From NCBI RefSeq assembly GCF_001641695.1, contig NZ_LSEF01000089.1, positions 76,395 to 140,394 on the forward strand: a DNA stretch of 64,000 nt. The letters run 5' to 3'. This document shows, in pieces, positions 1 through 64,000 of this stretch; position 1 is the stretch's first letter; each line of letters starts with the position of its first letter. Source of the DNA: Bradyrhizobium neotropicale (GTDB taxonomy: Bacteria > Pseudomonadota > Alphaproteobacteria > Rhizobiales > Xanthobacteraceae). Under the pieces are notes generated by a model. The model searched no databases. It worked only from the letters and a program-made list of their open reading frames with translations, and was not told where the DNA came from. Made by a program: the position numbers and the translations under genes.

Positions 1-256
1 GGCCGACCGCCACCACCGTGTCGGCCGAGAGGATGAAGGCGCCGCGCAGCTCGTCGTCGAGCTGCACCGACTTCAGCGCCGCATCGGCCTTGGCCCGCGC
101 CAGGCGGTTGGCGCAGGCGCGCGGCAGCTCGCCCCGCTTCGGCGTCTCGTCGACGTCGGCGGGCCTGAGCGCGTCCGGCTCAATGCCGGCCTGGTTGAGC
201 AGCGACAGGCGTCGCGGCGAACCGGAGGCAAGAACGAATTTGGGGCGGCCAAGCAT
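1..256 (-). CDS. maf: Maf family nucleotide pyrophosphatase (partial, C-terminus off the window)
   Basis: The N-terminal 85 residues of a Maf/YceF protein, a house-cleaning nucleoside triphosphate pyrophosphatase of the ITPase-like fold, acting in the cytosol. The start ATG is at 256. The family signature ASGSPRR follows directly after MLGRPKFVL, and DVDE and SADTVV come later; these are the phosphate-binding loop and acidic catalytic segments of the family. The rest of the gene runs off the left edge. It lies downstream of the phosphatase/hisD block on the same strand but is separated from it by about 175 bp, so it may have its own promoter. Confidence 0.9.
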
Positions 257-432
257 CAGGTGATTTGAGGGGGCGAAGCAGGGGGTGAATTGCGCGCGGA
301 ACCTATCGGAAGGGGGCTGATTTCACAACCCGGGAACCCGGACTTAAGCGATTCGGTGGTGCCATGATGCGTGTGCCTGCGCTCTGTGACGGGGGTGTTA
401 CGGGGCTCGGGGTTCCGGACGGGGCGCGAGAG

Positions 433-900
433 TTACCCGCTCGCCGCGCCCGCCTTCGCAAAGCGGCGGCGGATGCGCAGCAGGAGCTGGTCGCAGACCT
501 CGCGATAGGCCGCGAGCTTCTGGTCGCGGCTGCCCTCGGTGGTGGTGGGGTCCTGCGTCGGCCAGTATTCGACGTCGGCAGCGAGCGTTCGGGTCAGATC
601 CAGCGCCTTGTGATGCGCCTCCGGCGACAGCGTGATGATGAGATCGAAGTTGAGCCCCTCCCAATCCTCCAGCTCCTCGAAGGTCTGCGGCCTGTGGGTG
701 GAGATGTCCTGCCCGAGCTCGGCCATCACGGTGACGGCGAACGGATCGAGCTCGCCCTTCCTGGCGCCGGCGGATTTGACGTAGAGGCCTTGCGGAAACA
801 TGTGCCGCAGCAGGCTCTCGGCCATCGGCGAGCGCACGCTGTTCATCGCGCAGGCGAACAGCACCGATTGCGGATCGCGTGCGCGTGGCGGACCCGCCAT
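433..900 (-). CDS. Low-molecular-weight phosphotyrosine phosphatase / arsenate reductase-like protein
   Basis: A 155-residue protein of the low-molecular-weight phosphatase fold. The P-loop C-x5-R is seen near residue 17 as CAMNSVRS, and the later DPTTTEG segment sits where the family has its general-acid Asp-Pro. Family members dephosphorylate phosphotyrosine or reduce arsenate; the sequence does not settle which. It starts 5 bp after the UPF0262 stop, so it is probably the last gene of the hisD operon. No ars genes are nearby, which argues against an arsenic role. Confidence 0.85.
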   Translation of the reverse strand: MAGPPRARDPQSVLFACAMNSVRSPMAESLLRHMFPQGLYVKSAGARKGELDPFAVTVMAELGQDISTHRPQTFEELEDWEGLNFDLIITLSPEAHHKALDLTRTLAADVEYWPTQDPTTTEGSRDQKLAAYREVCDQLLLRIRRRFAKAGAASG

Positions 901-905
901 CGCAC

Positions 906-1403
906 TTAGCCCTTCCAGTGCAAGACAGTAATGAGCGTGAACAGCCGGCGCGAGGTCTCGAAGTCGACCCGCACCTTGCCCTTCAGCCGCTCCTGGAGCG
1001 TGCGCGAACCTTCGTCATGGATGCCGCGGCGGCCCATGTCGATGGCTTCGATCTTGTCCGGCGTCGCCGTGCGGATCGCCTGGTAGTAGCTGTCGCAGAT
1101 CATGAAATAGTCCTTCACGATCCGCCGGAACGGCGTCAGCGACAACAGATGCGCGACCACGGGCGCGCCGTCCTCTTTGCGGATGTCGAACATCAGCCGG
1201 CTGCCGGTGATGCCGATATGCAGCGTGAACGGCCCCTGCCCATCCGCGCCATCAGGCGCGAACAGGTTCTGCTCGATCAGATCGTAGATCGCGATCGCCC
1301 GCTCGTGCTCGATGTCGGGCCCGGAACGGCCGATCGAGTCCTCGTCGAGGGTGACCGCGACGATGCGATTGTTGGAGTCGTCCTGTTCGGGCGAGCTGGT
1401 CAT
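906..1403 (-). CDS. UPF0262 family protein
   Basis: A 165-residue conserved alphaproteobacterial protein of unknown function (UPF0262). I chose the ATG at 1403 because it overlaps the hisD stop by 4 bp (ATGA), a translational-coupling arrangement; an open frame continues 36 codons upstream, inside hisD. The body contains the family's typical segments [16 protein letters not shown] and [10 protein letters not shown]. No transmembrane segment or signal peptide is seen. Its constant position directly after hisD in this group is known, but no reaction has been assigned. Confidence 0.88.
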
Positions 1404-2695
1404 GACAGATTGAGGCGCAATCCAACCGAGCGCGAATGGGCGTCCAGCCCCTCCGCCTTGCCGAGCGTCATCGCGGCCGGACCCAGCGCACGGAGCTGAT
1501 CCGGGCCGCATTTCAGAATCGAGGTGCGCTTCATGAAATCATGCACCGACAGCCCCGAGGAGAATCGCGCCGAGCGCGCGGTCGGCAGCACGTGGTTGGA
1601 GCCGCCGACATAGTCGCCGATCGCCTCCGGCGTATGCGCGCCGAGGAACACCGCGCCGGCGTTGCGGATCTTGGCGGCGAGCGCATCGGGATCCGTCGTC
1701 ATGATCTCGAGATGCTCTGCGGCGATCGCATCCGCGAGCGGGATGGCGTCGTTGAGATTCTTCACCACGATGATGGCGCCGAAATCTTGCCACGAGGCGC
1801 TGGCGATCGCGGCGCGCGGCAGCGTCTTCAGCTGCGCAGCCACAGCGGCTTCGACATCGGCGGCGAGGCGCGCGGAATCGGTGATCAGGATCGACTGCGC
1901 GCTGGCATCGTGCTCGGCCTGCGCCAGGAGGTCGGCGGCGATCCAGTCGGCATTGCCGGTGTCGTCGGCGATGACCAGCACCTCGGAGGGACCGGCGATC
2001 ATGTCGATGCCGACCTTGCCGAACACCAGCCGCTTGGCGGCGGCGACATAGGCATTGCCGGGGCCGACGATCTTGGCGACCGGCGCGATCGTCGCGGTGC
2101 CGTAGGCGAGCGCAGCCACCGCCTGCGCGCCGCCGACGCGATAGATCTCGCTGACACCGCCGAGCCGGGCCGCCGCCAGCACCAGCGGGTTGAGCCTGCC
2201 GTCCGGCGCCGGCACCACCATCACGAGCCGCGCGACGCCGGCAACTTTTGCGGGCACCGCGTTCATCAGCACCGAGGACGGATAGGCCGCGGTGCCGCCG
2301 GGCACGTAAAGGCCGGCGGATTCGATCGCGCTGTAGCGCCAGCCGAGCTCGACGCCGAGCGGATCGGTGAAGCGCTCGTCCTTCGGGAGCTGGCGGCTAT
2401 GGTAGGTCTCGATGCGGTCGCGCGCGAGTTTCAGCGCATCCAGGGTTGTGGCATCGCAGACCTTGACCGCGGCCTCGATCTCGGCCGCGGAGACGCGAAG
2501 TGCGGATGCAGCCAGCGTCAGGCGGTCGAACTTTGCCGTCGCCTCGATCAGGGCGGCATCGCCGCGTTTCGCCACGTCGTCGACGATGGCGCGCGCGGCG
2601 GCTTCGACATCGGCCGAGACTTCGCGCTTGGCGGCGAGGAAGGCCGCAAATCGCTGGTCAAAATCGGCGCTGCTGCGGTCGAGACGAACGGGCAT
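1400..2695 (-). CDS. hisD: Histidinol dehydrogenase
   Basis: A 431-residue enzyme, full length for the family, catalysing the last two steps of histidine synthesis (L-histidinol to L-histidine with two NAD+, Zn-dependent). Recognisable are [12 protein letters not shown] and the following [14 protein letters not shown], the substrate- and NAD-binding core, and [13 protein letters not shown] and AEHLEI with metal-binding histidines. The start is ATG 2695. It lies in an apparent operon with DUF2948 upstream (about 136 bp gap) and UPF0262 downstream (4-bp overlap). No other his gene is in the window. Confidence 0.97.
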
Positions 2696-2831
2696 TTTGG
2701 CGTGGCTTCTGGCTGGTCTTTTGGGGCGGATCGGCTCACCCGGTCCCCTGCTCAATGGCGCGGCGGGGAAGCGGCGTCAACCCTTGGTCACCCCTTCAGG
2801 GATGTCGCTGGTATACCGCCGAGCGCCGGTT

Positions 2832-3281
2832 TCACCCCTCCCCCGCGATCCCCGGCCCGGTCCCGAGCACATCCGCCCCCAAATCGGTCAGCTCGCATTC
2901 CAGGCACTCGACATCGAGACGGATGGCGCCGCCATCGGCGAACAGGAGCAAGGCACTGCCGCTGGGCTCGTCGGCGCGGCCGTCCCGGGGATGAAACTCG
3001 ATGCCGATGAGGTCCAGAACCGTCTCCGGCGCGGCGAGATCGATGTTGCGCGACTTGCAGGCGAGCACGCGGTCGAAGCGGAGCGCCGCGACCAGCCGGC
3101 GCGGCTCGGCCTCGCCGTCCAGCGTCTGCTCCCAGTCGAGCCGGCTCATGCCGACCACCAGCCGCTTCTCGCCCTGCCGCCAGATGATGTCGGCGGTCTG
3201 CACGCGGGCATCCTGCACCTGGGTCGAGATCACGGCGAGATCGTCGGCGTCGAGCGCGATCATCTTGAGTTGGGGAGACAT
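2832..3281 (-). CDS. DUF2948 family protein
   Basis: A 149-residue cytosolic protein of DUF2948, found next to hisD in many Rhizobiales. It is rich in short beta segments (LKMIALDADDLAVIS at the start, RRLVAALRFDRV in the middle). No catalytic motif can be named. I prefer ATG 3281 over the in-frame GTG at 3290, because an AAGGAG tract sits only two bases from that GTG. Its function is unknown; the conserved neighbourhood is the only clue. Confidence 0.8.
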   Translation of the reverse strand: MSPQLKMIALDADDLAVISTQVQDARVQTADIIWRQGEKRLVVGMSRLDWEQTLDGEAEPRRLVAALRFDRVLACKSRNIDLAAPETVLDLIGIEFHPRDGRADEPSGSALLLFADGGAIRLDVECLECELTDLGADVLGTGPGIAGEG

Positions 3282-3363
3282 CGCCGGCACCTCTCCTTCG
3301 ACGCGGAATCAGCTCAACGCGCGGGAGCGCCAAGATTTCCGCGCAAGCTACCCGGCCGGCGGG

Positions 3364-4023
3364 CTAGAGGCCATTGATATCGACCATCTCCAGCACGTTC
3401 CGCGGATAACCCTCCCGGGCGACCCGGATCATGGCGCGACCGACCTGCTCGGTCGAGGTCACGTAGCTGGGTGCGAGGCGGCGCAGCACCGACCAGAGCG
3501 GCCCGGTCACGGTGTAGACGGCTTGCACCCAGGCCGTCTTGGAGCGCGCGCCGTGCAGCGGCTGGATCGCGGCGGGCCGGAACATGTAGGCGGCCTTGAA
3601 CGGCAGCTTGAGCAGATCGTTCTCGGTCTTGCCCTTGATGCGCGCCCACATCCGCGCGCCGTGCTCCGTGGAATCGGTGCCGGCGCCGGTGACATAGGCG
3701 AACGTCATCTGCGGATTGAGCCGTGCGAGCGTCGTCGCCGCCGCAAGCGTGATGTCATAGGTGAGATGGCGATAGCGCTCCTCGCTCATGCCGATCGAGG
3801 AGACGCCGAGGCAGAAGAAGCAGGCATCGAAGCCTTCGAGCTGCGGCGCGATGTCCGCATAGTCCAGAAAATTCTGGTGGACGATTTCGGTGAGCTTGGC
3901 GTTGCGCACGCCGGTCGGGCTGCGTCCGACCACGAGCACGCGCGCGATGCCGCCATCGATCAGGCATTCGCGCAACACGCCCTGCCCGACCATGCCGGTC
4001 GCGCCGAAGATGATGACCTTCAT
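3364..4023 (-). CDS. NAD(P)H-binding epimerase-like protein
   Basis: A 219-residue atypical short-chain dehydrogenase. The N-terminal Rossmann motif is clear (VIIFGATGMVGQG, residues 3-15), followed by VVGRSPTG. Near residue 111 it has YVTGAGTDS, and no Tyr-x3-Lys pair is obvious, which fits the atypical NAD(P)-binding and complex-I-assembly-like SDRs rather than classical reductases. It ends 17 bp from the next SDR gene on the same strand, so the two probably form one transcription unit. The substrate is unknown. Confidence 0.8.
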   Translation of the reverse strand: MKVIIFGATGMVGQGVLRECLIDGGIARVLVVGRSPTGVRNAKLTEIVHQNFLDYADIAPQLEGFDACFFCLGVSSIGMSEERYRHLTYDITLAAATTLARLNPQMTFAYVTGAGTDSTEHGARMWARIKGKTENDLLKLPFKAAYMFRPAAIQPLHGARSKTAWVQAVYTVTGPLWSVLRRLAPSYVTSTEQVGRAMIRVAREGYPRNVLEMVDINGL

Positions 4024-4040
4024 CAGGATATCTCAGCAGT

Positions 4041-4979
4041 TCAAGCTGCGGCCGCGATCTCGTTGAAGGATACCCCGGTCAGGGTGGCCGAAACATCCCA
4101 CAGCCTGGCTCGGGCCGCAAAGTCCTTCGCCTGCGGCATGATCTTCGCAGGCGCTGGCGCGCCCTTCAATTCATAGAACCCGTTCGGACCGTAATAGCCG
4201 CCGGCCTCAACAGCCGCCGAGGTCGCGGCAAGGAGCGTGGGCAACGCGCCTTCCGCGGCGGACTGGCTGATGAAAGGCTGCAGCAGCCGGCCGACGCGCC
4301 ACTGGAGGGTGTCGGCGCCCGGGCCATTCGCAATGAGATCGGTACGCGCGTAGCCGGGATGCGCGGCAATGCTGCGCAAGCCCCAGCAGGCCGCATCGCT
4401 GCGGCGCTGCAGTTCGAGCGAAAACATCAGCATCGCGAGCTTGGACTGGCAATAGGCGCGCCAGGGACGATAGGAGCGCTTGCTCTGCAGATCGTCGAAA
4501 TTGATCGCGCCGGAGCGGTGCGCGAGGCTGGAGAGATTGACGACACGCGGCACCTTGGCGCGGCGCAGTAGCGGCAAAAGGTGCGCGGTCAGGGCATAGT
4601 GGCCGAGATAGTTGGTGCCGAGCTGCATCTCGAAACCGTCCGTCGTCTCCTGCCGCCTCGGCAGCGCCATCACGCCGGCATTGTTGATCAGGAGGTCGAG
4701 CTGTTCGTGGCTGGCGGCAAAGCGCCTTGCAAAGTCGGCGACGGAGGCGAGGCTTGCGAGGTCGAGAGGCTCATAGGCGATCAGCGCATCGGGAAAGCGG
4801 TTGCAGATGGCCTCGATCGCCCGCAGGCCCTTTGCGTCGCTGCGCCCAGCGAGTATGACGATGGCACCGGCGCCCGCCAGCGCCAGTGCCGTCTCGTAGC
4901 CGAGACCGCCCGTGGCCCCGGTAATGACGGCGGTCTTGCCGCTGAGGGAGGGAATGTCTGCCGTGGTCCAGTCGGTCAT
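4041..4979 (-). CDS. Short-chain dehydrogenase/reductase (retinol-dehydrogenase-like)
   Basis: A 312-residue SDR with the cofactor motif TGATGGLG near residue 21, NNAG and the catalytic pair in YCQSK (Y-x3-K). The long C-terminus resembles the light-dependent protochlorophyllide reductase / retinol dehydrogenase subgroup. I chose ATG 4979, which matches the SDR N-terminus; the open frame extends upstream over the promoter region. It is transcribed away from the TetR gene across a 90-bp region holding a palindromic operator, so TetR repression of this gene and its downstream partner is likely. Confidence 0.85.
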   Translation of the reverse strand: MTDWTTADIPSLSGKTAVITGATGGLGYETALALAGAGAIVILAGRSDAKGLRAIEAICNRFPDALIAYEPLDLASLASVADFARRFAASHEQLDLLINNAGVMALPRRQETTDGFEMQLGTNYLGHYALTAHLLPLLRRAKVPRVVNLSSLAHRSGAINFDDLQSKRSYRPWRAYCQSKLAMLMFSLELQRRSDAACWGLRSIAAHPGYARTDLIANGPGADTLQWRVGRLLQPFISQSAAEGALPTLLAATSAAVEAGGYYGPNGFYELKGAPAPAKIMPQAKDFAARARLWDVSATLTGVSFNEIAAAA

Positions 4980-5033
4980 GCCATATCTCCAGGCTTTGAA
5001 GGGGGTGGAAGTGCCCCCGCGAACGGCTAAATG

Positions 5034-5054
5034 TGCACTTGGTGCAAATTTGCA
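5034..5054. promoter_or_regulatory. Palindromic operator candidate between the SDR and tetR genes
   Basis: Two overlapping inverted repeats lie in the divergent region: TGCAC-TTG-GTGCA (5034-5046) and the perfect 12-bp palindrome TGCAAATTTGCA (5043-5054). They sit 15 bp before the tetR start and 55 bp before the SDR start. This is where a TetR dimer would autoregulate and repress the divergent operon. The function is inferred. Confidence 0.6.
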
Positions 5055-5068
5055 AGAGGTGAAATAGT

Positions 5069-5710
5069 TTGAAGGCATCCAAGGGCGTGCGCCGACGCGC
5101 CAAGCCATTGACTTCAGGAAGCAAATCCGCGGCCACCTCGGGCCTGCGGCAGCGCAAGCGCGAGCAGACCCGCGAGCGGCTGACCCGCGCGGCGATGGCG
5201 ATGTTCCTGGAGCGCGGCTTCGAGGCCACCACGATCGACGACATCGCGGCTGCCGCCGAGGTATCGCGCCGCAGCTTCTTCCACTATTTCGCCTCGAAGG
5301 AGGACGTGGTCGCCGCCTGGCAGGAGGACGCAGCGACCGCACTGGTCGACGCGATCATCGCGAGGCCTATCGAGGAATCCATGCTGACCGCGGCGGAGAA
5401 CGCGATCGCGGCAGTGGTCAAGCGGGTCGATCCGGCTGAAGCAGCCGCGATGTCGCGGCTCAAGCGCGACAACCCCGCGCTTCAGGCGCGCGACCAGCTC
5501 AAATACGAGAAGCTCGAGCGCGCATTGGCCGAGGGGCTCGCCCGGCGTTCCGGCCGAAAATCGGACCGGCTGAAGGCGCGGCTCGTCGCGATGATCGCCA
5601 CCGGCGCGATGCGCGTCGGCGGCGAAAGCTGGATCGGCGAAGGCGCGCGCGAGAAGCCGGAGGTCTTCGTGAAGCGGACGTTCGATGCGATCAGGGGGAT
5701 CTTGAAGTGA
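5069..5710 (+). CDS. TetR/AcrR family transcriptional regulator
   Basis: A 213-residue repressor. The N-terminal helix-turn-helix runs from about residue 28 to 75 (TRERLTRAAMAMFLERGF, then TTIDDIAAAAEVSRRSFFHYF), the classic TetR motif, followed by an all-alpha ligand domain. The start is a TTG with an AGAGG Shine-Dalgarno about 9 bp upstream; no ATG lies nearby in frame. The divergent SDR and NAD-binding genes are the likely targets. The inducer is unknown. Confidence 0.88.
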   Translation: MKASKGVRRRAKPLTSGSKSAATSGLRQRKREQTRERLTRAAMAMFLERGFEATTIDDIAAAAEVSRRSFFHYFASKEDVVAAWQEDAATALVDAIIARPIEESMLTAAENAIAAVVKRVDPAEAAAMSRLKRDNPALQARDQLKYEKLERALAEGLARRSGRKSDRLKARLVAMIATGAMRVGGESWIGEGAREKPEVFVKRTFDAIRGILK

Positions 5711-5716
5711 GGTGTC

Positions 5717-5739
5717 ACCCTCCCCTGGAGGGGGAGGGT
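5717..5739 (+). terminator. GC-rich hairpin after tetR
   Basis: ACCCTCCCC (5717-5725) pairs with GGGGAGGGT (5731-5739) across a 5-nt loop, directly after the tetR stop and before the convergent hydrolase stop. No U tract follows, so its terminator activity is uncertain. It could serve both converging genes. Confidence 0.4.
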
Positions 5740-5758
5740 AAGCAACGAGGCGTCAGCC

Positions 5759-6583
5759 TCAGCTCTTGAAAAACGCCAGCAGGTCCGCGTTGATGGTTTC
5801 GGCTTCCGTGGTCGGCATGCCGTGCGGAAAGCTCTTGTAGGTCTTCAGCGTACAGTTCTTGAGCAGCTTGGCCGACAACGGTGCGGAATCGGCGTAAGGC
5901 ACGATCTGGTCGTCATCGCCGTGCATCACCAGCACCGGCACGTTGATCTTCTTCAGGTCCTCAGTGAAATCGGTCTGCGAGAACGCGACGATGCCGTCGT
6001 AATGAGCCTTCGCGCCGCCCATCATGCCCTGGCGCCACCAGTTCTGGATCACCGCTTCCGAGGGCTTCGCTCCGGGACGGTTGTAGCCGTAGAACGGACC
6101 GGCGGCGATGTCGCGATAGAAGCTCGAACGGCCGGCGGCGAGCTGCGCCTGGAAATCGTCGAACACCTTCTTCGGCAGGCCGCCCGGATTGGCCGTCGTC
6201 TGCACCATCAGCGGCGGCACCGCTGAAATGATCGCAGCCTTTGCCACGCGGCTCTCGCCGTGGCGCGCGATGTAGTGCACCACCTCGCCGCCGCCGGTGG
6301 AATGGCCGACGTGAATGGCGTTCTTCAGGTCGAGATGCGCCGTCACCGCCGCGAGATCATCTGCATAGTGATCCATGTCATGGCCATCAGCGACCTGCGC
6401 CGAGCGGCCATGGCCGCGGCGGTCATGGGCGACGACGCGGTAGCCACGGGTCACGAAGTACATCATCTGCGCGTCCCAGTCGTCGGACGACAGGGGCCAG
6501 CCGTGGCTGAATACGATCGGCTGACCCGAGCCCCAATCCTTGTAGAAGATCTCGACGCCGTCCTTGGTGGTGATGGTGGGCAT
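5759..6583 (-). CDS. Alpha/beta hydrolase, non-heme chloroperoxidase/esterase family
   Basis: A 274-residue single-domain hydrolase. It shows the oxyanion motif FSHGWPL (about residue 25), the nucleophile elbow GHSTGGGE (about 95-102, Ser catalytic), an acid in [10 protein letters not shown] and the late histidine in FPHGMP. This pattern is that of cofactor-free haloperoxidases, perhydrolases and arylesterases; the true substrate is unknown. I took ATG 6583, where the conserved [18 protein letters not shown] begins. It appears monocistronic and converges with tetR. Confidence 0.87.
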
Positions 6584-6679
6584 TGCAAGGCTCCTTATCG
6601 TAAGAGTAATCCGCAGATGGCCGCGCGAGGTCACCGGCGCGATGCCTCGCATCGCCCGGCAATGTCGGCGATCGGGCGA

Positions 6680-7189
6680 TCAGGCAAAAGCCGTCGGCCT
6701 GAAACGACGCCAGGCGCCGATGATAACCAGCACGAAGAACACGAGCACGATGCCCTGCACCACGGCAAAAACTGGGCCTGACGGCGGTGCCGGCGGCACG
6801 GCGGGCGCGAGCGCGGCAAGCGCCGGCACCTTCAGGAACGACTGGATCACCAGCACGAAGACGTTGAGATAGAGCGAGACCATCGCGGTCACGATGTAGA
6901 TCGGACGCCACGCGCCCGACAGCTTCATGCCGTAGAGCGCGATGCAGGCGATCGCGAGCAGCACCAGCGACAGAATGCCGATCATGTGCGACGGCAACAG
7001 CTCCTTGAACGGAAACAGGAAACCGGTGACGCTGGTCAGGATGGTGAAGAGGAGAAAGATCGCGGTGAGGCCCGGCATCGGCTTCGAGCCGAGCAGCCCG
7101 AACATCACGACAAGGCCGCTGGCGATCGCGATCAGGCTGATGATGACATGGACCAACGTGAAGGCGGGCAGGCTCAACCCAAGAACCAC
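6680..7189 (-). CDS. Integral membrane protein, function unknown
   Basis: A 169-residue protein with about five hydrophobic helices (for example FTLVHVIISLIAIASGLVV and IVLVFFVLVIIGAWRRF at the C-terminus) and a Pro-rich cytosolic or periplasmic loop near residue 140. I chose the GTG at 7189 because AGGAG lies 7 bp upstream; the open frame runs 27 codons further without a ribosome site. I do not recognise a named family. It resembles small rhizobial inner-membrane proteins adjacent to hydrolases. Confidence 0.65.
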   Translation of the reverse strand: MVLGLSLPAFTLVHVIISLIAIASGLVVMFGLLGSKPMPGLTAIFLLFTILTSVTGFLFPFKELLPSHMIGILSLVLLAIACIALYGMKLSGAWRPIYIVTAMVSLYLNVFVLVIQSFLKVPALAALAPAVPPAPPSGPVFAVVQGIVLVFFVLVIIGAWRRFRPTAFA

Positions 7190-7421
7190 GGCATCTCTCC
7201 TACTCTGCGCTGAGATCAGAAGAATGGTATTACGGTCCTCATCGAATTGCCACATGCGTTGGCGCCGCACTTGCGCGCCAAGCCATGCGCCGTCGTGCGA
7301 ATTGACAAACGCATGCTCAGATTTTTTGCATCGCTGTCACAAACCTCAGCAGGTTTTCGCCGAAAGCTGAATCGATTGTCGCAACATCGGCCCGCGATCA
7401 GCGGGCCGATGCGACGGGGTC

Positions 7422-7730
7422 TCAGACTTCCTTGGTGTCGAAGATCAGCAGGTCGGCGCCGCCACTGGCGAATGTCGGCACATCGCCTGCCGCCGCCTTG
7501 CCTTCCGCGCTGCCGAATGCCGCCTGGATATCGGCCACGCTGTCGAAGGTGAGGATGGCAACAAGGTGGACTCCGGAAGGTCCGGCGGGGGAGCCGACCG
7601 GCCCCTTGCTGATCGCGTACTTCTTCAAGCCGGGAAGTTTCTTCGCGAGCGGGATGTGCGTTTCGGCATAATGCTTGTCGAAGGCCGCAGCATCCTTGGG
7701 CGTCTTGTAGAGCACGACGAGTTCAGCCAT
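7422..7730 (-). CDS. EthD family protein (dimeric alpha-beta barrel)
   Basis: A 102-residue protein of the EthD fold, a ferredoxin-like dimeric barrel. Residues 5-30 (VVLYKTPKDAAAFDKHYAET, then HIPLAKKLPGL) are the family signature with the conserved His. Members assist ring or ether degradation, but many, like this one, are of unknown role. ATG 7730 is preceded by GGAG. It stands alone between intergenic repeats. Confidence 0.85.
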   Translation of the reverse strand: MAELVVLYKTPKDAAAFDKHYAETHIPLAKKLPGLKKYAISKGPVGSPAGPSGVHLVAILTFDSVADIQAAFGSAEGKAAAGDVPTFASGGADLLIFDTKEV

Positions 7731-7962
7731 TTAGTCCTCCCTTGAACCTAGTTTTGTGTAGACCCTCATGGTCAGGAGCGTGCGAAGCACGCCCCGCGGA
7801 CGATGCTTCGCATCGCCGCGCGAACCATGAGGCCCCGACGTCCGGGCCTTCATCCTTCGATGACGCGCGCGATGCGCGCTCCTCAGGATGAGGGGATAGT
7901 CTGCAGGATGGGTCGCAATGGCAAGTCACATTCCGCTTGCCGATCGCTTGTCTTATCCTTGG
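7731..7962. repeat. Intergenic palindromic repeat tract
   Basis: This gene-free stretch contains complementary pieces: a CATGGTCAGGAGCG arm near 7768 against CGCGAACCATGAGG near 7818, and CATCCTTCGATGACGCGC near 7852 against GCGCTCCTCAGGATGAGG near 7876. Such extended palindromes of this composition are common interspersed repeats in Bradyrhizobium. No coding frame is supported. Confidence 0.6.
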
Positions 7963-8084
7963 CTAAAGCGCGACGCGATCGGTTCCGATCGCGTCGCGCT
8001 TTAGGTTATTGTTTGAGCATGATCTTTTCGGAAAACCGCTGCACACTTTGCGCTTGCGCGGCCCTGCGGGTCCGGATCATGCTC
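7963..8084. repeat. Bipartite palindromic repeat, copy A (GAGCATGATC element)
   Basis: It has two parts. CTAAAGCGCGACGCGATC pairs with its inverted copy ending at 8004. Then GAGCATGATCTTTTCGGA (from 8015) has its inverted partner TCCGGATCATGCTC (8071-8084). The second hairpin ends exactly against the stop codon of the flavoprotein gene. Copy B lies at 52212-52315, also against a stop codon. It may act as a terminator. Confidence 0.8.
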
Positions 8085-9790
8085 TAAAGCGCCGGTTTTG
8101 CGGCGTCGCCGAGATAGCCGTGCAGGGACGCCACGACCTGCGCGCCTTCGCCGATGGCGCCGCCGACGCGCTTGACCGAGCCGGAGCGGACGTCGCCGAC
8201 GGCATAGACGCCGGGCACCGACGTTTCGAGCGGAGCCACGAGCCGCCCCAGATTCTGCTCGGACTGCGCGCCGGTGACGACGAAGCCGCCGCGATCGAGC
8301 GTGACGCCGCAGCCGGCTAGCCAGCCGGTGGCGGGATCGGCGCCGACGAACAGGAAGAGATTGCGGATCTCGGCGGAATCCTCATCGCTCGACAACCGGC
8401 TCTTCCAGCGGATGCGCCGCAGCAGCGAGGTCTCGTCGCCTTCGAGCGCGGTGATCTCGGTGTTGAACAGCAGCTCGATGTTCGGTGTCGCTTCGATGCG
8501 CTCGATGAGATAGCGCGACATGCTGGCGCCGAGGCCGCCGCCGCGAATGATCATCCAGACCTTCTTCGCATGGCCCGAAAGGAACACGGCGGCCTGCCCT
8601 GCCGAATTGCCGGCGCCGACCAGCGCCACCTCCTCGCCAGAGCAGAGCCGTGCCTCGACAGGCGAGGCCCAGTACCAGACGCCGCGTCCCTCGAATTCTT
8701 CCAGGTTCGCGATCTCCGGCCGGCGATAGCGCGCGCCGCTCGCGACCACCACCGCGCGCGAGCGCAAGGTGTCGCCGCAATCCAGCGCCAGCGCGAAGGC
8801 GCCGCCGGCACGCGAGCAGTCCAGCGACTTCACCGACATCGGGATCATGATGTCGGCGCCGAACTTCTGGGCCTGCGTGAAGGCACGGCCCGCCAGCGCC
8901 TGGCCGGAAATGCCGGTCGGAAAGCCCAGATAATTTTCGATACGCGCGCTCGCGCCGGCCTGACCGCCGAAGGCGCGGGTGTCGACGACGGCGACCGAGA
9001 GGCCTTCGGAGGCCGCATAGACCGCGGTCGCAAGCCCCGCCGGGCCGCAGCCGACGATCGCGACGTCGTAGATGCGATCGTTCTTCGGGCCGCCGATCAT
9101 GCCGATGGCGCGCCCGAGCTCGATCTCACTCGGATTGCGCAGCACGGTGCCGTCGGCGGTGACGACGAGCGGCCAATCCTCCGGCTTCGGCGAGTAGCGC
9201 GCGATCACCTCGGCCGCATCATGCTCGCTGTCGGGGTCGAGCAGATGATGCGGCTGGCCGTTGCGGGTGAGGAAGCCCTGCAAGCGCACCACGCCGGCGG
9301 AGTTCGACGGCCCGATCAGCACGGGGCCGCCGACGCCGCCCTGGATCAGGTTGACCCGGCGCAGGATCAGCGCGCGCATGATGCGTTCGCCGAGTTCGGC
9401 CTCGGCGACCAGCAGGGCGCGCAGCCGGTCCGGCGGGACCAGGAGCACCTCGACGTCGCCCTCGGCGCGTCCATCGACCAGCGCCGGCCGCCCCGAGAGC
9501 TGGCCGAGCTCGGCCAGGAACTGGCCCGGCCCCTGATCGATCACCGGCGTGACGTGACCAAGCCCGTCACGCTCGGTGATGGCGACATGACCCGACAGCA
9601 CCACGAACATGCCCGGCCCCCGCTTGCCGGTCTCGAACAGAAGCTCGCCGTCCTTGTAGTGCCTGACCTCACCAAACAGGCGCAGCCGCTCGATCTCGGC
9701 GGCGGCAAGCGTCGGGAATGTCTGCTCGGGGCGGGAGAACCGCGAGATCAGTGCGTCCCCCTCGGCTCGTTGCGATTCGTCCTGCGCCAT
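8084..9790 (-). CDS. Cyclic-nucleotide-domain / thioredoxin-reductase-like FAD oxidoreductase
   Basis: A 568-residue fusion. Residues 20-145 form a cyclic-nucleotide-binding (CRP-like) sensor domain (GELLFETGKRGPGMFVVLSG). Residues 160-235 resemble a glutaredoxin-like linker. From about 243 there is a pyridine nucleotide-disulfide oxidoreductase with the FAD motif VGCGPAGLATAVY (247-259) and the NADPH motif VGAGNSAGQA. Where thioredoxin reductases carry the redox CxxC, this protein reads WASPVEA (374-380), so the cysteines are gone. I took ATG 9790; an in-frame start 12 bp upstream is not preferred. It likely transfers electrons to an unknown acceptor under ligand control. Confidence 0.85.
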   Translation of the reverse strand: MAQDESQRAEGDALISRFSRPEQTFPTLAAAEIERLRLFGEVRHYKDGELLFETGKRGPGMFVVLSGHVAITERDGLGHVTPVIDQGPGQFLAELGQLSGRPALVDGRAEGDVEVLLVPPDRLRALLVAEAELGERIMRALILRRVNLIQGGVGGPVLIGPSNSAGVVRLQGFLTRNGQPHHLLDPDSEHDAAEVIARYSPKPEDWPLVVTADGTVLRNPSEIELGRAIGMIGGPKNDRIYDVAIVGCGPAGLATAVYAASEGLSVAVVDTRAFGGQAGASARIENYLGFPTGISGQALAGRAFTQAQKFGADIMIPMSVKSLDCSRAGGAFALALDCGDTLRSRAVVVASGARYRRPEIANLEEFEGRGVWYWASPVEARLCSGEEVALVGAGNSAGQAAVFLSGHAKKVWMIIRGGGLGASMSRYLIERIEATPNIELLFNTEITALEGDETSLLRRIRWKSRLSSDEDSAEIRNLFLFVGADPATGWLAGCGVTLDRGGFVVTGAQSEQNLGRLVAPLETSVPGVYAVGDVRSGSVKRVGGAIGEGAQVVASLHGYLGDAAKPAL

Positions 9791-9817
9791 TGTCGCTCTC
9801 ACTCATTCCAAGAAAAT

Positions 9818-10000
9818 TCAGCGGCCGGGCTTCCCGGCGGTCTCCTCATCTAGGGAGGGTTCGTCATTGTGCGAGGGGCCGGTCATCTCCGCGCGCTCGC
9901 GCGCCTGGGTCTTCCGCCGCTTCAGGTTCTCGCGCAGCGCCGATTTCAGCCGGTCCTGGCGGGAGTCTGCCGTTCGCTTCTTGTCGTTCTCGTCGGTCAT
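9818..10000 (-). CDS. Small charged hypothetical protein
   Basis: A 60-residue, very hydrophilic protein (MTDENDKKRTADSRQDRLKS at the start), with no membrane segment, likely disordered or helical. ATG 10000, or the adjacent ATG 10003, begins the part that looks coding; the frame continues upstream but with non-coding composition. Such basic/acidic small proteins are conserved in Bradyrhizobium. No function can be given. It lies 27 bp upstream of the flavoprotein gene on the same strand, so the two may be co-transcribed. Confidence 0.6.
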   Translation of the reverse strand: MTDENDKKRTADSRQDRLKSALRENLKRRKTQARERAEMTGPSHNDEPSLDEETAGKPGR

Positions 10001-10003
10001 CAT

Positions 10004-10320
10004 GGCCCATGGCGTTGGTCGGCGGCAGCATGCCACCGAAAAACGACAGCTCAAGGGGTCGTCGTCCTGCCGGTGCAACGAAGCGGCCAGAATGGGTCGA
10101 ATCCAAGGGTACGGCCAACTGGCCATTTGGCTGGGGATTTCTTCGGGAACCAAATCGAGCCAAAATCGGTCATTTCGGGACAAAAAGGCCGCCTCCGGCA
10201 TCCAGCGGGGCCGATTTTATCGATTTCGCGAGGCGGCAAGCTTGCACATGAGGGGGCCTTGTGGCATCCATCGCCCCGCTTGGCGGGCCCATGTCGCGGC
10301 CCGATTCTTTGCCAGCATTT
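10004..10320. other. Intergenic region upstream of tRNA-Thr
   Basis: No gene is supported. Frames on both strands here are short and lack ribosome sites. It presumably holds the promoters of the small gene on the left and of the tRNA on the right, but I cannot point to a convincing -35/-10 pair. Confidence 0.4.
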
Positions 10321-10395
<75 letters not shown>

Positions 10396-10530
10396 GAAAT
10401 CCAGCAAATTCAAATACTTAGACAAGGATGCAGAGCGCGACAAATACAACTGTTGCGTTAATCTCGCATTTTTCGGGGAAATCGTGCCACCCAATTTGCC
10501 ACCCCGATCATAGCTACAATCGAAATAGAA

Positions 10531-10566
10531 AGCCCCTCCAAAGCCTTTAGAGGCCGTAGAGGGGCT
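10531..10566. terminator. Nested hairpin near the left end of the island
   Basis: AGCCCCTC (10531-10538) pairs with GAGGGGCT (10559-10566), and inside it GCCT/AGGC closes a TTAG loop. On the plus strand it is followed by a short T-containing run. It could terminate tRNA readthrough into the island, or be a structured RNA. Confidence 0.45.
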
Positions 10567-10678
10567 ATTCGTGTTTGCGCTCCATCTGTGGATCACTTGA
10601 GGGGGCGCTAATGGAAAACCGAAGTCTGTTGTTAGATAGGTCTTCGACCGAAGGTGACCTTGAAAGGAGACGCTTCAC

Positions 10679-10879
10679 ATGGGCCAGGACAAACAAGAGG
10701 GCTGCCTTTGGGCCTTTGTATTCTTTCTGGCGGTCGGTGGTCTGCTTTGGCTTTTTGGTCCAAAGAACGAACAAGAACTAATGGATCACGCTCGGAGGAC
10801 GTGCGAGCGGCGCGGCGGAATTTTCTACGACAAGGATTTAGGAAACGGCGTCCATCAACTCTGCCATGACGTTCGATGA
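10679..10879 (+). CDS. Small membrane-anchored protein
   Basis: A 66-residue protein with one N-terminal transmembrane segment (WAFVFFLAVGGLLWLFG, residues 11-27) and a charged tail with two cysteines (RTCERRGG and HQLCHD). A strong AAAGGAGA Shine-Dalgarno lies 8 bp before the ATG, which supports real translation despite the small size. It is the first gene inside the island. I recognise no homologue family. Confidence 0.6.
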   Translation: MGQDKQEGCLWAFVFFLAVGGLLWLFGPKNEQELMDHARRTCERRGGIFYDKDLGNGVHQLCHDVR

Positions 10880-10965
10880 AGTTCGGTTTCGCAATGTCTC
10901 GAATCGAAGTCGGGACAGCGGAAGCCATCCCGACCAAAGCTAGCCGCAAAAGGAAAAGACTAGCT

Positions 10966-11577
10966 TTACCATAGGTGATTTGTAACCGATGAAACCGCTG
11001 TAACCGTTGTAACCGATGATTTCTGGTATACCCCTAGCTGTAAATATCGCTCCCAAGCTTCTTCAAAGTCTGACTTGTAATAACCTTTGTCGGGAGTGCC
11101 TTCGAATCTAATCGTCTTTGGTTTGATTTGATGGGGCTTCAACACCCTAGCCAATCCTCTGCCGTCTAATGGCCTTCCGTAGTTGAAGGTAGACCACGGC
11201 GATTCATCGATTGAGTTTAGTTTCTCTAAAAGCTCTGTAGTCCTGATCTGCCGTAGCTCTTCTAGGTCGTCATTGAAGACAGAATAGATATCCTTCAAAA
11301 GCAATTCACTAAAGCTTGCCGGTTCTATGTCTTTATCGACTAAAGAAAGCTCTATAGCTGCCTTTCGGATTTTGTCTTCCCAACCGTTGCCTGCCAGTCT
11401 CCCGACGATAAACAACGGCTCCCACTTGTCTTGCTCTCGGTCGTTGAGACAATCCGGCATCTCGGGTTCTATTTCCTTAGCCTGATCTGAAACGCTTTTA
11501 GCCCAATCAATCAGCTTGCGTCCTAGCGCCAACCCTTCGCCAGAATGTTTTCTAGGAAGTATACGAAAGTCACTCTC
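10966..11577 (-). pseudogene. Remnant of a DUF3631 (plasmid/phage helicase-primase-associated) gene
   Basis: The final 200 or so residues match the C-terminal pattern of DUF3631 proteins: a helical region with ALGRKLIDWA, LLLKDIYSVFND, then GRPLDGRGLARVLKPHQI, TIRFEGTPDKGYYKSDFEEA and a Val/Thr-rich tail (SSVTTVTAVSS). No N-terminal ATPase half is present, and upstream of about 11577 the frame turns into unrelated sequence. The segment is clearly AT-richer than its surroundings. DUF3631 proteins belong to integrated-element replication modules, so this is probably a leftover of the island's replication gene. Confidence 0.6.
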
Positions 11578-11789
11578 AAGGCCCGTGGTGAGGCCATGGC
11601 GAGGTTTCCGAGATACCCGGCATAGCCAGCGGGCCATCCGCACCGGCTTCCAGCGAAGAAGCCGATGGTGTTTGCGGTACGGACATCGACGGCCAAGGAA
11701 ATTTATCAGATTGAGCCGCTGGCGGTCGTTTGGATTCCTGGTATTCTTTGATTTGCATCCGGCAGGTCTTGCCCCCAATGGGTGCTTGC

Positions 11790-12164
11790 ATGTGGATCGT
11801 TCACGCGCGGATTTCGGCAATCGCGGCTGAGACTGTCGTGCTGTTACTTTGCAGTCAGACGCACGCATTGGCTCGCGGCAGCCAGGTTGGGCATGACGAT
11901 CCCTGGAGTTCGGCACGTATCGATCGTCTGCCTCCCGAGGTTCGGACTGCTGTCATTCGCATGTGCCGAGACCCACCGCAGGCCGGTCAGTACTTTGCGA
12001 CCTATATCGACAATTCACGCGTGATGAAGCTGCACTTCGAACATCTGCACTGTGGGGGACAGGCAACATTTTGCAGGGAAGACACTTGCCTCCGCCAGGA
12101 ATATGTCACTACCGGAGGCCACTATCAGCTCAAGAGAAGCTATTACGGTCGCAATAACGACTGA
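11790..12164 (+). CDS. Secreted conserved hypothetical protein
   Basis: A 124-residue protein with a signal peptide at residues 1-29 (MWIVHARISAIAAETVVLLL, cleavage near ALARG) and a mature domain with four cysteines (RMCRD, LHCGG, ATFCRED, TCLRQ) that could form two disulfides in the periplasm. I took the ATG at 11790 because the signal peptide begins there. I believe closely related proteins occur in Bradyrhizobium, but no function is known. It lies between the broken DUF3631 gene and a gene-free stretch. Confidence 0.62.
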   Translation: MWIVHARISAIAAETVVLLLCSQTHALARGSQVGHDDPWSSARIDRLPPEVRTAVIRMCRDPPQAGQYFATYIDNSRVMKLHFEHLHCGGQATFCREDTCLRQEYVTTGGHYQLKRSYYGRNND

Positions 12165-12487
12165 TCTGGCGAGCCATAGCGAAATAGCCCCGTCGGCTAC
12201 GCGTTACCCAGAAGACGAGCAAAACAGTCACGGAACCTGACTAAAGTCTGTGACCGGCCGCGGATCGCCACTACGTCCTCGAACGGCGACGGGCGGAACG
12301 GCACCTTGGAGGAGCTGATCCACTGCCCAGTTCGCAGCAGACATTTGCAGGTTTCGGTCGCGGCTGCTCAACATCGGCGGGGCTGACCACGGACCTACAA
12401 TTGACGAAGATGGTAGCTCAGATAAGATTGCGCTGCGGCTGAAAGCCGAGGGACATTACCGCTCGAATGCGCTGGTTTCGGGACACT
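12165..12487. other. Gene-free stretch before the TonB operon
   Basis: No open frame with a ribosome site or recognisable product is seen. It must contain the promoter of the TonB operon. I could not identify a Fur-type or other metal-regulator box by eye. Confidence 0.35.
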
Positions 12488-12841
12488 ATGAGGCAAAGTA
12501 CATGGCTGGCGCTGATTGCGCTGGCCATAAACCTCGGGCTGTCCTTTGGTCACTTCCACGCGATCGACGGCAAGGTTTCTGGGCGCGGGATTGCCGAAAT
12601 GGCGGCCATCGCGTCGCCGGACAATGGCCAGAATAAAGGTCATCCCAACGAAGGCCATGCCGACTATCTCTGTCCGATCTGCATGGCCGCGACCGCGATG
12701 GCGAACGCGCTCGCCTCGGCGCCGCCTGCTCTGCCGTTAGAGCCTGCCAACGTTACAGTCGATCGTAAGATCGAAGACGTGCTTGGCTTCGTCGAGCCAT
12801 CACGGGGCGCATTTCAACCGCGCGGGCCACCGATTTCCTGA
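12488..12841 (+). CDS. DUF2946-like small exported protein of a metal-uptake locus
   Basis: A 117-residue protein with an N-terminal hydrophobic segment (LALIALAINLGLSFGH) and the motif HADYLCPICMAA near residue 60, a His-rich stretch followed by CxxC, as in DUF2946 proteins. Family members often neighbour TonB-dependent copper or other metal receptors and are proposed periplasmic metal-binding factors. It is first in the unit with the receptor, exbB, exbD and tonB. The start could be ATG 12467 or 12488; I prefer 12488 as the beginning of a signal-like N-terminus. Confidence 0.65.
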   Translation: MRQSTWLALIALAINLGLSFGHFHAIDGKVSGRGIAEMAAIASPDNGQNKGHPNEGHADYLCPICMAATAMANALASAPPALPLEPANVTVDRKIEDVLGFVEPSRGAFQPRGPPIS

Positions 12842-12860
12842 CATCGCTGTTCCGGTTCCC

Positions 12861-12893
12861 TGTTAGCGCAGCGTGCTGAAGCACGTTAGCGCA
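12861..12893. promoter_or_regulatory. Hairpin flanked by direct repeats before the receptor gene
   Basis: CGTGC-TGAA-GCACG forms a tight hairpin, flanked on both sides by the direct repeat TTAGCGCAG. It lies between the DUF2946-like gene and the receptor start. It may be an operator or an RNA processing site; no protein can be named. Confidence 0.35.
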
Positions 12894-12963
12894 GATGGGT
12901 ACGAAGCTCCGATCGCGTAGGCGGCGCGTCTTTGGCCGCAAGCTCGAATCTCAGGATTTGGCC

Positions 12964-15369
12964 ATGATTGGTTCCCACTCCTCGCGCGTTAGACGGAGGA
13001 TTCTCTGCTCCGCATCGTCGCTGGCACTGCTTGCGGCATCGAATGCGCCCATTCTGGCGCAGAACGAGACCACCTCGCCGCCGCCCACCACGGCTGCGCC
13101 GCAGCCTCCCGCTGCTACCCCGGCGCCTCAGGAGAGCGCCACGCCCGCCCCGCAACAGACGCCGGCGCCCGAAACGCCACAACAAGCCACGGGTGGCAAT
13201 GTTCTGCCCGAGACGCGCGTCGTCGCGCCGGCCGAGCGACGCCGGCCGCGAACACCGCCACTGCGTCAGGTGGTGGCCCGGCAGCCGGCCCCGCCGACAC
13301 CGACACAGGCGCAGGTCGTGAACCAGCAGAACCAGAAGCTCGACGCAGCCCGGCAAACCATTTTGGCGCCAGTCGGTGCTTCCTCCTATGAGGTCAGCCA
13401 CCAGGCGATCGAGGCGCAGCCGCAGGGAAATAATGCGACGCTGGACAAGGTGCTGTTGCAATTTCCCGGCGTTACCCAGGATTCAGCCGCGAGCGGCGAG
13501 TTGCATGTGCGCAACGAGCACGCCAATATCCAATATCGCATCAACGGCATCATGCTGCCCGACGGTGTCGGCGCCTTCGGCCAAATCCTCGACACCGGCA
13601 TTGTCGGCAGCTTGGCGCTCCTGACCGGCGCGCTGCCGGCGCAATACGGCCTGCGGACGGCGGGCGTGCTCGACATCCAGACCAAGACGGACGCCTTCAA
13701 CAACACTGGAAGCGTCAGCGTCTATGGCGGCAGCCACGGCACCATCACGCCGAGCTTCGAATATGGCGGCACGGTCGGACAAACCCAGTATTTCGCGTCC
13801 GGGCGCTTTCTGCAAAACAATCTGGGAATAGAAAATCCGACACCGTCGAACGAAGCGATTCACGACCGCACGTCGCAGGAAAAGGGCTTTCTCTATCTTT
13901 CGACGGTACTCGATCCCACCAGCCGCCTGACGTTCATGAGCGGCATTTCGAACGCGTCGTTTCAGATTCCCAATAGGCCGGGGCAGACGCCCAACTTTAA
14001 CGTCAATGGGATAACCAACTTCGATTCCTCAACGCTCAACGAGCACCAGAACGAGTTCAATCAGTTCAACGTTCTTGCCTACCAGAAATCGGCGGGGGAT
14101 ATCGACTACCAGATTTCCTACTTCAACCGGTACAGCCAGTTGCATTTCTTTCCTGACCCGCTCGGAGATCTGATCTTCAATGGCGTGTCGTCGGACGTCT
14201 ACCGTCAGAGCTTTGTCAACGGCATTCAGGAAGATACCGCTTGGCGCGTGGGTTTTGCCCATACGCTGCGGTTCGGATTTTCCGTGAGCGCTGAGCGCTC
14301 TTTGGTCAACAACATCTCCACTGTGTTGCCAGTCGATCCCGCAACCGGCAATCAGGTCGATCCCGTAACCGGCAATCCGTTCGGTCCACCCTTCACCGTG
14401 TTCGACTCCAGCTCCAAGACCGGCTGGCTGCTCGGCACTTATGTTCAGGACGAGTGGCGGATCACGAATCAACTAACATTGAACGCTGGATTGCGCTTCG
14501 ACCAGATGTATCAGTATGTCGATGCCAACCAGTTCAGTCCGCGCATCAGCCTGACCTGGAAGCCCTACGACGGAACCACCTTCCACGCCGGCTACGCGCG
14601 AAATTTCACTCCGCCACAGCAGGTGATCGCTGCCCCGACCAATCTTGCGCTGGTGACGCCCCCTACCGCGCCCGCCAACACGCAAACTCCCGAGGTGCCG
14701 CTCAACAGTCCGGTGCTACCCGAACGCTCTCACGTCTTCGATGTTGGGGTCGTTCAGAAGATCTATCCCGTGCCCGGTCTCGAAGTCGGCGTCGACGGCT
14801 ATTACAAGATCGCCCGCAACCTGCTTGACGATGGCCAGTTCGGCGCAGCCTATGTGCTAACCGGCTTCAACTATGACCGCGGCGAGAATATTGGCCTCGA
14901 ATTCAAATCGACCTACACCAACGGCAACTTCCGCGCCTGGGGCAACGTGGCCTGGGCAAAGCAGGTTGCCACCAACGTCGTATCGAACCAGTTTCTGTTC
15001 GCTCAGGACGAACTGAACTATATCGCTAACCACTATATCTACACCGACCACGCCCAGGTCTTGACCGCTTCCGCGGGCGCCTCCTATCTGTGGAACGGCA
15101 CGCGCTTCAGCGCCTCGATGATCTACGGTAGCGGGCTTCGTTCCGGCTTTGCCAATACCGATCATCTGCCGTCTTACACGCAGGTCAATGTCGGGGTATC
15201 GCACGATTTCAACATCGTTGCGCCGAACAAGCCGACCACTGTGCGGTTCGATGTCGTCAACCTGTTCGACAAGATCTACGAGATCAGGGACGGAACGGGT
15301 ATCGGCGTGTTCGCCCCGCAATTTGGACCGCGGCGCGGTTTCTTTGTCGGCGTTTCGCAGAAACTCTGA
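12964..15369 (+). CDS. TonB-dependent outer-membrane receptor
   Basis: An 801-residue receptor. The signal peptide is near residues 10-32 (LCSASSLALLAASNAPILAQ), followed by an unusually long Pro/Ala/Thr/Gln-rich linker to about residue 115, then the plug (LDKVLLQFPGVTQ, HVRNEHANIQYRINGIMLPD, GLRTAGVLDIQTK) and a 22-strand barrel ending FFVGVSQKL. The start is ATG 12964; the in-frame GTG/ATG further upstream gives a non-signal N-terminus. The ligand is unknown; the DUF2946-like gene points to a metal or metallophore. The dedicated exbB-exbD-tonB set follows directly. Confidence 0.9.
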   Translation: MIGSHSSRVRRRILCSASSLALLAASNAPILAQNETTSPPPTTAAPQPPAATPAPQESATPAPQQTPAPETPQQATGGNVLPETRVVAPAERRRPRTPPLRQVVARQPAPPTPTQAQVVNQQNQKLDAARQTILAPVGASSYEVSHQAIEAQPQGNNATLDKVLLQFPGVTQDSAASGELHVRNEHANIQYRINGIMLPDGVGAFGQILDTGIVGSLALLTGALPAQYGLRTAGVLDIQTKTDAFNNTGSVSVYGGSHGTITPSFEYGGTVGQTQYFASGRFLQNNLGIENPTPSNEAIHDRTSQEKGFLYLSTVLDPTSRLTFMSGISNASFQIPNRPGQTPNFNVNGITNFDSSTLNEHQNEFNQFNVLAYQKSAGDIDYQISYFNRYSQLHFFPDPLGDLIFNGVSSDVYRQSFVNGIQEDTAWRVGFAHTLRFGFSVSAERSLVNNISTVLPVDPATGNQVDPVTGNPFGPPFTVFDSSSKTGWLLGTYVQDEWRITNQLTLNAGLRFDQMYQYVDANQFSPRISLTWKPYDGTTFHAGYARNFTPPQQVIAAPTNLALVTPPTAPANTQTPEVPLNSPVLPERSHVFDVGVVQKIYPVPGLEVGVDGYYKIARNLLDDGQFGAAYVLTGFNYDRGENIGLEFKSTYTNGNFRAWGNVAWAKQVATNVVSNQFLFAQDELNYIANHYIYTDHAQVLTASAGASYLWNGTRFSASMIYGSGLRSGFANTDHLPSYTQVNVGVSHDFNIVAPNKPTTVRFDVVNLFDKIYEIRDGTGIGVFAPQFGPRRGFFVGVSQKL

Positions 15370-15404
15370 GTTGGGGCGTGATCACTTATCGAAGAGAGGA
15401 CCAC

Positions 15405-16211
15405 ATGTGGCATAGCAGGCACGGTGGCAGTTTTTGCAGTGGAATCATCACGAGGTTTGCGGGGTTTCTTGCCTATTTGGCAGTGACGGCAGAACCCGCG
15501 TTTGCCCAATCTCCAAATCCCTTGTTGCCGCGAAACCTGTCGCCTTGGGGCATGTTCCTCAATGCCGATATCGTGGTGAAAGTGGTGATGATCGGGCTTG
15601 CCTTCGCTTCGCTGGTGACCTGGACGGTGTGGCTCGCCAAAACCGTCGAGCTCGGTGGCCAGAAGAGGCTCGCACGTCGCCGGCTCAAAATGCTAGAAAG
15701 CGGGGGCAGTCTTCGAGAGGCGGTCCGCGCTTGCGAGACCAGTAGGGACGCCGTTGCGCAGCTTGTCCTGTCCACGGCCCGAGAAGCCGAGCTATCCGAC
15801 GGCGTCTTTGACGAAGGTTTCAAGGAACGCGTCGCGTTGCGGCTGGAGCGGGTCGAAGCCGCGATGACACGACAGGTTTCGCGTGGCGTCGGCATCCTGG
15901 CAACGATAGGCGCCACGGCCCCGTTCGTTGGCTTGTTCGGTACGGTCTGGGGCATCATGAACTCCTTCATCGGCATTTCGGAATCCCACACAACCAATCT
16001 CGCGGTGGTGGCCCCCGGTATCGCCGAAGCCTTGCTCGCCACCGCGCTTGGGCTCGTCGCCGCCATTCCGGCGGTCGTAATCTACAACCATCTCGCGCGT
16101 GTCATCAGCGGCTACCGCACGCTATTGGGAGACGCCTCGGCGCAACTCCTGTTGATGGTCAGCCGCGGACACAGGAGCCGCGTTGATCAGATGCCCCGCG
16201 CTGCGGAGTGA
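15405..16211 (+). CDS. exbB: TonB-system proton channel protein ExbB
   Basis: A 268-residue MotA/TolQ/ExbB protein. It has an N-terminal signal-like segment, then three membrane helices (around residues 55-77, 165-190 and 210-232), with the family core GILATIGATAPFVGLFGTVWG and AEALLATALGLVAAIPAV. It energises TonB with the proton motive force. I chose the ATG at 15405, 36 bp after the receptor stop; the alternative start at 15378 is unlikely. ExbD overlaps its end region. Confidence 0.93.
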   Translation: MWHSRHGGSFCSGIITRFAGFLAYLAVTAEPAFAQSPNPLLPRNLSPWGMFLNADIVVKVVMIGLAFASLVTWTVWLAKTVELGGQKRLARRRLKMLESGGSLREAVRACETSRDAVAQLVLSTAREAELSDGVFDEGFKERVALRLERVEAAMTRQVSRGVGILATIGATAPFVGLFGTVWGIMNSFIGISESHTTNLAVVAPGIAEALLATALGLVAAIPAVVIYNHLARVISGYRTLLGDASAQLLLMVSRGHRSRVDQMPRAAE

Positions 16212-16215
16212 ACCG

Positions 16216-16650
16216 ATGGCAGTGCGTCTTGGTAAACGCTCGGGCGACGATGATCTCGAAATTCAGCACGAGATCAATGTCACGCCATTCATTGACGTAA
16301 TCCTGGTACTTCTCATCATCTTCATGGTGGCCGCGCCGCTCGCGACCGTGGATATCGGCGTCAACTTGCCCGCCAGCACTGCTCCCGAGCAGCCTCGCCC
16401 GGACAAGCCTGTGTTCGTCACCATCAAGCCGGACGAGACCATTGCGGTCGGCGAGACTGTGGTGACGCGCGAGGAACTTCCGGCCGCGCTCGATTCCGCC
16501 ACCAACAATCACAAGGACGAGACGATTTTTGTCCGCGCCGACAAGACACTGAGCTATGGCGAACTGATGGGGGTCATGAACACCTTGCGTGATGCTGGAT
16601 ATCTCAAGCTCGCCCTCGTCGGGCTGGAAGCGCCTACGGCCAAGCAATGA
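16216..16650 (+). CDS. exbD: TonB-system protein ExbD
   Basis: A 144-residue ExbD/TolR protein with one membrane helix (residues 20-40) containing the essential membrane aspartate in NVTPFIDVILVLLIIFM, and a periplasmic domain with the conserved ADKTLSYGELM segment. It starts 4 bp after the exbB stop and overlaps tonB by 4 bp (ATGA). It works with ExbB to energise TonB. Confidence 0.94.
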   Translation: MAVRLGKRSGDDDLEIQHEINVTPFIDVILVLLIIFMVAAPLATVDIGVNLPASTAPEQPRPDKPVFVTIKPDETIAVGETVVTREELPAALDSATNNHKDETIFVRADKTLSYGELMGVMNTLRDAGYLKLALVGLEAPTAKQ

Positions 16651-17372
16651 ATGCGTTCGCTCTGCATCTGCCAGAAAGGCGCGGGCTTTCCCGCTGGACG
16701 TTGGCCGGTCTGACGATCCTGATCGCGCACGCAGCAGTCGTGACAGTGGTTGCGCTATGGTATGCCCGCAGACCAGTGGAACCGAACATTCTTCCAGCCA
16801 TCGCAGTAACACTTGCACCGGTCGAAGCCAGTTCGCCGCAGGTTCAGAACCAGGACATCGCGGTCGGGCCGACCATGCAACAGGCGGAGGACGCGCCGAT
16901 AGAGCCTCCCAAGGTCGAGGACAAGCCATTGGAGCAGGTGATACAACCGCCGTCGCCGCCACAACAGGCCGAGGTCACGCTGCCGCAGACCGAGCCGAAA
17001 GAAGTGGAAAAGCCGAAGCCGCAAGAGCAGCCTCCCGCGCCGGAAACACGGGCGCCGCCGAAGACGGAGCATGTCGGTCAATTCACTCAAGCCGGCTCCA
17101 ATGCCTACAACGCGCTGGTGTTTGGGCACCTGCAGCGCTTCAAGCGCTATCCATCGTCGGCGCGAGGGGCACAGGGCACAGTGGTGGTGAGATTCGTCCT
17201 GAACCGCGCGGGCGCGGTGATGGAGAGCGCAGTGACGAAATCTTCAGGCAATGGCGTGCTCGATCGCGAGGCGCTCGAAATCCTGCGCCGCGCCAGTCCC
17301 TTCCCGCCATTTCCGGCGGCGAAACCCGGGTCTCAGGATAGCTACATCGCACCGGTGAATTTCGCGCGGTAG
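16647..17372 (+). CDS. tonB: TonB energy-transducing protein
   Basis: A 241-residue TonB: an N-terminal membrane anchor (LTILIAHAAVVTVVALWYA), a long Pro/Glu/Lys-rich periplasm-spanning region (residues 60-140), and a C-terminal domain with YPSSARGAQGTVVVRFVLNR and SGNGVLDREALEILRRASPF, the TonB_C signature. It completes the operon, which therefore encodes everything needed to drive its own receptor. Confidence 0.93.
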   Translation: MNAFALHLPERRGLSRWTLAGLTILIAHAAVVTVVALWYARRPVEPNILPAIAVTLAPVEASSPQVQNQDIAVGPTMQQAEDAPIEPPKVEDKPLEQVIQPPSPPQQAEVTLPQTEPKEVEKPKPQEQPPAPETRAPPKTEHVGQFTQAGSNAYNALVFGHLQRFKRYPSSARGAQGTVVVRFVLNRAGAVMESAVTKSSGNGVLDREALEILRRASPFPPFPAAKPGSQDSYIAPVNFAR

Positions 17373-17455
17373 CTCGAACACGGGCCTTCCTCTTCGACAG
17401 CGCAGCCATGCCCATTAGCTCGACCATCTCCTTCGCGAACGCCCTCCTCGGCGCT

Positions 17456-17590
17456 GATCGAATAGGTTGCGCGTCTGCCCCACAGAACGCCCTCTCCGGG
17501 GCAGGTCGATTAGGTTGCCCCCATGCCCATAGGACGCTCCCTTCGGCGATGATCGAATAGGTTGCCCATTCGCCCATACAGAACGCCCCA
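17456..17590 (+). repeat. About 47-bp degenerate tandem repeats
   Basis: The motif (G)ATCGAATAGGTTGC recurs at 17456-17470, 17504-17518 (one variant base pair) and 17551-17565, at 48- and 47-bp spacing. Units also share a following CCCATA/CCCCACAGAACGC-type segment. No open frame uses them. The iteron-like spacing recalls replication or transfer origins, but this is inference. Confidence 0.55.
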
Positions 17591-17592
17591 CT

Positions 17593-17735
17593 CACTCTCG
17601 CAGGTGACAGCTCTAGGCCGGTCTGGTCTCCGGCTGATCGACATTTTCAAGGCGAGAGTGACGGTGTGTGGTCGCTCCTGCCGAGGACAGCTCTCGGTCG
17701 GCCTTGGTCTGCCCGGCTGACGACATCCTCGGTAG
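17593..17735. ncRNA. Two tandem structurally related hairpins
   Basis: Hairpin 1 (17593-17660): outer stem CACTCTCGC/GCGAGAGTG, inner stem GCCGG/CCGGC around TCTGGTCT. Hairpin 2 (17678-17735): outer stem CTGCCGAGGA/TCCTCGGTAG, inner stem GTCGG/CCGGC around CCTTGGTCTGC. Both share ACAGCTCT on the 5' side and CGACAT on the 3' side, while the outer stems differ in sequence yet still pair. Preserved pairing with changed bases suggests a selected RNA or DNA structure. The strand is not known. Confidence 0.5.
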
Positions 17736-17972
17736 GGGCCCTTCCCTCTCCCCATCTCGCCAAGCCCTTCACTAAGCGCCGAGCAGCACGTCAAGCATGC
17801 TCCTGGCTCCCATTGCACCGGGTGCGACAGGGAATGCGAGGGCATGTTGCCCGACGCAAATCACCATCGTGAAGGGTTTGGCCGGATCGGTCACCATTCA
17901 ATCACACACACTCCAAAGCTGCGGATCAAAGACCGTCATTCATTTTCGGGGTGTTTAGTTCATGGGTAATGC

Positions 17973-18716
17973 TTGGTCCACCCCGCGCGGAGCTGCCAAG
18001 CCACTGAAGCTACCACTTCAGATGCACCTCAGCATTCCCAAGATCAGCCACCCCAGAGTTCCCCGATCAACTTCCAAAGGCCAAATGGGATCGCACTGCT
18101 TATGCTTTACGTCCAAGAAACTCTTGACCGCCAGACTGGACTGCTCGCCACCAACACCGTTGGCGAATACGTCACCGTCACTGAACTCGGTGACAAGTAC
18201 CGAGTTGGGCCGCGGCGTGCCCGCGCGATCCTCCATCACATGGGTGTTCTCGCTGCCGAAGGGCGGCGTTATCGCTTGCCCCGAGCGTTCGTTGAACGTG
18301 GCCTTGGCTTTCGCCACGACACCCCAAGATCGGGCTACCCGTTCGACGTTCTGTCTCCGAAGTGCCAAGCTCTAATCGCTGAAGCGTGGGATGACACAGT
18401 TGCTAGCCTCGATAGCGAGGCCGACCCGACGATGCATCGTGCCAAGGCAGCGCTTGATGCATTCCGCTCGACCCGCCGTCGTGAGCTGAGCACACAGGAG
18501 GCGGTGTGTTGGCTGTGCGACAATTATCCCCGCCTCCTCCATCGTCAGATTGCGGACATCCTCGGTGTCACCGCTCAGCTAGTCTCGAAGTTCACCAAGC
18601 TACGAGCCAAGCAGATCAACATCGCCCGCACGACACAGGCGCGGCCCATTCCAACAGTGACCGCCGACCGCAAAGATCACAACATGAAAAGACCAACTCC
18701 GAAAGCAGACCAATGA
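17973..18716 (+). CDS. Helix-turn-helix DNA-binding protein of the island
   Basis: A 247-residue protein (from a TTG; an internal ATG at 18102 giving 204 residues is an equally good start). Residues 66-110 look like a winged helix (TVTELGDKYRVGPRRARAIL, then GRRYRLPRAFVERGL), and residues 175-215 like a second helix-turn-helix (RQIADILGVTAQLVSKFTKL). It is first in a tight run of five genes and overlaps the next by 4 bp. It may regulate or replicate the element; the family is not recognised. Confidence 0.6.
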   Translation: MVHPARSCQATEATTSDAPQHSQDQPPQSSPINFQRPNGIALLMLYVQETLDRQTGLLATNTVGEYVTVTELGDKYRVGPRRARAILHHMGVLAAEGRRYRLPRAFVERGLGFRHDTPRSGYPFDVLSPKCQALIAEAWDDTVASLDSEADPTMHRAKAALDAFRSTRRRELSTQEAVCWLCDNYPRLLHRQIADILGVTAQLVSKFTKLRAKQINIARTTQARPIPTVTADRKDHNMKRPTPKADQ

Positions 18717-18877
18717 ATCCCGACGAAATCCAGATCACCGCGATCATCATCGAGCCGACTGTGGTCAATGACACTGGCAAGTTTACCGCAAACGATGACA
18801 GGCAAACCAAGCGGTTTGTCGCTGTCGATCAACCTGACGGCTCGGTAGAGATCATCACCGAGGTCATCTTGGAGTGA
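18713..18877 (+). CDS. Small acidic protein translationally coupled to the HTH gene
   Basis: A 54-residue acidic protein (MNPDEIQITAIIIEPTVVN at the start, EIITEVILE at the end). Its ATG overlaps the stop of the HTH gene (ATGA), supporting coupled translation. It is beta-rich in character and has no known family. Confidence 0.5.
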   Translation: MNPDEIQITAIIIEPTVVNDTGKFTANDDRQTKRFVAVDQPDGSVEIITEVILE

Positions 18878-19019
18878 TCACCAATCACCTAGCGAGTATT
18901 CGGTGTGAGCACCTCGCCGTTCTGATCTTGATCATCGCAATATCAGCACAGCCGCTGTTGTCAGCGCTGTGATCTTCAATCCTCAAGACCACCCAAGACC
19001 GACTGAAAGAACAGACCAA

Positions 19020-20009
19020 ATGTCTATTGCTTCTGACCGCGACGACCTCCAGCAGGCGTCAGTCTACACGAACAACAATCTCCAAGGCACTCCGGCGTCC
19101 CGTGAGCGGGCTACTCTCGATGCCCTAGCGGCGCACCAGCAGTCCCTGAAGGACCTTGCAGCGGCCCAGCGTGCATCCGAGGAAGCCGCCCGTTCATCGT
19201 CGTCCTCAATGATGAGGACCAACACCGCGAGCAACGCGTCGATCACCATGTCGCAGGGCAAGGCGTCAATTGTCTCTGGCAGCCCGCACCGTGCCACCGC
19301 CGCTTCCTCTCCGCGTCCGGGGATGGTCACCGTCAACGGCATCACCACGACCATCGAAGCAGCCAAGGCAGCCGGTCTCATCTCCCAGGACTACCAACCG
19401 GGTTTTAGCACTGGGGTCGCCGCTGCCCCGCAGTCTATTCAGCAGCAGCCGCAGGTTCAGCAGCAGCAATATCAGAGCAACGACGATAGCACCATCAAGG
19501 CCACGGCAGAGCAGGCAAAGGCAATCAACGCTTCGACGGCTGCGATTGAGCAGGCTAACGACGCTATCGGCAACTTCGCCGTATCGTCCCTGCTTGAAGA
19601 TGCCGTCGTGTCGGGTGACATCCCGACCACGCCGCCTAGGGGCGTCAGCGCTGAGCAGGTGTCGGCCGTTGTCGCTGGCTTCGAGGCTCAGGCCAACGCC
19701 GTACTGTCCGAGACCGGCGCCTCCGTTTCGCTCCTCAACAATATGCTCAACGAGAGCGAGCTTCGGGCCGCCCGCCTCGCCACCTACCGTGGCAATGATC
19801 GGGAACTGCGGGACCTCGGCAACAAGGCGATGGACCGACTGGCGAAGCTGCCAAACGATCCAGCCCTATTCAAGGCCATGACGGCCGACTGGCACGACAT
19901 CCAGATCACGCGCGGCAAGGACGGAGACACGCTTGTCAAAGCCCCCGGTTGGCCCAAGTCCATGTCGTGGTCAGCAGCAGTGAAGCAGCGTCTGATCACT
20001 CCGGGCTAA
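19020..20009 (+). CDS. Phage-like hypothetical protein
   Basis: A 329-residue protein, Ala/Gln/Ser-rich with a polyglutamine-like stretch near residue 140 (QSIQQQPQVQQQQYQ), predicted mostly helical and partly disordered, with no signal peptide. The composition resembles scaffold- or minor-structural-type phage proteins, but no domain is recognised. ATG 19020 follows the promoter-like gap after the small acidic gene; two small genes follow at 7- and 8-bp spacing. Confidence 0.5.
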   Translation: MSIASDRDDLQQASVYTNNNLQGTPASRERATLDALAAHQQSLKDLAAAQRASEEAARSSSSSMMRTNTASNASITMSQGKASIVSGSPHRATAASSPRPGMVTVNGITTTIEAAKAAGLISQDYQPGFSTGVAAAPQSIQQQPQVQQQQYQSNDDSTIKATAEQAKAINASTAAIEQANDAIGNFAVSSLLEDAVVSGDIPTTPPRGVSAEQVSAVVAGFEAQANAVLSETGASVSLLNNMLNESELRAARLATYRGNDRELRDLGNKAMDRLAKLPNDPALFKAMTADWHDIQITRGKDGDTLVKAPGWPKSMSWSAAVKQRLITPG

Positions 20010-20016
20010 CCAACCA

Positions 20017-20247
20017 ATGAGCAAGCCAGCCAAGCGGCACGCTCCGGGCGCTTCGACTGAACTGCCTGACGCACTGACAAAGCATCTCGACTGGCTTGCT
20101 GACGCTATACTGAAAGGAGCCGGGAAATTACCGCCCGGCTACAATCGCGGCAACATCAGAGCCATGCTCCGTGGAATGGCAAAGCGCAGCGTCGACGCCA
20201 ACGGACCCGACCTACCACCCGACACATTCATCAATTCATCCTCGTAA
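20017..20247 (+). CDS. Small hypothetical protein of the phage-like run
   Basis: A 76-residue basic protein (HLDWLADAILKGAGKLPPGY in the middle), 7 bp after the preceding gene and 8 bp before the next. The close spacing on the same strand supports an operon. The function is unknown. Confidence 0.5.
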   Translation: MSKPAKRHAPGASTELPDALTKHLDWLADAILKGAGKLPPGYNRGNIRAMLRGMAKRSVDANGPDLPPDTFINSSS

Positions 20248-20255
20248 GGAAGATC

Positions 20256-20660
20256 ATGGACACTTCAACTACTCCTCTGGCCTCCGCGATCCTCGCCGCG
20301 AAGGCTGCGAGGCAGGAGCATCGACGTGAGCGTATGCGCAAGAACGCGAAAGCGCTCTATTGGCGGACGCTTGAAACCGACCCTCGGAAGGCGATGCTGC
20401 AAAACGCTCAGCGAGCAGCCCGCCGCTTCAGCATTCCCATTGACATCACGGTAGACGACATCGTGATCCCGGCCCGCTGCCCCGCCTTCGACATCCAGCT
20501 AGAGCGGTCGAATGGCGTTGCGGGAGAAGCCTCCCCGTCCATCGTTCGGATTGAGCCGGAGCTTGGCTACGTGAAAGGTAACGTCATCGTCGTGTCAGCC
20601 AAGGCGGCGCGTGACGTGCTGGCTCGAACGCTGCTCTTCAAGGCATTGCGGGCGAACTGA
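20256..20660 (+). CDS. HNH/endonuclease-VII-like phage protein, possibly degenerate
   Basis: A 134-residue protein with a basic helical N-terminus and a C-terminal pattern seen in phage endonuclease-VII/HNH-like proteins: DITVDDIVIPARCPAFDIQL, then PSIVRIEPELGYVKGNVIVVS. In active relatives the segment reads PSxDRI..GYVxGNV; here the Asp is Val, and the Zn ligands are reduced to one evident Cys, so activity may be lost. A good AGGAAG ribosome site precedes the ATG. Confidence 0.55.
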   Translation: MDTSTTPLASAILAAKAARQEHRRERMRKNAKALYWRTLETDPRKAMLQNAQRAARRFSIPIDITVDDIVIPARCPAFDIQLERSNGVAGEASPSIVRIEPELGYVKGNVIVVSAKAARDVLARTLLFKALRAN

Positions 20661-21024
20661 AAGCTCAGCCCCAGAGCAACTCATTCGCCTGAAAAGCCCC
20701 GGATAGTCTGCGCAAATTTGCGAAACGGTGTTTGAGAGGGTAGCGGTCAGCTTCTTCCCCCTGGGGGTGGGGTCCGATCCAAAACGTTTCGTCTGTCGGA
20801 CCCTTCCTGCACGAGCGAACCCCGCCCTCAACATGTTCGCTTGCCCCTGAACTCTGCTCCCACGCGCCTGCACTCAACTGAGCAATTAGGACGGGGGGCA
20901 TGCTCTTCCATCGTTGCGGCTCTGCGTCAGCATGCCGCCATGATCAGCGCTGGAAGCTGCTTGTCCCATAGAGTGCCAGTCTTTACAACTTAGTCAACGT
21001 TCGTTGATTGAGATGTAAGGGGCG
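20661..21024. promoter_or_regulatory. Intergenic region with two inverted repeats before the recombinase
   Basis: It contains the perfect palindrome CGCAAATTTGCG (20711-20722) and the inverted pair GGGTCCGA (20770-20777) / TCGGACCC (20796-20803) with an 18-nt loop. Close to the recombinase start is CAACGTTCGTTG (20996-21007), another short palindrome. These may be recombinase or regulator sites. No gene is supported. Confidence 0.45.
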
Positions 21025-21708
21025 ATGTCGATGGCTGAGGGTGTGTTCGTGGCGTACTGCCGGGTTTCAACGGCAAGGCAGGGCAAGTCAGGGCTTGGTC
21101 TCGAAGCGCAGCGCGAAGCAGTGAGGAGCTACCTCGACGGAGGTCAGTGGTCGCTCGTGGCGGAGTTCACCGAGGTCGAGAGCGGCAAGAAAGGTGATCG
21201 CCCCGAACTGGCGAAGGCGCTGCAGGCATGCCGCGTCTACGGTGCCAAGCTGGTCATTGCGAAGCTGGATCGGCTGTCCCGTGATGCGCACTTCCTGCTT
21301 GGGTTGGAGAAGGCGGGCGTTGACTTCGTGGCGGCAGACATGCCTCACGCCAACCGCTTGACTGTGGGCATCATGGCGATGGTGGCCGACGAAGAGCGGC
21401 GGATGATCTCGCAGCGGACCAAGGCCGCACTGGCAGCAGCGAAGAAGCGCGGCGTGAAGTTGGGCGGCGACCGAGGTGCTCGATTGTCTCGCACTGCCCG
21501 GAAGGCGGGTCGCGATGCTCAGACCGCACGGGCGAACGAAAGAGCGGCGGACCTCGCCCACGTCATTCGCGACCTTGAGCGAACGGGAGTGACATCTCTC
21601 AGCGGCATGGCGCGGGCACTTACGGAGCGCCGCATCCCCACCCCGCGCGGCGGAAGTGAGTGGACAGCCACACAAGTTGCTCGGGTAACGGTGCGACTCA
21701 CCGTATAA
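21025..21708 (+). CDS. Serine recombinase (resolvase/invertase family)
   Basis: A 227-residue small serine recombinase. It has the catalytic Ser15 in AYCRVSTARQG, the GLGLEAQREAV turn, KLVIAKLDRLSRD (catalytic Arg region), MAMVADEERRMISQRTKAAL, and a C-terminal helix-turn-helix (GVTSLSGMARALTERRIPTP, then WTATQVARV). It is too short to be a large serine integrase. The start may be ATG 21025 or 21031; the AAGGGG ribosome site fits the second better. It lies just before the repeat/reverse-transcriptase block and may act on sites in the island. Confidence 0.88.
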   Translation: MSMAEGVFVAYCRVSTARQGKSGLGLEAQREAVRSYLDGGQWSLVAEFTEVESGKKGDRPELAKALQACRVYGAKLVIAKLDRLSRDAHFLLGLEKAGVDFVAADMPHANRLTVGIMAMVADEERRMISQRTKAALAAAKKRGVKLGGDRGARLSRTARKAGRDAQTARANERAADLAHVIRDLERTGVTSLSGMARALTERRIPTPRGGSEWTATQVARVTVRLTV

Positions 21709-21843
21709 ACTCATCTTTCTTCGCCAATCAGTGTTTTTGGCAAGCGCTAAAAGCCGCCCATCCACATGATGTGGGGATTTTCTTCCCGACTACCCCCACG
21801 ATCTTGTGGCTCGGAACCGACTCACCTATAACGCGAACATCTT

Positions 21844-21982
21844 GTCCACTCGCTTCTGGGGGCCGGGCTCGATCTGAGCGTCGGTTGTTCCGGGGGTGAG
21901 GTCCGTGTGGCTGTTGCTACATCGGATCAGGTCGCACCCGAGGGATGCACACTGCGCCTTCGGAGCCTTGGGGATCGGACTT
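21844..21982 (+). repeat. 139-bp direct repeat, copy 1
   Basis: This is identical to 22210-22348 except for one base (T at 21906, G at 22272). It begins GTCCACTCGCTTCTGGGGGC and ends GGGGATCGGACTT. It contains a hairpin (CCGAGGG with CCTTCGG, one G-U pair). No credible gene lies inside. Confidence 0.95.
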
Positions 21983-22367
21983 CGCCCTCGGCGGGTTGGA
22001 AGCTGACCGTAGCCCTCACCATTACGGGGACCTATCGGACGGTTGGCAGCTTTTCTTTCTCCGTCGGCGTGGAGGGTCGCGGGCAGCTCTTGACCGGCAC
22101 CGCCAAAAAGGTAGGCGGACCTCGAAGGAGCGCGCCAGATGACCAAGACATGCAAAAACGTGCCAGTCGATCGGCACTCGCTACGGCTGCGGCGTGCTTC
22201 GCAGCATTGGTCCACTCGCTTCTGGGGGCCGGGCTCGATCTGAGCGTCGGTTGTTCCGGGGGTGAGGTCCGGGTGGCTGTTGCTACATCGGATCAGGTCG
22301 CACCCGAGGGATGCACACTGCGCCTTCGGAGCCTTGGGGATCGGACTTAGAGCTTTGGCCGAGGGCG
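21983..22367 (+). ncRNA. Candidate reverse-transcriptase-associated noncoding RNA
   Basis: The region from the first 10-bp arm (CGCCCTCGGC) to its complement (22358-22367) lies directly upstream of the reverse transcriptase and includes repeat copy 2. Many defence-type reverse transcriptases use an upstream structured RNA. The position, pairing arms and lack of a good open frame make this region a candidate, but nothing in it is specific to a known RNA class. Confidence 0.35.
22210..22348 (+). repeat. 139-bp direct repeat, copy 2
   Basis: The second copy lies 366 bp downstream of copy 1 and ends 55 bp before the reverse transcriptase start. Just after the copies, CGCCCTCGGC (21983-21992) and GCCGAGGGCG (22358-22367) are perfect 10-bp complements, so they could pair and enclose a transcript of about 385 nt. 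Confidence 0.95.
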
Positions 22368-22403
22368 GGCGCACTGATAGGCCCTCACACCACAGGCGTG
22401 CAG

Positions 22404-23771
22404 ATGGTCGATGACCTCTACAAGAGACTCCGGTCCCGAGAGGTCCTTCATCGGTCGTGGGCGGCTGTGAAGCAGAGCGGGCTCGCGTCGCCCAGCGAGA
22501 CAACGGTGACCGCCATCAGGCGCTACGATGAGACGTGGCTGAGCAATCTTGAACAGATCGGCAAGCGGCTTCGTGGCAACACGTTTCGCTTCGACGGAGA
22601 AGAAGGCCTCACGATCCCCAAGGGGAAAGGCAAAGGTCTTCGCCCGGTCGTCATGGCTCCGATCGCCAACCGGATCGTACGTCGAGCCATTCTCGAAGTG
22701 CTGCAGGGCTACGGCTGCGACAGTTCGCGAAAGACTTGGCACGGCGTTCCTGCTGTCAGGCAGATTATGGAAACGAGAACCAGCGTGGGGGGCATCAAGG
22801 ATCGAGGTGTTCCTCATGGCTTGTCGTTGATTGATGAAGCCGTCCGCAGTGGCAAAACTTCGTTCGTAAGGTCTGACATCAAGAACTTTTTTACGCGCAT
22901 TCCGCTGCCGGAGGTGAATGCGTTCATCGCCGAGGCCGTCGCTGATCGAGCATTCGCAGATATTTTCAAGGCGGCGCTTACCACCAACCTAACCAACAGG
23001 GCGCAGTTGGAGGAGCGCAAGCACTTCAAGTTATTCCCCGACGATGATGTAGGCGTGGCTCAGGGCTCGGCCCTCTCTGCTCTTGCAGCAAACATTGCTC
23101 TTCGCTCGTTCGACAAGCGGATGAACGACCGGGGGATCGTTTGCGTTCGCTACATCGACGACTTCATTATGCTTGGCGCATCGCCTGCCAAGGTTCGAGC
23201 CGCATACGTCGCAGCGCGTGAGCACTTGGCGCTGATGGGCATGGATGTCTACGACCGAACCGACGACGCCGCTCGACACGCTGGAAAGTTTGATGAAGGT
23301 AACATCTACAGTGGCACCGATGTGCTCGGCTACAAAGTTTCAGAAACTTCCCGACAGCCTTCCGCAGCGGCCATCCAGGCTTTCAGGAAGAAGTGCGACG
23401 TCATTGTCGAACAGGCAAAGAAGCAGATGAGCCTTGCAGCATCGGGGCAGTCTCCGCCTAATGGGCAGGGTTACCATCAAGCCATGGTGATGCTGCACAA
23501 GACAGTAAGGGGATGGTCGCAGGCGTTCCGCCACACTACGGCGACACAGGTCTTTCAATCCCTCGACCGGGAGATCGACCGGCGCATCGAAGACATGAGG
23601 GCATTCGCGCTCACCCTGACACAGGGAGCCACCGCGCAATCACGACGACGCGTTATGGGCATCCAGCTCCTCGGCGAGACGCCTTCGCATCCCCTCCCCA
23701 TCATCCCCGCACAACAACGGCACATTCCCGAACGGGATGACGATCTGGGAGACATGGCACCAGCCGCCTGA
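22404..23771 (+). CDS. Reverse transcriptase, unclassified defence-type candidate
   Basis: A 455-residue reverse transcriptase. It shows GLRPVVMAPIANRIVRRAIL (79-97, motif 1-2 region), motif A SDIKNFF (157-163, Asp158), motif B VAQGSALSALAANI (218-231), motif C YIDDF (250-254) and the VLGY turn (307-310), then a C-terminal helical thumb and tail. There is no maturase X or HNH domain, so it is not a complete group II intron enzyme; it has no NAxxH or VTG retron signatures; and motif B keeps QG, unlike diversity-generating elements. This leaves the unknown-group/DRT type. The start is ATG 22404; the longer frame begins inside repeat 2. Confidence 0.85.
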   Translation: MVDDLYKRLRSREVLHRSWAAVKQSGLASPSETTVTAIRRYDETWLSNLEQIGKRLRGNTFRFDGEEGLTIPKGKGKGLRPVVMAPIANRIVRRAILEVLQGYGCDSSRKTWHGVPAVRQIMETRTSVGGIKDRGVPHGLSLIDEAVRSGKTSFVRSDIKNFFTRIPLPEVNAFIAEAVADRAFADIFKAALTTNLTNRAQLEERKHFKLFPDDDVGVAQGSALSALAANIALRSFDKRMNDRGIVCVRYIDDFIMLGASPAKVRAAYVAAREHLALMGMDVYDRTDDAARHAGKFDEGNIYSGTDVLGYKVSETSRQPSAAAIQAFRKKCDVIVEQAKKQMSLAASGQSPPNGQGYHQAMVMLHKTVRGWSQAFRHTTATQVFQSLDREIDRRIEDMRAFALTLTQGATAQSRRRVMGIQLLGETPSHPLPIIPAQQRHIPERDDDLGDMAPAA

Positions 23772-23914
23772 CTCCAGAGCCTCCGACTTTCCAACCAAGC
23801 TCCCCCCGTACAAGGGTCCGATCCGGCCTTTCGCTCACGGCAGCTCGACACAATCGAACGAGTCACCTAAACGCCGCACCAGAGGCGGTACGTTCTTTAC
23901 CGGCGATTAGGAAC

Positions 23915-23944
23915 TTTACAGGAACGTAAGCCGTTCGCTATGAT
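23915..23944 (+). promoter_or_regulatory. Sigma70-type promoter of the Fic module
   Basis: TTTACA (23915-23920) and TATGAT (23939-23944) are separated by 18 bp, close to consensus. Transcription would start near 23951, giving a short leader to the ATG at 23970. The earlier in-frame ATG at 23940 overlaps the -10 box and so cannot be the real start. Confidence 0.65.
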
Positions 23945-23969
23945 TGCCTCTGATGCGGGGAGTGGCTCG

Positions 23970-24143
23970 ATGACTAATGATCTGAAGGAACTTATTGAGC
24001 GGGCTCGCCAGATTGAGATGACGCCTGACCAACTGGGCGAACAGCGCCGGAGCTTTGCCTACGGCAACACTCACATCGAGAACGATCGGATCACTCGCGA
24101 GATGGTCGCCGCACTCGACAAGAAGCTCCACTCGGGCGAGTAG
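23970..24143 (+). CDS. Small Fic-associated antitoxin
   Basis: A 57-residue helical protein directly upstream of the Fic gene. Residues 31-43 read YGNTHIENDRITR. Its I36-E37-N38 resembles the Fic inhibitory motif [S/T]xxxE[G/N], in which the Glu blocks ATP gamma-phosphate placement, but position 33 is Asn rather than Ser/Thr. This is the class I arrangement (antitoxin as a separate protein, as in VbhA). GGGGAG lies 9 bp before the ATG. An 8-bp gap to fic supports coexpression. Confidence 0.68.
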   Translation: MTNDLKELIERARQIEMTPDQLGEQRRSFAYGNTHIENDRITREMVAALDKKLHSGE

Positions 24144-24151
24144 GAGCAATC

Positions 24152-24832
24152 GTGGCCGAGGACCGGCATAGCGTTGCCGAGACAGCGCCACTTCTCAACG
24201 ACCCGGACGAAATTGCTCGGCGCGAGGCTGAGAATGGCATTCGCCAATTCGACCTCGCGCTGGAGATGATCCGGTCTTTCGTCAAGGAACCCGAGCGCCC
24301 CTTTCGCTTGCGATCGAGTTTGACCCTCAAGCTGCACCAAGCGGCTCTTGATGGCATCCATCCGCTTGCGGGAACATGGCGGAACACCAATGTGACAATT
24401 CAGGGCAGCAAGCATCAGCCTCCTGAGGCGCCCTTCGTATCCGAGGAAATTGAGTATCTGTGCGACTACGTCAACGACAATTGGTCGAAGACGGCAGTTC
24501 ATCTTGCCGCATACGTGCTGTGGCGGCTCAATTGGATCCATCCGTTTGCTGATGGCAACGGGCGTACCGCGCGAGCTGTGTCGTATGTTGTGATGAGCGC
24601 CAAGCTGGACAGCCTGCTGCCGGGTGCTCCGACGATCCCTGAGCAAATCGCTGGAAACAAAAAGCCCTACTACGACGCACTTGAGGCTGCCGATCTCCGC
24701 CTTACCGAGGGTGCAACCGACGTGAGCGCACTTGAAGACATGCTGGATCGGATGCTGGCGACCCAACTTCTGAGCGCGGCGAAGGAAGCAAAGGGCGAGG
24801 TGAAGGGGACCGCGAGCCGAAACTACCACTGA
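24152..24832 (+). CDS. Fic family protein adenylyltransferase (toxin)
   Basis: A 226-residue Fic-domain protein. The active-site motif HPFADGNGRTAR is at residues 130-141, matching HxFx(D/E)GNGRxxR completely, so AMP transfer to a target hydroxyl is likely. The flap region is near VTIQGSKHQPPEAPFV (81-96). No inhibitory SxxxEG helix occurs within the protein, consistent with control by the small upstream gene. The start is a GTG with AGGAG 6 bp before it. It is the last gene of the island, about 100 bp from attR. The target is unknown. Confidence 0.88.
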   Translation: MAEDRHSVAETAPLLNDPDEIARREAENGIRQFDLALEMIRSFVKEPERPFRLRSSLTLKLHQAALDGIHPLAGTWRNTNVTIQGSKHQPPEAPFVSEEIEYLCDYVNDNWSKTAVHLAAYVLWRLNWIHPFADGNGRTARAVSYVVMSAKLDSLLPGAPTIPEQIAGNKKPYYDALEAADLRLTEGATDVSALEDMLDRMLATQLLSAAKEAKGEVKGTASRNYH

Positions 24833-24936
24833 TCCTGAACTGCAGTGACGTGACAACTGCACCCACCGCTGATACACAGGGTCACTTGGCGAAGTCGAAA
24901 ACTTCAACAATTTCAGTGTAGTCGCTGCTTCTCGCA

Positions 24937-24964
24937 ACAGTTCAATCCTGTCCGGCAGCACCAG
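24937..24964. repeat. attR: exact copy of the tRNA-Thr 3' end
   Basis: 28 bases identical to 10369-10396. The rest of the tRNA is absent here, so this is the right junction created by integration, not a second tRNA gene. Confidence 0.92.
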
Positions 24965-25009
24965 CTTTTCCACCAACGATGTCTCGTCCTGTTCCTCCCG
25001 GGGTCCATC

Positions 25010-25360
25010 TTGATCAAGCGTTCCCTACCTTATGCAGGACTGCTCCACGAGGTCGTCGAGCATAATGGCGTGCTCTATCTCGGCGGCGTCGTTCCCGAAA
25101 ATGCCGGGCTCGACATGGCAGGCCAGGCCGACGATGTGTTTCGCCAGTTGAAGACTCTGCTCGAAGGAGCCGGCTCCGATCTCTCCTGCGTTCTGCAGGT
25201 GACGATCTACGTGACCGATCTCGCCGACAAGGCGGCGCTCAACCAGGTGTGGAAGCGCTACTTCGCCGTTGAGCATCTGCCGGCGCGTGCCGCGGTCGGC
25301 GTCGCGGATCTCGGCCCGGGCATCAAGCTGGAGCTGACGGCGATCGCCGCCCGCCGCTAG
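25010..25360 (+). CDS. RidA family reactive enamine/imine deaminase
   Basis: A 116-residue RidA/YjgF protein (IKRSLPYAGLLHEVVEHNGV at the start, CVLQVTIYVTDLADKAALN near residue 64, ARAAVGVADLGPGIKLEL at the end with the conserved Arg). It hydrolyses reactive enamines such as 2-aminoacrylate, or acts on related imines. The likely start is the TTG at 25010, where homology begins; upstream ATGs are in another frame. It is the first gene right of the island, about 45 bp from attR, so integration may have changed its promoter. Confidence 0.85.
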   Translation: MIKRSLPYAGLLHEVVEHNGVLYLGGVVPENAGLDMAGQADDVFRQLKTLLEGAGSDLSCVLQVTIYVTDLADKAALNQVWKRYFAVEHLPARAAVGVADLGPGIKLELTAIAARR

Positions 25361-25511
25361 GCGCTTCCGGCCGGCGAGCCAGTCCTGGTCCCGACCAGAA
25401 ATATCGAAAAACAACCCCATGCAAAGTAGCTCGGCGGCCGTCGGACGGGGCGCGAAGCGCTTCCTTGTCGTCGACGGTCATCCATGGATCGCGTCCTCCC
25501 CGAGGGGATCT

Positions 25512-25588
25512 TGTCGCAGAAGCGCAACACCCGGTCAAATTGCGAAACCCATTCCGCCCAGTCCGTGCGCAATGCCGCCCCGCCCAAG
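25512..25588 (+). promoter_or_regulatory. 77-bp AraC-type element, copy 1
   Basis: Upstream of the outer-membrane protein gene. Half-sites TCCGCCCAG (25553) and GCCGCCCCG (25574) are 21 bp apart, and the upstream part is GTCAAATTGCGAAAC. The second half-site is the most diverged of the set. An AT-rich stretch (CATTATGCAT) about 20 bp after it could be the -10 region. Confidence 0.6.
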
Positions 25589-25712
25589 CGGGTGCACCCC
25601 TGGCCCATTATGCATGGCGAACGCGAGCGATCGCACTGAATCCGTGACGACCACCGGGCAGTGTGAGGACAAGCTCGATATGCCGCGTTGAACACTTCCT
25701 CTGAGGGCGCCA

Positions 25713-26531
25713 ATGATCCGGATGTTGCTGCGAACCATCTTCGTGTCCCCCTTCCTGCTTGGAGCCGGCGCCCATGCCGCCGATCTGGCGCTGAAGGCAC
25801 CTCCTCGTGCGATTGTCACGGCGCCTCCCTGGACGGGCTGGTATGTCGGGTTGAACGCCGGGGGTAACTGGGGCCGATCCGGTGGAGACACCTTCTATTC
25901 GTGCAGTGATCCGGATGGCGTCGGCTGCTACAGCAGCGCCGCTTATTCCGTCGCGATCAACAATCTCGGCGCCGGTCAGAGGTTCGATACGGCGGGATTT
26001 ACCGGCGGCATTCAAGGCGGCTACAACTGGCAGGCAGGAAACTGGCTGCTCGGCCTGGAAGCCGACCTCGATTATTTCCGCAGTGCCGGTTCGAGGACGG
26101 TGACCGCCGCAGCTCCGTTCTCGAACGGCACGCTGTCGCTGACATCCTCCATCAGCACCGATTGGCTCTTCACCTTCCGCCCGCGCGTTGGCGTGGTGGT
26201 CAGCAACTGGCTGTTCTACGGAACGGGCGGATTGGCCGTCAGCCAATTGAACGGCCGTTGGAGCTTCGTCCATTCCAATCCATTCGGCCCCTTCACGGAG
26301 AGCGCGTCCGCGTCGGCCGTCAAGGCAGGATGGACCGTCGGGGCCGGCTTCGAAACGATGCTCGCCGATCGCTGGACCGTCGGGGCCGAGTATCTCTACG
26401 TGAAGTTCGACGGCGTTTCGGCAACCGGCAATCTGGTCACCCCTGCGGCACTCCCACGCAACGACGCGTTCAACCATAACGCCGACCTCTCGGCCAACAT
26501 CGTCCGCTTGCGCTTGAACAAGATATTCTGA
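25713..26531 (+). CDS. Outer-membrane beta-barrel protein (Omp25/porin-like)
   Basis: A 272-residue protein with a signal peptide (residues 1-22, ending AHAAD) and an eight-stranded OmpA/Omp25-type barrel: WTGWYVGLNAGGNWG at the start, GGIQGGYNWQAGNWLLGLEAD in the middle, and GAEYLYVKFDG and IVRLRLNKIF at the end. Such proteins are abundant small surface proteins of Rhizobiales. The start is ATG 25713 or 25722. It has one copy of the 77-bp element upstream and a strong terminator downstream, so it is monocistronic. Confidence 0.85.
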   Translation: MIRMLLRTIFVSPFLLGAGAHAADLALKAPPRAIVTAPPWTGWYVGLNAGGNWGRSGGDTFYSCSDPDGVGCYSSAAYSVAINNLGAGQRFDTAGFTGGIQGGYNWQAGNWLLGLEADLDYFRSAGSRTVTAAAPFSNGTLSLTSSISTDWLFTFRPRVGVVVSNWLFYGTGGLAVSQLNGRWSFVHSNPFGPFTESASASAVKAGWTVGAGFETMLADRWTVGAEYLYVKFDGVSATGNLVTPAALPRNDAFNHNADLSANIVRLRLNKIF

Positions 26532-26563
26532 TCTGGCTTGGCGAAACCAGCAGGTAAGGCTTC

Positions 26564-26596
26564 AAAAAACCCCAGGGTGTCGCCTTGGGGTTTTTT
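26564..26596 (+). terminator. Rho-independent terminator after the outer-membrane protein gene
   Basis: AAAAAACCCC (26564-26573) pairs with GGGGTTTTTT (26587-26596) around a GC-rich middle, ending in a T run. This is the best intrinsic terminator in the window. Its symmetric A/T arms would also work from the other strand. Confidence 0.9.
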
Positions 26597-26719
26597 CTCG
26601 TCGAGAATCTTCCTGCTGCCGTACGCGGACAATAAGCGTGGAAGGACGGGTGCGCCAATTGGCGAGGCGACCGAGCGGCCATCGGTGCGACCTGCTCTCA
26701 GTCATCGCCAAGCGCCTTC

Positions 26720-26796
26720 CGTCGCAAGGATGCAACATCCGTTCGAATTGCGAAAGCAGTGCCGCCCAGTCCGCGCGGCGTACCGCCTGGCCCAAG
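26720..26796 (+). promoter_or_regulatory. 77-bp AraC-type element, copy 2
   Basis: Upstream of autotransporter 1. Half-sites GCCGCCCAG (26761) and ACCGCCTGG (26782) are 21 bp apart, ending in GCCCAAG. CTATCCATAACGG follows about 25 bp later, a possible -10 region. Confidence 0.7.
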
Positions 26797-26887
26797 CCGG
26801 CGGACCGTCTTCGCTCTATCCATAACGGTATCCGCATGGACGGGGGGCGACGCGTTGAGTCGACTGCCCCAGCGATGCTTTTGGGGA

Positions 26888-29362
26888 ATGATGATGCAGA
26901 AGACTGTTGTTGCCGTTGCCGCGATCAATGCGCGAACCGGAACGCGAGCGCGTGCCGCGATGCTGGCGACATGCTCCATGCTTGCGATCGTGGCCACGGC
27001 TGCACCGGCGCGGGCGCAGAATGCCACCTGGAATACGGCCCCCGGGAGCAACGATTACAATACCGGCGCGAACTGGACTCCTGGAACCGTGCCGACCGGC
27101 ACGGCCTTCTTCAACTTAACGACCCAACCCAACATCACAATCAGCGCGGACAGCTCCGTGGGGGGCTGGACCTTCAACACCGGCAACTACGCGTTCACGC
27201 TGGCACCAAACAAGGATCTCATTTTTACAGGCGCCGGCATCGCGGTCACGAGCGGCAGCGTTTCCATCTCTAACACCACCGGCAACCTGAATTTCCAAGG
27301 CAGCAGCACCGCGGGGACTGCTACGATCATCAACCCATGGAACCTGAATTTCCAAAACAACAGCACGGCGGGCAGTGCCACGATCACCAATAGCGGCGCC
27401 TTGGCCTTTTTTAATAACAGCACGGCAGGCAATGCTGCCATCACGAACATTGCGCATGGGCAGACGGATTTCTCCGCAACGTCCGGACCCAGCGGCAATC
27501 ACCAATTGACCGCCGGTTCTATCAACGGCGGCGGATCGTTCCTTCTTGGCAGCAACCAGTTGACGGTCGGTGGCAACGACCAGTCGACGGTGGTGTCCGG
27601 CGTGATCAGCGGGATCGGAGGTTCGCTGGTCAAGGTCGGCACCGGCACCATGCAGCTCACCGGCACAAACACGTATACCGGGGCGACCACCGTCAATGGC
27701 GGAAACCTTCAGGTCGACGGCTCGATCGCCACGTCCAGCCTGATCACGGTGAACCACGGTGGACTTGGCGGCGTGGGCACGGTCGGCAATGTGCAGGTCA
27801 ATTCGAGCGGCGCACTATACTCCGGCAGTGGCCAGCCGGGAACATCGCTCACCGTTTCCGGTAATCTCGCCCTTCAATCCGGCGCGTTCTATGCCGTTGC
27901 GGTAAATCCTTCGAGCGCTTCCTTCGTCTCGGTCTCGGGCACGGCGACACTCAACGGCGCCACGTTGGGCGCTACCTTCTTTCCCGGCAGCTATCTCAGC
28001 AAGCAGTACACGATCCTGACTGCGGCCGGCGGACGCTCCGGAACATTCGCATCGACGATAATCAACAACGGTCTACCTGCCGGCGCCCAGGAGAGCCTCA
28101 GCTATGACGCCAACCACGTCTATCTCAATCTCGCGCTGAGCTTCAGTGGGCCGTCCAACAACGGGCTCAACCAAAACCAGCGGGCGGTCGGCGACGCGCT
28201 GGTCGGCTACTTCAATTCCACCGGCGGCATTCCGATGGTCTATGCGAGCCTCTCGCCTGACGGCTTGACGCAGGCCTCGGGCGAGCACGCGACCGGGTCG
28301 CAGCAGACCACCTTTGACGCGATGGGCCAGTTCATGGGCCTGCTGACCGATCCCTTCATGCGCGACACCGGCTGTGGAGCCAATTCGGCTTCGGCTGTCG
28401 TGCGCGACCGCTGCGGCGCAAGTCCGGCGGGTGCGGCGGGGTATGCGGAAGAAGGTGCCGCAAGCGCCTATGCCATGTTCACCAAGGCGCCGCTGCGCGC
28501 GCGGCCGTTCGAGCAGCGCTGGAGCGTGTGGGCGGCGGGATATGGCGGTTCGCAGACCACCGAGGGCAACGCCATCGTCGGATCGAACCGGGCGACCAGC
28601 CGCATCTTCGGCACGGCCGTCGGTGCGGATTATCTGTTCTCGCCGAACACGCTGGCCGGCTTTGCACTGGCCGGCGGCGGCACCAATTTCGGCGTCAACG
28701 GGCTCGGCGGCGGACGCTCCGACCTGTTCCAGGCCGGCGCCTATGTGCATCACACCAGCGGCCCCGCCTATGTCACGGCCGCGCTTGCCTATGGCTGGCA
28801 GGACGTGACCACCGACCGCACCGTGACGATCGCGGGCACCGACCGTCTGCGCGCCGAGTTCAACGCCAATGCGTGGTCCGGCCGGCTCGAAGGCGGCTAC
28901 CGCTTCGTGGCGCCGTGGATCGGCGGCGTCGGGCTGACGCCTTATGCAGCCGGCCAGGTCACGAGCTTCCAGCTCCCGGCCTATGCCGAGCAGGTGATCT
29001 CGGGCGCATCGGCCTTCGCGCTCAACTATGGGGCCAAGGACGTGACCGATACGCGGACCGAGCTTGGCCTGCGCACCGACAAATCCTTTGCGCAACAGAA
29101 CGGCGTCTTGACGCTGCGCGGCCGCGTTGCCTGGGCGCATGATTTCGACCCCAATCGCGCCATCGCCGCGACCTTCCAGGCGCTGCCGGGCGCGAGCTTC
29201 GTCGTCAACGGCGCGGCGCAGGCGCGCGACTCCGCGCTCACCACCGCGTCCGCCGAAATGAAATGGCTGAACGGCTGGTCGGCAGCCGCGACCTTCGAGG
29301 GCGAGTTCTCGCAAGTCACCCGCTCCTACGCCGGCAAGGGCGTCGTGCGCTACGCGTGGTGA
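26888..29362 (+). CDS. Autotransporter (type Va) outer-membrane beta-barrel protein 1
   Basis: An 824-residue protein. Signal peptide residues 1-46 (ending PARAQ); a passenger with repeated N-STAGNAAITN-type units (residues 130-190) and a passenger-associated transport repeat (TGTMQLTGTNTYTGATTVN near residue 265); and a C-terminal autotransporter barrel of about 280 residues (RWSVWAAGYGGSQTT onward) ending VRYAW. It exports its own passenger to the cell surface, probably as an adhesin. The start is one of three consecutive ATGs at 26888. It is followed by a close paralogue. Confidence 0.9.
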   Translation: MMMQKTVVAVAAINARTGTRARAAMLATCSMLAIVATAAPARAQNATWNTAPGSNDYNTGANWTPGTVPTGTAFFNLTTQPNITISADSSVGGWTFNTGNYAFTLAPNKDLIFTGAGIAVTSGSVSISNTTGNLNFQGSSTAGTATIINPWNLNFQNNSTAGSATITNSGALAFFNNSTAGNAAITNIAHGQTDFSATSGPSGNHQLTAGSINGGGSFLLGSNQLTVGGNDQSTVVSGVISGIGGSLVKVGTGTMQLTGTNTYTGATTVNGGNLQVDGSIATSSLITVNHGGLGGVGTVGNVQVNSSGALYSGSGQPGTSLTVSGNLALQSGAFYAVAVNPSSASFVSVSGTATLNGATLGATFFPGSYLSKQYTILTAAGGRSGTFASTIINNGLPAGAQESLSYDANHVYLNLALSFSGPSNNGLNQNQRAVGDALVGYFNSTGGIPMVYASLSPDGLTQASGEHATGSQQTTFDAMGQFMGLLTDPFMRDTGCGANSASAVVRDRCGASPAGAAGYAEEGAASAYAMFTKAPLRARPFEQRWSVWAAGYGGSQTTEGNAIVGSNRATSRIFGTAVGADYLFSPNTLAGFALAGGGTNFGVNGLGGGRSDLFQAGAYVHHTSGPAYVTAALAYGWQDVTTDRTVTIAGTDRLRAEFNANAWSGRLEGGYRFVAPWIGGVGLTPYAAGQVTSFQLPAYAEQVISGASAFALNYGAKDVTDTRTELGLRTDKSFAQQNGVLTLRGRVAWAHDFDPNRAIAATFQALPGASFVVNGAAQARDSALTTASAEMKWLNGWSAAATFEGEFSQVTRSYAGKGVVRYAW

Positions 29363-29473
29363 GGGAGTGGCTACGTCCGCGATCGCATCGCGGGCGTGGC
29401 AACGAACGACCGCTTCCGGCCTTGTGTCCCTGACGCCTGATCGACTGGTGTTGAGTCTCCAAAACTCTATTCC

Positions 29474-29601
29474 GTCATTCCGGGGCCCGAGCGAAGCGAG
29501 GGAGCTATGATGCGCAATTGCGCATCTGAGAATCCATCGGGCCGCAAAGCACGTGGACGAATAGATTCCGGGCTCACCGCTTCGCGGTGCCCCGGAATGA
29601 C
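29474..29601. repeat. Terminal-inverted-repeat element, copy 1
   Basis: GTCATTCCGGGGC (29474-29486) and GCCCCGGAATGAC (29589-29601) are perfect inverted ends of a 128-bp element with an inner palindrome GATGCGCAATTGCGCATC. There is no coding capacity. It looks like a small non-autonomous element of the REP/MITE type. A related copy lies at 32447-32570 after the second autotransporter. Confidence 0.8.
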
Positions 29602-29722
29602 GCTGAAGTGAAACGCAACACTCAGCGTCGCGAGATCCTGAGCGCGACATGCCGGCTGCGCAAGAGCCCGATGCGGCCGAACCGCCATCGCGGCCCACTC
29701 TCCAGCACCGGCTGGCGTCTTT

Positions 29723-29799
29723 CGTCGCAACAATGCAACAGCCGTTCAAATTGCGAAAGCAATGCCGCGCAGTCCGCGCGGTGTGCCGCCTGGCCCAAG
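29723..29799 (+). promoter_or_regulatory. 77-bp AraC-type element, copy 3
   Basis: Upstream of autotransporter 2. Half-sites GCCGCGCAG (29764) and GCCGCCTGG (29785), 21 bp apart, are preceded by GCAACAGCCGTTCAAATT and followed by CACTATTCATGATGG, a possible -10 region. Confidence 0.72.
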
Positions 29800-29886
29800 C
29801 GGGCGCATCTTCCGCGCACTATTCATGATGGCATCCGCATGACGGGGGGCGACTCGAGTCGCCTGGCCCAGTGACGCTTTTGGGGA

Positions 29887-32358
29887 ATGATGATGCAGAA
29901 GACCGTTGTTGCCGTTGCCGCGACCACCGCGCTGACCAGAACGCTGACGCGTGCCGCGCTGCTGGCAGGAACTTCCCTGGCTGCGATCGTGGTCCTCGCC
30001 GTGCCCGCGCGGGCGCAAAATGCCGCCTGGAATACCAACCCCGCGAATAGCGACTACAACAACACCGCGAACTGGAGCACCTCCGCAGTGCCGACCGGCA
30101 CCGCGTTTTTCGGGCTCCCCTCCAGCCTGACGAATATCGCAATCAATGCGAGTAATTCTGTGGGAGGCTGGACCTTCAATGCGGGCAACTACCAGTTTAC
30201 GGTGGGAGCAGCTCCAACGACTTTCGACTTCACGGGTGCCGGCATCACCGTCAACGGCGGCAGTGCCACCATCACCAACAACGGAGGCCTGGCCTTCCGC
30301 AATAGCAGCACCGCGGGCACTGCTTCGATCATCAACAATTGGGTCGTCAACTTCGTTAACAGCAGCACGGCGGGCAACGCTAGCTTCATCAATAGCAACA
30401 CCATTGCATTTTTTAGTAACAGCACGGCGGGCAATGCCGCCATCACCAACGTCGCGCTGGCAGCGGTCACGGATTTCTCAGGTACGTCCGGACTTAGCGG
30501 CAATGGACAAGTGTCGGCTGGCTCCATCGCGGGAACCGGGATCTTTGCCCTTGGCAACAACGAATTGACCGTCGGCGGTAACAATCAGTCGACGACCGTG
30601 TCCGGCCAGATCACTGGCGGCGGTTCGCTAGTCAAGGTTGGAAGCGGCACGCTGATATTGTCGGGCGCAAATACCTACAGCGGCGTGACCACGGTCAAGA
30701 ATGGTACGCTGCAGGTCGATGGTCAGTCCGATTCAAACACAGTGGTGAATACCGGCGCGACCCTTACAGGCCAGGGGTTGATCCAGGATGTGCAGATCAA
30801 TTCCGGCGGCACGCTGGCGCCCGGCAATGGCACTCCGGGGTCGTCGCTGAGCATTTTCCTCAGTCTCGCCTTTCAGTCCGGCGCGATCTACATGGTTCAG
30901 GTGAATCCATCGGCCGCCTCCTCCGTGACAATGAACGGCACGGCGACGCTCGGCGGCGCGACGGTGAATGCCGCATTCGCTCCCGGCACCTATGTCAGCA
31001 AGCAATACACGATCCTGACCGCAAACTCCGGAATCTCCGGCACGTTTGCGCCGACTGTCGTCAACAGCAACCTGCCCGCCAACTTCCATGACAGCCTGAG
31101 CTATGACAGCAAGCACGTCTATCTCAATCTCACGCTGGGTTTCGCGCCGACGCCGGGAAGCGGGTCGCTCAATCAAAACCAGCAGGCGGTCGCCAACGCG
31201 TTGACTGGTTTCTTCAATTCCACCGGCGGCATTCCGGCGGTCTATGCCGGCCTGACGCCCGCCGGCCTGACGCAGGCCTCGGGCGAGCACGCGACCGGGT
31301 CGCAGCAGACCACCTTCAACGCGATGGGCCAGTTCATGGGCCTGCTCACCGATCCCTTCATGCGCGAGGTCGGCTGCGGCGGCAATTCGGCTGTCGTGCG
31401 CGACCGCTGCGGCGAAACTCCCGCAGGCGCGGCCGGGTATGCGGAAGAGGGTTCGGCGAACGCCTATGCCATGTTCACCAAGGCGCCGCTGCGCGCGCGC
31501 CCGTTCGAGCAGCGCTGGAGCGTGTGGGCCGCAGGATATGGCGGTTCGCAGACCACAGACGGCAACACCGTCGTCGGATCGAACCGGGCGACCAGCCGCA
31601 TCTTCGGCACGGCCGTCGGCGCGGACTATCTGTTCTCGCCGAACACGCTGGCCGGCTTTGCGCTGGCCGGCGGCGGCACCAATTTCGGCGTCAACGGGCT
31701 CGGCGGCGGTCGCTCCGACCTGTTCCAGGCCGGCGCCTATGTGCATCACACCCAAGGCCCCGCCTATGTCACGGCCGCGCTCGCCTATGGCTGGCAGGAT
31801 GTGACCACCGACCGCACCGTGACGATCGCGGGCACCGATCGTCTGCGGGCCCAGTTCAACGCCAATGCGTGGTCGGGCCGGCTAGAAGGTGGCTATCGAC
31901 TTGTGGCACCGTGGATCGGCGGCGTCGGGCTGACGCCTTATGCGGCCGGCCAGTTCACGACGTTCCAACTGCCGGGCTATGCCGAGCAGGTGATCTCCGG
32001 CGCGTCGGCCTTCGCGCTCAGCTATGGGGCGAAGGATGCGACGGACACGCGAGTCGAGCTAGGCGTGCGCACCGACAAATCCTTCGTGCAACAGGACGGC
32101 GTGTTTACACTGCGCGGCCGCGTTGCCTGGGCGCAAGACTTCAATCCGAACCGGTCGGTTGCCGCGACCTTCCAGGCGCTGCCGGGGGCGAGCTTCGTCG
32201 TCAACGGCGCGGCGCAGGCGCGCGACTCCGCGCTCACCACCGCGTCCGCCGAGATGAAATGGCTGAACGGCTGGTCGGCAGCCGCCACCTTCGAGGGCGA
32301 GTTCTCGCAGGTCACCCGCTCCTACGCCGGCAAGGGCGTGGTGCGCTACGCCTGGTGA
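29887..32358 (+). CDS. Autotransporter (type Va) outer-membrane beta-barrel protein 2
   Basis: An 823-residue paralogue of the preceding gene with the same architecture: signal peptide to about residue 43, passenger with NSSTAG repeats, a transport repeat (GTLILSGANTYSGVTTVKNG) and a C-terminal barrel almost identical to that of protein 1 (for example RWSVWAAGYGGSQTTDGNT). The passenger has diverged more than the barrel. The promoter element, coding sequence, about 100 bp after the stop and the inverted-repeat element are all duplicated, so the pair arose by segmental duplication. Confidence 0.9.
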   Translation: MMMQKTVVAVAATTALTRTLTRAALLAGTSLAAIVVLAVPARAQNAAWNTNPANSDYNNTANWSTSAVPTGTAFFGLPSSLTNIAINASNSVGGWTFNAGNYQFTVGAAPTTFDFTGAGITVNGGSATITNNGGLAFRNSSTAGTASIINNWVVNFVNSSTAGNASFINSNTIAFFSNSTAGNAAITNVALAAVTDFSGTSGLSGNGQVSAGSIAGTGIFALGNNELTVGGNNQSTTVSGQITGGGSLVKVGSGTLILSGANTYSGVTTVKNGTLQVDGQSDSNTVVNTGATLTGQGLIQDVQINSGGTLAPGNGTPGSSLSIFLSLAFQSGAIYMVQVNPSAASSVTMNGTATLGGATVNAAFAPGTYVSKQYTILTANSGISGTFAPTVVNSNLPANFHDSLSYDSKHVYLNLTLGFAPTPGSGSLNQNQQAVANALTGFFNSTGGIPAVYAGLTPAGLTQASGEHATGSQQTTFNAMGQFMGLLTDPFMREVGCGGNSAVVRDRCGETPAGAAGYAEEGSANAYAMFTKAPLRARPFEQRWSVWAAGYGGSQTTDGNTVVGSNRATSRIFGTAVGADYLFSPNTLAGFALAGGGTNFGVNGLGGGRSDLFQAGAYVHHTQGPAYVTAALAYGWQDVTTDRTVTIAGTDRLRAQFNANAWSGRLEGGYRLVAPWIGGVGLTPYAAGQFTTFQLPGYAEQVISGASAFALSYGAKDATDTRVELGVRTDKSFVQQDGVFTLRGRVAWAQDFNPNRSVAATFQALPGASFVVNGAAQARDSALTTASAEMKWLNGWSAAATFEGEFSQVTRSYAGKGVVRYAW

Positions 32359-32446
32359 GGGTGCGGCTACGTCCGCGGTCCCATCGCGGGCGTAGCAACG
32401 AACGACCGTTTCCATCGTCGAGTTTCTAACGTCTGATTCACTCAGT

Positions 32447-32570
32447 GTCATTCCGGGCGCGACGAAGTCTCGAGCTATGATGCGCAATTGCGCATCTGAG
32501 GATCTATTCATCCACTAACCCTGCGCCCGATGGATTCCGGGTTCACCGCTTCGCGGTGCCCCGGAATGAC
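32447..32570. repeat. Terminal-inverted-repeat element, copy 2
   Basis: It begins GTCATTCCGGG (32447-32457), ends GCCCCGGAATGAC (32558-32570) and has the same internal GATGCGCAATTGCGCATC. It is homologous in position to the element after autotransporter 1. Confidence 0.8.
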
Positions 32571-32627
32571 GCTGAGGCGAATTGGGCTCGGTGCCAACTT
32601 CAACGTCAAGTTCTGAGAAACGTAGCA

Positions 32628-33047
32628 ATGAACGAGCAGACTATTTCTCTGGTCCAGGAGAGTTTCAAGAAACTGGCACCAAAAGCCGATGAAGTTGGCA
32701 TGATGTTCTATGACCGCCTCTTCGAGATCTATCCCGAGGTGCGTCCCATGTTCGCGCGGGACATCGGGCCGCAATCCCGAAAGCTCGTGCAGATGCTTGC
32801 ACTCGTCGTGAACGGGCTACGGAATCTGGATTCCATCCTTCCAGCAGTCAAAGAGCTCGCGCAACGGCATCATGGCTACGGCGTCGTCGACGCACACTAT
32901 CAAGCCGTCGGTTCGACGCTGATCTGGACGCTTCGCCGTAGTCTCGGCGAGGCCTTTACGACGGAGGTTGAGCGCGCCTGGCATGATGCCTTTGAGACAC
33001 TGTCGACGGTCATGATCGAGGCGTCGAGGGAGAGACGACCGGCCTGA
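32628..33047 (+). CDS. Single-domain globin
   Basis: A 139-residue globin of the flavohaemoglobin/Vitreoscilla type: VQESFKKLAPKADEVGMMFY (helices A-B), FEIYPEVRPMF (C-E corner), and LAQRHHGYGVVDAHYQAVG with the proximal histidine of helix F. The reductase domain of flavohaemoglobins is absent. Members bind O2 or NO; this one probably handles NO or oxygen with a separate reductase. The start is ATG 32628. It lies between the autotransporter duplication and the AraC array, with no evident partner. Confidence 0.88.
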   Translation: MNEQTISLVQESFKKLAPKADEVGMMFYDRLFEIYPEVRPMFARDIGPQSRKLVQMLALVVNGLRNLDSILPAVKELAQRHHGYGVVDAHYQAVGSTLIWTLRRSLGEAFTTEVERAWHDAFETLSTVMIEASRERRPA

Positions 33048-33095
33048 TACGAAAGCACGATTTTCACGGACTGCGGGCGCGAGCCGATCGTCGAT

Positions 33096-33311
33096 ATGGA
33101 CGGTCTCCCGCGCGTCAGACGTGTCGCCATTGGGGACAGCAGGTATTTGCGCTTGTTGCAGCTTGGCGACTTTGTCCGGCGTTCGCGTGGTGGTTGGCGG
33201 TTCGGAACAAAGATCATCACCGACCAGGTCGCCGACAGGCTCATCGCCGCGGGTCGAGCGGAGGTTTGCGACGACCGCTTGCGACTCAAACGGAATGGTT
33301 GGCGCCAATAG
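33096..33311 (+). CDS. Small basic hypothetical protein
   Basis: A 71-residue basic protein (SRYLRLLQLGDFVRRSRGGW in the middle, then GTKIITDQVADRLIAAGRA). The pattern resembles small winged-helix-like proteins of Bradyrhizobium, but I cannot name a family. The ribosome site is weak, so the start is uncertain. It ends at the stop of the convergent secreted protein gene. Confidence 0.5.
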   Translation: MDGLPRVRRVAIGDSRYLRLLQLGDFVRRSRGGWRFGTKIITDQVADRLIAAGRAEVCDDRLRLKRNGWRQ

Positions 33312-33626
33312 TTACTGCCTTGCCGCCTTCGGCGCGATGCTTGTGCAGCCGACGGTCGGGCAGTTCAGGGCGAAGCCACGTGCATCGAGCCTGCAAGCTA
33401 ACACCGACTCGCCCCGATACGGGATGCCGTAACACGCGGGGTCGGCCCGGCACGCGACGACATTGCGATGGTGCCCGCAGGGATCGCCTGGCGGCGCCGC
33501 GCACCAGTCGTTGGGAGCCGTGCCGCAAATCTGCGGTGGCGTCTGCGCAAGCGCCAGCACGGCCACCAGCATGAGCGCCACCAGCACCAGAGGGGACCTG
33601 GACAGGAAAATTGCCTTTGGATTCAT
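33312..33626 (-). CDS. Secreted cysteine-rich small protein
   Basis: A 104-residue protein with a signal peptide (residues 1-29, LVLVALMLVAVLALAQ) and a mature part with eight cysteines (ICGTA, WCAAP, PCGHH, ACRAD, ACYGI, ACRLD, NCPTV, GCTSI), probably disulfide-bonded in the periplasm or outside the cell. The start is ATG 33626. No family is recognised. It is transcribed in the same direction as the AraC genes, directly after the first of them. Confidence 0.6.
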   Translation of the reverse strand: MNPKAIFLSRSPLVLVALMLVAVLALAQTPPQICGTAPNDWCAAPPGDPCGHHRNVVACRADPACYGIPYRGESVLACRLDARGFALNCPTVGCTSIAPKAARQ

Positions 33627-33653
33627 CGCACCCACCCGAACGCCGTCAGAGGA

Positions 33654-34619
33654 TCACCTTTGCTGCCGCGCGATCTCGCGCGCATCCGACGGCGTCATGC
33701 TGTAGCGCTGGCGGAAGGCGCGGTTGAAATAGGAGAGATCGCCGAAGCCGCTCTCAAAGGCGATGACGTGAATAGGGCGGTGCAGATGCCTGGGATCGGT
33801 CAGCATCTGCCAGGCGCGGGCGAGCCGCGCCTCACGCACGAAATCGGTGAAGGTCGTGCCCTCATCGGCGAAGAGCTGGCGGATGTAGCGCTCCGAGATC
33901 TGCTGGCTGGCCGCGATCTCGCCGACCGAGAGGGAGCTCTGCGTAATCCGTTGCAGGATGTCGTCCTTCAAAGCCTTCAGCCTCGCCGCGCGAAGTCCGT
34001 CGGCGAGATGCGGCTCGAGCCTGGCGCCGAACAACAGGGCCGCAAGATCGTGCATGTGCGTGCTGACGGCGCGGCGAAGCCCGGCCGTTCCGAGCACGCC
34101 ATGATCGTTCAGAGCGCGGGAATAGCCCACCAGCAGGCGAAGCGCCTGGCTATCCCCTGGAATCGGGCGGGCGACCAGATCGTCGAGATTGGGAACGTGG
34201 GGTCGCAGCAGATCCCGGCGCAAGCGATAGCTGATGGTGCGGGACGGCACCGGTATCGCAAAGCTTGCGGGGGACCCGTTCGACGACAACACGGCCTCGC
34301 CCGCGCCGATGGCCGCTACGCGGCCATTCTCGTTCAGTTCGCCCGCACCGTCTGCGAAGACGACGAGGAAGAAATCGTCGTGGTTGATGTGCTCCGCGGT
34401 GCGCCGAGTGAGCATCGGCGATCGCGATCCGCTCGCCATCGTAAAGTCCGGCAGCGAGCGAATCAGGGCATCGAAATGCAGCGGCTGGCCGTCGAGCGGC
34501 TCAATTTCGTAGCGCAGCATCTTGCGCGCCCAGACTTCGCGAAAGGCATCGAGTTGCCCGCTCGCAGCGAAGGGCGCCGAAGAGACACGCAACTGCACCA
34601 ACTCGTCGTCGTCTGCCAT
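33654..34619 (-). CDS. AraC family regulator 1 of a five-gene paralogous array
   Basis: A 321-residue regulator. The N-terminal AraC-binding-like domain spans about residues 10-185 (SSAPFAASGQLDAFREVWAR). The C-terminal AraC helix-turn-helix pair runs from about 215 to 318 (LSVGEIAASQQISERYIRQL and ESGFGDLSYFNRAFRQRYSM). It is closely related to the four that follow. Its upstream region carries the 77-bp element in the same orientation as the gene, unlike the other four. The ligand is unknown. Confidence 0.88.
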   Translation of the reverse strand: MADDDELVQLRVSSAPFAASGQLDAFREVWARKMLRYEIEPLDGQPLHFDALIRSLPDFTMASGSRSPMLTRRTAEHINHDDFFLVVFADGAGELNENGRVAAIGAGEAVLSSNGSPASFAIPVPSRTISYRLRRDLLRPHVPNLDDLVARPIPGDSQALRLLVGYSRALNDHGVLGTAGLRRAVSTHMHDLAALLFGARLEPHLADGLRAARLKALKDDILQRITQSSLSVGEIAASQQISERYIRQLFADEGTTFTDFVREARLARAWQMLTDPRHLHRPIHVIAFESGFGDLSYFNRAFRQRYSMTPSDAREIARQQR

Positions 34620-34676
34620 CCACGGCTCCAAACCTCATCCGTGGCTTCACTGGTATTCCGCGCGACGGTTCCAGCG

Positions 34677-34753
34677 CTTGGGCCAGGCGGCAATTCGGAC
34701 GGACTGGGCGGCACTACGTTTCCCAATTTGAACAGGTGTTGCTGTTGCGCGAC
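34677..34753 (-). promoter_or_regulatory. 77-bp AraC-type element, copy 4
   Basis: On the minus strand, 58 bp upstream of AraC regulator 1. Half-sites (read on the plus strand) CTGGGCGGC at 34704 and CCAGGCGGC at 34683 are 21 bp apart. This is the only copy oriented with its AraC gene. Confidence 0.7.
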
Positions 34754-34849
34754 TGACGACATCGAGCGGAATGGGCCGCTGTCGCGGCAGACCTGGCCGT
34801 CAAGGGGCCACCGCCTGCGCGATCATGCTTGGCGTCGACGTTCGGCGGG

Positions 34850-35821
34850 TCAGTCGCGGTCCGCCGCGAGCTCGCGCGCGTCCGACGGCGTCATGCCGTA
34901 GCGCTGCCGGAAGGCGCGGTTGAAGTAGGAGAGGTCGCCGAAGCCGCTCTCATAGGCGATTGCATGGATGGGGCGGCGAAGCTGAGAGGCATCGGTCAGC
35001 ATCTGCCAGGCGCGGGCGAGCCGCGCCTCGCGCACGAAATCGGTGAACGTCGTACCGTCATCGGCAAAGAGCCGGCGGATGTAGCGCTCCGAAATCTGCT
35101 GGCTGCGGGCGATCTCATCGACCGAGAGCGAGCTCTGCGCAATCCTCTGAAGGATGTCGTCCTTCAACGCCTTCAGCCGGGCAGCGCGAAGTCCACCGGT
35201 AAGGTGCGGCTCGGCCTTGCCACCGAGCAGCAGGACCGCGAGGTCGTGCATATGGGCAGTAACGGCGCGGCGAAGATCTGCCGTTGCCAGCGCGCTCTGG
35301 TCGTTCAAGACACTGGAATAGCCTGTCAGGAGGCGGAGGACCTGGCTGCCCCCGGCGATTGGGCGGATCACCAGATCGTCGAGATTGCGAATGTGGGGTC
35401 GAAGCAGATCCCGGCGAAAGCGGTAGCTGATGGTGTGGGATGACGTCGGCACCACAAAGCTTGTGGGCGTCCCGCTCGCCGACAGCAGCGTGGCCTCACC
35501 ATCGCCGAGCGACGCCACGCGACCGTGCTGGCCCAGTTCGGCCGCACCGCGCGTGACCACAAGAAGGAAAAGATCGTCGTTGTCGATGAGCTCCCTGGTG
35601 CGCCGAAGGCGCATCGGCGATCGCGATCCACTCGCTATCGCAAAGTCCGGCAGGGAGCGAAGCACGAAATCGAACTGCAACGGATGTTCATCGAGGGGCT
35701 CGATGTCGAAGCGCAGTATCCTGCGGCCATACGCTTCCCGGAAGGCATCAAGCTCTCCGCTCCTCGCATAGGGCGCCGAAGAGACCCGAAACTGTATCAG
35801 CTCGTTGTCGTCGACGGCCAT
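34850..35821 (-). CDS. AraC family regulator 2 of the array
   Basis: A 323-residue paralogue with the same two-domain plan: FRVSSAPYARSGELDAFREA at the N-terminus and LSVDEIARSQQISERYIRRL plus ESGFGDLSYFNRAFRQRYGM at the C-terminus. Like regulators 3 and 4 it carries ARSQQ in the first recognition helix, versus AASQQ in 1 and 5, which may mean slightly different DNA preferences. The start is ATG 35821. Confidence 0.88.
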   Translation of the reverse strand: MAVDDNELIQFRVSSAPYARSGELDAFREAYGRRILRFDIEPLDEHPLQFDFVLRSLPDFAIASGSRSPMRLRRTRELIDNDDLFLLVVTRGAAELGQHGRVASLGDGEATLLSASGTPTSFVVPTSSHTISYRFRRDLLRPHIRNLDDLVIRPIAGGSQVLRLLTGYSSVLNDQSALATADLRRAVTAHMHDLAVLLLGGKAEPHLTGGLRAARLKALKDDILQRIAQSSLSVDEIARSQQISERYIRRLFADDGTTFTDFVREARLARAWQMLTDASQLRRPIHAIAYESGFGDLSYFNRAFRQRYGMTPSDARELAADRD

Positions 35822-35849
35822 CCACGGCTCCGAATCTCGCGAACTATTG

Positions 35850-35925
35850 TTCGCACAACAGCAAAAGCCGTTCGACTTACAAAACGCAATACCGCCCAGT
35901 CCGTGCGCGGCGCCGCCTGGTCCGT
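35850..35925 (+). promoter_or_regulatory. 77-bp AraC-type element, copy 5 (degenerate 3' end)
   Basis: Between AraC genes 3 and 2, opposite to their direction. Half-sites ACCGCCCAG (35891) and GCCGCCTGG (35912) are 21 bp apart. The final GGCCCAAG has become GGTCCGTG, and the downstream promoter-like part is missing. Confidence 0.62.
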
Positions 35926-35942
35926 GATGGGAACGAACCGCG

Positions 35943-36911
35943 TCAGCTCTGCTGCCTCGCGAGCTCGCGCGCGTCCGACGGCGTCATGCGATAGCGCTGG
36001 CGGAAGACGCGGTTGAAATAGGAGAGATCGCCGAAGCCGCTCTCAAAGGCGATGACGTGAATAGGGCGGTGCGGATGCCTGGGATCGGTCAGCATCTGCC
36101 AGGCGCGGGCGAGCCGCGCCTCGCGCACGAAATCGGTGAAGGTCGTGCCGTCATCGGCAAAGAGCCGGCGGATGTAGCGCTCCGAAATCTGCTGACTGCG
36201 GGCAATCTCGTCGACCGAGAGAGAGCATTGCGCAATCCTTTGCAGGATGTCGTCCTTCAAGGCCTTCAGCCGGGCCGCGCGAAAACCACCGACGAGGTGC
36301 GCCTCGGCCTTGCCCCCCAGCAGCAGGGCTGCGAGCTCGTGGACATGGGTGCTGACGGCGCGGCGGAGCTCCACTGTAGCAAGCGCGCTCTGGTCGTTCA
36401 GAACACCGGAATAGCCGACCAGAAGACGGAGCGCCTGGCTGTCCCTCGCAATCGGCCGGGCGACCCGATCGTCGAGGTTGGGAATGTGGGCCCGCAGAAG
36501 ATCGCGGCTGAAGCGGTAGGTCATCGTGCGGCTGGGCACCGGGATCGCAAAATTTATAGGTGCCCCGTTGGCCGTCAGCACCGCCTCGCCATCACCAATG
36601 GTCGCCGCGCGGCCATGCTGGTTCAGCTCGCCGGCACCGCGCGCGATGGTGATCAGGAGAAGATCGTCGTTGTCGATGAGCTCTGCAGAGCGCCAGACGC
36701 GCATCGGCGATCTCGGTCCGCTCGCCATCGCGAAGTTCGGCAACGAGCGAAGCATGGCATCGAGCTGCAGCGGGTGGCTGCCCAGGGGCTCGATTTCCAT
36801 GCGGAACATCTTGCGGCCATAGGCCTCAAGAAAGGCATCAAGCTGCCCGCTCTGCGCATAGGGCGCCGAAGAGACGCGAATCTGGATCAACTCGTTGTCG
36901 TTGACTGCCAT
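35943..36911 (-). CDS. AraC family regulator 3 of the array
   Basis: A 322-residue paralogue. The start is ATG 36911, where the shared MAV/TxDNELIQ N-terminus begins; the open frame extends 8 codons upstream. Its N-terminal domain contains SSAPYAQSGQLDAFLEAYGR; the C-terminal helix-turn-helix is LSVDEIARSQQISERYIRRL with ESGFGDLSYFNRVFRQRYRM. It ends 121 bp before the start of regulator 2, leaving room for a separate promoter. Confidence 0.88.
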   Translation of the reverse strand: MAVNDNELIQIRVSSAPYAQSGQLDAFLEAYGRKMFRMEIEPLGSHPLQLDAMLRSLPNFAMASGPRSPMRVWRSAELIDNDDLLLITIARGAGELNQHGRAATIGDGEAVLTANGAPINFAIPVPSRTMTYRFSRDLLRAHIPNLDDRVARPIARDSQALRLLVGYSGVLNDQSALATVELRRAVSTHVHELAALLLGGKAEAHLVGGFRAARLKALKDDILQRIAQCSLSVDEIARSQQISERYIRRLFADDGTTFTDFVREARLARAWQMLTDPRHPHRPIHVIAFESGFGDLSYFNRVFRQRYRMTPSDARELARQQS

Positions 36912-36939
36912 CCGCGGCTCCGAATCTCGTGACAATTTT

Positions 36940-37015
36940 GTCGCACAACAGCAAAAGCCGTTCCGACTGCCAGACGCAATACCGCCCAGTCCATGGCGCA
37001 GCGTCGCCTGGTCCG
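36940..37015 (+). promoter_or_regulatory. 77-bp AraC-type element, copy 6 (degenerate)
   Basis: Just upstream of AraC regulator 3 in plus orientation. Half-sites ACCGCCCAG (36981) and GTCGCCTGG (37003) have 22-bp spacing, one more than the usual 21. Confidence 0.6.
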
Positions 37016-37032
37016 TGATGGGAACGAACGCA

Positions 37033-37998
37033 TCAGTTTTGACGCCGCGCTACCGCCCGCGCGTCCGAGGGCGTCATGTCGAAGCGCCGGCGGAAGGCGC
37101 GATTGAAGTAGGAGAGATCGGCAAAGCCGCTCTCATAGGCGATCGCATGAATCGGCCGGTAATGCTGAGAGGCATCGGTCAACATCCGCCAGGCGCGGGC
37201 AAGCCGCGCCTCGCGCACGAAATCGGTGAACGTCGTCCCGTCATCGGCGAGGAGCCGGCGGATGTAGCGTTCCGAGATCTGCTGGCTGCGGGCGATCTCA
37301 TCGACCGAGAGAGTGCCCTGCCCAATCCTCTGAAGGATGTCGTCCTTCAACGCCTTCAGACGAGCCGCACGAAGTCCACTGGTAAGGTGCGGCTCGGCCT
37401 TGCCACCGAGCAGCAGGACTGCGAGGTCGTGCATGTGGGCGGTGATGGCGCGGCGAAGATCGGCCGTTGCCAGCGCGTTCTGGTCGTTCAAGACACCGGA
37501 ATAGCCTGTCAGGAGGCGAAGGACTTGGTTGCCGCCTGCGATTGGGCGGATCACCAGATCGTCGAGATTGCGAATGTGGGGTCGAAGCAGATCGCGGGAA
37601 AAACGGTAGGTGATGGTTTGGGATGACGTCGGTATCACAAAGCTTGCGGGCGCCCCGTTCATCAGCGCGGCCCCACCATCGCCGAGCGCCGCCACGCGAC
37701 CATGCTGGCCCAGTTCGCCCGCACCGCGCGCGACCGCAACGAGTAAAATATCGTCGTTGTCGACAAGCTCCCGGGTGCGCCAAATGCGCATCGGCGATCG
37801 CGATCCACTCGCCATCGCAAAGTTCGGCAGCGAGCGAAGCACGAAATCGAACTGCAACGGATGTTCATCGAGGGGCTCGATGTCGAAGCGCAGTATCCTG
37901 CGGCCATACGCTTCCCGGAACGCATCAAGCTCTCCGCTCTTCGCATACGGCACCGAAGAGACGCGAAACTGAATCAACTCGTTATCGTCGACCGTCAT
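37033..37998 (-). CDS. AraC family regulator 4 of the array
   Basis: A 321-residue paralogue, ATG 37998. It is most similar to regulator 2 through most of its length (FRVSSVPYAKSGELDAFREA, and shared central segments) but resembles regulator 5 at the C-terminal helix (ESGFADLSYFNRAFRRRFDM). This mixture suggests gene conversion within the array. Confidence 0.88.
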   Translation of the reverse strand: MTVDDNELIQFRVSSVPYAKSGELDAFREAYGRRILRFDIEPLDEHPLQFDFVLRSLPNFAMASGSRSPMRIWRTRELVDNDDILLVAVARGAGELGQHGRVAALGDGGAALMNGAPASFVIPTSSQTITYRFSRDLLRPHIRNLDDLVIRPIAGGNQVLRLLTGYSGVLNDQNALATADLRRAITAHMHDLAVLLLGGKAEPHLTSGLRAARLKALKDDILQRIGQGTLSVDEIARSQQISERYIRRLLADDGTTFTDFVREARLARAWRMLTDASQHYRPIHAIAYESGFADLSYFNRAFRRRFDMTPSDARAVARRQN

Positions 37999-38024
37999 CC
38001 ACGGCTCCGAATCTCGCGAACTAT

Positions 38025-38101
38025 TGGTCGCGCGACAGCAAAAGCCGTTCGACTTGCCAAACGCAATACCGCCCAGTCCGTGGCGCAGTGCCGCCTGGTC
38101 C
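38025..38101 (+). promoter_or_regulatory. 77-bp AraC-type element, copy 7 (degenerate)
   Basis: Just upstream of AraC regulator 4 in plus orientation. Half-sites ACCGCCCAG (38068) and GCCGCCTGG (38090), 22-bp spacing; the terminal GGCCCAAG is again GGTCCGTG. Confidence 0.6.
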
Positions 38102-38119
38102 GTGATGGGAACGAACGCA

Positions 38120-39088
38120 TCAGTTTTGACGTCGCGCTACCGCCCGCGCGTCCGACGGCGTCATGTCGAAGCGCCGGCGGAAGACGCGGTTGAAGTAGGA
38201 GAGATCGGCAAAGCCGCTCTCATAGGCGATCGCATGAATCGGCCGGTGAAGCTGAGCGGCATCGGTCAGCATCCGCCAGGCGCGGGCAAGCCGCGCCTCG
38301 CGCACGAAATCGGTGAACGTCGTCTCTTCGCCGGCAAAGAGCTGGCGGATGTAGCGCTCCGAAATCTGCTGGCTGGCCGCGATCTCATCGACCGAGAGCG
38401 AGCTCTGCGCAATCCTTTGCAGGATGTCGTCCTTGAGCGCTTTCAGCCGGGCCGCGCGAAGGCCATCGGACGACTGCGCTTCGAGCTTGCCGTCCAGCAG
38501 CAGGACGGCCAGTTCGTGCATGTGCGTGCTGACGGCACGACGAAGCTCCGCTGTCGTGAGCGCGCTCTGATCGCTGAGAACGCCGGAATAGCCAACGATG
38601 AGACGCAGCGCCTGTCTATCCCTTGCGATCGGCCGGGCCACCAGATCGTCGAGATTGGGGATGCGCGGCCGTAAGAGATCCCGGCTGAAGCGGTAGGTGA
38701 TGGTACGGCTTGGTGTCGGCATCGCAAAGGTCGCGGGCGTGCCGTTGGCCGACAGCACGGCGTCGCCCTCGCCGAGGGCCACCACGCGGCCATGCTGGCG
38801 CAGCTCGCCGGCGCCGCCCGTCATCACGATCAGGAGGATATCGTCATGGTCGATGAGCTCCGCGGTACGATGAACACGCATCGGTGATCTCGGTCCGCTC
38901 GCCATCGCGAAGTTCGGCAGCGAGCGAAGCATGGCATCGATCCGGAGCGGATGACCGCCAAGGGGCTCGATCTCCATCCGCAGCATCTTGCGGCCCCAGA
39001 CCTCCAGGAAGGCGTCGAGCTGCCCGCTCTCGGCAAACGGCGCCGAAGAGAGGCGAAACTGCATCAGTTCGTCGTTGTCGTGCGCCAT
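38120..39088 (-). CDS. AraC family regulator 5 of the array
   Basis: A 322-residue paralogue at the right end of the array, divergent from the YadA-like adhesin gene. N-terminus FRLSSAPFAESGQLDAFLEV; C-terminus LSVDEIAASQQISERYIRQL and ESGFADLSYFNRVFRRRFDM. I took ATG 39088; the frame continues about 106 codons upstream through the promoter element with non-coding composition. Its position makes it the best candidate for direct control of the adhesin. Confidence 0.88.
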   Translation of the reverse strand: MAHDNDELMQFRLSSAPFAESGQLDAFLEVWGRKMLRMEIEPLGGHPLRIDAMLRSLPNFAMASGPRSPMRVHRTAELIDHDDILLIVMTGGAGELRQHGRVVALGEGDAVLSANGTPATFAMPTPSRTITYRFSRDLLRPRIPNLDDLVARPIARDRQALRLIVGYSGVLSDQSALTTAELRRAVSTHMHELAVLLLDGKLEAQSSDGLRAARLKALKDDILQRIAQSSLSVDEIAASQQISERYIRQLFAGEETTFTDFVREARLARAWRMLTDAAQLHRPIHAIAYESGFADLSYFNRVFRRRFDMTPSDARAVARRQN

Positions 39089-39119
39089 CGCGTGTCCGAA
39101 CCTCAAAGGTGGCCAATTT

Positions 39120-39196
39120 GTCGCACATCCGCAACAGCCGTTCAAATTTTGAAACGCTGTGCCGCCCAGTCCGCGCGCTGTGCCGCCTGGCCCAAG
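39120..39196 (+). promoter_or_regulatory. 77-bp AraC-type element, copy 8
   Basis: In the divergent region between AraC regulator 5 and the YadA-like gene, pointing to the adhesin. Half-sites GCCGCCCAG (39161) and GCCGCCTGG (39182) are 21 bp apart. It has the intact GCAACAGCCGTTCAAATT and GGCCCAAG, and GTAGATATTGATGG follows at the distance of a -10 region. Confidence 0.72.
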
Positions 39197-39322
39197 CGCG
39201 GAAAACCCGACCCGGTAGATATTGATGGCATCGGCGAACCGGCTCCGCACTTGGGGCGGAGCTGCCGATGAACAGGTCTTTTGGCCCATGTCGCACTTTC
39301 CGCGTGGGCCTCGCGGGAGCAG

Positions 39323-40375
39323 ATGATGAATTTGGCGGCAGGCGCAATCTCGGCAGGCTTTGGCGGATCTGGGCGAGGACGAGGCGGCGGTAACGCACGC
39401 CTGCACACGCGGGCCAGATTGCTCGCCGTCGTATGCGCCTTGTTGGCCGCGCCAATGCTCATCCCGTCGGCGGCGTATGCCGTCGAATGCGTTAACGGCG
39501 GTGCCGGCGGAGCTTCGGCGGGGTCTGATTTTGGCATTGCGAATAGTACAGCCTGCGGTAACGTCGCTAGCGCGAACGGCCAGGCCAGCACTGCGTTCGG
39601 TTATCTCGCAGGCGCCGGCGGAGACTCGAGCGTCGCTATCGGCGCGCAGAGCTCCTCGCAGGGCACGGGCGGCGTCGCAATCGGCCCATCCAGTACCGCT
39701 AGTGGCTACTCCAGCACCGCGACCGGCCCAGGTAGCACGGCGAGAGGCAGCTATTCGAGCGCGTTCGGTTTTGGCTCGACCGCAACCGGCAACGAATCCA
39801 CTGCGCTCGGTGTCAATGCGCAGGCGTCCGGTGCCAACTCCATTGCCATTGGCGGCAATCAGGCAACAGCTCCCGGCAACGCCGCCTTCGCCAGCGGCAC
39901 CAACGCCATTGCCATCGGCAATGGCGCGCAGGCACCCGCGGCTAACTCGGTCGCGATCGGGTCGGGCTCGGTCGCATCCGCGCCGAACACGGTGTCGTTC
40001 GGCTCGTCCGGTAACGAGCGGCGGCTGACCAATGTTGCCGCGGGCATCGCGCCGACCGATGCGGTGAACGTCTCCCAGCTCAACAGCTTCGCGAGCGGGT
40101 GGACGGCCGGATTGCAGAACCAGATCAACACCAACCAGACCGAGGCGCGCGCCGGCATCGCGCTGGCGCTCGCCTCGAGCGCCCTTCAGTACGATCCCCG
40201 CCCCGGCAAACTCTCGGTCGCCGCCGCGGTCGGCAATTTCCGGGGCCAGAGCGCGCTGGCCTCCGGCCTCGGCTACGCCATCAGCAGCCAGTGGCGCGTG
40301 AACGCCTCGTTCACCGCCACGCCGCAGGTCAACCAGTATGGCGCCGCGATCGGCAGCTCCTGGACGCTGAATTGA
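39323..40375 (+). CDS. YadA-like trimeric autotransporter adhesin
   Basis: A 350-residue type Vc autotransporter. It has an extended signal peptide to about residue 55 (LLAVVCALLAAPMLIPSAAY), then a head of many degenerate repeats of the type SxAIGxxxxAxGxxS (for example GDSSVAIGAQSSSQGTGGVA), the head-stalk neck (ERRLTNVAAGIAPTDAVNVS), a short coiled coil and a four-strand membrane anchor (YDPRPGKLSVAAAVGNFRGQ to the end). The short stalk is unusual. ATG 39323 has GGGAG 5 bp upstream. It probably mediates attachment. Confidence 0.9.
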   Translation: MMNLAAGAISAGFGGSGRGRGGGNARLHTRARLLAVVCALLAAPMLIPSAAYAVECVNGGAGGASAGSDFGIANSTACGNVASANGQASTAFGYLAGAGGDSSVAIGAQSSSQGTGGVAIGPSSTASGYSSTATGPGSTARGSYSSAFGFGSTATGNESTALGVNAQASGANSIAIGGNQATAPGNAAFASGTNAIAIGNGAQAPAANSVAIGSGSVASAPNTVSFGSSGNERRLTNVAAGIAPTDAVNVSQLNSFASGWTAGLQNQINTNQTEARAGIALALASSALQYDPRPGKLSVAAAVGNFRGQSALASGLGYAISSQWRVNASFTATPQVNQYGAAIGSSWTLN

Positions 40376-40377
40376 CG

Positions 40378-40782
40378 ATGAGGTTTCGGCCCGCGCCGTT
40401 CGGGCGACTAGCTTTCATCGTCGCCGCACTGGCGTGCGTTCCGGCATCCGCCCAGCAGGCGCAGCAAGCACCTGTCCCGCAGGTGCAACAGGCGCCGGCC
40501 CAGCCGGCGCCTCAGCCATCCGGCGAATGGGCAAAGCTGCCGCGCATGCAGCTCGAGCGGCAGTTCGCGGGGCCATTGCAGGACACGCTGATCCAGCGCT
40601 GGCGCGATCCGGTCGACGGCACCGCCTGCTACATGTACCTGCCGATCACGGCCGCGCATTCGCCGCCGGCCCAAGGCGGTTTCGTGCAATACGGAGCCAA
40701 TGTCATTGGCTCGATCAGTTGCTTCCGCCCTCCCTCACCTGCGGCGGTCCCGACCAGCAGGACGTCTCCAACTCCGCACTGA
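40378..40782 (+). CDS. Small exported protein linked to the trimeric adhesin
   Basis: A 134-residue protein starting 2 bp after the adhesin stop. It has a signal peptide (residues 1-26, ending ASAQQ), a Gln/Pro-rich linker, and a domain with two cysteines (TACYMYLPIT and GSISCFRPP). Such a partner could help adhesin biogenesis, as SadB or TpgA do for other trimeric autotransporters, but no homology to them can be claimed. Confidence 0.68.
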   Translation: MRFRPAPFGRLAFIVAALACVPASAQQAQQAPVPQVQQAPAQPAPQPSGEWAKLPRMQLERQFAGPLQDTLIQRWRDPVDGTACYMYLPITAAHSPPAQGGFVQYGANVIGSISCFRPPSPAAVPTSRTSPTPH

Positions 40783-40955
40783 CCCGGCACGGCGACCAGC
40801 CTTGAGACACAACTGCGATCGGAAAGGCTCGGCCACCGGAGCCGCCGGGACAATTGCTGTGCAGATTGCCGGCATCGCGCGGCCGTTCTATAAACAGAGA
40901 GCAGGATGGGCAGAATACCGCGGCAGGCACCCAAGGCCTGATCGAAAGGTCGTCG

Positions 40956-41684
40956 ATGGATGTGATCCAAAGCCGCGCGTTCGAGTTCGCCGAGACGATC
41001 GACAAGCTTCCCGACACCACAGGTGTCCTTGACGCAATGGGCCGCATGCTCGGCCAATACGGCTTCGACTATTTTTGTTGCGCCTATGTCGCGCCTCTGC
41101 CGACCGAACCGGCGCGCGACGCCGTTCTCGCCGAACGGCTGCCGGCCGGCTTTCTGGATATGTACTCCGCGGAGCAGTTCGTGGGCGACGATCCGGCGCT
41201 GCGCCATTGCAGGACGACGCTTCGGCCGTTCCGCTGGTTCAGCGAAGCGCCGTACGATCCGGAACGGGAGCCGCGCGCTGTCGAACTCGTGCGACGCGCC
41301 AGCGACTTCGGTATGGTCGACGGTGTGATGGTGCCGGTCGCCTCACCCGCGGGCCGTATCGGCCATGTGTATTTCGGCGGGAGCAAAATCGATCTGCCGG
41401 AGCGCCAGCTGCCCGCTCTTCATCTGATGGCGCTCTATGCCTTCGACCGGACACTGAGGCTGGGCGGCCCGCCTGAGGCAGCGAAGCTCGCTCTGTCACT
41501 GCGTGAGCGCGAGGTTCTGACGCTGGCCGCGGTCGGGCGATCCACCCAGGAGATCGCCGACGCCTTGACCATCTCGGCGCGCACGGTGAAGGCGCACGTC
41601 AAGAGCTGCCGCAAGAAGCTCGGCGCGACGACCCGCACGCAGGCCGTGATGATCGCCATGCGCGACCGGATCATCGCGCCGTGA
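40956..41684 (+). CDS. LuxR family autoinducer-binding regulator (solo)
   Basis: A 242-residue LuxR protein: an N-terminal autoinducer-binding domain (to about residue 165, with FRWFSEAPYDPEREP and DGVMVPVASPAGRIGHVYFG) and a C-terminal GerE helix-turn-helix (LSLREREVLTLAAVGRSTQE, then ISARTVKAHVKSCRKKL). The W/Y/D residues of the acyl-homoserine-lactone pocket are partly visible. No luxI gene is nearby, so it is a LuxR solo. The start is ATG 40956. It may link population or plant signals to the neighbouring surface genes. Confidence 0.88.
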   Translation: MDVIQSRAFEFAETIDKLPDTTGVLDAMGRMLGQYGFDYFCCAYVAPLPTEPARDAVLAERLPAGFLDMYSAEQFVGDDPALRHCRTTLRPFRWFSEAPYDPEREPRAVELVRRASDFGMVDGVMVPVASPAGRIGHVYFGGSKIDLPERQLPALHLMALYAFDRTLRLGGPPEAAKLALSLREREVLTLAAVGRSTQEIADALTISARTVKAHVKSCRKKLGATTRTQAVMIAMRDRIIAP

Positions 41685-41690
41685 CCGATT

Positions 41691-41735
41691 CCATCATTCC
41701 GGGGCGCGCGTCGGCGCGAACCCGGAATCCATCTT
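41691..41735. repeat. Partial inverted-repeat element
   Basis: TCATTCCGGGGCGCG (from 41693) with AACCCGGAATCC resembles one end of the elements at 29474 and 32447 but lacks the rest. It lies in the convergent gap between luxR and the amidohydrolase gene. Confidence 0.5.
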
Positions 41736-41769
41736 CGCCAGGACGACGATGGTGTGCGTGGCAGCGCGC

Positions 41770-42645
41770 TCAGTCGGGGAAGCCGAACAGCTTCGCCGGA
41801 TTGTGCACCAGGATCTTTTCCAGCGTCCCCTGGTCCGGTGCATAGCGATACATCAGCTCGAGCAGGTCGGCGTCGTTCGGCGGCTGCTTCACCGAGACCG
41901 GATGCGGCCAGTCGCTGGCCCAGACGCAGCGGTCGATTGCTGCCTCAATATAGGTCCGCGCGATCGGGATCACGTCGTCCCAGGGTGGGCCGGCCTGCGA
42001 GGTCTTCTCGCCGAGCGACAGCATGACCCAGAAATTGCCCTTGGCGAGCAGCTCGAGCATCTTGCGCAGGTTGGGATCGTCCTTGCCGCGCGCGGGCTCG
42101 GGCCGCGCCATGTGGTCGATCAGCACGGGCACATCGAGGTTCTCGTACTTCGCAACGCTCGAGACGATGCCGTCCTTCTCGGGCTGGATCTTGACGTACC
42201 AGCCGAGCTCACGGATCCGCGCGATGGCGCGGGCGAAGTCCTGGTCCGAGAGCACGGCGCCGAGCTCCTGGCGGAAGCTGAAGCGTGCGCCGCGGACGCC
42301 GGCGTCATGCAGCTTTGCAAGATAGGCGTCGCTCGCCTCCGCGAACACCAGCGCGTTGGCGCAGCCGCGATAGTTCGGTCCCATGGCCGCGAGACCGTCG
42401 AGCACGACGGAATGGTCGGCGCCATAGGTCGTGGTCTGCACGATGATGCCGCGCTCGATGCCGAGCGCCTTGTGCATGCGCAGCGCCGCTTCCCAGGTCG
42501 CGCTCGGCATCTGATAGGCTGCGCCGGGGCGGATCGGATATTTGTCCAGCGGACCCAGCACGTGAAACTGGCTGTCGACGGTCTTCGGCGGCGGCGTCTT
42601 CACCGGGCGGCGCGGATTGGGGTCGAACGGCAGATAGGTCGGCAT
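41770..42645 (-). CDS. Amidohydrolase family protein (2-pyrone-4,6-dicarboxylate lactonase-like)
   Basis: A 291-residue metal-dependent hydrolase of the amidohydrolase-2 family. KTVDSQFHVLGPLDKYP at the N-terminus takes the place of the HxH segment, and LIDHMARPEP and CVWASDWPHPVSVK carry further active-site His and Asp. The closest family I recall is the PDC lactonases and related decarboxylases of aromatic degradation. The first His of the HxH site is Gln here (DSQFH), as in PDC lactonase-type enzymes with altered metal use. It is the last gene of the catabolic operon. Confidence 0.82.
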   Translation of the reverse strand: MPTYLPFDPNPRRPVKTPPPKTVDSQFHVLGPLDKYPIRPGAAYQMPSATWEAALRMHKALGIERGIIVQTTTYGADHSVVLDGLAAMGPNYRGCANALVFAEASDAYLAKLHDAGVRGARFSFRQELGAVLSDQDFARAIARIRELGWYVKIQPEKDGIVSSVAKYENLDVPVLIDHMARPEPARGKDDPNLRKMLELLAKGNFWVMLSLGEKTSQAGPPWDDVIPIARTYIEAAIDRCVWASDWPHPVSVKQPPNDADLLELMYRYAPDQGTLEKILVHNPAKLFGFPD

Positions 42646-42658
42646 GCGTAATGCTCCC

Positions 42659-43054
42659 TCAGTCAATCACGGCGGTGAAGTCGCACTGCACCAGCGCGCC
42701 GCCATCCATGTTGTCCATCGGCAGCGCGTGGCGCGCCGGGCGCGAATGCTCGTCCGGAAACATCTTGAGCCACTCGATATTCACGGGTCCGCGCTGCGAG
42801 CGGTCCTTCAGCCACACCGTCATCTTGATGATGTCGTCAGTCGTACCGCCGGCGGCCTCCACCGTCGCCTTCATATGCGCGAACATGTTGGCGCACTGCG
42901 CGTCCAGGCTCTCCGGCATCGCGCCGGTCGCGCCATCGCGGCCGAGGATCACACCGGACATCACGAGATTGCCGATGCGGCAGGCGTTCGGAATCGGGTT
43001 GGCATGCTTGAAGCCGCCGATATGGATGCTCTTGCGCCGCGTAGGACCGGTCAT
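42659..43054 (-). CDS. RidA family protein of the catabolic operon
   Basis: A 131-residue RidA-like protein (SIHIGGFKHANPIPNACRIG, then LDAQCANMFAHMKATVEAAG). In catabolic operons such proteins act as enamine/imine deaminases or tautomerases. ATG 43054; the 13-bp gap to the amidohydrolase gene supports co-transcription. Confidence 0.82.
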   Translation of the reverse strand: MTGPTRRKSIHIGGFKHANPIPNACRIGNLVMSGVILGRDGATGAMPESLDAQCANMFAHMKATVEAAGGTTDDIIKMTVWLKDRSQRGPVNIEWLKMFPDEHSRPARHALPMDNMDGGALVQCDFTAVID

Positions 43055-43080
43055 GGGCTCGCTCCCTTCAGTTTGTTGGT

Positions 43081-43884
43081 TCACACGAATTGGCACGACA
43101 CCGAGCCGAACCCGCCATAATCGGCATGGAAGGTGTCGCCGCGGCGGATGTCGACCGGCCGCGTGAACGAGCCCGCCAGCACGACCTCGCCGGCGGCGAG
43201 ATGTTCGTCATGCGGCGCGAGCCGGTTGGCGAGCCAGGCGATCCCGTTGGCGGGATGGTTGAGCACACCGGCGGCAAGCCCGGTCTCCTCGACCTCTCCG
43301 TTGCGAAACAGCAGCGCGCCGATCCAGCGCAGGTCCGCGTCCATGGGGCGGAACGGCCGGCCGCCCAGCACGAGCGCGGCGTTCGCCGCATTGTCCGAGA
43401 TCGTGTCCATGACCTTACGGGTCTTGCCGGTCTCGGGATCGACGCGATGCATGCGCGTCTCCAGGATCTCGAGCGCCGGCGTCACGTAGTCGGTGGCGTT
43501 GAGCACGTCGAAGATGGTGCAGTCCGGCCCGCGCAGCGGCGCCTTCAGGACGAAGGCAAGCTCGACCTCGATTCGCGGCGCGTGAAAACGGTCGAACGGG
43601 ATCGGACCGGCGTCGCCGTAGAACATGTCGGCGAACAGCACGCCGTAGTCGGGCTCGGCGATGCCGACCGCGTTCTGCATCGCTTTCGAGGTCAGGCCGA
43701 TCTTGTGGCCCTTGATGACGCGGCCGCGGCCGAGCTGAAGCTTCGTCCAGGCGCGCTGGATCGCATAGGCATCCTCGATGGTGATGCCGGGATAGTCCTT
43801 CGAAAACATCGGGATCAGCGCCTTGGTGCGCTCGGCCTCATCCAGGCGCGCGGCAAGGCGTTCGATCGTGGCGGCGTCCAGCAT
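43081..43884 (-). CDS. 2-oxo-hept-4-ene-1,7-dioate / 2-keto-4-pentenoate hydratase
   Basis: A 267-residue enzyme of the FAH superfamily, hydratase branch (HpaH/MhpD). It shows [34 protein letters not shown] (metal-binding Glu residues) and [17 protein letters not shown]. These enzymes add water to 2-oxo-4-enoates formed by meta cleavage. It begins 3 bp after the FAH gene stop. Confidence 0.86.
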
Positions 43885-43887
43885 GGC

Positions 43888-44748
43888 TTAACTCTCCGCA
43901 GCCACTTTGTTGCAGAGCACGCCGATGCCGCGCGACTCGACCTCGACGACGTCGCCGAACTTGAGCCATCGTGGCGGATCAAACCGCGCGCCGGCTCCGG
44001 TCGGCGTGCCCGTCACGATCATGTCGCCGGGCTTCAGCGTGGCGAAGGTGGAGAGATAGGAGATCAGGAAATCGAACGGGAACATCAGCCGCTCGGTCGT
44101 GTCCTGCTGCCGCACCTCGCCGTTGACGCGCGTGACGATGTCGTGCGGACCGCGCGGATCGAGCTCGTCCGCCGTAACGATCCACGGACCGATGCTGCCG
44201 GAGCGATCGAAATTCTTGCCCTGCGTGACGTTGAACTTGCCGTGGCGCAGCCAGTCCCGCACCGTGCCCTCGTTGCACAGCGTCATGCCGAAGATATGCG
44301 ACCAGGCCTTTTCGCGCGGAATGTGACGGCCGCCCTGGCCGATCACGATGACGAGCTCACCCTCGTAGTCGAGCTGCTCCGACACGTTCGGCTTCTCGAT
44401 CGGCTGGCCGGAGCCCGTCATCGAGGACATGCTGCGCACGAACAGGCTCGGATATTTGGGCAGGTCGGAATTGTCTTTGTATTCCGCGTTGCGTTCGGCG
44501 TAGTTGACGCCGATGCACCAGAGCTTTTCCGGCGCAAGGATCGGCGGAAGCAGGACCAGGTCCTCGAGCGCGTAGTCGGGCTTTTGTCCGGCCACGGCTT
44601 CTTGCGCATCCGCCAGCGCATTCGCGGCGATCAGCGCCCTCACGTCGGAGAAGTCGCGGCCGATCCGCTTGCTCAGATCGACAACGCCGCCATCGACCGC
44701 CGCGCCGTAGCGCAGCTCGCCGTTCAAGAGATAGCTCAGCAGTCGCAT
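43888..44748 (-). CDS. Fumarylacetoacetate hydrolase family protein
   Basis: A 286-residue FAH-family protein with the core GVNYAERNAEYKDN, PSLFVRSMSSMTGSGQPI, DYEGELVIVIGQGGRHIP (metal ligands), and VTGTPTGAGARFDPPRWLKF near the C-terminus. Members hydrolyse, decarboxylate or isomerise oxo-acids of aromatic catabolism. I took ATG 44748 (MRLLSYLLNG). It pairs functionally with the hydratase that follows. Confidence 0.86.
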   Translation of the reverse strand: MRLLSYLLNGELRYGAAVDGGVVDLSKRIGRDFSDVRALIAANALADAQEAVAGQKPDYALEDLVLLPPILAPEKLWCIGVNYAERNAEYKDNSDLPKYPSLFVRSMSSMTGSGQPIEKPNVSEQLDYEGELVIVIGQGGRHIPREKAWSHIFGMTLCNEGTVRDWLRHGKFNVTQGKNFDRSGSIGPWIVTADELDPRGPHDIVTRVNGEVRQQDTTERLMFPFDFLISYLSTFATLKPGDMIVTGTPTGAGARFDPPRWLKFGDVVEVESRGIGVLCNKVAAES

Positions 44749-44806
44749 TGTCGTTCTCCAAAGATGTTCAGGCGGCATCGGTCCGCCGGCAGGCCCGACT
44801 GCGCGC

Positions 44807-45424
44807 TCAATCGGTCGATTTGGGAGTCTGGAAGACGGCGTGCAACGTCACGATCTCGCCGAGGCGGGCGTAGCGCGGTCCGCCGATGCGGGCGATCGGG
44901 TCGAGCGCCTCGGTCTCGACCTTGCCGTTGTTCACGAGGCCGTCGCGCAGGTGAAACATCACGACCTCGCCGACGATCAGCCGGCTGCGGGCCTCGCCGA
45001 ATTCGAGGCATTGCCGGAAGCGGCATTCCATCGCGACTGGCGCGGCCGTGAGCCGCGGCACCTTGATGCGCTCGCTGGGGTGCGTCTCGAGGCCGAGCTC
45101 CGCGACCTCGCTGACCTCGGGCGGATGCTCGACGGAGCTGTCGTGCACCGCATTCATCAGCGGCGTATCGGCGATATGGATGACATATTCCTCGGTGTCG
45201 AGGATGTTGTGCGCAGTGTCCTTGTAATCGGCGCCCTTGCGGCCGACGCTGATGGCGAGCATCGGCGGCTTCTGCGAGACGAAGGTGAAGGCGCTGAAGG
45301 GTGCGAGGTTGAGCACGCCGCTGCGCGACAGGCTGGTGACCCAGGCGATCGGGCGCGGCACCACGATGCCGGTCATCAGCCGGTAGATTCGCTCGGCGCC
45401 GAGATCGGCAGGATCGATCTGCAT
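44807..45424 (-). CDS. Flavin reductase family protein
   Basis: A 205-residue FMN-binding split-barrel protein (TGIVVPRPIAWVTSLSRSGV, NLAPFSAFTFVSQKPPM). It supplies reduced flavin to a monooxygenase or acts as a flavoprotein itself. No partner monooxygenase gene is in the operon, so its partner is elsewhere. It starts 3 bp after the receptor gene stop. Confidence 0.85.
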   Translation of the reverse strand: MQIDPADLGAERIYRLMTGIVVPRPIAWVTSLSRSGVLNLAPFSAFTFVSQKPPMLAISVGRKGADYKDTAHNILDTEEYVIHIADTPLMNAVHDSSVEHPPEVSEVAELGLETHPSERIKVPRLTAAPVAMECRFRQCLEFGEARSRLIVGEVVMFHLRDGLVNNGKVETEALDPIARIGGPRYARLGEIVTLHAVFQTPKSTD

Positions 45425-45427
45425 CGG

Positions 45428-46393
45428 TCAGTCAGCCCTGATGTTGGCCTTGCGCACGATCGGAATCCACTTGGCATCCTCGCGCTCCAGATAGGCCGTG
45501 AACTCGGCCGGCGTCATCGGAACCGCTTCCGCGCCGAGCTTGTCGAACTTGTCGACGACGCCGGGGTCCTTGAGGATCGCCACCAGGGCCTCATGGAGCT
45601 TGTCGACGATCGGCGCCGGCGTGCCCGCGGCCGCGAACACGCCGGTGAAGGTCTGGGCGTCGAAATCCTTGTAGCCGAGCTCGGCGAAGGTCGGCACGTC
45701 AGGCAGCGCCTTCAGGCGATGCGGGCTGGTGACGGCAAGTGCGCGGAACAGGCCGGTCTTGATGTATTGGAGGCTGACCGAAAGCTGGTCGAAGGCGAAC
45801 TGCACCTGGCCGCCGAGCAGGTCGTTGGTCGCCGGCGCATTGCCGCGGTAATGCGCGGTGACCCACTGCAGGCCGAGGGTCGACTGCATCAGTTCGCTGA
45901 GCAGATGGTTGGTGGTGCCGGGACCGGGCGAGGCCATGGTCAGCTTGCCGGGCTCGCGCTTGGCGAGGTCGAGAAACTCCTTCAGGTTCTGAGCCTGAAC
46001 CGAGGGATGAACCTCGAGCACCAGCGGCGTCATCGAGATGGTCGAAATGGGGAGGAAATCCCGCTTCCAGCTATAGGCGTCGCGCTTGTTGATTTCGGTC
46101 GCGAACAGCACCGGACCATTGGCACCGACGAACAGCGTGTAGCCGTCGTTCGGCGATTTCGCAAAAGCCTCGCCCGCGATCATGCCGCCCGCGCCGGCCT
46201 TGTTCTCGATGATGAAGGGCTGACCGAGCCGCTCCTGGAGCTTATCGGCGATGATGCGGGCTGCGCTGTCGACATTGCCGCCGGCCGGATAGGGCACGAT
46301 CAGCTTGACGTTGCGCGCCGGCCATTGCTGGCCCGACGCGGGCCCCGCCAGCATCGCCGCCGCCGCTGCCACGGCTATCCAGAACAATCTCAT
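45428..46393 (-). CDS. Tripartite tricarboxylate transporter substrate-binding protein (Bug/TctC)
   Basis: A 321-residue periplasmic binding protein with a signal peptide (residues 1-21, MLAGPASGQ) and the Bug family's KLIVPYPAGGNVDSAARII and GKLTMASPGPGTTNHLLSEL. It probably binds the carboxylate or aromatic acid the operon degrades. No TctA/TctB membrane genes are here, which is usual for orphan Bug genes. ATG 46393. It is first in the operon, divergent from iclR. Confidence 0.88.
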   Translation of the reverse strand: MRLFWIAVAAAAAMLAGPASGQQWPARNVKLIVPYPAGGNVDSAARIIADKLQERLGQPFIIENKAGAGGMIAGEAFAKSPNDGYTLFVGANGPVLFATEINKRDAYSWKRDFLPISTISMTPLVLEVHPSVQAQNLKEFLDLAKREPGKLTMASPGPGTTNHLLSELMQSTLGLQWVTAHYRGNAPATNDLLGGQVQFAFDQLSVSLQYIKTGLFRALAVTSPHRLKALPDVPTFAELGYKDFDAQTFTGVFAAAGTPAPIVDKLHEALVAILKDPGVVDKFDKLGAEAVPMTPAEFTAYLEREDAKWIPIVRKANIRAD

Positions 46394-46523
46394 CTCAGCC
46401 TCCCGCGGGCGGATCCGGAGGCCGCCCTCTTCTTCTAGAATTTCCATCGACGCGGCGCGCAGTGCCCGAGCGAACCCCAATCTGTCGATTCCGGACTTTA
46501 CCTGTCGACCGAATTGTGCGGTT

Positions 46524-46544
46524 CTTGTCCATATTATGGACAAG
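46524..46544. promoter_or_regulatory. Perfect palindromic operator overlapping the iclR start
   Basis: CTTGTCCATA (46524-46533) and TATGGACAAG (46535-46544) are perfect inverted arms with a one-base centre. The right arm includes the iclR start codon at 46536. This would be the IclR dimer site, and binding should block its own transcription or translation as well as act on the divergent operon. Confidence 0.7.
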
Positions 46545-47339
46545 ATACGCAAGCCCGCCAACAGCTCCGCGGAACCGCGACAGGGCGCTCAGGCGATCCG
46601 GCGCGCGCTCGCGGTGCTGCGCATTCTTGCCGCAGGCCGCGAGGACGGCGTGCCGCTGGCCGAGGTCGTGCAGGCGACCGGCCTCACCCGTCCGACCGTG
46701 CATCGCATCGTTCACGTGCTGATCGAGGAAGGCATCGTCGAACGGCACGGCAAGAGCGGCCGCTATGCGATCGGCAACCAGGTGCCCGAATTGGCGCTCG
46801 CCCGCCCGCGGCCCTCGCCGCTGCTGGTTGCGGCACGACCTTCGCTGCGTCGCGCATCCGCCGACATCGGCGATACGCTGTTCCTGACGGTGCGGACCGG
46901 AAATGACACGCTGTGCGTCGACCGCAGGATCGGCGCCTACCCGATCCAGGTGCTGTCGATCGAGGTCGGCGCGCGCCGGCCGCTCGGCGTCAGTAGCGCT
47001 GGCGTTGCGATCCTCGCCGCGATGGCTGCGCAGGACGCGCGAAGAATCGTCGCGGCCAACGAGAAGCGGCTCGATGCCTACCGGACCGGTGTCGCCACCG
47101 TGCTCGCCCAGGTCGCCGCGGCGCGGCGGCGCGGCTACAACCTGCGGGAAATCGGCCTCGTGCAGGGAACGAAATCAATCTCCATTTGGATCAAGACTCC
47201 GGACGGGCGGCCGGCGGCGGCGATGACGGTTTCCGCCGTGCGGACACGGCTCGGCCCCCGCCGCGAGCAGGAGGTCGTGGACATCCTGCAGCGCGAGGCC
47301 CGCATCATCGAGCAGAACATTCGGGACGGCGTGGCCTAG
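46536..47339 (+). CDS. IclR family transcriptional regulator
   Basis: A 267-residue IclR protein with an N-terminal winged helix (AIRRALAVLRILAAG, then LAEVVQATGLTRPTVHRIVH) and a C-terminal effector domain (GDTLFLTVRTGNDTLCVDRR, GVSSAGVAILAAM, KSISIWIKTPDGRPAAAMTV). ATG 46536 lies inside the palindrome. It is divergent from the Bug/flavin reductase/FAH/hydratase/RidA/amidohydrolase operon and probably controls it in response to its substrate. Confidence 0.9.
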   Translation: MDKIRKPANSSAEPRQGAQAIRRALAVLRILAAGREDGVPLAEVVQATGLTRPTVHRIVHVLIEEGIVERHGKSGRYAIGNQVPELALARPRPSPLLVAARPSLRRASADIGDTLFLTVRTGNDTLCVDRRIGAYPIQVLSIEVGARRPLGVSSAGVAILAAMAAQDARRIVAANEKRLDAYRTGVATVLAQVAAARRRGYNLREIGLVQGTKSISIWIKTPDGRPAAAMTVSAVRTRLGPRREQEVVDILQREARIIEQNIRDGVA

Positions 47340-47369
47340 CGCTGCGCGGCGTCACACCGCGCTGTCAAT

Positions 47370-47436
47370 GGGCTGACGCGGCGCGCCGATTTGTGGCACA
47401 ACGGCCGCCTCCGCCGATCGACCAACGAGGCCAAGC
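47370..47436 (+). promoter_or_regulatory. Candidate SAM-II-like riboswitch leader of metY
   Basis: The short leader contains CGCCGATTTG (47384-47393) and ACGGCCGC (47401-47408), with CGGCG and CGCCG able to pair around them, then AGGCCAAGC next to the start codon. SAM-II leaders of alphaproteobacterial methionine genes have a similar GAUUU and GGCCGC core and a pseudoknot ending near the start codon. The match is by eye only and not full. Confidence 0.35.
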
Positions 47437-48732
47437 ATGCCCGCGCCCAAGCCGCCTGCCTTTGAGACCCTGAGCCTGCATGCGGGCCAGCATCCCGATC
47501 CCGCAACTGGTGCCCGCGCGGTGCCGATCTACCAGACCACGTCCTATGTGTTCCAGGATTCCGACCACGCCGCGGCACTGTTCAACCTCGAGCGCGCCGG
47601 ACACATCTATACGCGCATCTCCAACCCGACCACCGGCGTGCTCGAAGAGCGGCTCGCGGCGCTGGAAGGCGGCGTCGGCGCGATTTGCACCGCGAGCGGC
47701 CAGGCGGCGATGCATCTCGCCATCGCGACGCTGCTCAATGCCGGCGACCACATCGTGGCATCGAGCTCACTCTATGGCGGCACCATCAACCTCCTCGCGC
47801 ACACGCTGCCGCGTTTCGGCATTACGACGACATTCGTGAAGCCGCGCGACCTTGACGCGTTCCGCTCGGCGATCAAGCCGAACACAAGACTCGTGATCGG
47901 CGAGACCATCGGCAATCCCGGCCTAGAGGTGCTGGACATCCCTAAGGTCGCGGCCATCGCGCATGACGCGAAGATCCCACTGCTGATCGACAACACGTTT
48001 GCCACGCCCTATCTCAGCCGGCCGATCGAGCTCGGCGCCGACATCGTGATGCATTCGGCCACCAAATGGATCGGCGGTCACGGCATCGCGATCGGCGGCG
48101 CCATCGTCGACGGCGGTCGCTTCGACTGGCGCGCGTCCGGCAAGTTCGGCGTGCTGACCGAGCCCTATGGCGGCTATCACGGCATCATCTTCGACGAGCA
48201 GTTCGGCACCGCCGCCTTCATCATGCGCGCCCGCACGGAAGGCCTGCGCGATTTCGGCGCCTGCCTGTCGCCGACCAATGCGTTCCAGCTCTTGCAGGGC
48301 GTGGAAACGCTCGGCGTGCGCATGGACCGCCACATGCAGAACACGCATCTCGTGCTGGAGGCGCTGAAGGCGAACAAGGCGGTGGACTGGGTGCTGCATC
48401 CTTCGCTGGAGGACCATCCCGACTATCAACTGGCAAAACAGCTGCTGCCGCGCGGCGCCGGCTCGATCGTCTCCTTCGGCATCAAGGGCGGCCGGGCCGC
48501 CGGCCGCAAGTTCATCGAACAGCTGCGCATGATCAGCCATCTCGCCAATGTCGGCGACGCCAAGACGCTGGTGATCCACCCGGCCAGCACCACGCATCAG
48601 CAGATGGATGCCGAGCGGCTCAAGGCCGCCGGCGTCGGCGAGGAGCTGGTGCGGCTGTCGGTCGGCATCGAGACGGCAAGCGACATCATCGACGATCTCG
48701 CCCAAGCCCTGCGCATCTCGCAAAAGGTCTGA
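47437..48732 (+). CDS. metY: O-acetylhomoserine aminocarboxypropyltransferase (sulfhydrylase)
   Basis: A 431-residue PLP enzyme of the Cys/Met metabolism family. It makes homocysteine (or methionine precursor) from O-acetylhomoserine and sulfide. It shows FETLSLHAGQHPDPATGARA, YTRISNPTTGVLEERLAALE, LLIDNTFATPYLSRP and the PLP-lysine motif SATKWIGGHG. The length is typical of MetY rather than of MetB/MetC. It is followed 4 bp later by a hydrolase gene, and preceded by a possible SAM-II leader. Confidence 0.93.
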   Translation: MPAPKPPAFETLSLHAGQHPDPATGARAVPIYQTTSYVFQDSDHAAALFNLERAGHIYTRISNPTTGVLEERLAALEGGVGAICTASGQAAMHLAIATLLNAGDHIVASSSLYGGTINLLAHTLPRFGITTTFVKPRDLDAFRSAIKPNTRLVIGETIGNPGLEVLDIPKVAAIAHDAKIPLLIDNTFATPYLSRPIELGADIVMHSATKWIGGHGIAIGGAIVDGGRFDWRASGKFGVLTEPYGGYHGIIFDEQFGTAAFIMRARTEGLRDFGACLSPTNAFQLLQGVETLGVRMDRHMQNTHLVLEALKANKAVDWVLHPSLEDHPDYQLAKQLLPRGAGSIVSFGIKGGRAAGRKFIEQLRMISHLANVGDAKTLVIHPASTTHQQMDAERLKAAGVGEELVRLSVGIETASDIIDDLAQALRISQKV

Positions 48733-48736
48733 TGCC

Positions 48737-49519
48737 ATGAAGCTCTCCGTCAACGGCGCCGAGGTGTTTGTCGCAACCGGCGGCCGCGAATTCGACAAGT
48801 CCCTCCCCGCGGTGGTGTTCATCCACGGCGCAGGCTTCGACCATTCGACCTGGGCGCTGCATACGCGCTGGTTCGCGCATCATGGTTTGGGCGTGCTGGC
48901 GCCGGACCTGCCCGGCCACGGCCGCTCGGCCGGCCCCTCGCTCTCCACCATCGCGGAGATGGCCGACTGGACCGCGGAACTGATCGACGCCGCCGGCGCG
49001 GCAACGGCGCATCTGATCGGTCACTCCATGGGATCGCTGATCTCACTGGAGACCGCGGCGCGACATCCCGACAAGGTGTCCGCGCTGAGCTTGATCGGCA
49101 CGGCCGCGACCATGACGGTCGGGCCGGATCTCCTGAAGGCCGCCGAAGCCAACGATCAGGACGCCATCGACATGGTCTCGATCTGGGGCCTCGGCTTCAA
49201 GGCCGAGCTCGGCGGCAGCCTCGCGCCGGGCCTGTGGATGCATGGCGGCGCGCAAGCGGTGCTCAGGGATTGCGAGCCAGGCGTTCTGTTCAAGGACTTG
49301 TCCGCCTGCAATTCCTACGCGAATGCGCTCGCTGCCGCAGCGAGCGTGAAGGTGCCGACCACGCTCGTCCTCGGCGAGCGGGACATGATGACTCCGGCCA
49401 AGGCGGGCAAGGCACTCGCGGCCGCGATCCCGCACGCGAAGACCGTGGTGGTGCCGGGCGCGGGCCACATGATCATGGCCGAGCGTCCCGACGAACTGCT
49501 GGCGGCGCTGAGGAACTGA
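48737..49519 (+). CDS. Alpha/beta hydrolase
   Basis: A 260-residue alpha/beta hydrolase with VVFIHGAGFDHSTW (oxyanion), the nucleophile elbow GHSMGS (about residues 94-99), the acid in LGERDMMTP and the histidine in GAGHMIM. It is similar to esterase/lactonase-like proteins such as the 3-oxoadipate enol-lactonase group; the substrate is unknown. The start, ATG 48737, is 4 bp after the metY stop, so the two are co-transcribed and it may assist sulfur or ester metabolism. Confidence 0.88.
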   Translation: MKLSVNGAEVFVATGGREFDKSLPAVVFIHGAGFDHSTWALHTRWFAHHGLGVLAPDLPGHGRSAGPSLSTIAEMADWTAELIDAAGAATAHLIGHSMGSLISLETAARHPDKVSALSLIGTAATMTVGPDLLKAAEANDQDAIDMVSIWGLGFKAELGGSLAPGLWMHGGAQAVLRDCEPGVLFKDLSACNSYANALAAAASVKVPTTLVLGERDMMTPAKAGKALAAAIPHAKTVVVPGAGHMIMAERPDELLAALRN

Positions 49520-49587
49520 GACGGATCAATCTTCCGCCTGATGCGTTGCGGTCAGACATCCCTGTGAAACTCAGAGGGAACTGACTC

Positions 49588-50091
49588 ATGCCAAGACAGG
49601 AAGTCATTCGCAAAGCCAGACAGGACAAGCGTGCCGGCAAGTCGCCGAGCACGCAGGCCGGCGAATTCGTCAAGGACGAGATCGACAAGATCAGGAAGGG
49701 CAGGCACGGCGCGCGTTCGACACGCCAGGCCATCGCCATCGGGCTTTCCGAGGCGCGCCGCGCCGGCGTTGATCTGCCGCCGCCACGCAAGGGACAAACC
49801 AAGAAGTCCACGCGCCGCAGCGCCAAATATGCGTACGAGGCCGGCCAGGGCAAACGCCATCCGAAGAAGCGGCCGCGCGTGTCGCGGGCGGTGGAAGGCG
49901 TCCTGAAGAAGGAGCCGCGGTCGACGACATCGCGCCGCGCGCTGTCGAAGCAGGGCCAGCGGGCCGCGAGCCGGCGCAGCGCCGCGTCGCGTTCGGCAGC
50001 CGCGCGGAAAGCGAGCCGCACCAAGGGCGCCAAGGCCCGCTCCGCCGCCGCAAAAAAGGCGGCGCGCACCCGAGCACGCCGCCGCAGCTGA
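49588..50091 (+). CDS. DUF6496 basic protein
   Basis: A 167-residue, very basic protein with the DUF6496 core KGRHGARSTRQAIAIGLSEA near residue 37, then a Lys/Arg/Ala/Ser-rich tail (SKQGQRAASRRSAASRSAAA) resembling histone H1 tails. It may bind DNA or RNA. ATG 49588 follows AGAGGGAA. It stands alone; its role is unknown. Confidence 0.8.
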   Translation: MPRQEVIRKARQDKRAGKSPSTQAGEFVKDEIDKIRKGRHGARSTRQAIAIGLSEARRAGVDLPPPRKGQTKKSTRRSAKYAYEAGQGKRHPKKRPRVSRAVEGVLKKEPRSTTSRRALSKQGQRAASRRSAASRSAAARKASRTKGAKARSAAAKKAARTRARRRS

Positions 50092-50111
50092 TCAGGCGCG
50101 CCGCCTCGCGT

Positions 50112-50333
50112 TCAGATGGAGAGAGATGGAGGGTTCGGCCGCTGGCTCCGCTCGGAGAACACCGCGCGCGCAGCGCGCTCAGCCTCGCGAGCCGAGCGGA
50201 ACTGGCGGCCCTCGAGACTGTCGAACAGGCGCTCGGAGGAGAAGAAGCGGAAGCCGCGTGCCTCCCGGGTGACGATGCCGGCAGCGCGGTCGTGGATTTC
50301 GATGATGTAGGCTTGCGTATGTGCTTGGGACAT
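50112..50333 (-). CDS. Small hypothetical protein
   Basis: A 73-residue protein (AYIIEIHDRAAGIVTREARG, then FRFFSSERLFDSLEGRQF). The first half looks like short beta strands and the second like a helix. ATG 50333. It is convergent with the DUF6496 gene. No family is known; the composition is typical of small Bradyrhizobium proteins. Confidence 0.6.
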   Translation of the reverse strand: MSQAHTQAYIIEIHDRAAGIVTREARGFRFFSSERLFDSLEGRQFRSAREAERAARAVFSERSQRPNPPSLSI

Positions 50334-50723
50334 GGCTGCTCGTTCGCCGCGGTTACGGCGTTCCTGTCGGTTGCTTGCGGTGCGGATTGCCAGGCGGCTG
50401 CGGTCAGCAACAACAACAGGCGCCGGTCGCCGCCGAGAAACAGCGTCGCATCATGCGCTTGTGCATGTCGCCCAGACTACGCTGGTAATCGGTTCTCATG
50501 TCGCGGCTTCGGCCCTAGGAGCAGTTTCGATACTTCGAATATCGAGCGATCGGCGCGATCGGTCAATGAAATGGCTATCCATATTTGCAGCCCGCGCATA
50601 TCGGCGCTTCTCCCGGCGCAAGCGGCGGCAAATGGATTCATCTCGCGATGAATTCAATCCGGGCGACGCGCTGGCGTGGTAGCGTCTGGCCGGCTGGCGA
50701 CGAACGAGAAGAAAGGTCGGGAC
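50334..50723. promoter_or_regulatory. Intergenic region with an inverted repeat before fabG-like gene
   Basis: No gene is supported. ATTCATC (50636-50642) and GATGAAT (50647-50653) form a 7-bp inverted repeat about 70 bp upstream of the SDR start, a possible operator. The rest shows no feature I can name. Confidence 0.4.
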
Positions 50724-51455
50724 ATGGCAGACAGTCTGAAAGGGCGCACTGCGCTCGTCACCGGCGGCTCGCGCGGGATCGGCGCGGCGGTCTGTCGCGC
50801 GTTGGCCGAGGCCGGCGCGACCGTGGCGATCAACTGCCGCGAACGAATCGGACAGGCCGAGCAATTGGCGGACGAGATTAGCAAACGCGACCGCCGCGCG
50901 ATGGCCGTGGCCGCCGACGTCTCGCAACGCGAGGCCGTCGCCGCAATGATCGAGCAGGTGACCGCCGAGCTCGGGGCGGTCGACATCCTCGTCAACAATG
51001 CCGGCATCGCCATCACGCGCGGCGTCGAAGATCTCACCGAGGACGATTTCGACCGCACGATCCTGACCAATCTGAAATCCGCCTTCCTGTGCACACAGGC
51101 GGTGCTTCCGGCGATGCGCGCGCGGAAATGGGGCCGCATCGTCAACATCTCCTCCGGCGCCGCGCGTGGCGCCGGCTCGATCGGCCCGCACTACAATGCA
51201 TCGAAGGCCGGGATGGAGGGTCTCACGCGCGGCTATGCGGCGCGCCTGGTGAAGGACGGCATCACCGTCAACGCGGTGGCGCCGTCGCTGATCGAGACCG
51301 ACATGATGAGCGGACAGCCACAACTCATCAGCCGCATCCCGCTCGGCCGCTTCGGCACCGCGGACGAGGTCGCGAAAGCCGTAATGCTGCTGGTCGATAA
51401 CGCCTACATGACCGGACAGACGATCGCGCTGAGCGGCGGGATGGCGTTTAACTGA
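50724..51455 (+). CDS. SDR family oxidoreductase (3-oxoacyl-ACP reductase-like)
   Basis: A 243-residue classical SDR: TGGSRGIGAAVCRALAEAG (cofactor), NNAGIAI, the catalytic Ser in NISSGAA, and YNASK (Y-x3-K) with a FabG-like C-terminus (TGQTIALSGGMAFN). FabG-like enzymes reduce 3-oxoacyl thioesters or other ketones; this one is monocistronic and not linked to fatty-acid genes, so its substrate is uncertain. The start is ATG 50724 with GAAAGG upstream. Confidence 0.88.
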   Translation: MADSLKGRTALVTGGSRGIGAAVCRALAEAGATVAINCRERIGQAEQLADEISKRDRRAMAVAADVSQREAVAAMIEQVTAELGAVDILVNNAGIAITRGVEDLTEDDFDRTILTNLKSAFLCTQAVLPAMRARKWGRIVNISSGAARGAGSIGPHYNASKAGMEGLTRGYAARLVKDGITVNAVAPSLIETDMMSGQPQLISRIPLGRFGTADEVAKAVMLLVDNAYMTGQTIALSGGMAFN

Positions 51456-51580
51456 CCCGATTTGCGATCGGGCTTCCCTTGTCCCTTGTGCGGAGAAGGT
51501 GGCGCGCGTAGGGCGCCGGATGAGGGGTTCTGTCCGCACACAGCAGCGACGAGATGAGTTGGGGAGAGGGTAAGAAAGAC
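51456..51580. repeat. Intergenic repeat tract between converging genes
   Basis: GATTTGCGATCGGGCTTCCC and the following GGAGAAGGTGGCGCGCG and GGATGAGGGGTT stretches are of the low-complexity palindromic kind often seen between Bradyrhizobium genes. It probably serves as a bidirectional terminator region. Confidence 0.4.
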
Positions 51581-52192
51581 CTACCACATCGTCGCCGCGG
51601 CGCGCTCGGGCCAGATGCGGTCGTACTCCTCGCCGCCGACCTTGTTCTGGCTCATCTCGGCGAGGATCTGGCCGGGTGTCGGCAGCGTCTTGGGATCGAC
51701 GCGCTTGTCGGGATTCCAGAGGTCGGAGCGCACGATGGCGCGAGCGCACTGGAAATAGATCTCCTCCACACTCATCACCATCACGCTGCGCGGCGCCTTG
51801 CCGTCGACCTTGAACGAGGCCAGCAGCTCGGGATCGACGGAGAGATGCGCGCGGCCGTTGACGCGGATCGCGTTGCCTGAGCCGGGGATCAAGAACATCA
51901 GCGCCACGCGTGGATCGCGCACGACGTTGCGCAGCGAATCGACCCGGTTATTGCCGCGGCGATCCGGCAGCATCAGCGTTCTGGAATCATGAATTCGGAC
52001 GAAGCCCGGCAGATCGCCCCGCGGCGAGCAGTCGATGCCCTCCGGTCCGATGGTCGCAAGTGCTGCGAACGGCGCCTTCTCGATGAAGATGCGATAGAGC
52101 GGCGTGACGTGGTCGGCGACTTTCACGGTCGAGGCGTCGTTGGTGACGCCATAGATGGCTTCGAGCTGTTCGACCGTTTCAATCACCGACAT
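51581..52192 (-). CDS. Pyridoxamine 5'-phosphate oxidase family protein
   Basis: A 203-residue FMN split-barrel protein (AALATIGPEGIDCSPRGDLP, LMLPDRRGNNRVDSLRNVVR, VALMFLIPGSGNAIRVNG). This subgroup (MSMEG_1061-like) is not a true PdxH; the function may be cofactor-dependent reduction. I took ATG 52192; the frame extends 46 codons upstream through the repeat, which is not credible. It lies after phnN on the same strand but is separated by a repeat element. Confidence 0.85.
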   Translation of the reverse strand: MSVIETVEQLEAIYGVTNDASTVKVADHVTPLYRIFIEKAPFAALATIGPEGIDCSPRGDLPGFVRIHDSRTLMLPDRRGNNRVDSLRNVVRDPRVALMFLIPGSGNAIRVNGRAHLSVDPELLASFKVDGKAPRSVMVMSVEEIYFQCARAIVRSDLWNPDKRVDPKTLPTPGQILAEMSQNKVGGEEYDRIWPERAAATMW

Positions 52193-52211
52193 TCCGCTCT
52201 CCTTGTTGCGC

Positions 52212-52315
52212 TCTAAAGCGCGATGAGATTGGGGTAAATCGTCATCGCGCTTTAGCTTGTTGTTTTGAGCATGATCTTTTCGGAAAACCGCTGCACACTT
52301 TTCCGGATCATGCTC
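52212..52315. repeat. Bipartite palindromic repeat, copy B (GAGCATGATC element)
   Basis: CTAAAGCGCGATGAGATT pairs with its inverted partner ending CGCGCTTTAG (52255). Then GAGCATGATCTTTTCGGA (from 52267) pairs with TCCGGATCATGCTC (52302-52315), which ends at the phnN stop codon. It is the same architecture as copy A at 7963-8084. Confidence 0.8.
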
Positions 52316-52911
52316 TACTGGCTCCAGCATTCGTTCCTGATCACACGCACGAGATGGCGACCGTGATACTCGGCGCTGCCGGCGTTGACGATGGTGACAT
52401 CGGCCTGTGCCGCCGCGTCATCGACGTTGCGCGCCAGCCGCTGCGCGATGTTGCCGTCGCTGAGGCGCGCCCGCGCGGCGAGCCGCTCGGCCAACACGTC
52501 CGGCGGCGCGGTGATCGCGACCACCACGACGTTGGCATAGGTGCCGCGCAGCGCACCGATCACCGTTCGCGAGACGTTGACGACGACCGTGCGGCCGGCG
52601 CGGATGTCGTCGTTGATTTCGAGCGGCAGGGCGTAGGAATGCCCGTGCGCCTCCCAGTGCACGGCGAAGTCGCCATGGTCGAGTCCGCGCCGGAATTCAT
52701 CGGCGCTGACAGCCACATTGTCCTCGGCCGCAGATGATTCCCGCGTCACGACGCGGCGCGGGAAGACGACATCGTGATCGTCGATGCAGGCCGCCTGCGC
52801 AAGCCGCAGCAGCGTGTCCTTGCCGGCGCCGCTGGGACCGACCACGAGCACAAGCCGCCCCGGCCCGATCGCCGCCACCGGATCCTGCGCAATCGTCACC
52901 GTCTCGCTCAT
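52315..52911 (-). CDS. phnN: Ribose 1,5-bisphosphate phosphokinase PhnN
   Basis: A 198-residue P-loop kinase that phosphorylates ribosyl 1,5-bisphosphate to PRPP, the last step of C-P lyase product recycling. The Walker A motif is VGPSGAGKDT near residue 25, and RLSDGNIAQRLAR occurs later. It overlaps phnM by 4 bp. It is the terminal gene of phnGHIJKLMN. Confidence 0.92.
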   Translation of the reverse strand: MSETVTIAQDPVAAIGPGRLVLVVGPSGAGKDTLLRLAQAACIDDHDVVFPRRVVTRESSAAEDNVAVSADEFRRGLDHGDFAVHWEAHGHSYALPLEINDDIRAGRTVVVNVSRTVIGALRGTYANVVVVAITAPPDVLAERLAARARLSDGNIAQRLARNVDDAAAQADVTIVNAGSAEYHGRHLVRVIRNECWSQ

Positions 52912-54071
52912 GCGACGCGGCTCCCTTCGCGCCAGACGCTGCGAACCGCGGGAACGCGGCCGGTGACGTGCACGCGGATCAGGTCGGCGCGCTTGCCGAC
53001 TGCGATTTCGCCGCGGTCTGAGAGGCCTACCGCATCCGCCGGAGCCTTGGTCACGGTGCGGATCGCCGCCGGCAGATCGATCGCCGGCACATGCTCCGGC
53101 AGTTGCAGCGCGGCCATCAGCAGGCTGGAAGGGATGTAGTCGGACGACAGGATGTCGAGCAGGCCTTCGCGCGCGAGATCGACCGCGGCGATGTTGCCGG
53201 AGTGAGAACCGCCGCGCACGACGTTCGGCGCGCCCATCAGGATGTCGATGCCGGCCCGATGCAAGCCTCGCGCAGCCTCGAGCGTGGTCGGGAATTCCGC
53301 CACCGCGACGCGGTCGCGCAAGGCATCCGCGACGTTCTCCTCGGTGGTGTCGTCGTGGCTGGCGAGCGGAATGTTGCGCTCGTGCGCCAGCGCCACGATC
53401 GCGCGCATGTTGGCCGCGGCATAGGCCTTCTGATACTCGAAGCGCCGTGCGAACAATTCATCGAGCTCGGCGTCGGTCTTGCCGCCGCCCTTGCCGCGAT
53501 AATAGTCGCGCAGCTTGACCTCGTCGCGGAACTGGCGCTGGCCGGGCGTGTGGTCCATCAGCGACATCAGCCGCACGTCGGGACGGTCGACCAGCTCCTT
53601 GGCCTCCTCGACCACGCTCGGCATCGGGATCTCGCAGCGCAGATGCAGGAAGTGATCGGCGCGCAGCAGATTGTTGTCGCGCGCGATGGAGATCGCTGCG
53701 GCGAGCGTGCCGGCGCGACCGTCGACTTCCTCCGCGCCGTCCTCGCGCCAGACGCGTAGCGAATCGAGCACGGTGGTGATGCCCGACGTCGCGAGCTGGC
53801 CGTCATAGGAAAGCACGGCCGCAACGGGATCCCAGAATACCTTGGGGCGCGGCACATAATGCGCTTCGAGATGGTCGGTGTGGAGCTCGATCAGGCCGGG
53901 CGTGATCAGATCGCCGCCGGCGTCCTCGGCACCCGCGGGCGCCCCGCCCTCGCCGATCTCGGCGATGCGCCCGTCCGCGACGGCGACCCAGCCCTGCTCG
54001 ATGACCCGGTCGGCCAGCACGACTCTGGCGTTGGCGATCACGGTTTCGTTCGGCTTCGCGTTCATTTCCAT
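52908..54071 (-). CDS. phnM: Alpha-D-ribose 1-methylphosphonate 5-triphosphate diphosphatase PhnM
   Basis: A 387-residue amidohydrolase-superfamily enzyme that removes pyrophosphate from the C-P lyase intermediate. It has the metal site ELHTDHLEAHYVPRP and SHDDTTEENVADALRD, and GAPNVVRGGSHSGN. ATG 54071 (54065 is also possible) lies 7 bp after phnL. Length and motifs are typical. Confidence 0.95.
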   Translation of the reverse strand: MEMNAKPNETVIANARVVLADRVIEQGWVAVADGRIAEIGEGGAPAGAEDAGGDLITPGLIELHTDHLEAHYVPRPKVFWDPVAAVLSYDGQLATSGITTVLDSLRVWREDGAEEVDGRAGTLAAAISIARDNNLLRADHFLHLRCEIPMPSVVEEAKELVDRPDVRLMSLMDHTPGQRQFRDEVKLRDYYRGKGGGKTDAELDELFARRFEYQKAYAAANMRAIVALAHERNIPLASHDDTTEENVADALRDRVAVAEFPTTLEAARGLHRAGIDILMGAPNVVRGGSHSGNIAAVDLAREGLLDILSSDYIPSSLLMAALQLPEHVPAIDLPAAIRTVTKAPADAVGLSDRGEIAVGKRADLIRVHVTGRVPAVRSVWREGSRVA

Positions 54072-54078
54072 TCGTCCT

Positions 54079-54789
54079 TCAGGCCGCGGCGGCAAAGCTG
54101 GTGACGTCGACAATGCGGTCGGCGATCCGATGGCGGATCTCGTCGTCATGGACAATCGCAACCATGGCGACGCCCTGGCGCTTCTTCTCGCCGATCAGCT
54201 CGACCACGACCGCACGATTGGCGGCATCGAGCGAGGCGGTCGGCTCGTCGAGCAGCAGGATCGGCAGGTCCGAGATGAAGCCGCGCGCGATGTTGACGCG
54301 CTGCTGCTCGCCGCCGGAAAAGGTTGCCGGGGGAAGCTGCCAGAGCCGCTCAGGGATATTGAGACGATGCAACAGGCCGCCCGCGCGCGCCTGCGCATCG
54401 GCCCGGCTCATGCCGTTCACGATGAGAGGTTCAGCGACGACGTCGATGGTCGCGACCCGCGGTACCGCGCGGAGGAACTGGCTGACATAACCGATGGTCG
54501 AACGGCGGATATTGAGGACCTGCCGCGGCTCGGCGGTAGCGAGGTCGATTAGCGCGCCACGGTGCCAGATACCGATACGGCCGGAGTCGCAGCGGTAGTT
54601 GCCGAAGATCATCTTCAGGATCGAGGACTTGCCGGCGCCGGAGGGGCCGGACAGCACAACGCATTCACTGGGCTCGACGCGGAAGGTCACGCCGCGCACC
54701 ACTGGCAATTCGATGCCGCCCTGAAGGTGCATCGTAAAGGTCTTCTTCGCATCGGCGATGTCGATCATGGCGGTCATAGGCGGGCTCAT
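54079..54789 (-). CDS. phnL: C-P lyase ABC-type subunit PhnL
   Basis: A 236-residue ABC ATPase-like subunit with Walker A GPSGAGKSS, the signature SGGEQQRVNIARG and Walker B ILLLDEPTASL. PhnL is required for phosphonate breakdown together with the PhnGHIJ core, probably in nucleotide-driven assembly rather than transport. It overlaps phnK by 4 bp. Confidence 0.95.
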   Translation of the reverse strand: MSPPMTAMIDIADAKKTFTMHLQGGIELPVVRGVTFRVEPSECVVLSGPSGAGKSSILKMIFGNYRCDSGRIGIWHRGALIDLATAEPRQVLNIRRSTIGYVSQFLRAVPRVATIDVVAEPLIVNGMSRADAQARAGGLLHRLNIPERLWQLPPATFSGGEQQRVNIARGFISDLPILLLDEPTASLDAANRAVVVELIGEKKRQGVAMVAIVHDDEIRHRIADRIVDVTSFAAAA

Positions 54790-55583
54790 GGCGGCAGAAT
54801 CGAGGAAACGAGGAGCTGTGTATAGGGCTCGCGTGGATCGTCGAGCACCTGGTCGGTGAGACCGGTCTCGATGACGCGGCCGCCTTTCATCACCATCACG
54901 CGATGCGACAGCAATCGCGCCACCGCGAGATCATGGGTGACGATGACGACGGCGAGATGCAGCTCGGCGACGAGGTTGCGCAGGAGATCGAGCAGACGGG
55001 CCTGCACGGAGACATCGAGGCCGCCGGTCGGCTCGTCCATGAACACCAGCCGCGGCTCGGTGACGAGGTTGCGCGCGATCTGCAGGCGCTGGCGCATGCC
55101 GCCGGAATAGGTGCGCGGCGCGTCGTCGATGCGCGCGACGTCGATCTCGACCCGCGTGAGCCAGTCGGACGCGGTGTCGCGGATGCGGCCATAGTGATTC
55201 CATCCGACCGCCATCAGCCGCTCGCCGACATTGGCGCCGGCCGAAACCGCCATGCGCAGGCCCTGCGCGGGATCCTGGTGCACGAAGCCCCAATCGGTGC
55301 GGAACAGGAAGCGCCGCTCGGCCTCGCCGAGGGTCGCAAGGTCACGCGTGACGCCGTCGCGCATCCGATAGGAGACCTGGCCGCCGCTCGGCGCGAGCTG
55401 GCCCGACAACAATTGCAGCAGCGTCGACTTGCCGGAACCGGACTCGCCGACGATCGCCAGAACCTCACCGGGATAGAGCGCGAAGGAGACGTCGCGACAG
55501 GCCGCGATGCGACCGTAGGACTTGCTCAGGGAGTCCGCGACCAGCAGCGGCTGATCGTTCTCGATCCTATCCTGGTCAGCCAT
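54786..55583 (-). CDS. phnK: C-P lyase ABC-type subunit PhnK
   Basis: A 265-residue ABC ATPase with Walker A GESGSGKST, the signature YSGGMRQRLQIARN and Walker B LVFMDEPTGGLD. It binds the PhnGHIJ core complex. ATG 55583; the frame extends 13 codons into phnJ. It overlaps phnJ by 8 bp. Confidence 0.95.
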   Translation of the reverse strand: MADQDRIENDQPLLVADSLSKSYGRIAACRDVSFALYPGEVLAIVGESGSGKSTLLQLLSGQLAPSGGQVSYRMRDGVTRDLATLGEAERRFLFRTDWGFVHQDPAQGLRMAVSAGANVGERLMAVGWNHYGRIRDTASDWLTRVEIDVARIDDAPRTYSGGMRQRLQIARNLVTEPRLVFMDEPTGGLDVSVQARLLDLLRNLVAELHLAVVIVTHDLAVARLLSHRVMVMKGGRVIETGLTDQVLDDPREPYTQLLVSSILPP

Positions 55584-56472
55584 TTGATTCCCCTTGCGCC
55601 CTCTCCTTGTACGGCGCGGCACTCAGGCTGCCGTGATGGCCGGCGGCCTGGCGGCCCTCGCAATAATCAGTATCCGAACACACGAACATACGCCCGCCCT
55701 TGTCGTCGGTGACGACCTCGTCGAGGTAGGAGTTTTCCGCTGCGCATAGCGCGCAAGGCGCGTTGAAGCGATAGGGCTCGAACGGATGGTCCTCGAAATC
55801 GAGCGACACCACCTGCGTATAGGGCGGGATCGCATAGATGCGCTTCTCGCGGCCGGCGCCGAAGAGCTGCAGCGCCGGGCAATTGTCCATCTTGGGATTG
55901 TCGAATTTCGGCGTCGGCGACGGATCCATCACATAGCGCGCGTTGACCTTCACCGGATAGGCATAGGCGGTCGCGATGTGGCCGAAGCGGGCGATGTCCT
56001 CATAGAGCTTCACATGCATCAGGCCGTATTCGGCGAGCGCGTGCATGCGCCGCGTCTCGGTCTCGCGCGGCTCGAGGAAACGCAGCGGTTCCGGGATCGG
56101 CACCTGATAGACCAGCACCTGATTTTCGTGCAGACCCGTCTCCGGGATGCGGTGACGGGTCTGGATCACGGTCGCCTCTTCCGTCGCGGTCGTCGTGGCA
56201 ACGCCGGCGGTCTTGGCGAAGAACTTGCGGATCGAGATCGCATTCGTGGTGTCGTCGGAGCCCTGGTCGATCACCTTCAGCACGTCCTGGGGACCGAGGA
56301 TCGCCGCAGTCACCTGCACGCCGCCGGTGCCCCAGCCATACGGCATCGGCATTTCGCGGCTGGCGAACGGCACCTGATAGCCGGGGATCGAGATCGCCTT
56401 CAGGATCGCGCGGCGGATCATCCGTTTGGTTTGTTCGTCGAGATAGGCGAAGTTGTAGGCGGGCGCGTTCAT
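55576..56472 (-). CDS. phnJ: Radical SAM C-P lyase PhnJ
   Basis: A 298-residue enzyme that cleaves the carbon-phosphorus bond of ribose 1-phosphonate 5-phosphate by radical SAM chemistry. The cluster cysteines are seen near the C-terminus: CALC, then 21 residues, then CSDTDYC, the C-x2-C-x21-C-x5-C pattern of the family, whose last Cys is the thiyl-radical site. It overlaps phnI by 4 bp. Confidence 0.97.
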   Translation of the reverse strand: MNAPAYNFAYLDEQTKRMIRRAILKAISIPGYQVPFASREMPMPYGWGTGGVQVTAAILGPQDVLKVIDQGSDDTTNAISIRKFFAKTAGVATTTATEEATVIQTRHRIPETGLHENQVLVYQVPIPEPLRFLEPRETETRRMHALAEYGLMHVKLYEDIARFGHIATAYAYPVKVNARYVMDPSPTPKFDNPKMDNCPALQLFGAGREKRIYAIPPYTQVVSLDFEDHPFEPYRFNAPCALCAAENSYLDEVVTDDKGGRMFVCSDTDYCEGRQAAGHHGSLSAAPYKERAQGESNG

Positions 56473-57572
56473 TCCGCGGCCTCCTTCATGGGCTCGGCTT
56501 CATTGGCCTCGGCGAATTCCTGGCGCAGCTTGCGCAGCAAGCCGAGCTCGGACTGGAAGTCGACATAATGTGGCAGCTTCAGATGCTCGACGAAGCCGGT
56601 CGCCTGGACGTTGTCCGAATGCGACATCACGAATTCCTCATCTTGCGCCGGTGCGAGCGCCTCCTCGCCGAGCTCGCGGGCGCGCAACGCGCGGTCGACC
56701 AGCGCCATCGACATGGTCTTGCGCTCGCTCTGACCGAAGGCGAGGCCATAACCGCGCGTGAAGCTCGGCGCTTCGGTGGCCGAGCCCTTGAACTGGTTGA
56801 CCATCTGGCACTCGGTGAGCTCGATCGCGCCGAGCGGCACCGCGAAGCCGACGTCCTCAGCCGCGAATTCGACCTCGACCTCGCCGAAGCGAATTTCACC
56901 GGCGAAGGGATGGTTGCGGCCGTAGCCGCGCTGGGTGGAATATCCCATCGCCAGCAGGAAGCCTTCGTCACCGCGCGCCAAATTCTGCAGGCGCAGATCG
57001 CGATCGGCCGGAAAATTCAGCGGCTCACGCGTAAGATCGCCGACGCTTGCACCCGCCTCGGCCTGCGGCGAGGGTTCGATCAGCCCGTCGCGGCCGAGAA
57101 TATCGGTTACGCGCGGCGTCGCCGCGGTCGAAGCTTCCGCCGTCGCTGGCGCTTCCGGCACAAATCCTTCCGCCAGCGTCGGATCGAGCAGGCGATGCGT
57201 GTAATCGAAGGTCGGCCCGAGAATCTGGCCGCCTGGAATGTCCTTGAAGGTCGACGACACCCGCCGCTGTACCCGCATGGCGCCGGTGTCGACCGGCTCG
57301 CTGGCGCCGAAGCGCGGCAAGGTGGCGCGGAAGGCGCGGACCAGGAAGATCGCCTCAATCAGATCGCCGCGCGCCTGCTTGATCGCGAGCGCCGCGAGCT
57401 CGCGGTCGTAGAGCGAGCCCTCGCTCATGACGCGGTCCACGGCGAGGCCGAGTTGCTCGGAGATCTGGTCGAGCGTGACTTCCGGAACGCTCTGGTCGCC
57501 GCGCCGCGCATGCGCAAGCAGGCGGTGGGCGTTCTCGATGGCGCGTTCGCCGCCTTTGACTGCGACATACAT
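56469..57572 (-). CDS. phnI: Alpha-D-ribose 1-methylphosphonate 5-triphosphate synthase subunit PhnI
   Basis: A 367-residue subunit that catalyses, with PhnG, PhnH and PhnL, transfer of the phosphonate to ATP ribose. It shows the family start MYVAVKGGERAIENAHRLLA and the later QRGYGRNHPFAGEIR. ATG 57572, 4 bp after phnH. Confidence 0.95.
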   Translation of the reverse strand: MYVAVKGGERAIENAHRLLAHARRGDQSVPEVTLDQISEQLGLAVDRVMSEGSLYDRELAALAIKQARGDLIEAIFLVRAFRATLPRFGASEPVDTGAMRVQRRVSSTFKDIPGGQILGPTFDYTHRLLDPTLAEGFVPEAPATAEASTAATPRVTDILGRDGLIEPSPQAEAGASVGDLTREPLNFPADRDLRLQNLARGDEGFLLAMGYSTQRGYGRNHPFAGEIRFGEVEVEFAAEDVGFAVPLGAIELTECQMVNQFKGSATEAPSFTRGYGLAFGQSERKTMSMALVDRALRARELGEEALAPAQDEEFVMSHSDNVQATGFVEHLKLPHYVDFQSELGLLRKLRQEFAEANEAEPMKEAAE

Positions 57573-57576
57573 GCTT

Positions 57577-58185
57577 CTAACTTCCCTTGTTCACGACACG
57601 CGTGGTGCGCGGGATCGCAACCACGGCCTCATCCGCCACCAGAACCACGTCGATGCCGCGTGGAAACAGCGCCTCATTGACGCGCAGCCGCTCGAACAGA
57701 TCGGCGGGCCTTATCGCCGCCTGAAGCGTCGCGACGCCATCGATGCCCGGGCCGTGCAGCTCGAAGGCGCGTCCTGCGTCGAGGCTGTCGACCTGGAGGA
57801 TCAATGTGGTCGAACGATCCGGATATTCGCTGGAGCCGAGCGCAAAGCGCTCAAGCGGCGGAAGCGCCAGACCGTCGGCGATCAAAGCAAATGCGGCGAT
57901 CGAGGAATCCTGCACGACCGGCGCGCCGGTGTGGAACTTCAGCCACTTCACCACATCAAAGCTTTCCGACATCCGTGCATCGAGCCAGAGCGGCGTGTCG
58001 TGATCGAACAGCGTCAGCGCGATCGCGGCCGTGCCGCGCATCATCGGCCCGGGCGTTCCGGCCATCGGCACGATGCGCTGCACCAAACCCGGACGCGCCA
58101 TTGCGTCCATGACCGAGCGAAAGGTCGATTGCGCCGACAAGACCTTGTCGGCAAATCCCGGCGGCAGTTCCGCAATCGTGGTCAT
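57577..58185 (-). CDS. phnH: C-P lyase subunit PhnH
   Basis: A 202-residue PhnH: PGFADKVLSAQSTFRSVMDA at the start, PGLVQRIVPM and FHTGAPVVQDSSIAAFALI later. It is a structural core subunit of PhnGHIJ. ATG 58185; it begins 4 bp after phnG. Confidence 0.93.
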   Translation of the reverse strand: MTTIAELPPGFADKVLSAQSTFRSVMDAMARPGLVQRIVPMAGTPGPMMRGTAAIALTLFDHDTPLWLDARMSESFDVVKWLKFHTGAPVVQDSSIAAFALIADGLALPPLERFALGSSEYPDRSTTLILQVDSLDAGRAFELHGPGIDGVATLQAAIRPADLFERLRVNEALFPRGIDVVLVADEAVVAIPRTTRVVNKGS

Positions 58186-58189
58186 GGCC

Positions 58190-58645
58190 TCACCCCTCAC
58201 CGCGCACCATGGTGTAGAAATCAACCTTCGTCGCGGCCGTCTCTGCCGCCACTTTCCTGCGCCGCGCCAGAAGTTGTTCGCGCAGCGGCGCGATGACGTC
58301 CCGCTCGACGGCCGCGCCAAAATCCCTCGACTGCACCAGCGCGTCGCACAGCGCGATCAGCCTCGCCTTCTCGCGGCCGCGCCCGAGCGTGTAGCCGAAG
58401 CCGACCTCGCCGCTCGCGAGCCGCACCGCGGCACGCGATACCGTCGCTTCGCCGAGATTGAACGGGGCGCCGTCGCCGCCGATCCGGCCGCGCAACATCA
58501 CCAGACCGTTCTCCGGCTCGCGCAGGTCCTGATGGTCAGGCAAAGCGAGAGAGCGGAGGCGAGCGGCGATCTCGCCCGCCTCCGCGTGCGCCAGCACGGC
58601 CATCGCGGCCTTGCGCTGGGCTTGCTGGTCGTTGTGTTGCGTCAC
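58190..58645 (-). CDS. phnG: C-P lyase subunit PhnG
   Basis: A 151-residue PhnG (AQRKAAMAVLAHAEAGEIAA, GRIGGDGAPFNLGEATVSRA, VGFGYTLGRGREKARLIAL). A GTG start at 58645 fits the family length; the open frame upstream crosses the operator. It is first in the operon, 26 bp after the PhnF palindrome. Confidence 0.92.
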   Translation of the reverse strand: MTQHNDQQAQRKAAMAVLAHAEAGEIAARLRSLALPDHQDLREPENGLVMLRGRIGGDGAPFNLGEATVSRAAVRLASGEVGFGYTLGRGREKARLIALCDALVQSRDFGAAVERDVIAPLREQLLARRRKVAAETAATKVDFYTMVRGEG

Positions 58646-58670
58646 CAGATCCACCGAACTTGCCGAATTC

Positions 58671-58696
58671 AAGTTGTCTATGATAATAGACAACTT
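58671..58696. promoter_or_regulatory. PhnF-type palindromic operator
   Basis: AAGTTGTCTA (58671-58680) and TAGACAACTT (58687-58696) are perfect 10-bp inverted arms with a TGATAA spacer. It lies between the divergent phnG and phnF genes and matches the TTGTCTA...TAGACAA style of GntR/HutC sites. Probably bound by PhnF. Confidence 0.75.
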
Positions 58697-58710
58697 GATA
58701 CGGAAGCGCC

Positions 58711-58728
58711 ATGACTGTTTCGTGACAA
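58711..58728 (-). promoter_or_regulatory. Candidate Pho box of the phnG operon
   Basis: Read on the minus strand: TTGTCAC-GAAA-CAGTCAT. It has two TGTCA-like units 11 bp apart as in the PhoB consensus, though the second is AGTCA. It lies upstream of a TATCAA -10-like box and the PhnF palindrome. Confidence 0.6.
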
Positions 58729-58761
58729 ACGTGTGATTTCTGAGGTAGCCTACCCGTCGAC

Positions 58762-59493
58762 ATGAGTATGCAGGACACCGCTTCTTCCGGAGTCGCGCTG
58801 TGGCGCCTGGTCGCCGACGGCATCGAGCGCGGCATCGCCGACGGCCGCTTTGCCGCCGGGGACAAACTGCCGGGCGAGATGGAGATCGCCGAAACCTATC
58901 GCGTGAACCGCCACACCGTGCGACGCGCGCTGGCCGCGCTTGCGGAGCGCGGCCTCGTGCGGGCCGAGCGCGGCAGCGGAACCTATGTCGAGGCACAGCG
59001 CCTCGCCTACCCGCTGCGCTCGCGCACGCGGTTTTCCGAGATCGTCGGCGCCGGCGGCCGCGAGCCACGCGGCCAGTTGATCGAAGCTTCGGAAGACGTC
59101 GCAACCCGTGAGCTCGCGCGGGAGCTCGGCCTGAAGGTCGGCGCACCGCTCGTCCGGATCGAAGCTATTCGCCTCGCCGACCGCACGCCGATCTGTGTCT
59201 CCACCACCTGGCTGTCAGCAGAGCTGTTTCCGAACGCGGGCACCGTGTTCGCGGCCACGCGCTCGATGACAAAGCTGCTGGAGCATTACGGCGTCCGCGA
59301 CTACCAGCGCGGCGCGACCCGGATCACCGCCGGCATCGTCGACGCGACCGACGCCGCGCGGCTCGATCTGGCGCTCGGCCGGCCGATCCTGGTGGTCGAC
59401 GCCACCGACCTCGATCTCGACGGCAAACCGCTGGTAACCAAGCACTCGCGCTTCGCGGCGGAGCGCGTGGAATTCCTGGTGGAGAACGGGTGA
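58762..59493 (+). CDS. phnF: GntR/HutC family regulator PhnF
   Basis: A 243-residue HutC-type GntR protein: an N-terminal winged helix (AETYRVNRHTVRRALAALAE) and a C-terminal chorismate-lyase-like effector domain (LGLKVGAPLVRIEAIRLADR). PhnF represses phn genes in other bacteria. The start is ATG 58762 or 58768. It is divergent from phnG across the palindromic operator. Confidence 0.92.
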   Translation: MSMQDTASSGVALWRLVADGIERGIADGRFAAGDKLPGEMEIAETYRVNRHTVRRALAALAERGLVRAERGSGTYVEAQRLAYPLRSRTRFSEIVGAGGREPRGQLIEASEDVATRELARELGLKVGAPLVRIEAIRLADRTPICVSTTWLSAELFPNAGTVFAATRSMTKLLEHYGVRDYQRGATRITAGIVDATDAARLDLALGRPILVVDATDLDLDGKPLVTKHSRFAAERVEFLVENG

Positions 59494-59558
59494 GCTGCCT
59501 GTTCTCCCTCTCCCCGTTCCTACGGGGTCGCGACGAGCTTCGCTCGCGGTGAGAATCA

Positions 59559-59654
59559 TAGGGTGGGCAAGGGCGCGCCCTTCGCGCGCCGTGCCCACCA
59601 TCTTTCCCGCGATGTCGACGTGAACGGTGGGCACGCTTGGCTTTGCCCACCCTA
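59559..59654. repeat. Long inverted repeat between phnF and phnE
   Basis: TAGGGTGGGCA (59559-59569) and TGCCCACCCTA (59644-59654) are perfect inverted ends, with a second pair (GTGCCCACCAT against GGTGGGCACG) inside. It is of a common Bradyrhizobium/Rhodopseudomonas repeat type and may terminate both converging units. Confidence 0.75.
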
Positions 59655-59666
59655 CGGGGTCTGTGA

Positions 59667-60515
59667 TCAGGCCACCGCGCGCCGCCCGATGATGGCGAAG
59701 CGGAGTTTTCCCGAGATGAAATCGATCGCGGCGACCGCGACCAGGATCATCAGGATCAGGAACGACACCTTCTGCCACTCCAGCACGCGGATCTGCTCGG
59801 CGAGTTGAAGACCGATGCCGCCAGCGCCGACGATACCGATGATGGTGGCCGAGCGCGTGTTCGATTCGATGAAGTAGAGCACCTGGCCGGCGATCACGGG
59901 CAGCACCTGCGGCATCAGGCCGAACCTGATCTCATGCAGCGCACTGCCGCCCGAGGCGCGGATGCCTTCGACCTGCTTCTGGTCGGCGCCCTCGATCGCC
60001 TCCGAGAACAGCTTGCCGAAGGCACCGAAATCCGACACCGCGATGGCGAGCACACCGGCAAACGGACCGAGCCCGACGACATTGATCCAGACCAGCGCCC
60101 AGATCAACGTATCGACGCCGCGGATCGAATCGAGGAAGCGCCGGACCGGAAAACGAAAGATGTTCGACGGCACCACGTTGCGCGCGGCGAGCAGACTGAC
60201 CGGAAGCGCAAACAGCGCGGCGAGCGAGGTGCCGAGCAGCGCGATCGACAACGTCTCGCCCAGCGCCTGCAGATATAGCGGCAGCGACGCACCGGGATCT
60301 GGCGGGATCATCATCATGCTGATCCAGCCGAGCTGGCTCAGCCCCGAGATGAGGCGCGACGGCGAAAAGTCGAGATCGACCAGGCCGAACACGAAGACGG
60401 CCAGAGCGGCGGCGAGCACCAGAGGCGTTGCGAGGCGTGCAGAGGCCGGCCGGTCGAACACATCGGGATAACGCGCGCGAAGCCGTGCGGTGTCGACCTC
60501 CTGAGGCTTGCTCAC
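59667..60515 (-). CDS. phnE: Phosphonate ABC transporter permease PhnE (second copy)
   Basis: A 282-residue membrane permease with about six helices and the EAA-type loop EGIRASGGSALHEIRFGLMP (interaction with the ATPase PhnC), then IGIVGAGGIG. It overlaps the other phnE by 4 bp; the two probably form a heterodimer. Confidence 0.93.
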   Translation of the reverse strand: MSKPQEVDTARLRARYPDVFDRPASARLATPLVLAAALAVFVFGLVDLDFSPSRLISGLSQLGWISMMMIPPDPGASLPLYLQALGETLSIALLGTSLAALFALPVSLLAARNVVPSNIFRFPVRRFLDSIRGVDTLIWALVWINVVGLGPFAGVLAIAVSDFGAFGKLFSEAIEGADQKQVEGIRASGGSALHEIRFGLMPQVLPVIAGQVLYFIESNTRSATIIGIVGAGGIGLQLAEQIRVLEWQKVSFLILMILVAVAAIDFISGKLRFAIIGRRAVA

Positions 60516-61396
60516 GTCCGCGCCTCCTTGCCGAACAGGCGGCCGCGCAACCAGCCGGTCGTGATGTCAATGATGAAGACCGTCACGATGATGGTAAGCA
60601 GGATCGCGCTGACGTCCGAATAGTAGAACTTGCGGATGGCGACGACGAGCTCCTGACCGATGCCGCCGGCGCCGACGAAGCCCATGACGGAAGCTTCGCG
60701 GACGTTGATCTCGAAGCGCAGCAGGGCATAGCTGGCATAGCCGGCAGTAACCTGCGGCACGACGGCGAAGCGCATGCAGGAGAGCCAGCTCGCGCCGGTC
60801 GAGCGGATGCCTTCCACCGGCTTCATGTCGGCATTCTCGACGATCTCCGAGAACAGCTTGCCGAGCGCACCGGTGGAGTGGATCGCAATCGCGAGCACGC
60901 CCGCCATCGGTCCGAGGCCGAAGGCAATGACGAAGATGAGCGCGAAGACGATGCCCGGCACCGTGCGCGCGAATTCAAGCAGTCGACGCACGAGGAAGCG
61001 CAGCCAGGGCCCCGGCGAGGTGTTCTCCGCGGCGAAGAAGTTGAGCGCGAAGGCGAAGACGGCACCGATCAGCGTGCCAACATAGCTGATCAGCAGCGTC
61101 TCGCCGAGCATCTTCAGCCATTTGCGCCAGCCCCAGAGCCACTCGCCGACATCGGTCCAGACGCGCTGGCCACTGTCGAGCGTGAGGATGCGGTCGAAAT
61201 AGCTGACGAAGTTGCCGAAATAGGTGAAGAGCGTGCGCAGGTTCACTTCCGCGCCGATCGCCGACAGGATCAGGGCGGCGACGAACAGCGCGATTCCAAA
61301 CAGGAGACGAAGCCGCTTGCGCGTGACCGCCTGGCGGTAGGCGGCATTGAGCGCGGCCAATTGCTGTTCGGGAAGGATCGAAACCGCGAGCGTCAT
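60512..61396 (-). CDS. phnE: Phosphonate ABC transporter permease PhnE (first copy)
   Basis: A 294-residue permease with an N-terminal helix, a periplasmic loop (to about residue 90), then the core (LLISYVGTLIGAVFAFALNF) and the EAA loop EGIRSTGASWLSCMRFAVVP, then MGFVGAGGIG. It is followed by its paralogue. Confidence 0.93.
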   Translation of the reverse strand: MTLAVSILPEQQLAALNAAYRQAVTRKRLRLLFGIALFVAALILSAIGAEVNLRTLFTYFGNFVSYFDRILTLDSGQRVWTDVGEWLWGWRKWLKMLGETLLISYVGTLIGAVFAFALNFFAAENTSPGPWLRFLVRRLLEFARTVPGIVFALIFVIAFGLGPMAGVLAIAIHSTGALGKLFSEIVENADMKPVEGIRSTGASWLSCMRFAVVPQVTAGYASYALLRFEINVREASVMGFVGAGGIGQELVVAIRKFYYSDVSAILLTIIVTVFIIDITTGWLRGRLFGKEART

Positions 61397-61473
61397 TTGA
61401 TCAGGGAACGTGGCCCGTCAAAAAGAGGAAGAGCCGGGTCCATCGACCCGGCTCCAGTGCGTCGTCCCGAAAC

Positions 61474-62409
61474 TCAGAACGCCTTCTTCTTACGCAGCGC
61501 ATCGACGAACTTGATCAGCTCGATCGTGCCATCCCAATCCTTGGTGCTCGCGGGATGAAAACCCTTCTTCTGGCCGTCGGAGAGGCGCTCGAACGCCGCC
61601 TTGTCCTTGGTCGGCGCCTCGAAAAACGCCTTCGCGATCGCCGCCTTGGCGTCTTCCGGCAGGTCGGTGTTGTAGGCGTAGGGGCCGTTGATGATCGGCG
61701 CCGACTTGTGGATGATACGGAAATCGTCCTTCTTCATCGCCGAACCGTCGGCGTTCTTCAGCATGCCCTTGGTCAGCATCTGCGCCAGCGTGGAATCATC
61801 GTCGCTGGTCCACTGGTTGGCCGCGACGTCCACCGTGCCCTGCGCCAGCGCCAGCATCGCGTTCTCATGGCTGCCCGTGAAGACGACCTTGCTGAAATAG
61901 GTGTCGGCGTCCGGAATGCCCATCTTGTCGAGCTCGAAGCGCGGCACGTTGTTGCCGGAGGTCGAGTTCGGATCGACGAGGCCGAGATTCTTGCCCTTGA
62001 GCTGATCGACGCTCTTGTAGGGGCTGCTCGCCTTGACGAAGAACACCGAGTAATAGCCGGTCGAGCCGTCGGCGTTGATGTCATTGGCGAAGGCGTCGGT
62101 CTTGACGCCGGTCAGGCGGGCGCGCGCGAACGATGCCGAGCCGTAGCTTGCGATGTGGATGTTGCCGGCGCGCTGGCCCTCGATCACGGCGGCATAGTCG
62201 TTGGCGATCCGCAGCGTGACCTTCACGCCGAGCTGCTTCGACAGATATTCCACGAACGGCGTCCAGCGCTCGGTGACGCCGGAGGCGTTTTCGGCCGGAA
62301 CGACCGCGAAGGTGAGTTCGGGATATTTGGCTTTCCAGTCTTCGGCGGAGGCGGATCCGGCAAAGGCCAGCGCGGCGGCGCCGGCAAGGACTAGTCTGCG
62401 AGTAATCAT
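61474..62409 (-). CDS. phnD: Phosphonate ABC transporter substrate-binding protein PhnD
   Basis: A 311-residue periplasmic protein with a signal peptide (residues 1-22, ending ASAED) and the PhnD core (ELTFAVVPAENASGVTERWT, GSASFARA, DPNSTSGNNVPRFELDKMGI). It binds phosphonates, commonly 2-aminoethylphosphonate. ATG 62409; it lies between phnC and the permeases with short gaps. Confidence 0.95.
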   Translation of the reverse strand: MITRRLVLAGAAALAFAGSASAEDWKAKYPELTFAVVPAENASGVTERWTPFVEYLSKQLGVKVTLRIANDYAAVIEGQRAGNIHIASYGSASFARARLTGVKTDAFANDINADGSTGYYSVFFVKASSPYKSVDQLKGKNLGLVDPNSTSGNNVPRFELDKMGIPDADTYFSKVVFTGSHENAMLALAQGTVDVAANQWTSDDDSTLAQMLTKGMLKNADGSAMKKDDFRIIHKSAPIINGPYAYNTDLPEDAKAAIAKAFFEAPTKDKAAFERLSDGQKKGFHPASTKDWDGTIELIKFVDALRKKKAF

Positions 62410-62467
62410 GATACCCTCTTCATCGGTTGGGGTCGGTTGACGCGAAACTGAAAACATAGGCGCCGGT

Positions 62468-63277
62468 TCAGGCTGCCGCCGCGGTCCCGAGCGCGGGAAC
62501 GCCTGCGGGCGCCGGCACGGGCATGCCGCCCATGACGTCGGCGGCTTCGAGGTCATAGAGCTCGCGCGCGACATGATCAGTCAGCGCGGACGGTGCGCCG
62601 TCGAACACCACGCGGCCCGCCGCCATGCCGATCAGGCGGTCGCAATAGCTGCGCGCCAGATCGAGCGAATGCAGGTTGCACAGCACGGTGATGCCGAAGT
62701 GCTTGTTGATGCGGAGCAGCGCATCCATCACGATCTTGGTGTTGCGCGGATCGAGCGAGGCGATCGGCTCATCGGCGAGAATGATGTCGGGCTGCTGGAC
62801 CAGCGCGCGTGCGATCGCAACGCGCTGCTGCTGGCCGCCGGAAAGCTGGTCGGCACGCTGGGCGGCGAGCGAGGCGATGTCGAACTGCTCGAGCGCCGAC
62901 ATCGCCAGCGCCCTGTCCTGCTCGGGCCAGACCTGCGTGAGCGAACGCCAGGCAGGGATCGCCGCGAGTCGCCCCATCAGAACGTTGGTCAGCACATCGA
63001 GCCTGCCGACCAGGTTGAACTGCTGGAAGATCATTGCCGATCGCGCCCGCCACTGCCGCAGCTCCTTGCCGCGCAGCGCGGTGACGTCGACGCCCTCGAA
63101 CAGGATGCGACCCTGTGTCGGCGTCACGAGGCGATTGATGGTCCGCAGCAAAGTCGACTTGCCGGCGCCGGATCGTCCGATCACGCCAACGAAGCCGCCG
63201 GGGGAAATTTGAAACGAAGCGTCGTCCACCGCGGCTTTTGCGCCGAAGCGGCACGTCAGGCCTTCCACCACCAGCAT
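62468..63277 (-). CDS. phnC: Phosphonate ABC transporter ATPase PhnC
   Basis: A 269-residue ATPase with Walker [20 protein letters not shown], the signature [14 protein letters not shown] and Walker [16 protein letters not shown] 63277 has GGAG 7 bp upstream; a TTG at 63289 is less likely. It is first in phnCDEE, 44 bp from a Pho box. Confidence 0.95.
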
Positions 63278-63320
63278 GCAGTGCTCCAAAGTAGCTGGCT
63301 GCCACCGCTAACGCCGACGC

Positions 63321-63338
63321 TTGACACTTGTGTGACAC
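63321..63338 (-). promoter_or_regulatory. Pho box of the phnCDEE operon
   Basis: On the minus strand: GTGTCACACAAGTGTCAA, two TGTCA units exactly 11 bp apart, the PhoB-box geometry. It lies 44 bp upstream of phnC and 114 bp upstream of the divergent acetyltransferase. Confidence 0.7.
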
Positions 63339-63451
63339 GTGCGTGGCCGTGCGGCGATCCAACACACCTCGTCCCCTGTCATCACTGCGTCATGACGTTG
63401 TCATCGAGCCGCTCGAAGACGGACGCCCGCCCTCGCGCTTTCGGATGCAAC

Positions 63452-64000
63452 ATGGCCGCCAAAATGCTTTCGGTCGAACCGACCATTGATCCCTCGGCGA
63501 AGCTGCATGAGACGAGGCTCGGCGCCTACACCGAGGTCGGCGCGCGCACGATCCTGCATGAAGTGGCGATGGGCGATTACTCCTACGTCGTGAACGACGC
63601 GCAGATCACCTACACCACCATTGGAAAATTCTGCTCGATCGCGGCGATGACGCGCATCAATCCCGGCAATCATCCGATGCATCGCGCCACGCAGGCCCAT
63701 TTCACCTATCGCTCGAGCGCCTACTTCGCGGGCGAGAGCGACGATTCCGAGTTCTTCGACTGGCGGCGCCAGCATCACGTCCATATCGGCCACGACGTCT
63801 GGATCGGCCATGGCGCGATCGTGCTGCCCGGCCGCAACATCGGCACCGGCGCGGTGATCGCGGCCGGCGCCATCGTCACCAAGGACGTGCCGGCTTATAC
63901 TATTGTCGCAGGCAATCCGGCGCGGATCGTCCGGCGGCGTTTCTCGGAAGAGATCGCCGGAAGGCTCGCCAGGCTCGCGTGGTGGGATTGGGATCACGAC
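63452..64000 (+). CDS. Hexapeptide-repeat acetyltransferase of phosphonate metabolism (partial)
   Basis: The first 183 residues of a left-handed beta-helix acyltransferase, running off the right edge. Hexapeptide repeats are seen from about residue 15 ([20 protein letters not shown]) and later as [39 protein letters not shown]. This subgroup is commonly found beside phn genes. I took ATG 63452; an ATG at 63464 is possible. The gene is divergent from phnC with the Pho box between them, so it may be co-regulated. Confidence 0.82.

Follow-up and report, generated by a model that had tools for sequence, protein, structure and literature searches.

A candidate XylS-like operator-promoter recurs between AraC-family and surface-protein genes in Bradyrhizobium and its relatives

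Introduction

Operators of AraC/XylS regulators are a known type. At the Pm promoter, XylS recognizes a pair of 15-bp direct repeats, in each of which an A box (5') is followed by a B box (3') (PMC5481539, excerpted text), and a title in the reference list of that article states that the XylS and RNA polymerase sites overlap there. At cphA2A1 in Rhodococcus, CphR acts at imperfect direct repeats from -35 to -49 and from -55 to -69 (PMC6205950, excerpted text), which are therefore 20 bp apart.

Here we describe an element, repeated in a cluster of surface-protein and AraC-family genes, that can be compared with both. Like Pm, it contains paired direct repeats, but its boxes are TGnCG and CCAAG where Pm has TGCA and GGTA; it precedes surface genes, whereas XylS controls aromatic catabolism; and it carries a distal inverted repeat of which the excerpted description of XylS/Pm has none (PMC5481539). 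With CphR it shares two direct repeats and a regulator gene adjoining the target, while CphR differs in its boxes (TGCA-N6-GGNTA) and its catabolic target (PMC6205950, excerpted text). The TGCA and GGNTA boxes of an XylS/CphR operator proper are not found in our consensus, and the element is best read as a variant of the AraC/XylS type with its own boxes before surface genes. Among the papers that text searches on AraC proteins and Bradyrhizobium surface genes or autotransporters listed, none describes this operator or regulon in its title or the opening of its abstract.

We propose, with a probability of roughly 0.84, that the element is an XylS-like AraC/XylS composite operator-promoter through which this AraC clade is predicted to activate surface proteins. 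If so, the autotransporters, YadA-like adhesins and outer-membrane barrels of Bradyrhizobium gain a defined operator and regulon that experiments can test.

Results and discussion

Eight copies of one element lie in a cluster of surface-protein and AraC genes

The stretch of DNA analyzed, hereafter the window, comprises 64,000 nt of Bradyrhizobium neotropicale (GCF_001641695.1, NZ_LSEF01000089.1:76,395-140,394), and all positions given are window positions. The cluster contains the following genes, with their proposed relation to copies E1 to E8 of the element:

25713-26531, +: outer-membrane beta-barrel protein (PF13505), proposed target of E1
26888-29362 (Pfam query from 26885), +: autotransporter 1 (PF03797), proposed target of E2
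29887-32358, +: autotransporter 2 (PF03797), proposed target of E3
33654-34619, -: AraC1 (PF14525 and PF12833), proposed target of E4 (autoregulation)
34850-35821, -: AraC2 (Pfam, alignment)
35943-36911, -: AraC3 (Pfam, alignment)
37033-37998, -: AraC4 (alignment with the other paralogues; outside the Pfam run)
38120-39088, -: AraC5, divergent from the YadA-like gene (Pfam, alignment)
39323-40375, +: YadA-type trimeric autotransporter adhesin, proposed target of E8

AraC/XylS proteins are encoded nearby, as all four of the AraC proteins tested carry the helix-turn-helix (HTH) domains PF12833 and PF00165. Their best NCBIfam models were RhrA (100-122 bits; cut-off 500) and FeaR (93-106 bits; cut-off 199), scores that fall below the cut-offs, and these four proteins are therefore members of neither family. 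The FeaR site, TGNCA-N8-AAA, resembles the TGnCG-N8-AAG found here. The YSIRK-targeted surface antigen transcriptional regulator (TIGR04094) is likewise an AraC-family protein named for surface antigens; it matched the tested proteins at 26-34 bits in the HTH part only, against a cut-off of 200.

The eight copies, of 76-78 bp each as aligned, fall within one 14 kb cluster. Their half-sites, P1 and P2, are direct repeats with the consensus TGnCGnCCAGnCCAAG and the boxes TGnCG and CCAAG:

25512-25588, +: E1 (25513-25588 in the copy alignment); P1 25552-25567, P2 25573-25588, 21 bp apart (model R2, 55.6 bits)
26720-26796, +: E2 (26721-26796 in the copy alignment); P1/P2 26760-26796, 21 bp (model R2)
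29723-29799, +: E3 (29724-29799 in the copy alignment); P1/P2 29763-29799, 21 bp (model R2)
34677-34754, -: E4 (34677-34753 in the copy alignment); P1 34698-34713, P2 34677-34692, 21 bp (model R2)
35849-35926, +: E5 (35850-35926 in the copy alignment), degenerate, directed away from AraC2; P1 35890-35905, P2 35911-35926
36939-37017, +: E6 (36940-37017 in the copy alignment), degenerate, directed away from AraC3; spacing 22
38026-38104, +: E7 (38027-38104 in the copy alignment), degenerate, directed away from AraC4; spacing 22
39119-39196, +: E8 (39120-39196 in the copy alignment); P1 39160-39175, P2 39181-39196, 21 bp (model R2)

An earlier note on this DNA had reported eight copies, six of them with a half-site spacing of 21 bp and two with 22 bp, and both the positions of all eight and the spacings (22 in E6 and E7) were confirmed. 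Chance origin of the copies is ruled out by the occurrence of GCAACAGCCGTTCAAATT, which with up to three mismatches is present seven times in the window, where 0.03 occurrences would be expected; E6 is absent from the seven, and only two copies are exact (29735 and 39131). A model of the eight copies, run against the 8.67 Mb genome, returned eight matches of 69-80 bits, all inside the cluster. The element is therefore not a scattered repeat, and the random scatter that the note had named as counting against a regulon was not seen. The genome holds a ninth, diverged member (G000:C89:200383-200464) upstream of an outer-membrane barrel gene, adjoining an AraC paralogue that is 40% identical.

Intact copies have a promoter-like arrangement

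In E1-E4 and E8 both the second half-site and a -10-like box survive, and each of these copies is oriented toward a gene. The box reads TATnCA after E1, E2 and E3, is weaker after E4 and E8, and is absent in E5-E7:

25608-25615, +: E1 -10-like box TTATGCAT, position conserved across 39 elements
26816-26823, +: E2 -10-like box CTATCCAT, conserved position
29819-29826, +: E3 -10-like box CTATTCAT, conserved position
34650-34657, -: E4 weak -10-like box AATACCAG
39216-39223, +: E8 weak -10-like box TAGATATT, conserved position

Across 39 elements (for this analysis E5-E7 were left out, and L086 1281, L023 and L106 included), information peaks at +21 to +23 past CCAAG, the -10 position. As far as sequence can indicate, this is the pattern of a class II operator, with P2 over the -35 position and the -10 at a fixed distance. 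The half-sites are also about two helical turns apart, at 21-22 bp in the window and in relatives, the two spacings that were scanned in the latter. We propose that the two subunits of an AraC-family protein would bind P1 and P2 next to each other, on the same face of the helix. The CCAAG end of P2 would cover the -35 position, with the -10-like box about 20 bp further on, and the dimer would therefore replace the missing -35 and recruit RNA polymerase (class II activation). The regulators would be the cluster's five AraC_binding_2/HTH_18 paralogues, acting on the barrel protein, both autotransporters, the YadA-like adhesin and AraC1. One stretch in their second HTH, DLSYFNR, is the same in all five and in eight aligned relatives. 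We infer activation rather than repression from the geometry only; binding, the identity of the binding paralogue and the signal are likewise predictions.

E5-E7 differ from the other copies. They had been described as lying before AraC genes 2-4; they do adjoin these genes, but face away from them, with no gene ahead. The view that copies before surface genes keep the 3' end and a -10 while those at AraC2-4 have lost it held for E1-E3 and, weakly, for E8, as did the loss in E5-E7; it fell short in that the loss in these three goes beyond the 3' end. Their common damage extends to the distal box (right arm, GCAACA to GCAAAA), the first half-site (TGCCG to TACCG) and the second (CCAAG to CCGTG). 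E4, the forward copy ahead of AraC1, retains its 3' end. We propose that E5-E7 are leftovers of duplication of an AraC gene plus operator; binding at these copies may nevertheless persist and serve autoregulation or titration.

Related genomes carry the composite between AraC-family and surface genes

Among 265 genomes of the genus, the eight-copy model gave matches of at least 24 bits beyond the genome of origin in only three (G078, G016 and G202), where they sit in AraC/surface-gene loci. Scanning for tandem half-sites in the window and 32 other AraC neighborhoods (494,558 bases; L087, a mirror of L086, left out) gave 41 matches at a score of at least 23, overlapping registers included, against 0 in reversed sequence. 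Model R2 was built from AraC neighborhoods, so its association with AraC genes in the genus is partly by construction; model R1 and the held-out places are freer tests. Alignment A4 started from 55 places scoring at least 22, from which we dropped 13 judged non-promoter (inside genes or without the upstream box) as well as L086 1281, L023, L106 and two places in L099 that nearly duplicate L098; E5 and L085 5689 were added by hand, for a total of 39.

The held-out places were picked by likeness to the model, and the strict filters of the genus and family searches lose weak matches; the G016 mirror copies, G016 1281 and two G024 matches were not counted. Within the genus, 13 of 18 places precede a surface gene or AraC (five autotransporters, four barrels, three YadA genes and one AraC fragment). 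The other five are false or doubtful, and three matches lie within ABC-transporter coding DNA, two of these also with a partial AraC match nearby. Six of the 18 lack an AraC match in the stretch read. In other genera, searched with a model trained within the genus only, 13 of 14 places precede a barrel or autotransporter, 13 adjoin an AraC gene and 12 do both; one precedes a TctC transport receptor and one has no AraC gene nearby. By genus, four others of the family have the element ahead of barrels and one autotransporter, and a fifth ahead of the transport-receptor gene. As background, five of these genomes supplied 40 random 10-kb pieces, in which the same search gave an AraC match in one case and a surface-gene match in none; these values supersede a rough estimate of 0.03 AraC genes per 10.5 kb. 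Three genomes have a second element ahead of an autotransporter that lacks any AraC relative within 11 kb, which is what a trans-acting regulon predicts. The suggestion of a single surface-protein regulon under the AraC paralogues of the cluster thus gains support (13/18 and 13/14 against 0/40), with binding by the five still a prediction.

Alternative explanations

The copies could be mere by-products of gene duplication, alike by common descent without function. E2 and E3 do lie within a 3 kb duplication together with the duplicated autotransporter genes, E5-E8 fall within 1.09 kb AraC units, and E5-E7 share damage at conserved positions; the eight copies are not eight independent events, and duplication inflates similarity within the window. 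Yet E1, E2/E3, E4 and E8 precede different kinds of gene, and the likeness of E1 to E2/E3 and of E4 to E8 covers 85-104 bp, that is, the element plus the -10 region. Between the AraC3 unit and those of AraC2 and AraC4, identity is 93-95% over the first 60 columns (P1/P2) and 75-77% over the next 60, rising again to 85-88% over the third 60 (early codons). P1/P2 spacing is kept in relatives whose AraC proteins are only 30-55% identical, and the held-out places largely refute duplication as the whole explanation, which we consider improbable. Slightly less improbable is that the element serves another regulator, the AraC genes being mere members of its regulon and the AraC-like half-sites coincidental. 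The distal inverted repeat is not obviously used by an AraC protein that binds direct repeats, and AraC genes are themselves among the targets (E4 and, by coordinates, L098, L099 and L112). Against this stand the XylS-like geometry of P1 and P2 and the AraC relatives near 13 of the 14 places in other genera, compared with one of 40 random pieces.

A conserved 77-nt upstream element could also be a structured RNA leader or riboswitch within the 5' UTRs of surface genes, and some copies do fold; but the four that we folded showed no advantage over shuffled sequences (z -1.1 to +1.7), Rfam gave no match at gathering score across 25000-40500, and a conserved -10 lies downstream of the element. These folding and Rfam results lead us to reject an RNA leader as very improbable. 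Least credible of all is a dispersed repeat or mobile element of the MITE, REP or BOX kind. Several similar copies lie close together, one of them inverted, but the many dispersed copies of such a family are missing from the 8.67 Mb genome, whose search rules it out, and position and direction relative to the surface genes are fixed.

A distal box and an array of paralogues

The upstream part of the composite operator-promoter is a separate box, which amends the earlier reading. This box D, an inverted repeat TGT-N12-ACA 39-42 bp upstream, is conserved in relatives and exact in two of the eight window copies:

25512-25529, +: E1 box D TGTCGCAGAAGCGCAACA, exact TGT-N12-ACA
26720-26737, +: E2 box D, TGT to CGT
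29723-29740, +: E3 box D, TGT to CGT
34737-34754, -: E4 box D, TGT to AGT
39119-39136, +: E8 box D TGTCGCACATCCGCAACA, exact TGT-N12-ACA

Several identities for box D were rejected. A role as a third direct AraC half-site found no support, since each element's own half-sites matched the upstream 60 nt only slightly better than shuffles did (8.97 vs 8.59 matches in 39 elements; 8.71 vs 8.64 in 24 of the 32 held-out places, leaving out L157-L160, the three false places and L181, with model matches that mostly end before P2 does), with a modest pile-up at 40-41 bp in 11 of the 39. The PpsR/CrtJ site is TGT-N12-ACA, and the best PpsR match in the genome of origin reached 37.1 bits against a cut-off of 275.4. 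Nor is the distal TTCAAATT solely a promoter of the divergent AraC gene, because it is kept, slightly changed, in E1-E4 and a G016 copy (L088 10989), which have no adjoining divergent AraC gene. Box D stands as a conserved, putative control site.

More tentatively, and on balance doubtfully, the five AraC paralogues, with diverged sensors and near-identical recognition helices, might compete for one operator, gene exchange keeping their DNA-binding halves alike, while a second dimeric regulator acts at TGT-N12-ACA. Through such competition, different signals would act on one surface-protein coat (many inputs, one operator). The five-paralogue array invites the question of how bacteria can multiply their sensors and yet hold one output. 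In nine of ten paralogue pairs the HTH part shows the lower synonymous difference (means 0.28 vs 0.40), a pattern only suggestive of gene exchange among the HTH halves; between genomes, the HTH part and the rest are closer (0.44 vs 0.50; 0.48 vs 0.52).

Eight copies of one element in the surface-protein cluster

The earlier note had claimed eight copies of one element near surface-protein and AraC genes, and this was borne out: we extracted eight elements of 76–78 bp (E1–E8) at the positions it gave, whose direct-repeat half-sites P1 and P2 lie 21 bp apart in six copies and 22 bp apart in two (E6, E7), as it had also said. A local pattern search with an 18-base core, allowing up to three mismatches, found seven places against 0.03 expected, and 37 of the 78 columns are invariant in the alignment of the eight copies. 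P2 and the -10-like box are retained in five copies, and three are degenerate (E5–E7).

Element copies in the window and the genes beside them
E1, plus strand: upstream of an outer-membrane beta-barrel gene (PF13505)
E2 and E3, plus strand: upstream of two autotransporters (PF03797 with PATR)
E4, minus strand: directed at AraC1
E5–E7, plus strand: between AraC genes, each directed away from the gene whose start it adjoins
E8, plus strand: between AraC5 and a YadA-type adhesin

E2/E3 and E5–E8 also belong to gene duplications. E5–E7 have GCAAAA, TACCG and GTCCGTG in common, against mostly GCAACA, TGCCG and CCAAG in the other copies. Their half-site stretch is 93–95% identical between AraC units, compared with 75–77% over the next 60 columns (pairs with AraC3) and 85–88% over the early codons beyond. 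That the half-sites are more alike than the flanking columns suggests either that some constraint persists or that a short tract was exchanged, and autoregulation or titration is a possible role for these copies.

Distribution within the genus

A genome-wide profile search, the check proposed with the earlier claim, did not show the random scatter of copies that would have refuted it: a sequence-only model of the eight copies (R1) gave eight matches in the own genome, at 69–80 bits, all in this cluster. When R1 was run with strict filters on 265 genomes of the genus, matches of at least 24 bits outside the own genome occurred only in G078, G016 and G202, the remainder falling below 23 bits. 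In these three genomes the element sits in loci of AraC, autotransporter, YadA and barrel genes. AraC proteins at 67–71% identity were found in only two other genomes, G078 and G016, with the next best at 55% or less. In G016, contig C445 (L086, L087) carries element matches at both ends, which mirror each other for several kilobases or more, and one of the AraC copies there contains a stop codon; the mirrored ends are an assembly artefact or a real inverted duplication.

A second model, R2, built from 39 elements (set A4), gave nine own-genome matches: the eight window copies and a further, diverged element (G000:C89:200383-200464; L097 7384-7467, minus strand) flanked by an AraC paralogue of 40% identity and the gene for an outer-membrane barrel. 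Eighteen further genus places outside the R2 training set comprised five autotransporters, four barrels (one, L153, at 28.4 bits, just below the cut-off of 28.7, and truncated by a contig end), three YadA-type genes (L156 assigned from its reading frame together with tblastn), one AraC fragment, two unclear cases and three false matches. The false matches (L161, L162, L163) lie in the LSGGQ signature region of ABC-transporter ATPase genes, identified by Walker and LSGGQ motifs rather than Pfam. An AraC match fell within the stretch read at 12 of the 18 places, two false ones included. In G164, G116 and G139 the element lies upstream of an autotransporter with no AraC relative in the 11 kb read, so that any control there would need to be trans-acting.

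Other genera of the family

Searching 391 genomes of the family with R2 returned 14 places, spread over five genera besides this one; we read every one of them. Twelve lie upstream of barrels and one of an autotransporter (four genera), and one, in the fifth genus, of a TctC receptor; the barrels were recognised by tblastn with the window's barrel, one additionally by Pfam. An AraC relative occurs within 10.5 kb at 13 of the 14, and 12 have both an AraC relative and a surface gene. As a control, 40 random 10-kb pieces drawn from five of the genomes were searched in the same way and yielded one AraC match and no surface-gene match.

Anatomy of the element

In distant relatives the half-sites are clean direct repeats, two copies of TGnCGnCCAGnCCAAG 21 or 22 bp apart. 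We scanned 494,558 bases, made up of the window plus 32 further AraC neighbourhoods, for tandem half-sites, with a maximum score of 31; counting overlapping registers, 41 matches scored at least 23 against none in reversed sequence, and 59 scored at least 22 against eight. Ten chosen downstream genes tested with Pfam gave six PF13505 barrels, three PF03797 autotransporters and one without a family. By their coordinates, forward-directed elements precede AraC genes in L098, L099 and L112, as E4 does.

When 39 elements (a set differing from A4, with E5–E7 omitted and L086 1281, L023 and L106 included) are aligned on P2, CCAAG is almost invariant and a second information peak appears at +21 to +23, with TA beginning at +20, +21 or +22 in 9, 14 and 10 of them (one sequence may count twice). 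To judge from sequence, this peak resembles a -10 box, and the matching -35 would overlap CCAAG.

A third, distal box (D), TGT-N12-ACA, lies 39–42 bp upstream of P1 in the A4 and held-out elements; its fuller form, TGTSGC-N6-GCMACA, is an imperfect inverted repeat. The exact box occurs in 24 of 39 elements and in 20 of 24 held-out ones, against none in reversed sequence. The held-out figure is partly by construction because R2 contained box D and 8 of 32 held-out places lay outside the count. Other spacers, from 8 to 17, gave at most one (39 elements) and four (24 held-out). Within the window only E1 and E8 have it exactly. Nothing clearly marks box D as a third direct half-site. TGT-N12-ACA is a binding site of PpsR, and a search of the own genome for this candidate occupant found no PpsR.

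The AraC regulators

Four of four AraC proteins tested matched PF14525, PF12833 and PF00165; the fifth, AraC4, outside the Pfam set, aligns over its full length with the other paralogues. The five are 64–86% identical in the sensor part and 76–89% in the HTH part. All five, and eight relatives at 50–78% identity, share an unchanged DLSYFNR, a stretch that by its position would belong to the second recognition helix. AraC1 and the AraC2/AraC4 pair cluster with separate G078 relatives with strong support, and AraC5 does likewise with weaker support; because of this grouping, the array seems older than the species split from G078, its members having been retained since. Synonymous difference is lower in the HTH half in nine of ten paralogue pairs, more markedly than between genomes, a reduction that hints at gene exchange among the HTH halves.

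Most likely, an AraC dimer would occupy the two half-sites next to each other, the proximal subunit lying at -35, and would recruit RNA polymerase to the -10 box and so activate transcription, presumably in response to a signal to the regulators. XylS (PMC5481539) and CphR (PMC6205950) sites share this layout; the operator geometry is a known one. Titles and abstract openings, a scope mostly outside subscription journals, yielded no published description of this operator. The system stands out as a variant by its boxes, by its association with surface barrels in several genera, by having an array of five regulators and by the inverted repeat of box D.

Other genes of the neighbourhood

32628–33047, plus strand: single-domain globin (PF00042), separating the autotransporters from the AraC array
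40956–41684, plus strand: LuxR-type regulator with an autoinducer-binding domain (PF03472, PF00196; scan begun at 40854), downstream of the YadA-like adhesin
22311–23771, plus strand: reverse transcriptase (RVT_1), upstream of the surface cluster
21025–21708 and 24152–24832, both plus strand: resolvase-type recombinase and Fic protein flanking the reverse transcriptase

Through the LuxR-type regulator, quorum sensing may feed into the same surface cluster. The reverse transcriptase matched the PADLOC RT and RT_UG17 models, with the NCBIfam group II RT model below cut-off, and the stretch from recombinase to Fic protein is possibly a mobile or defence island.
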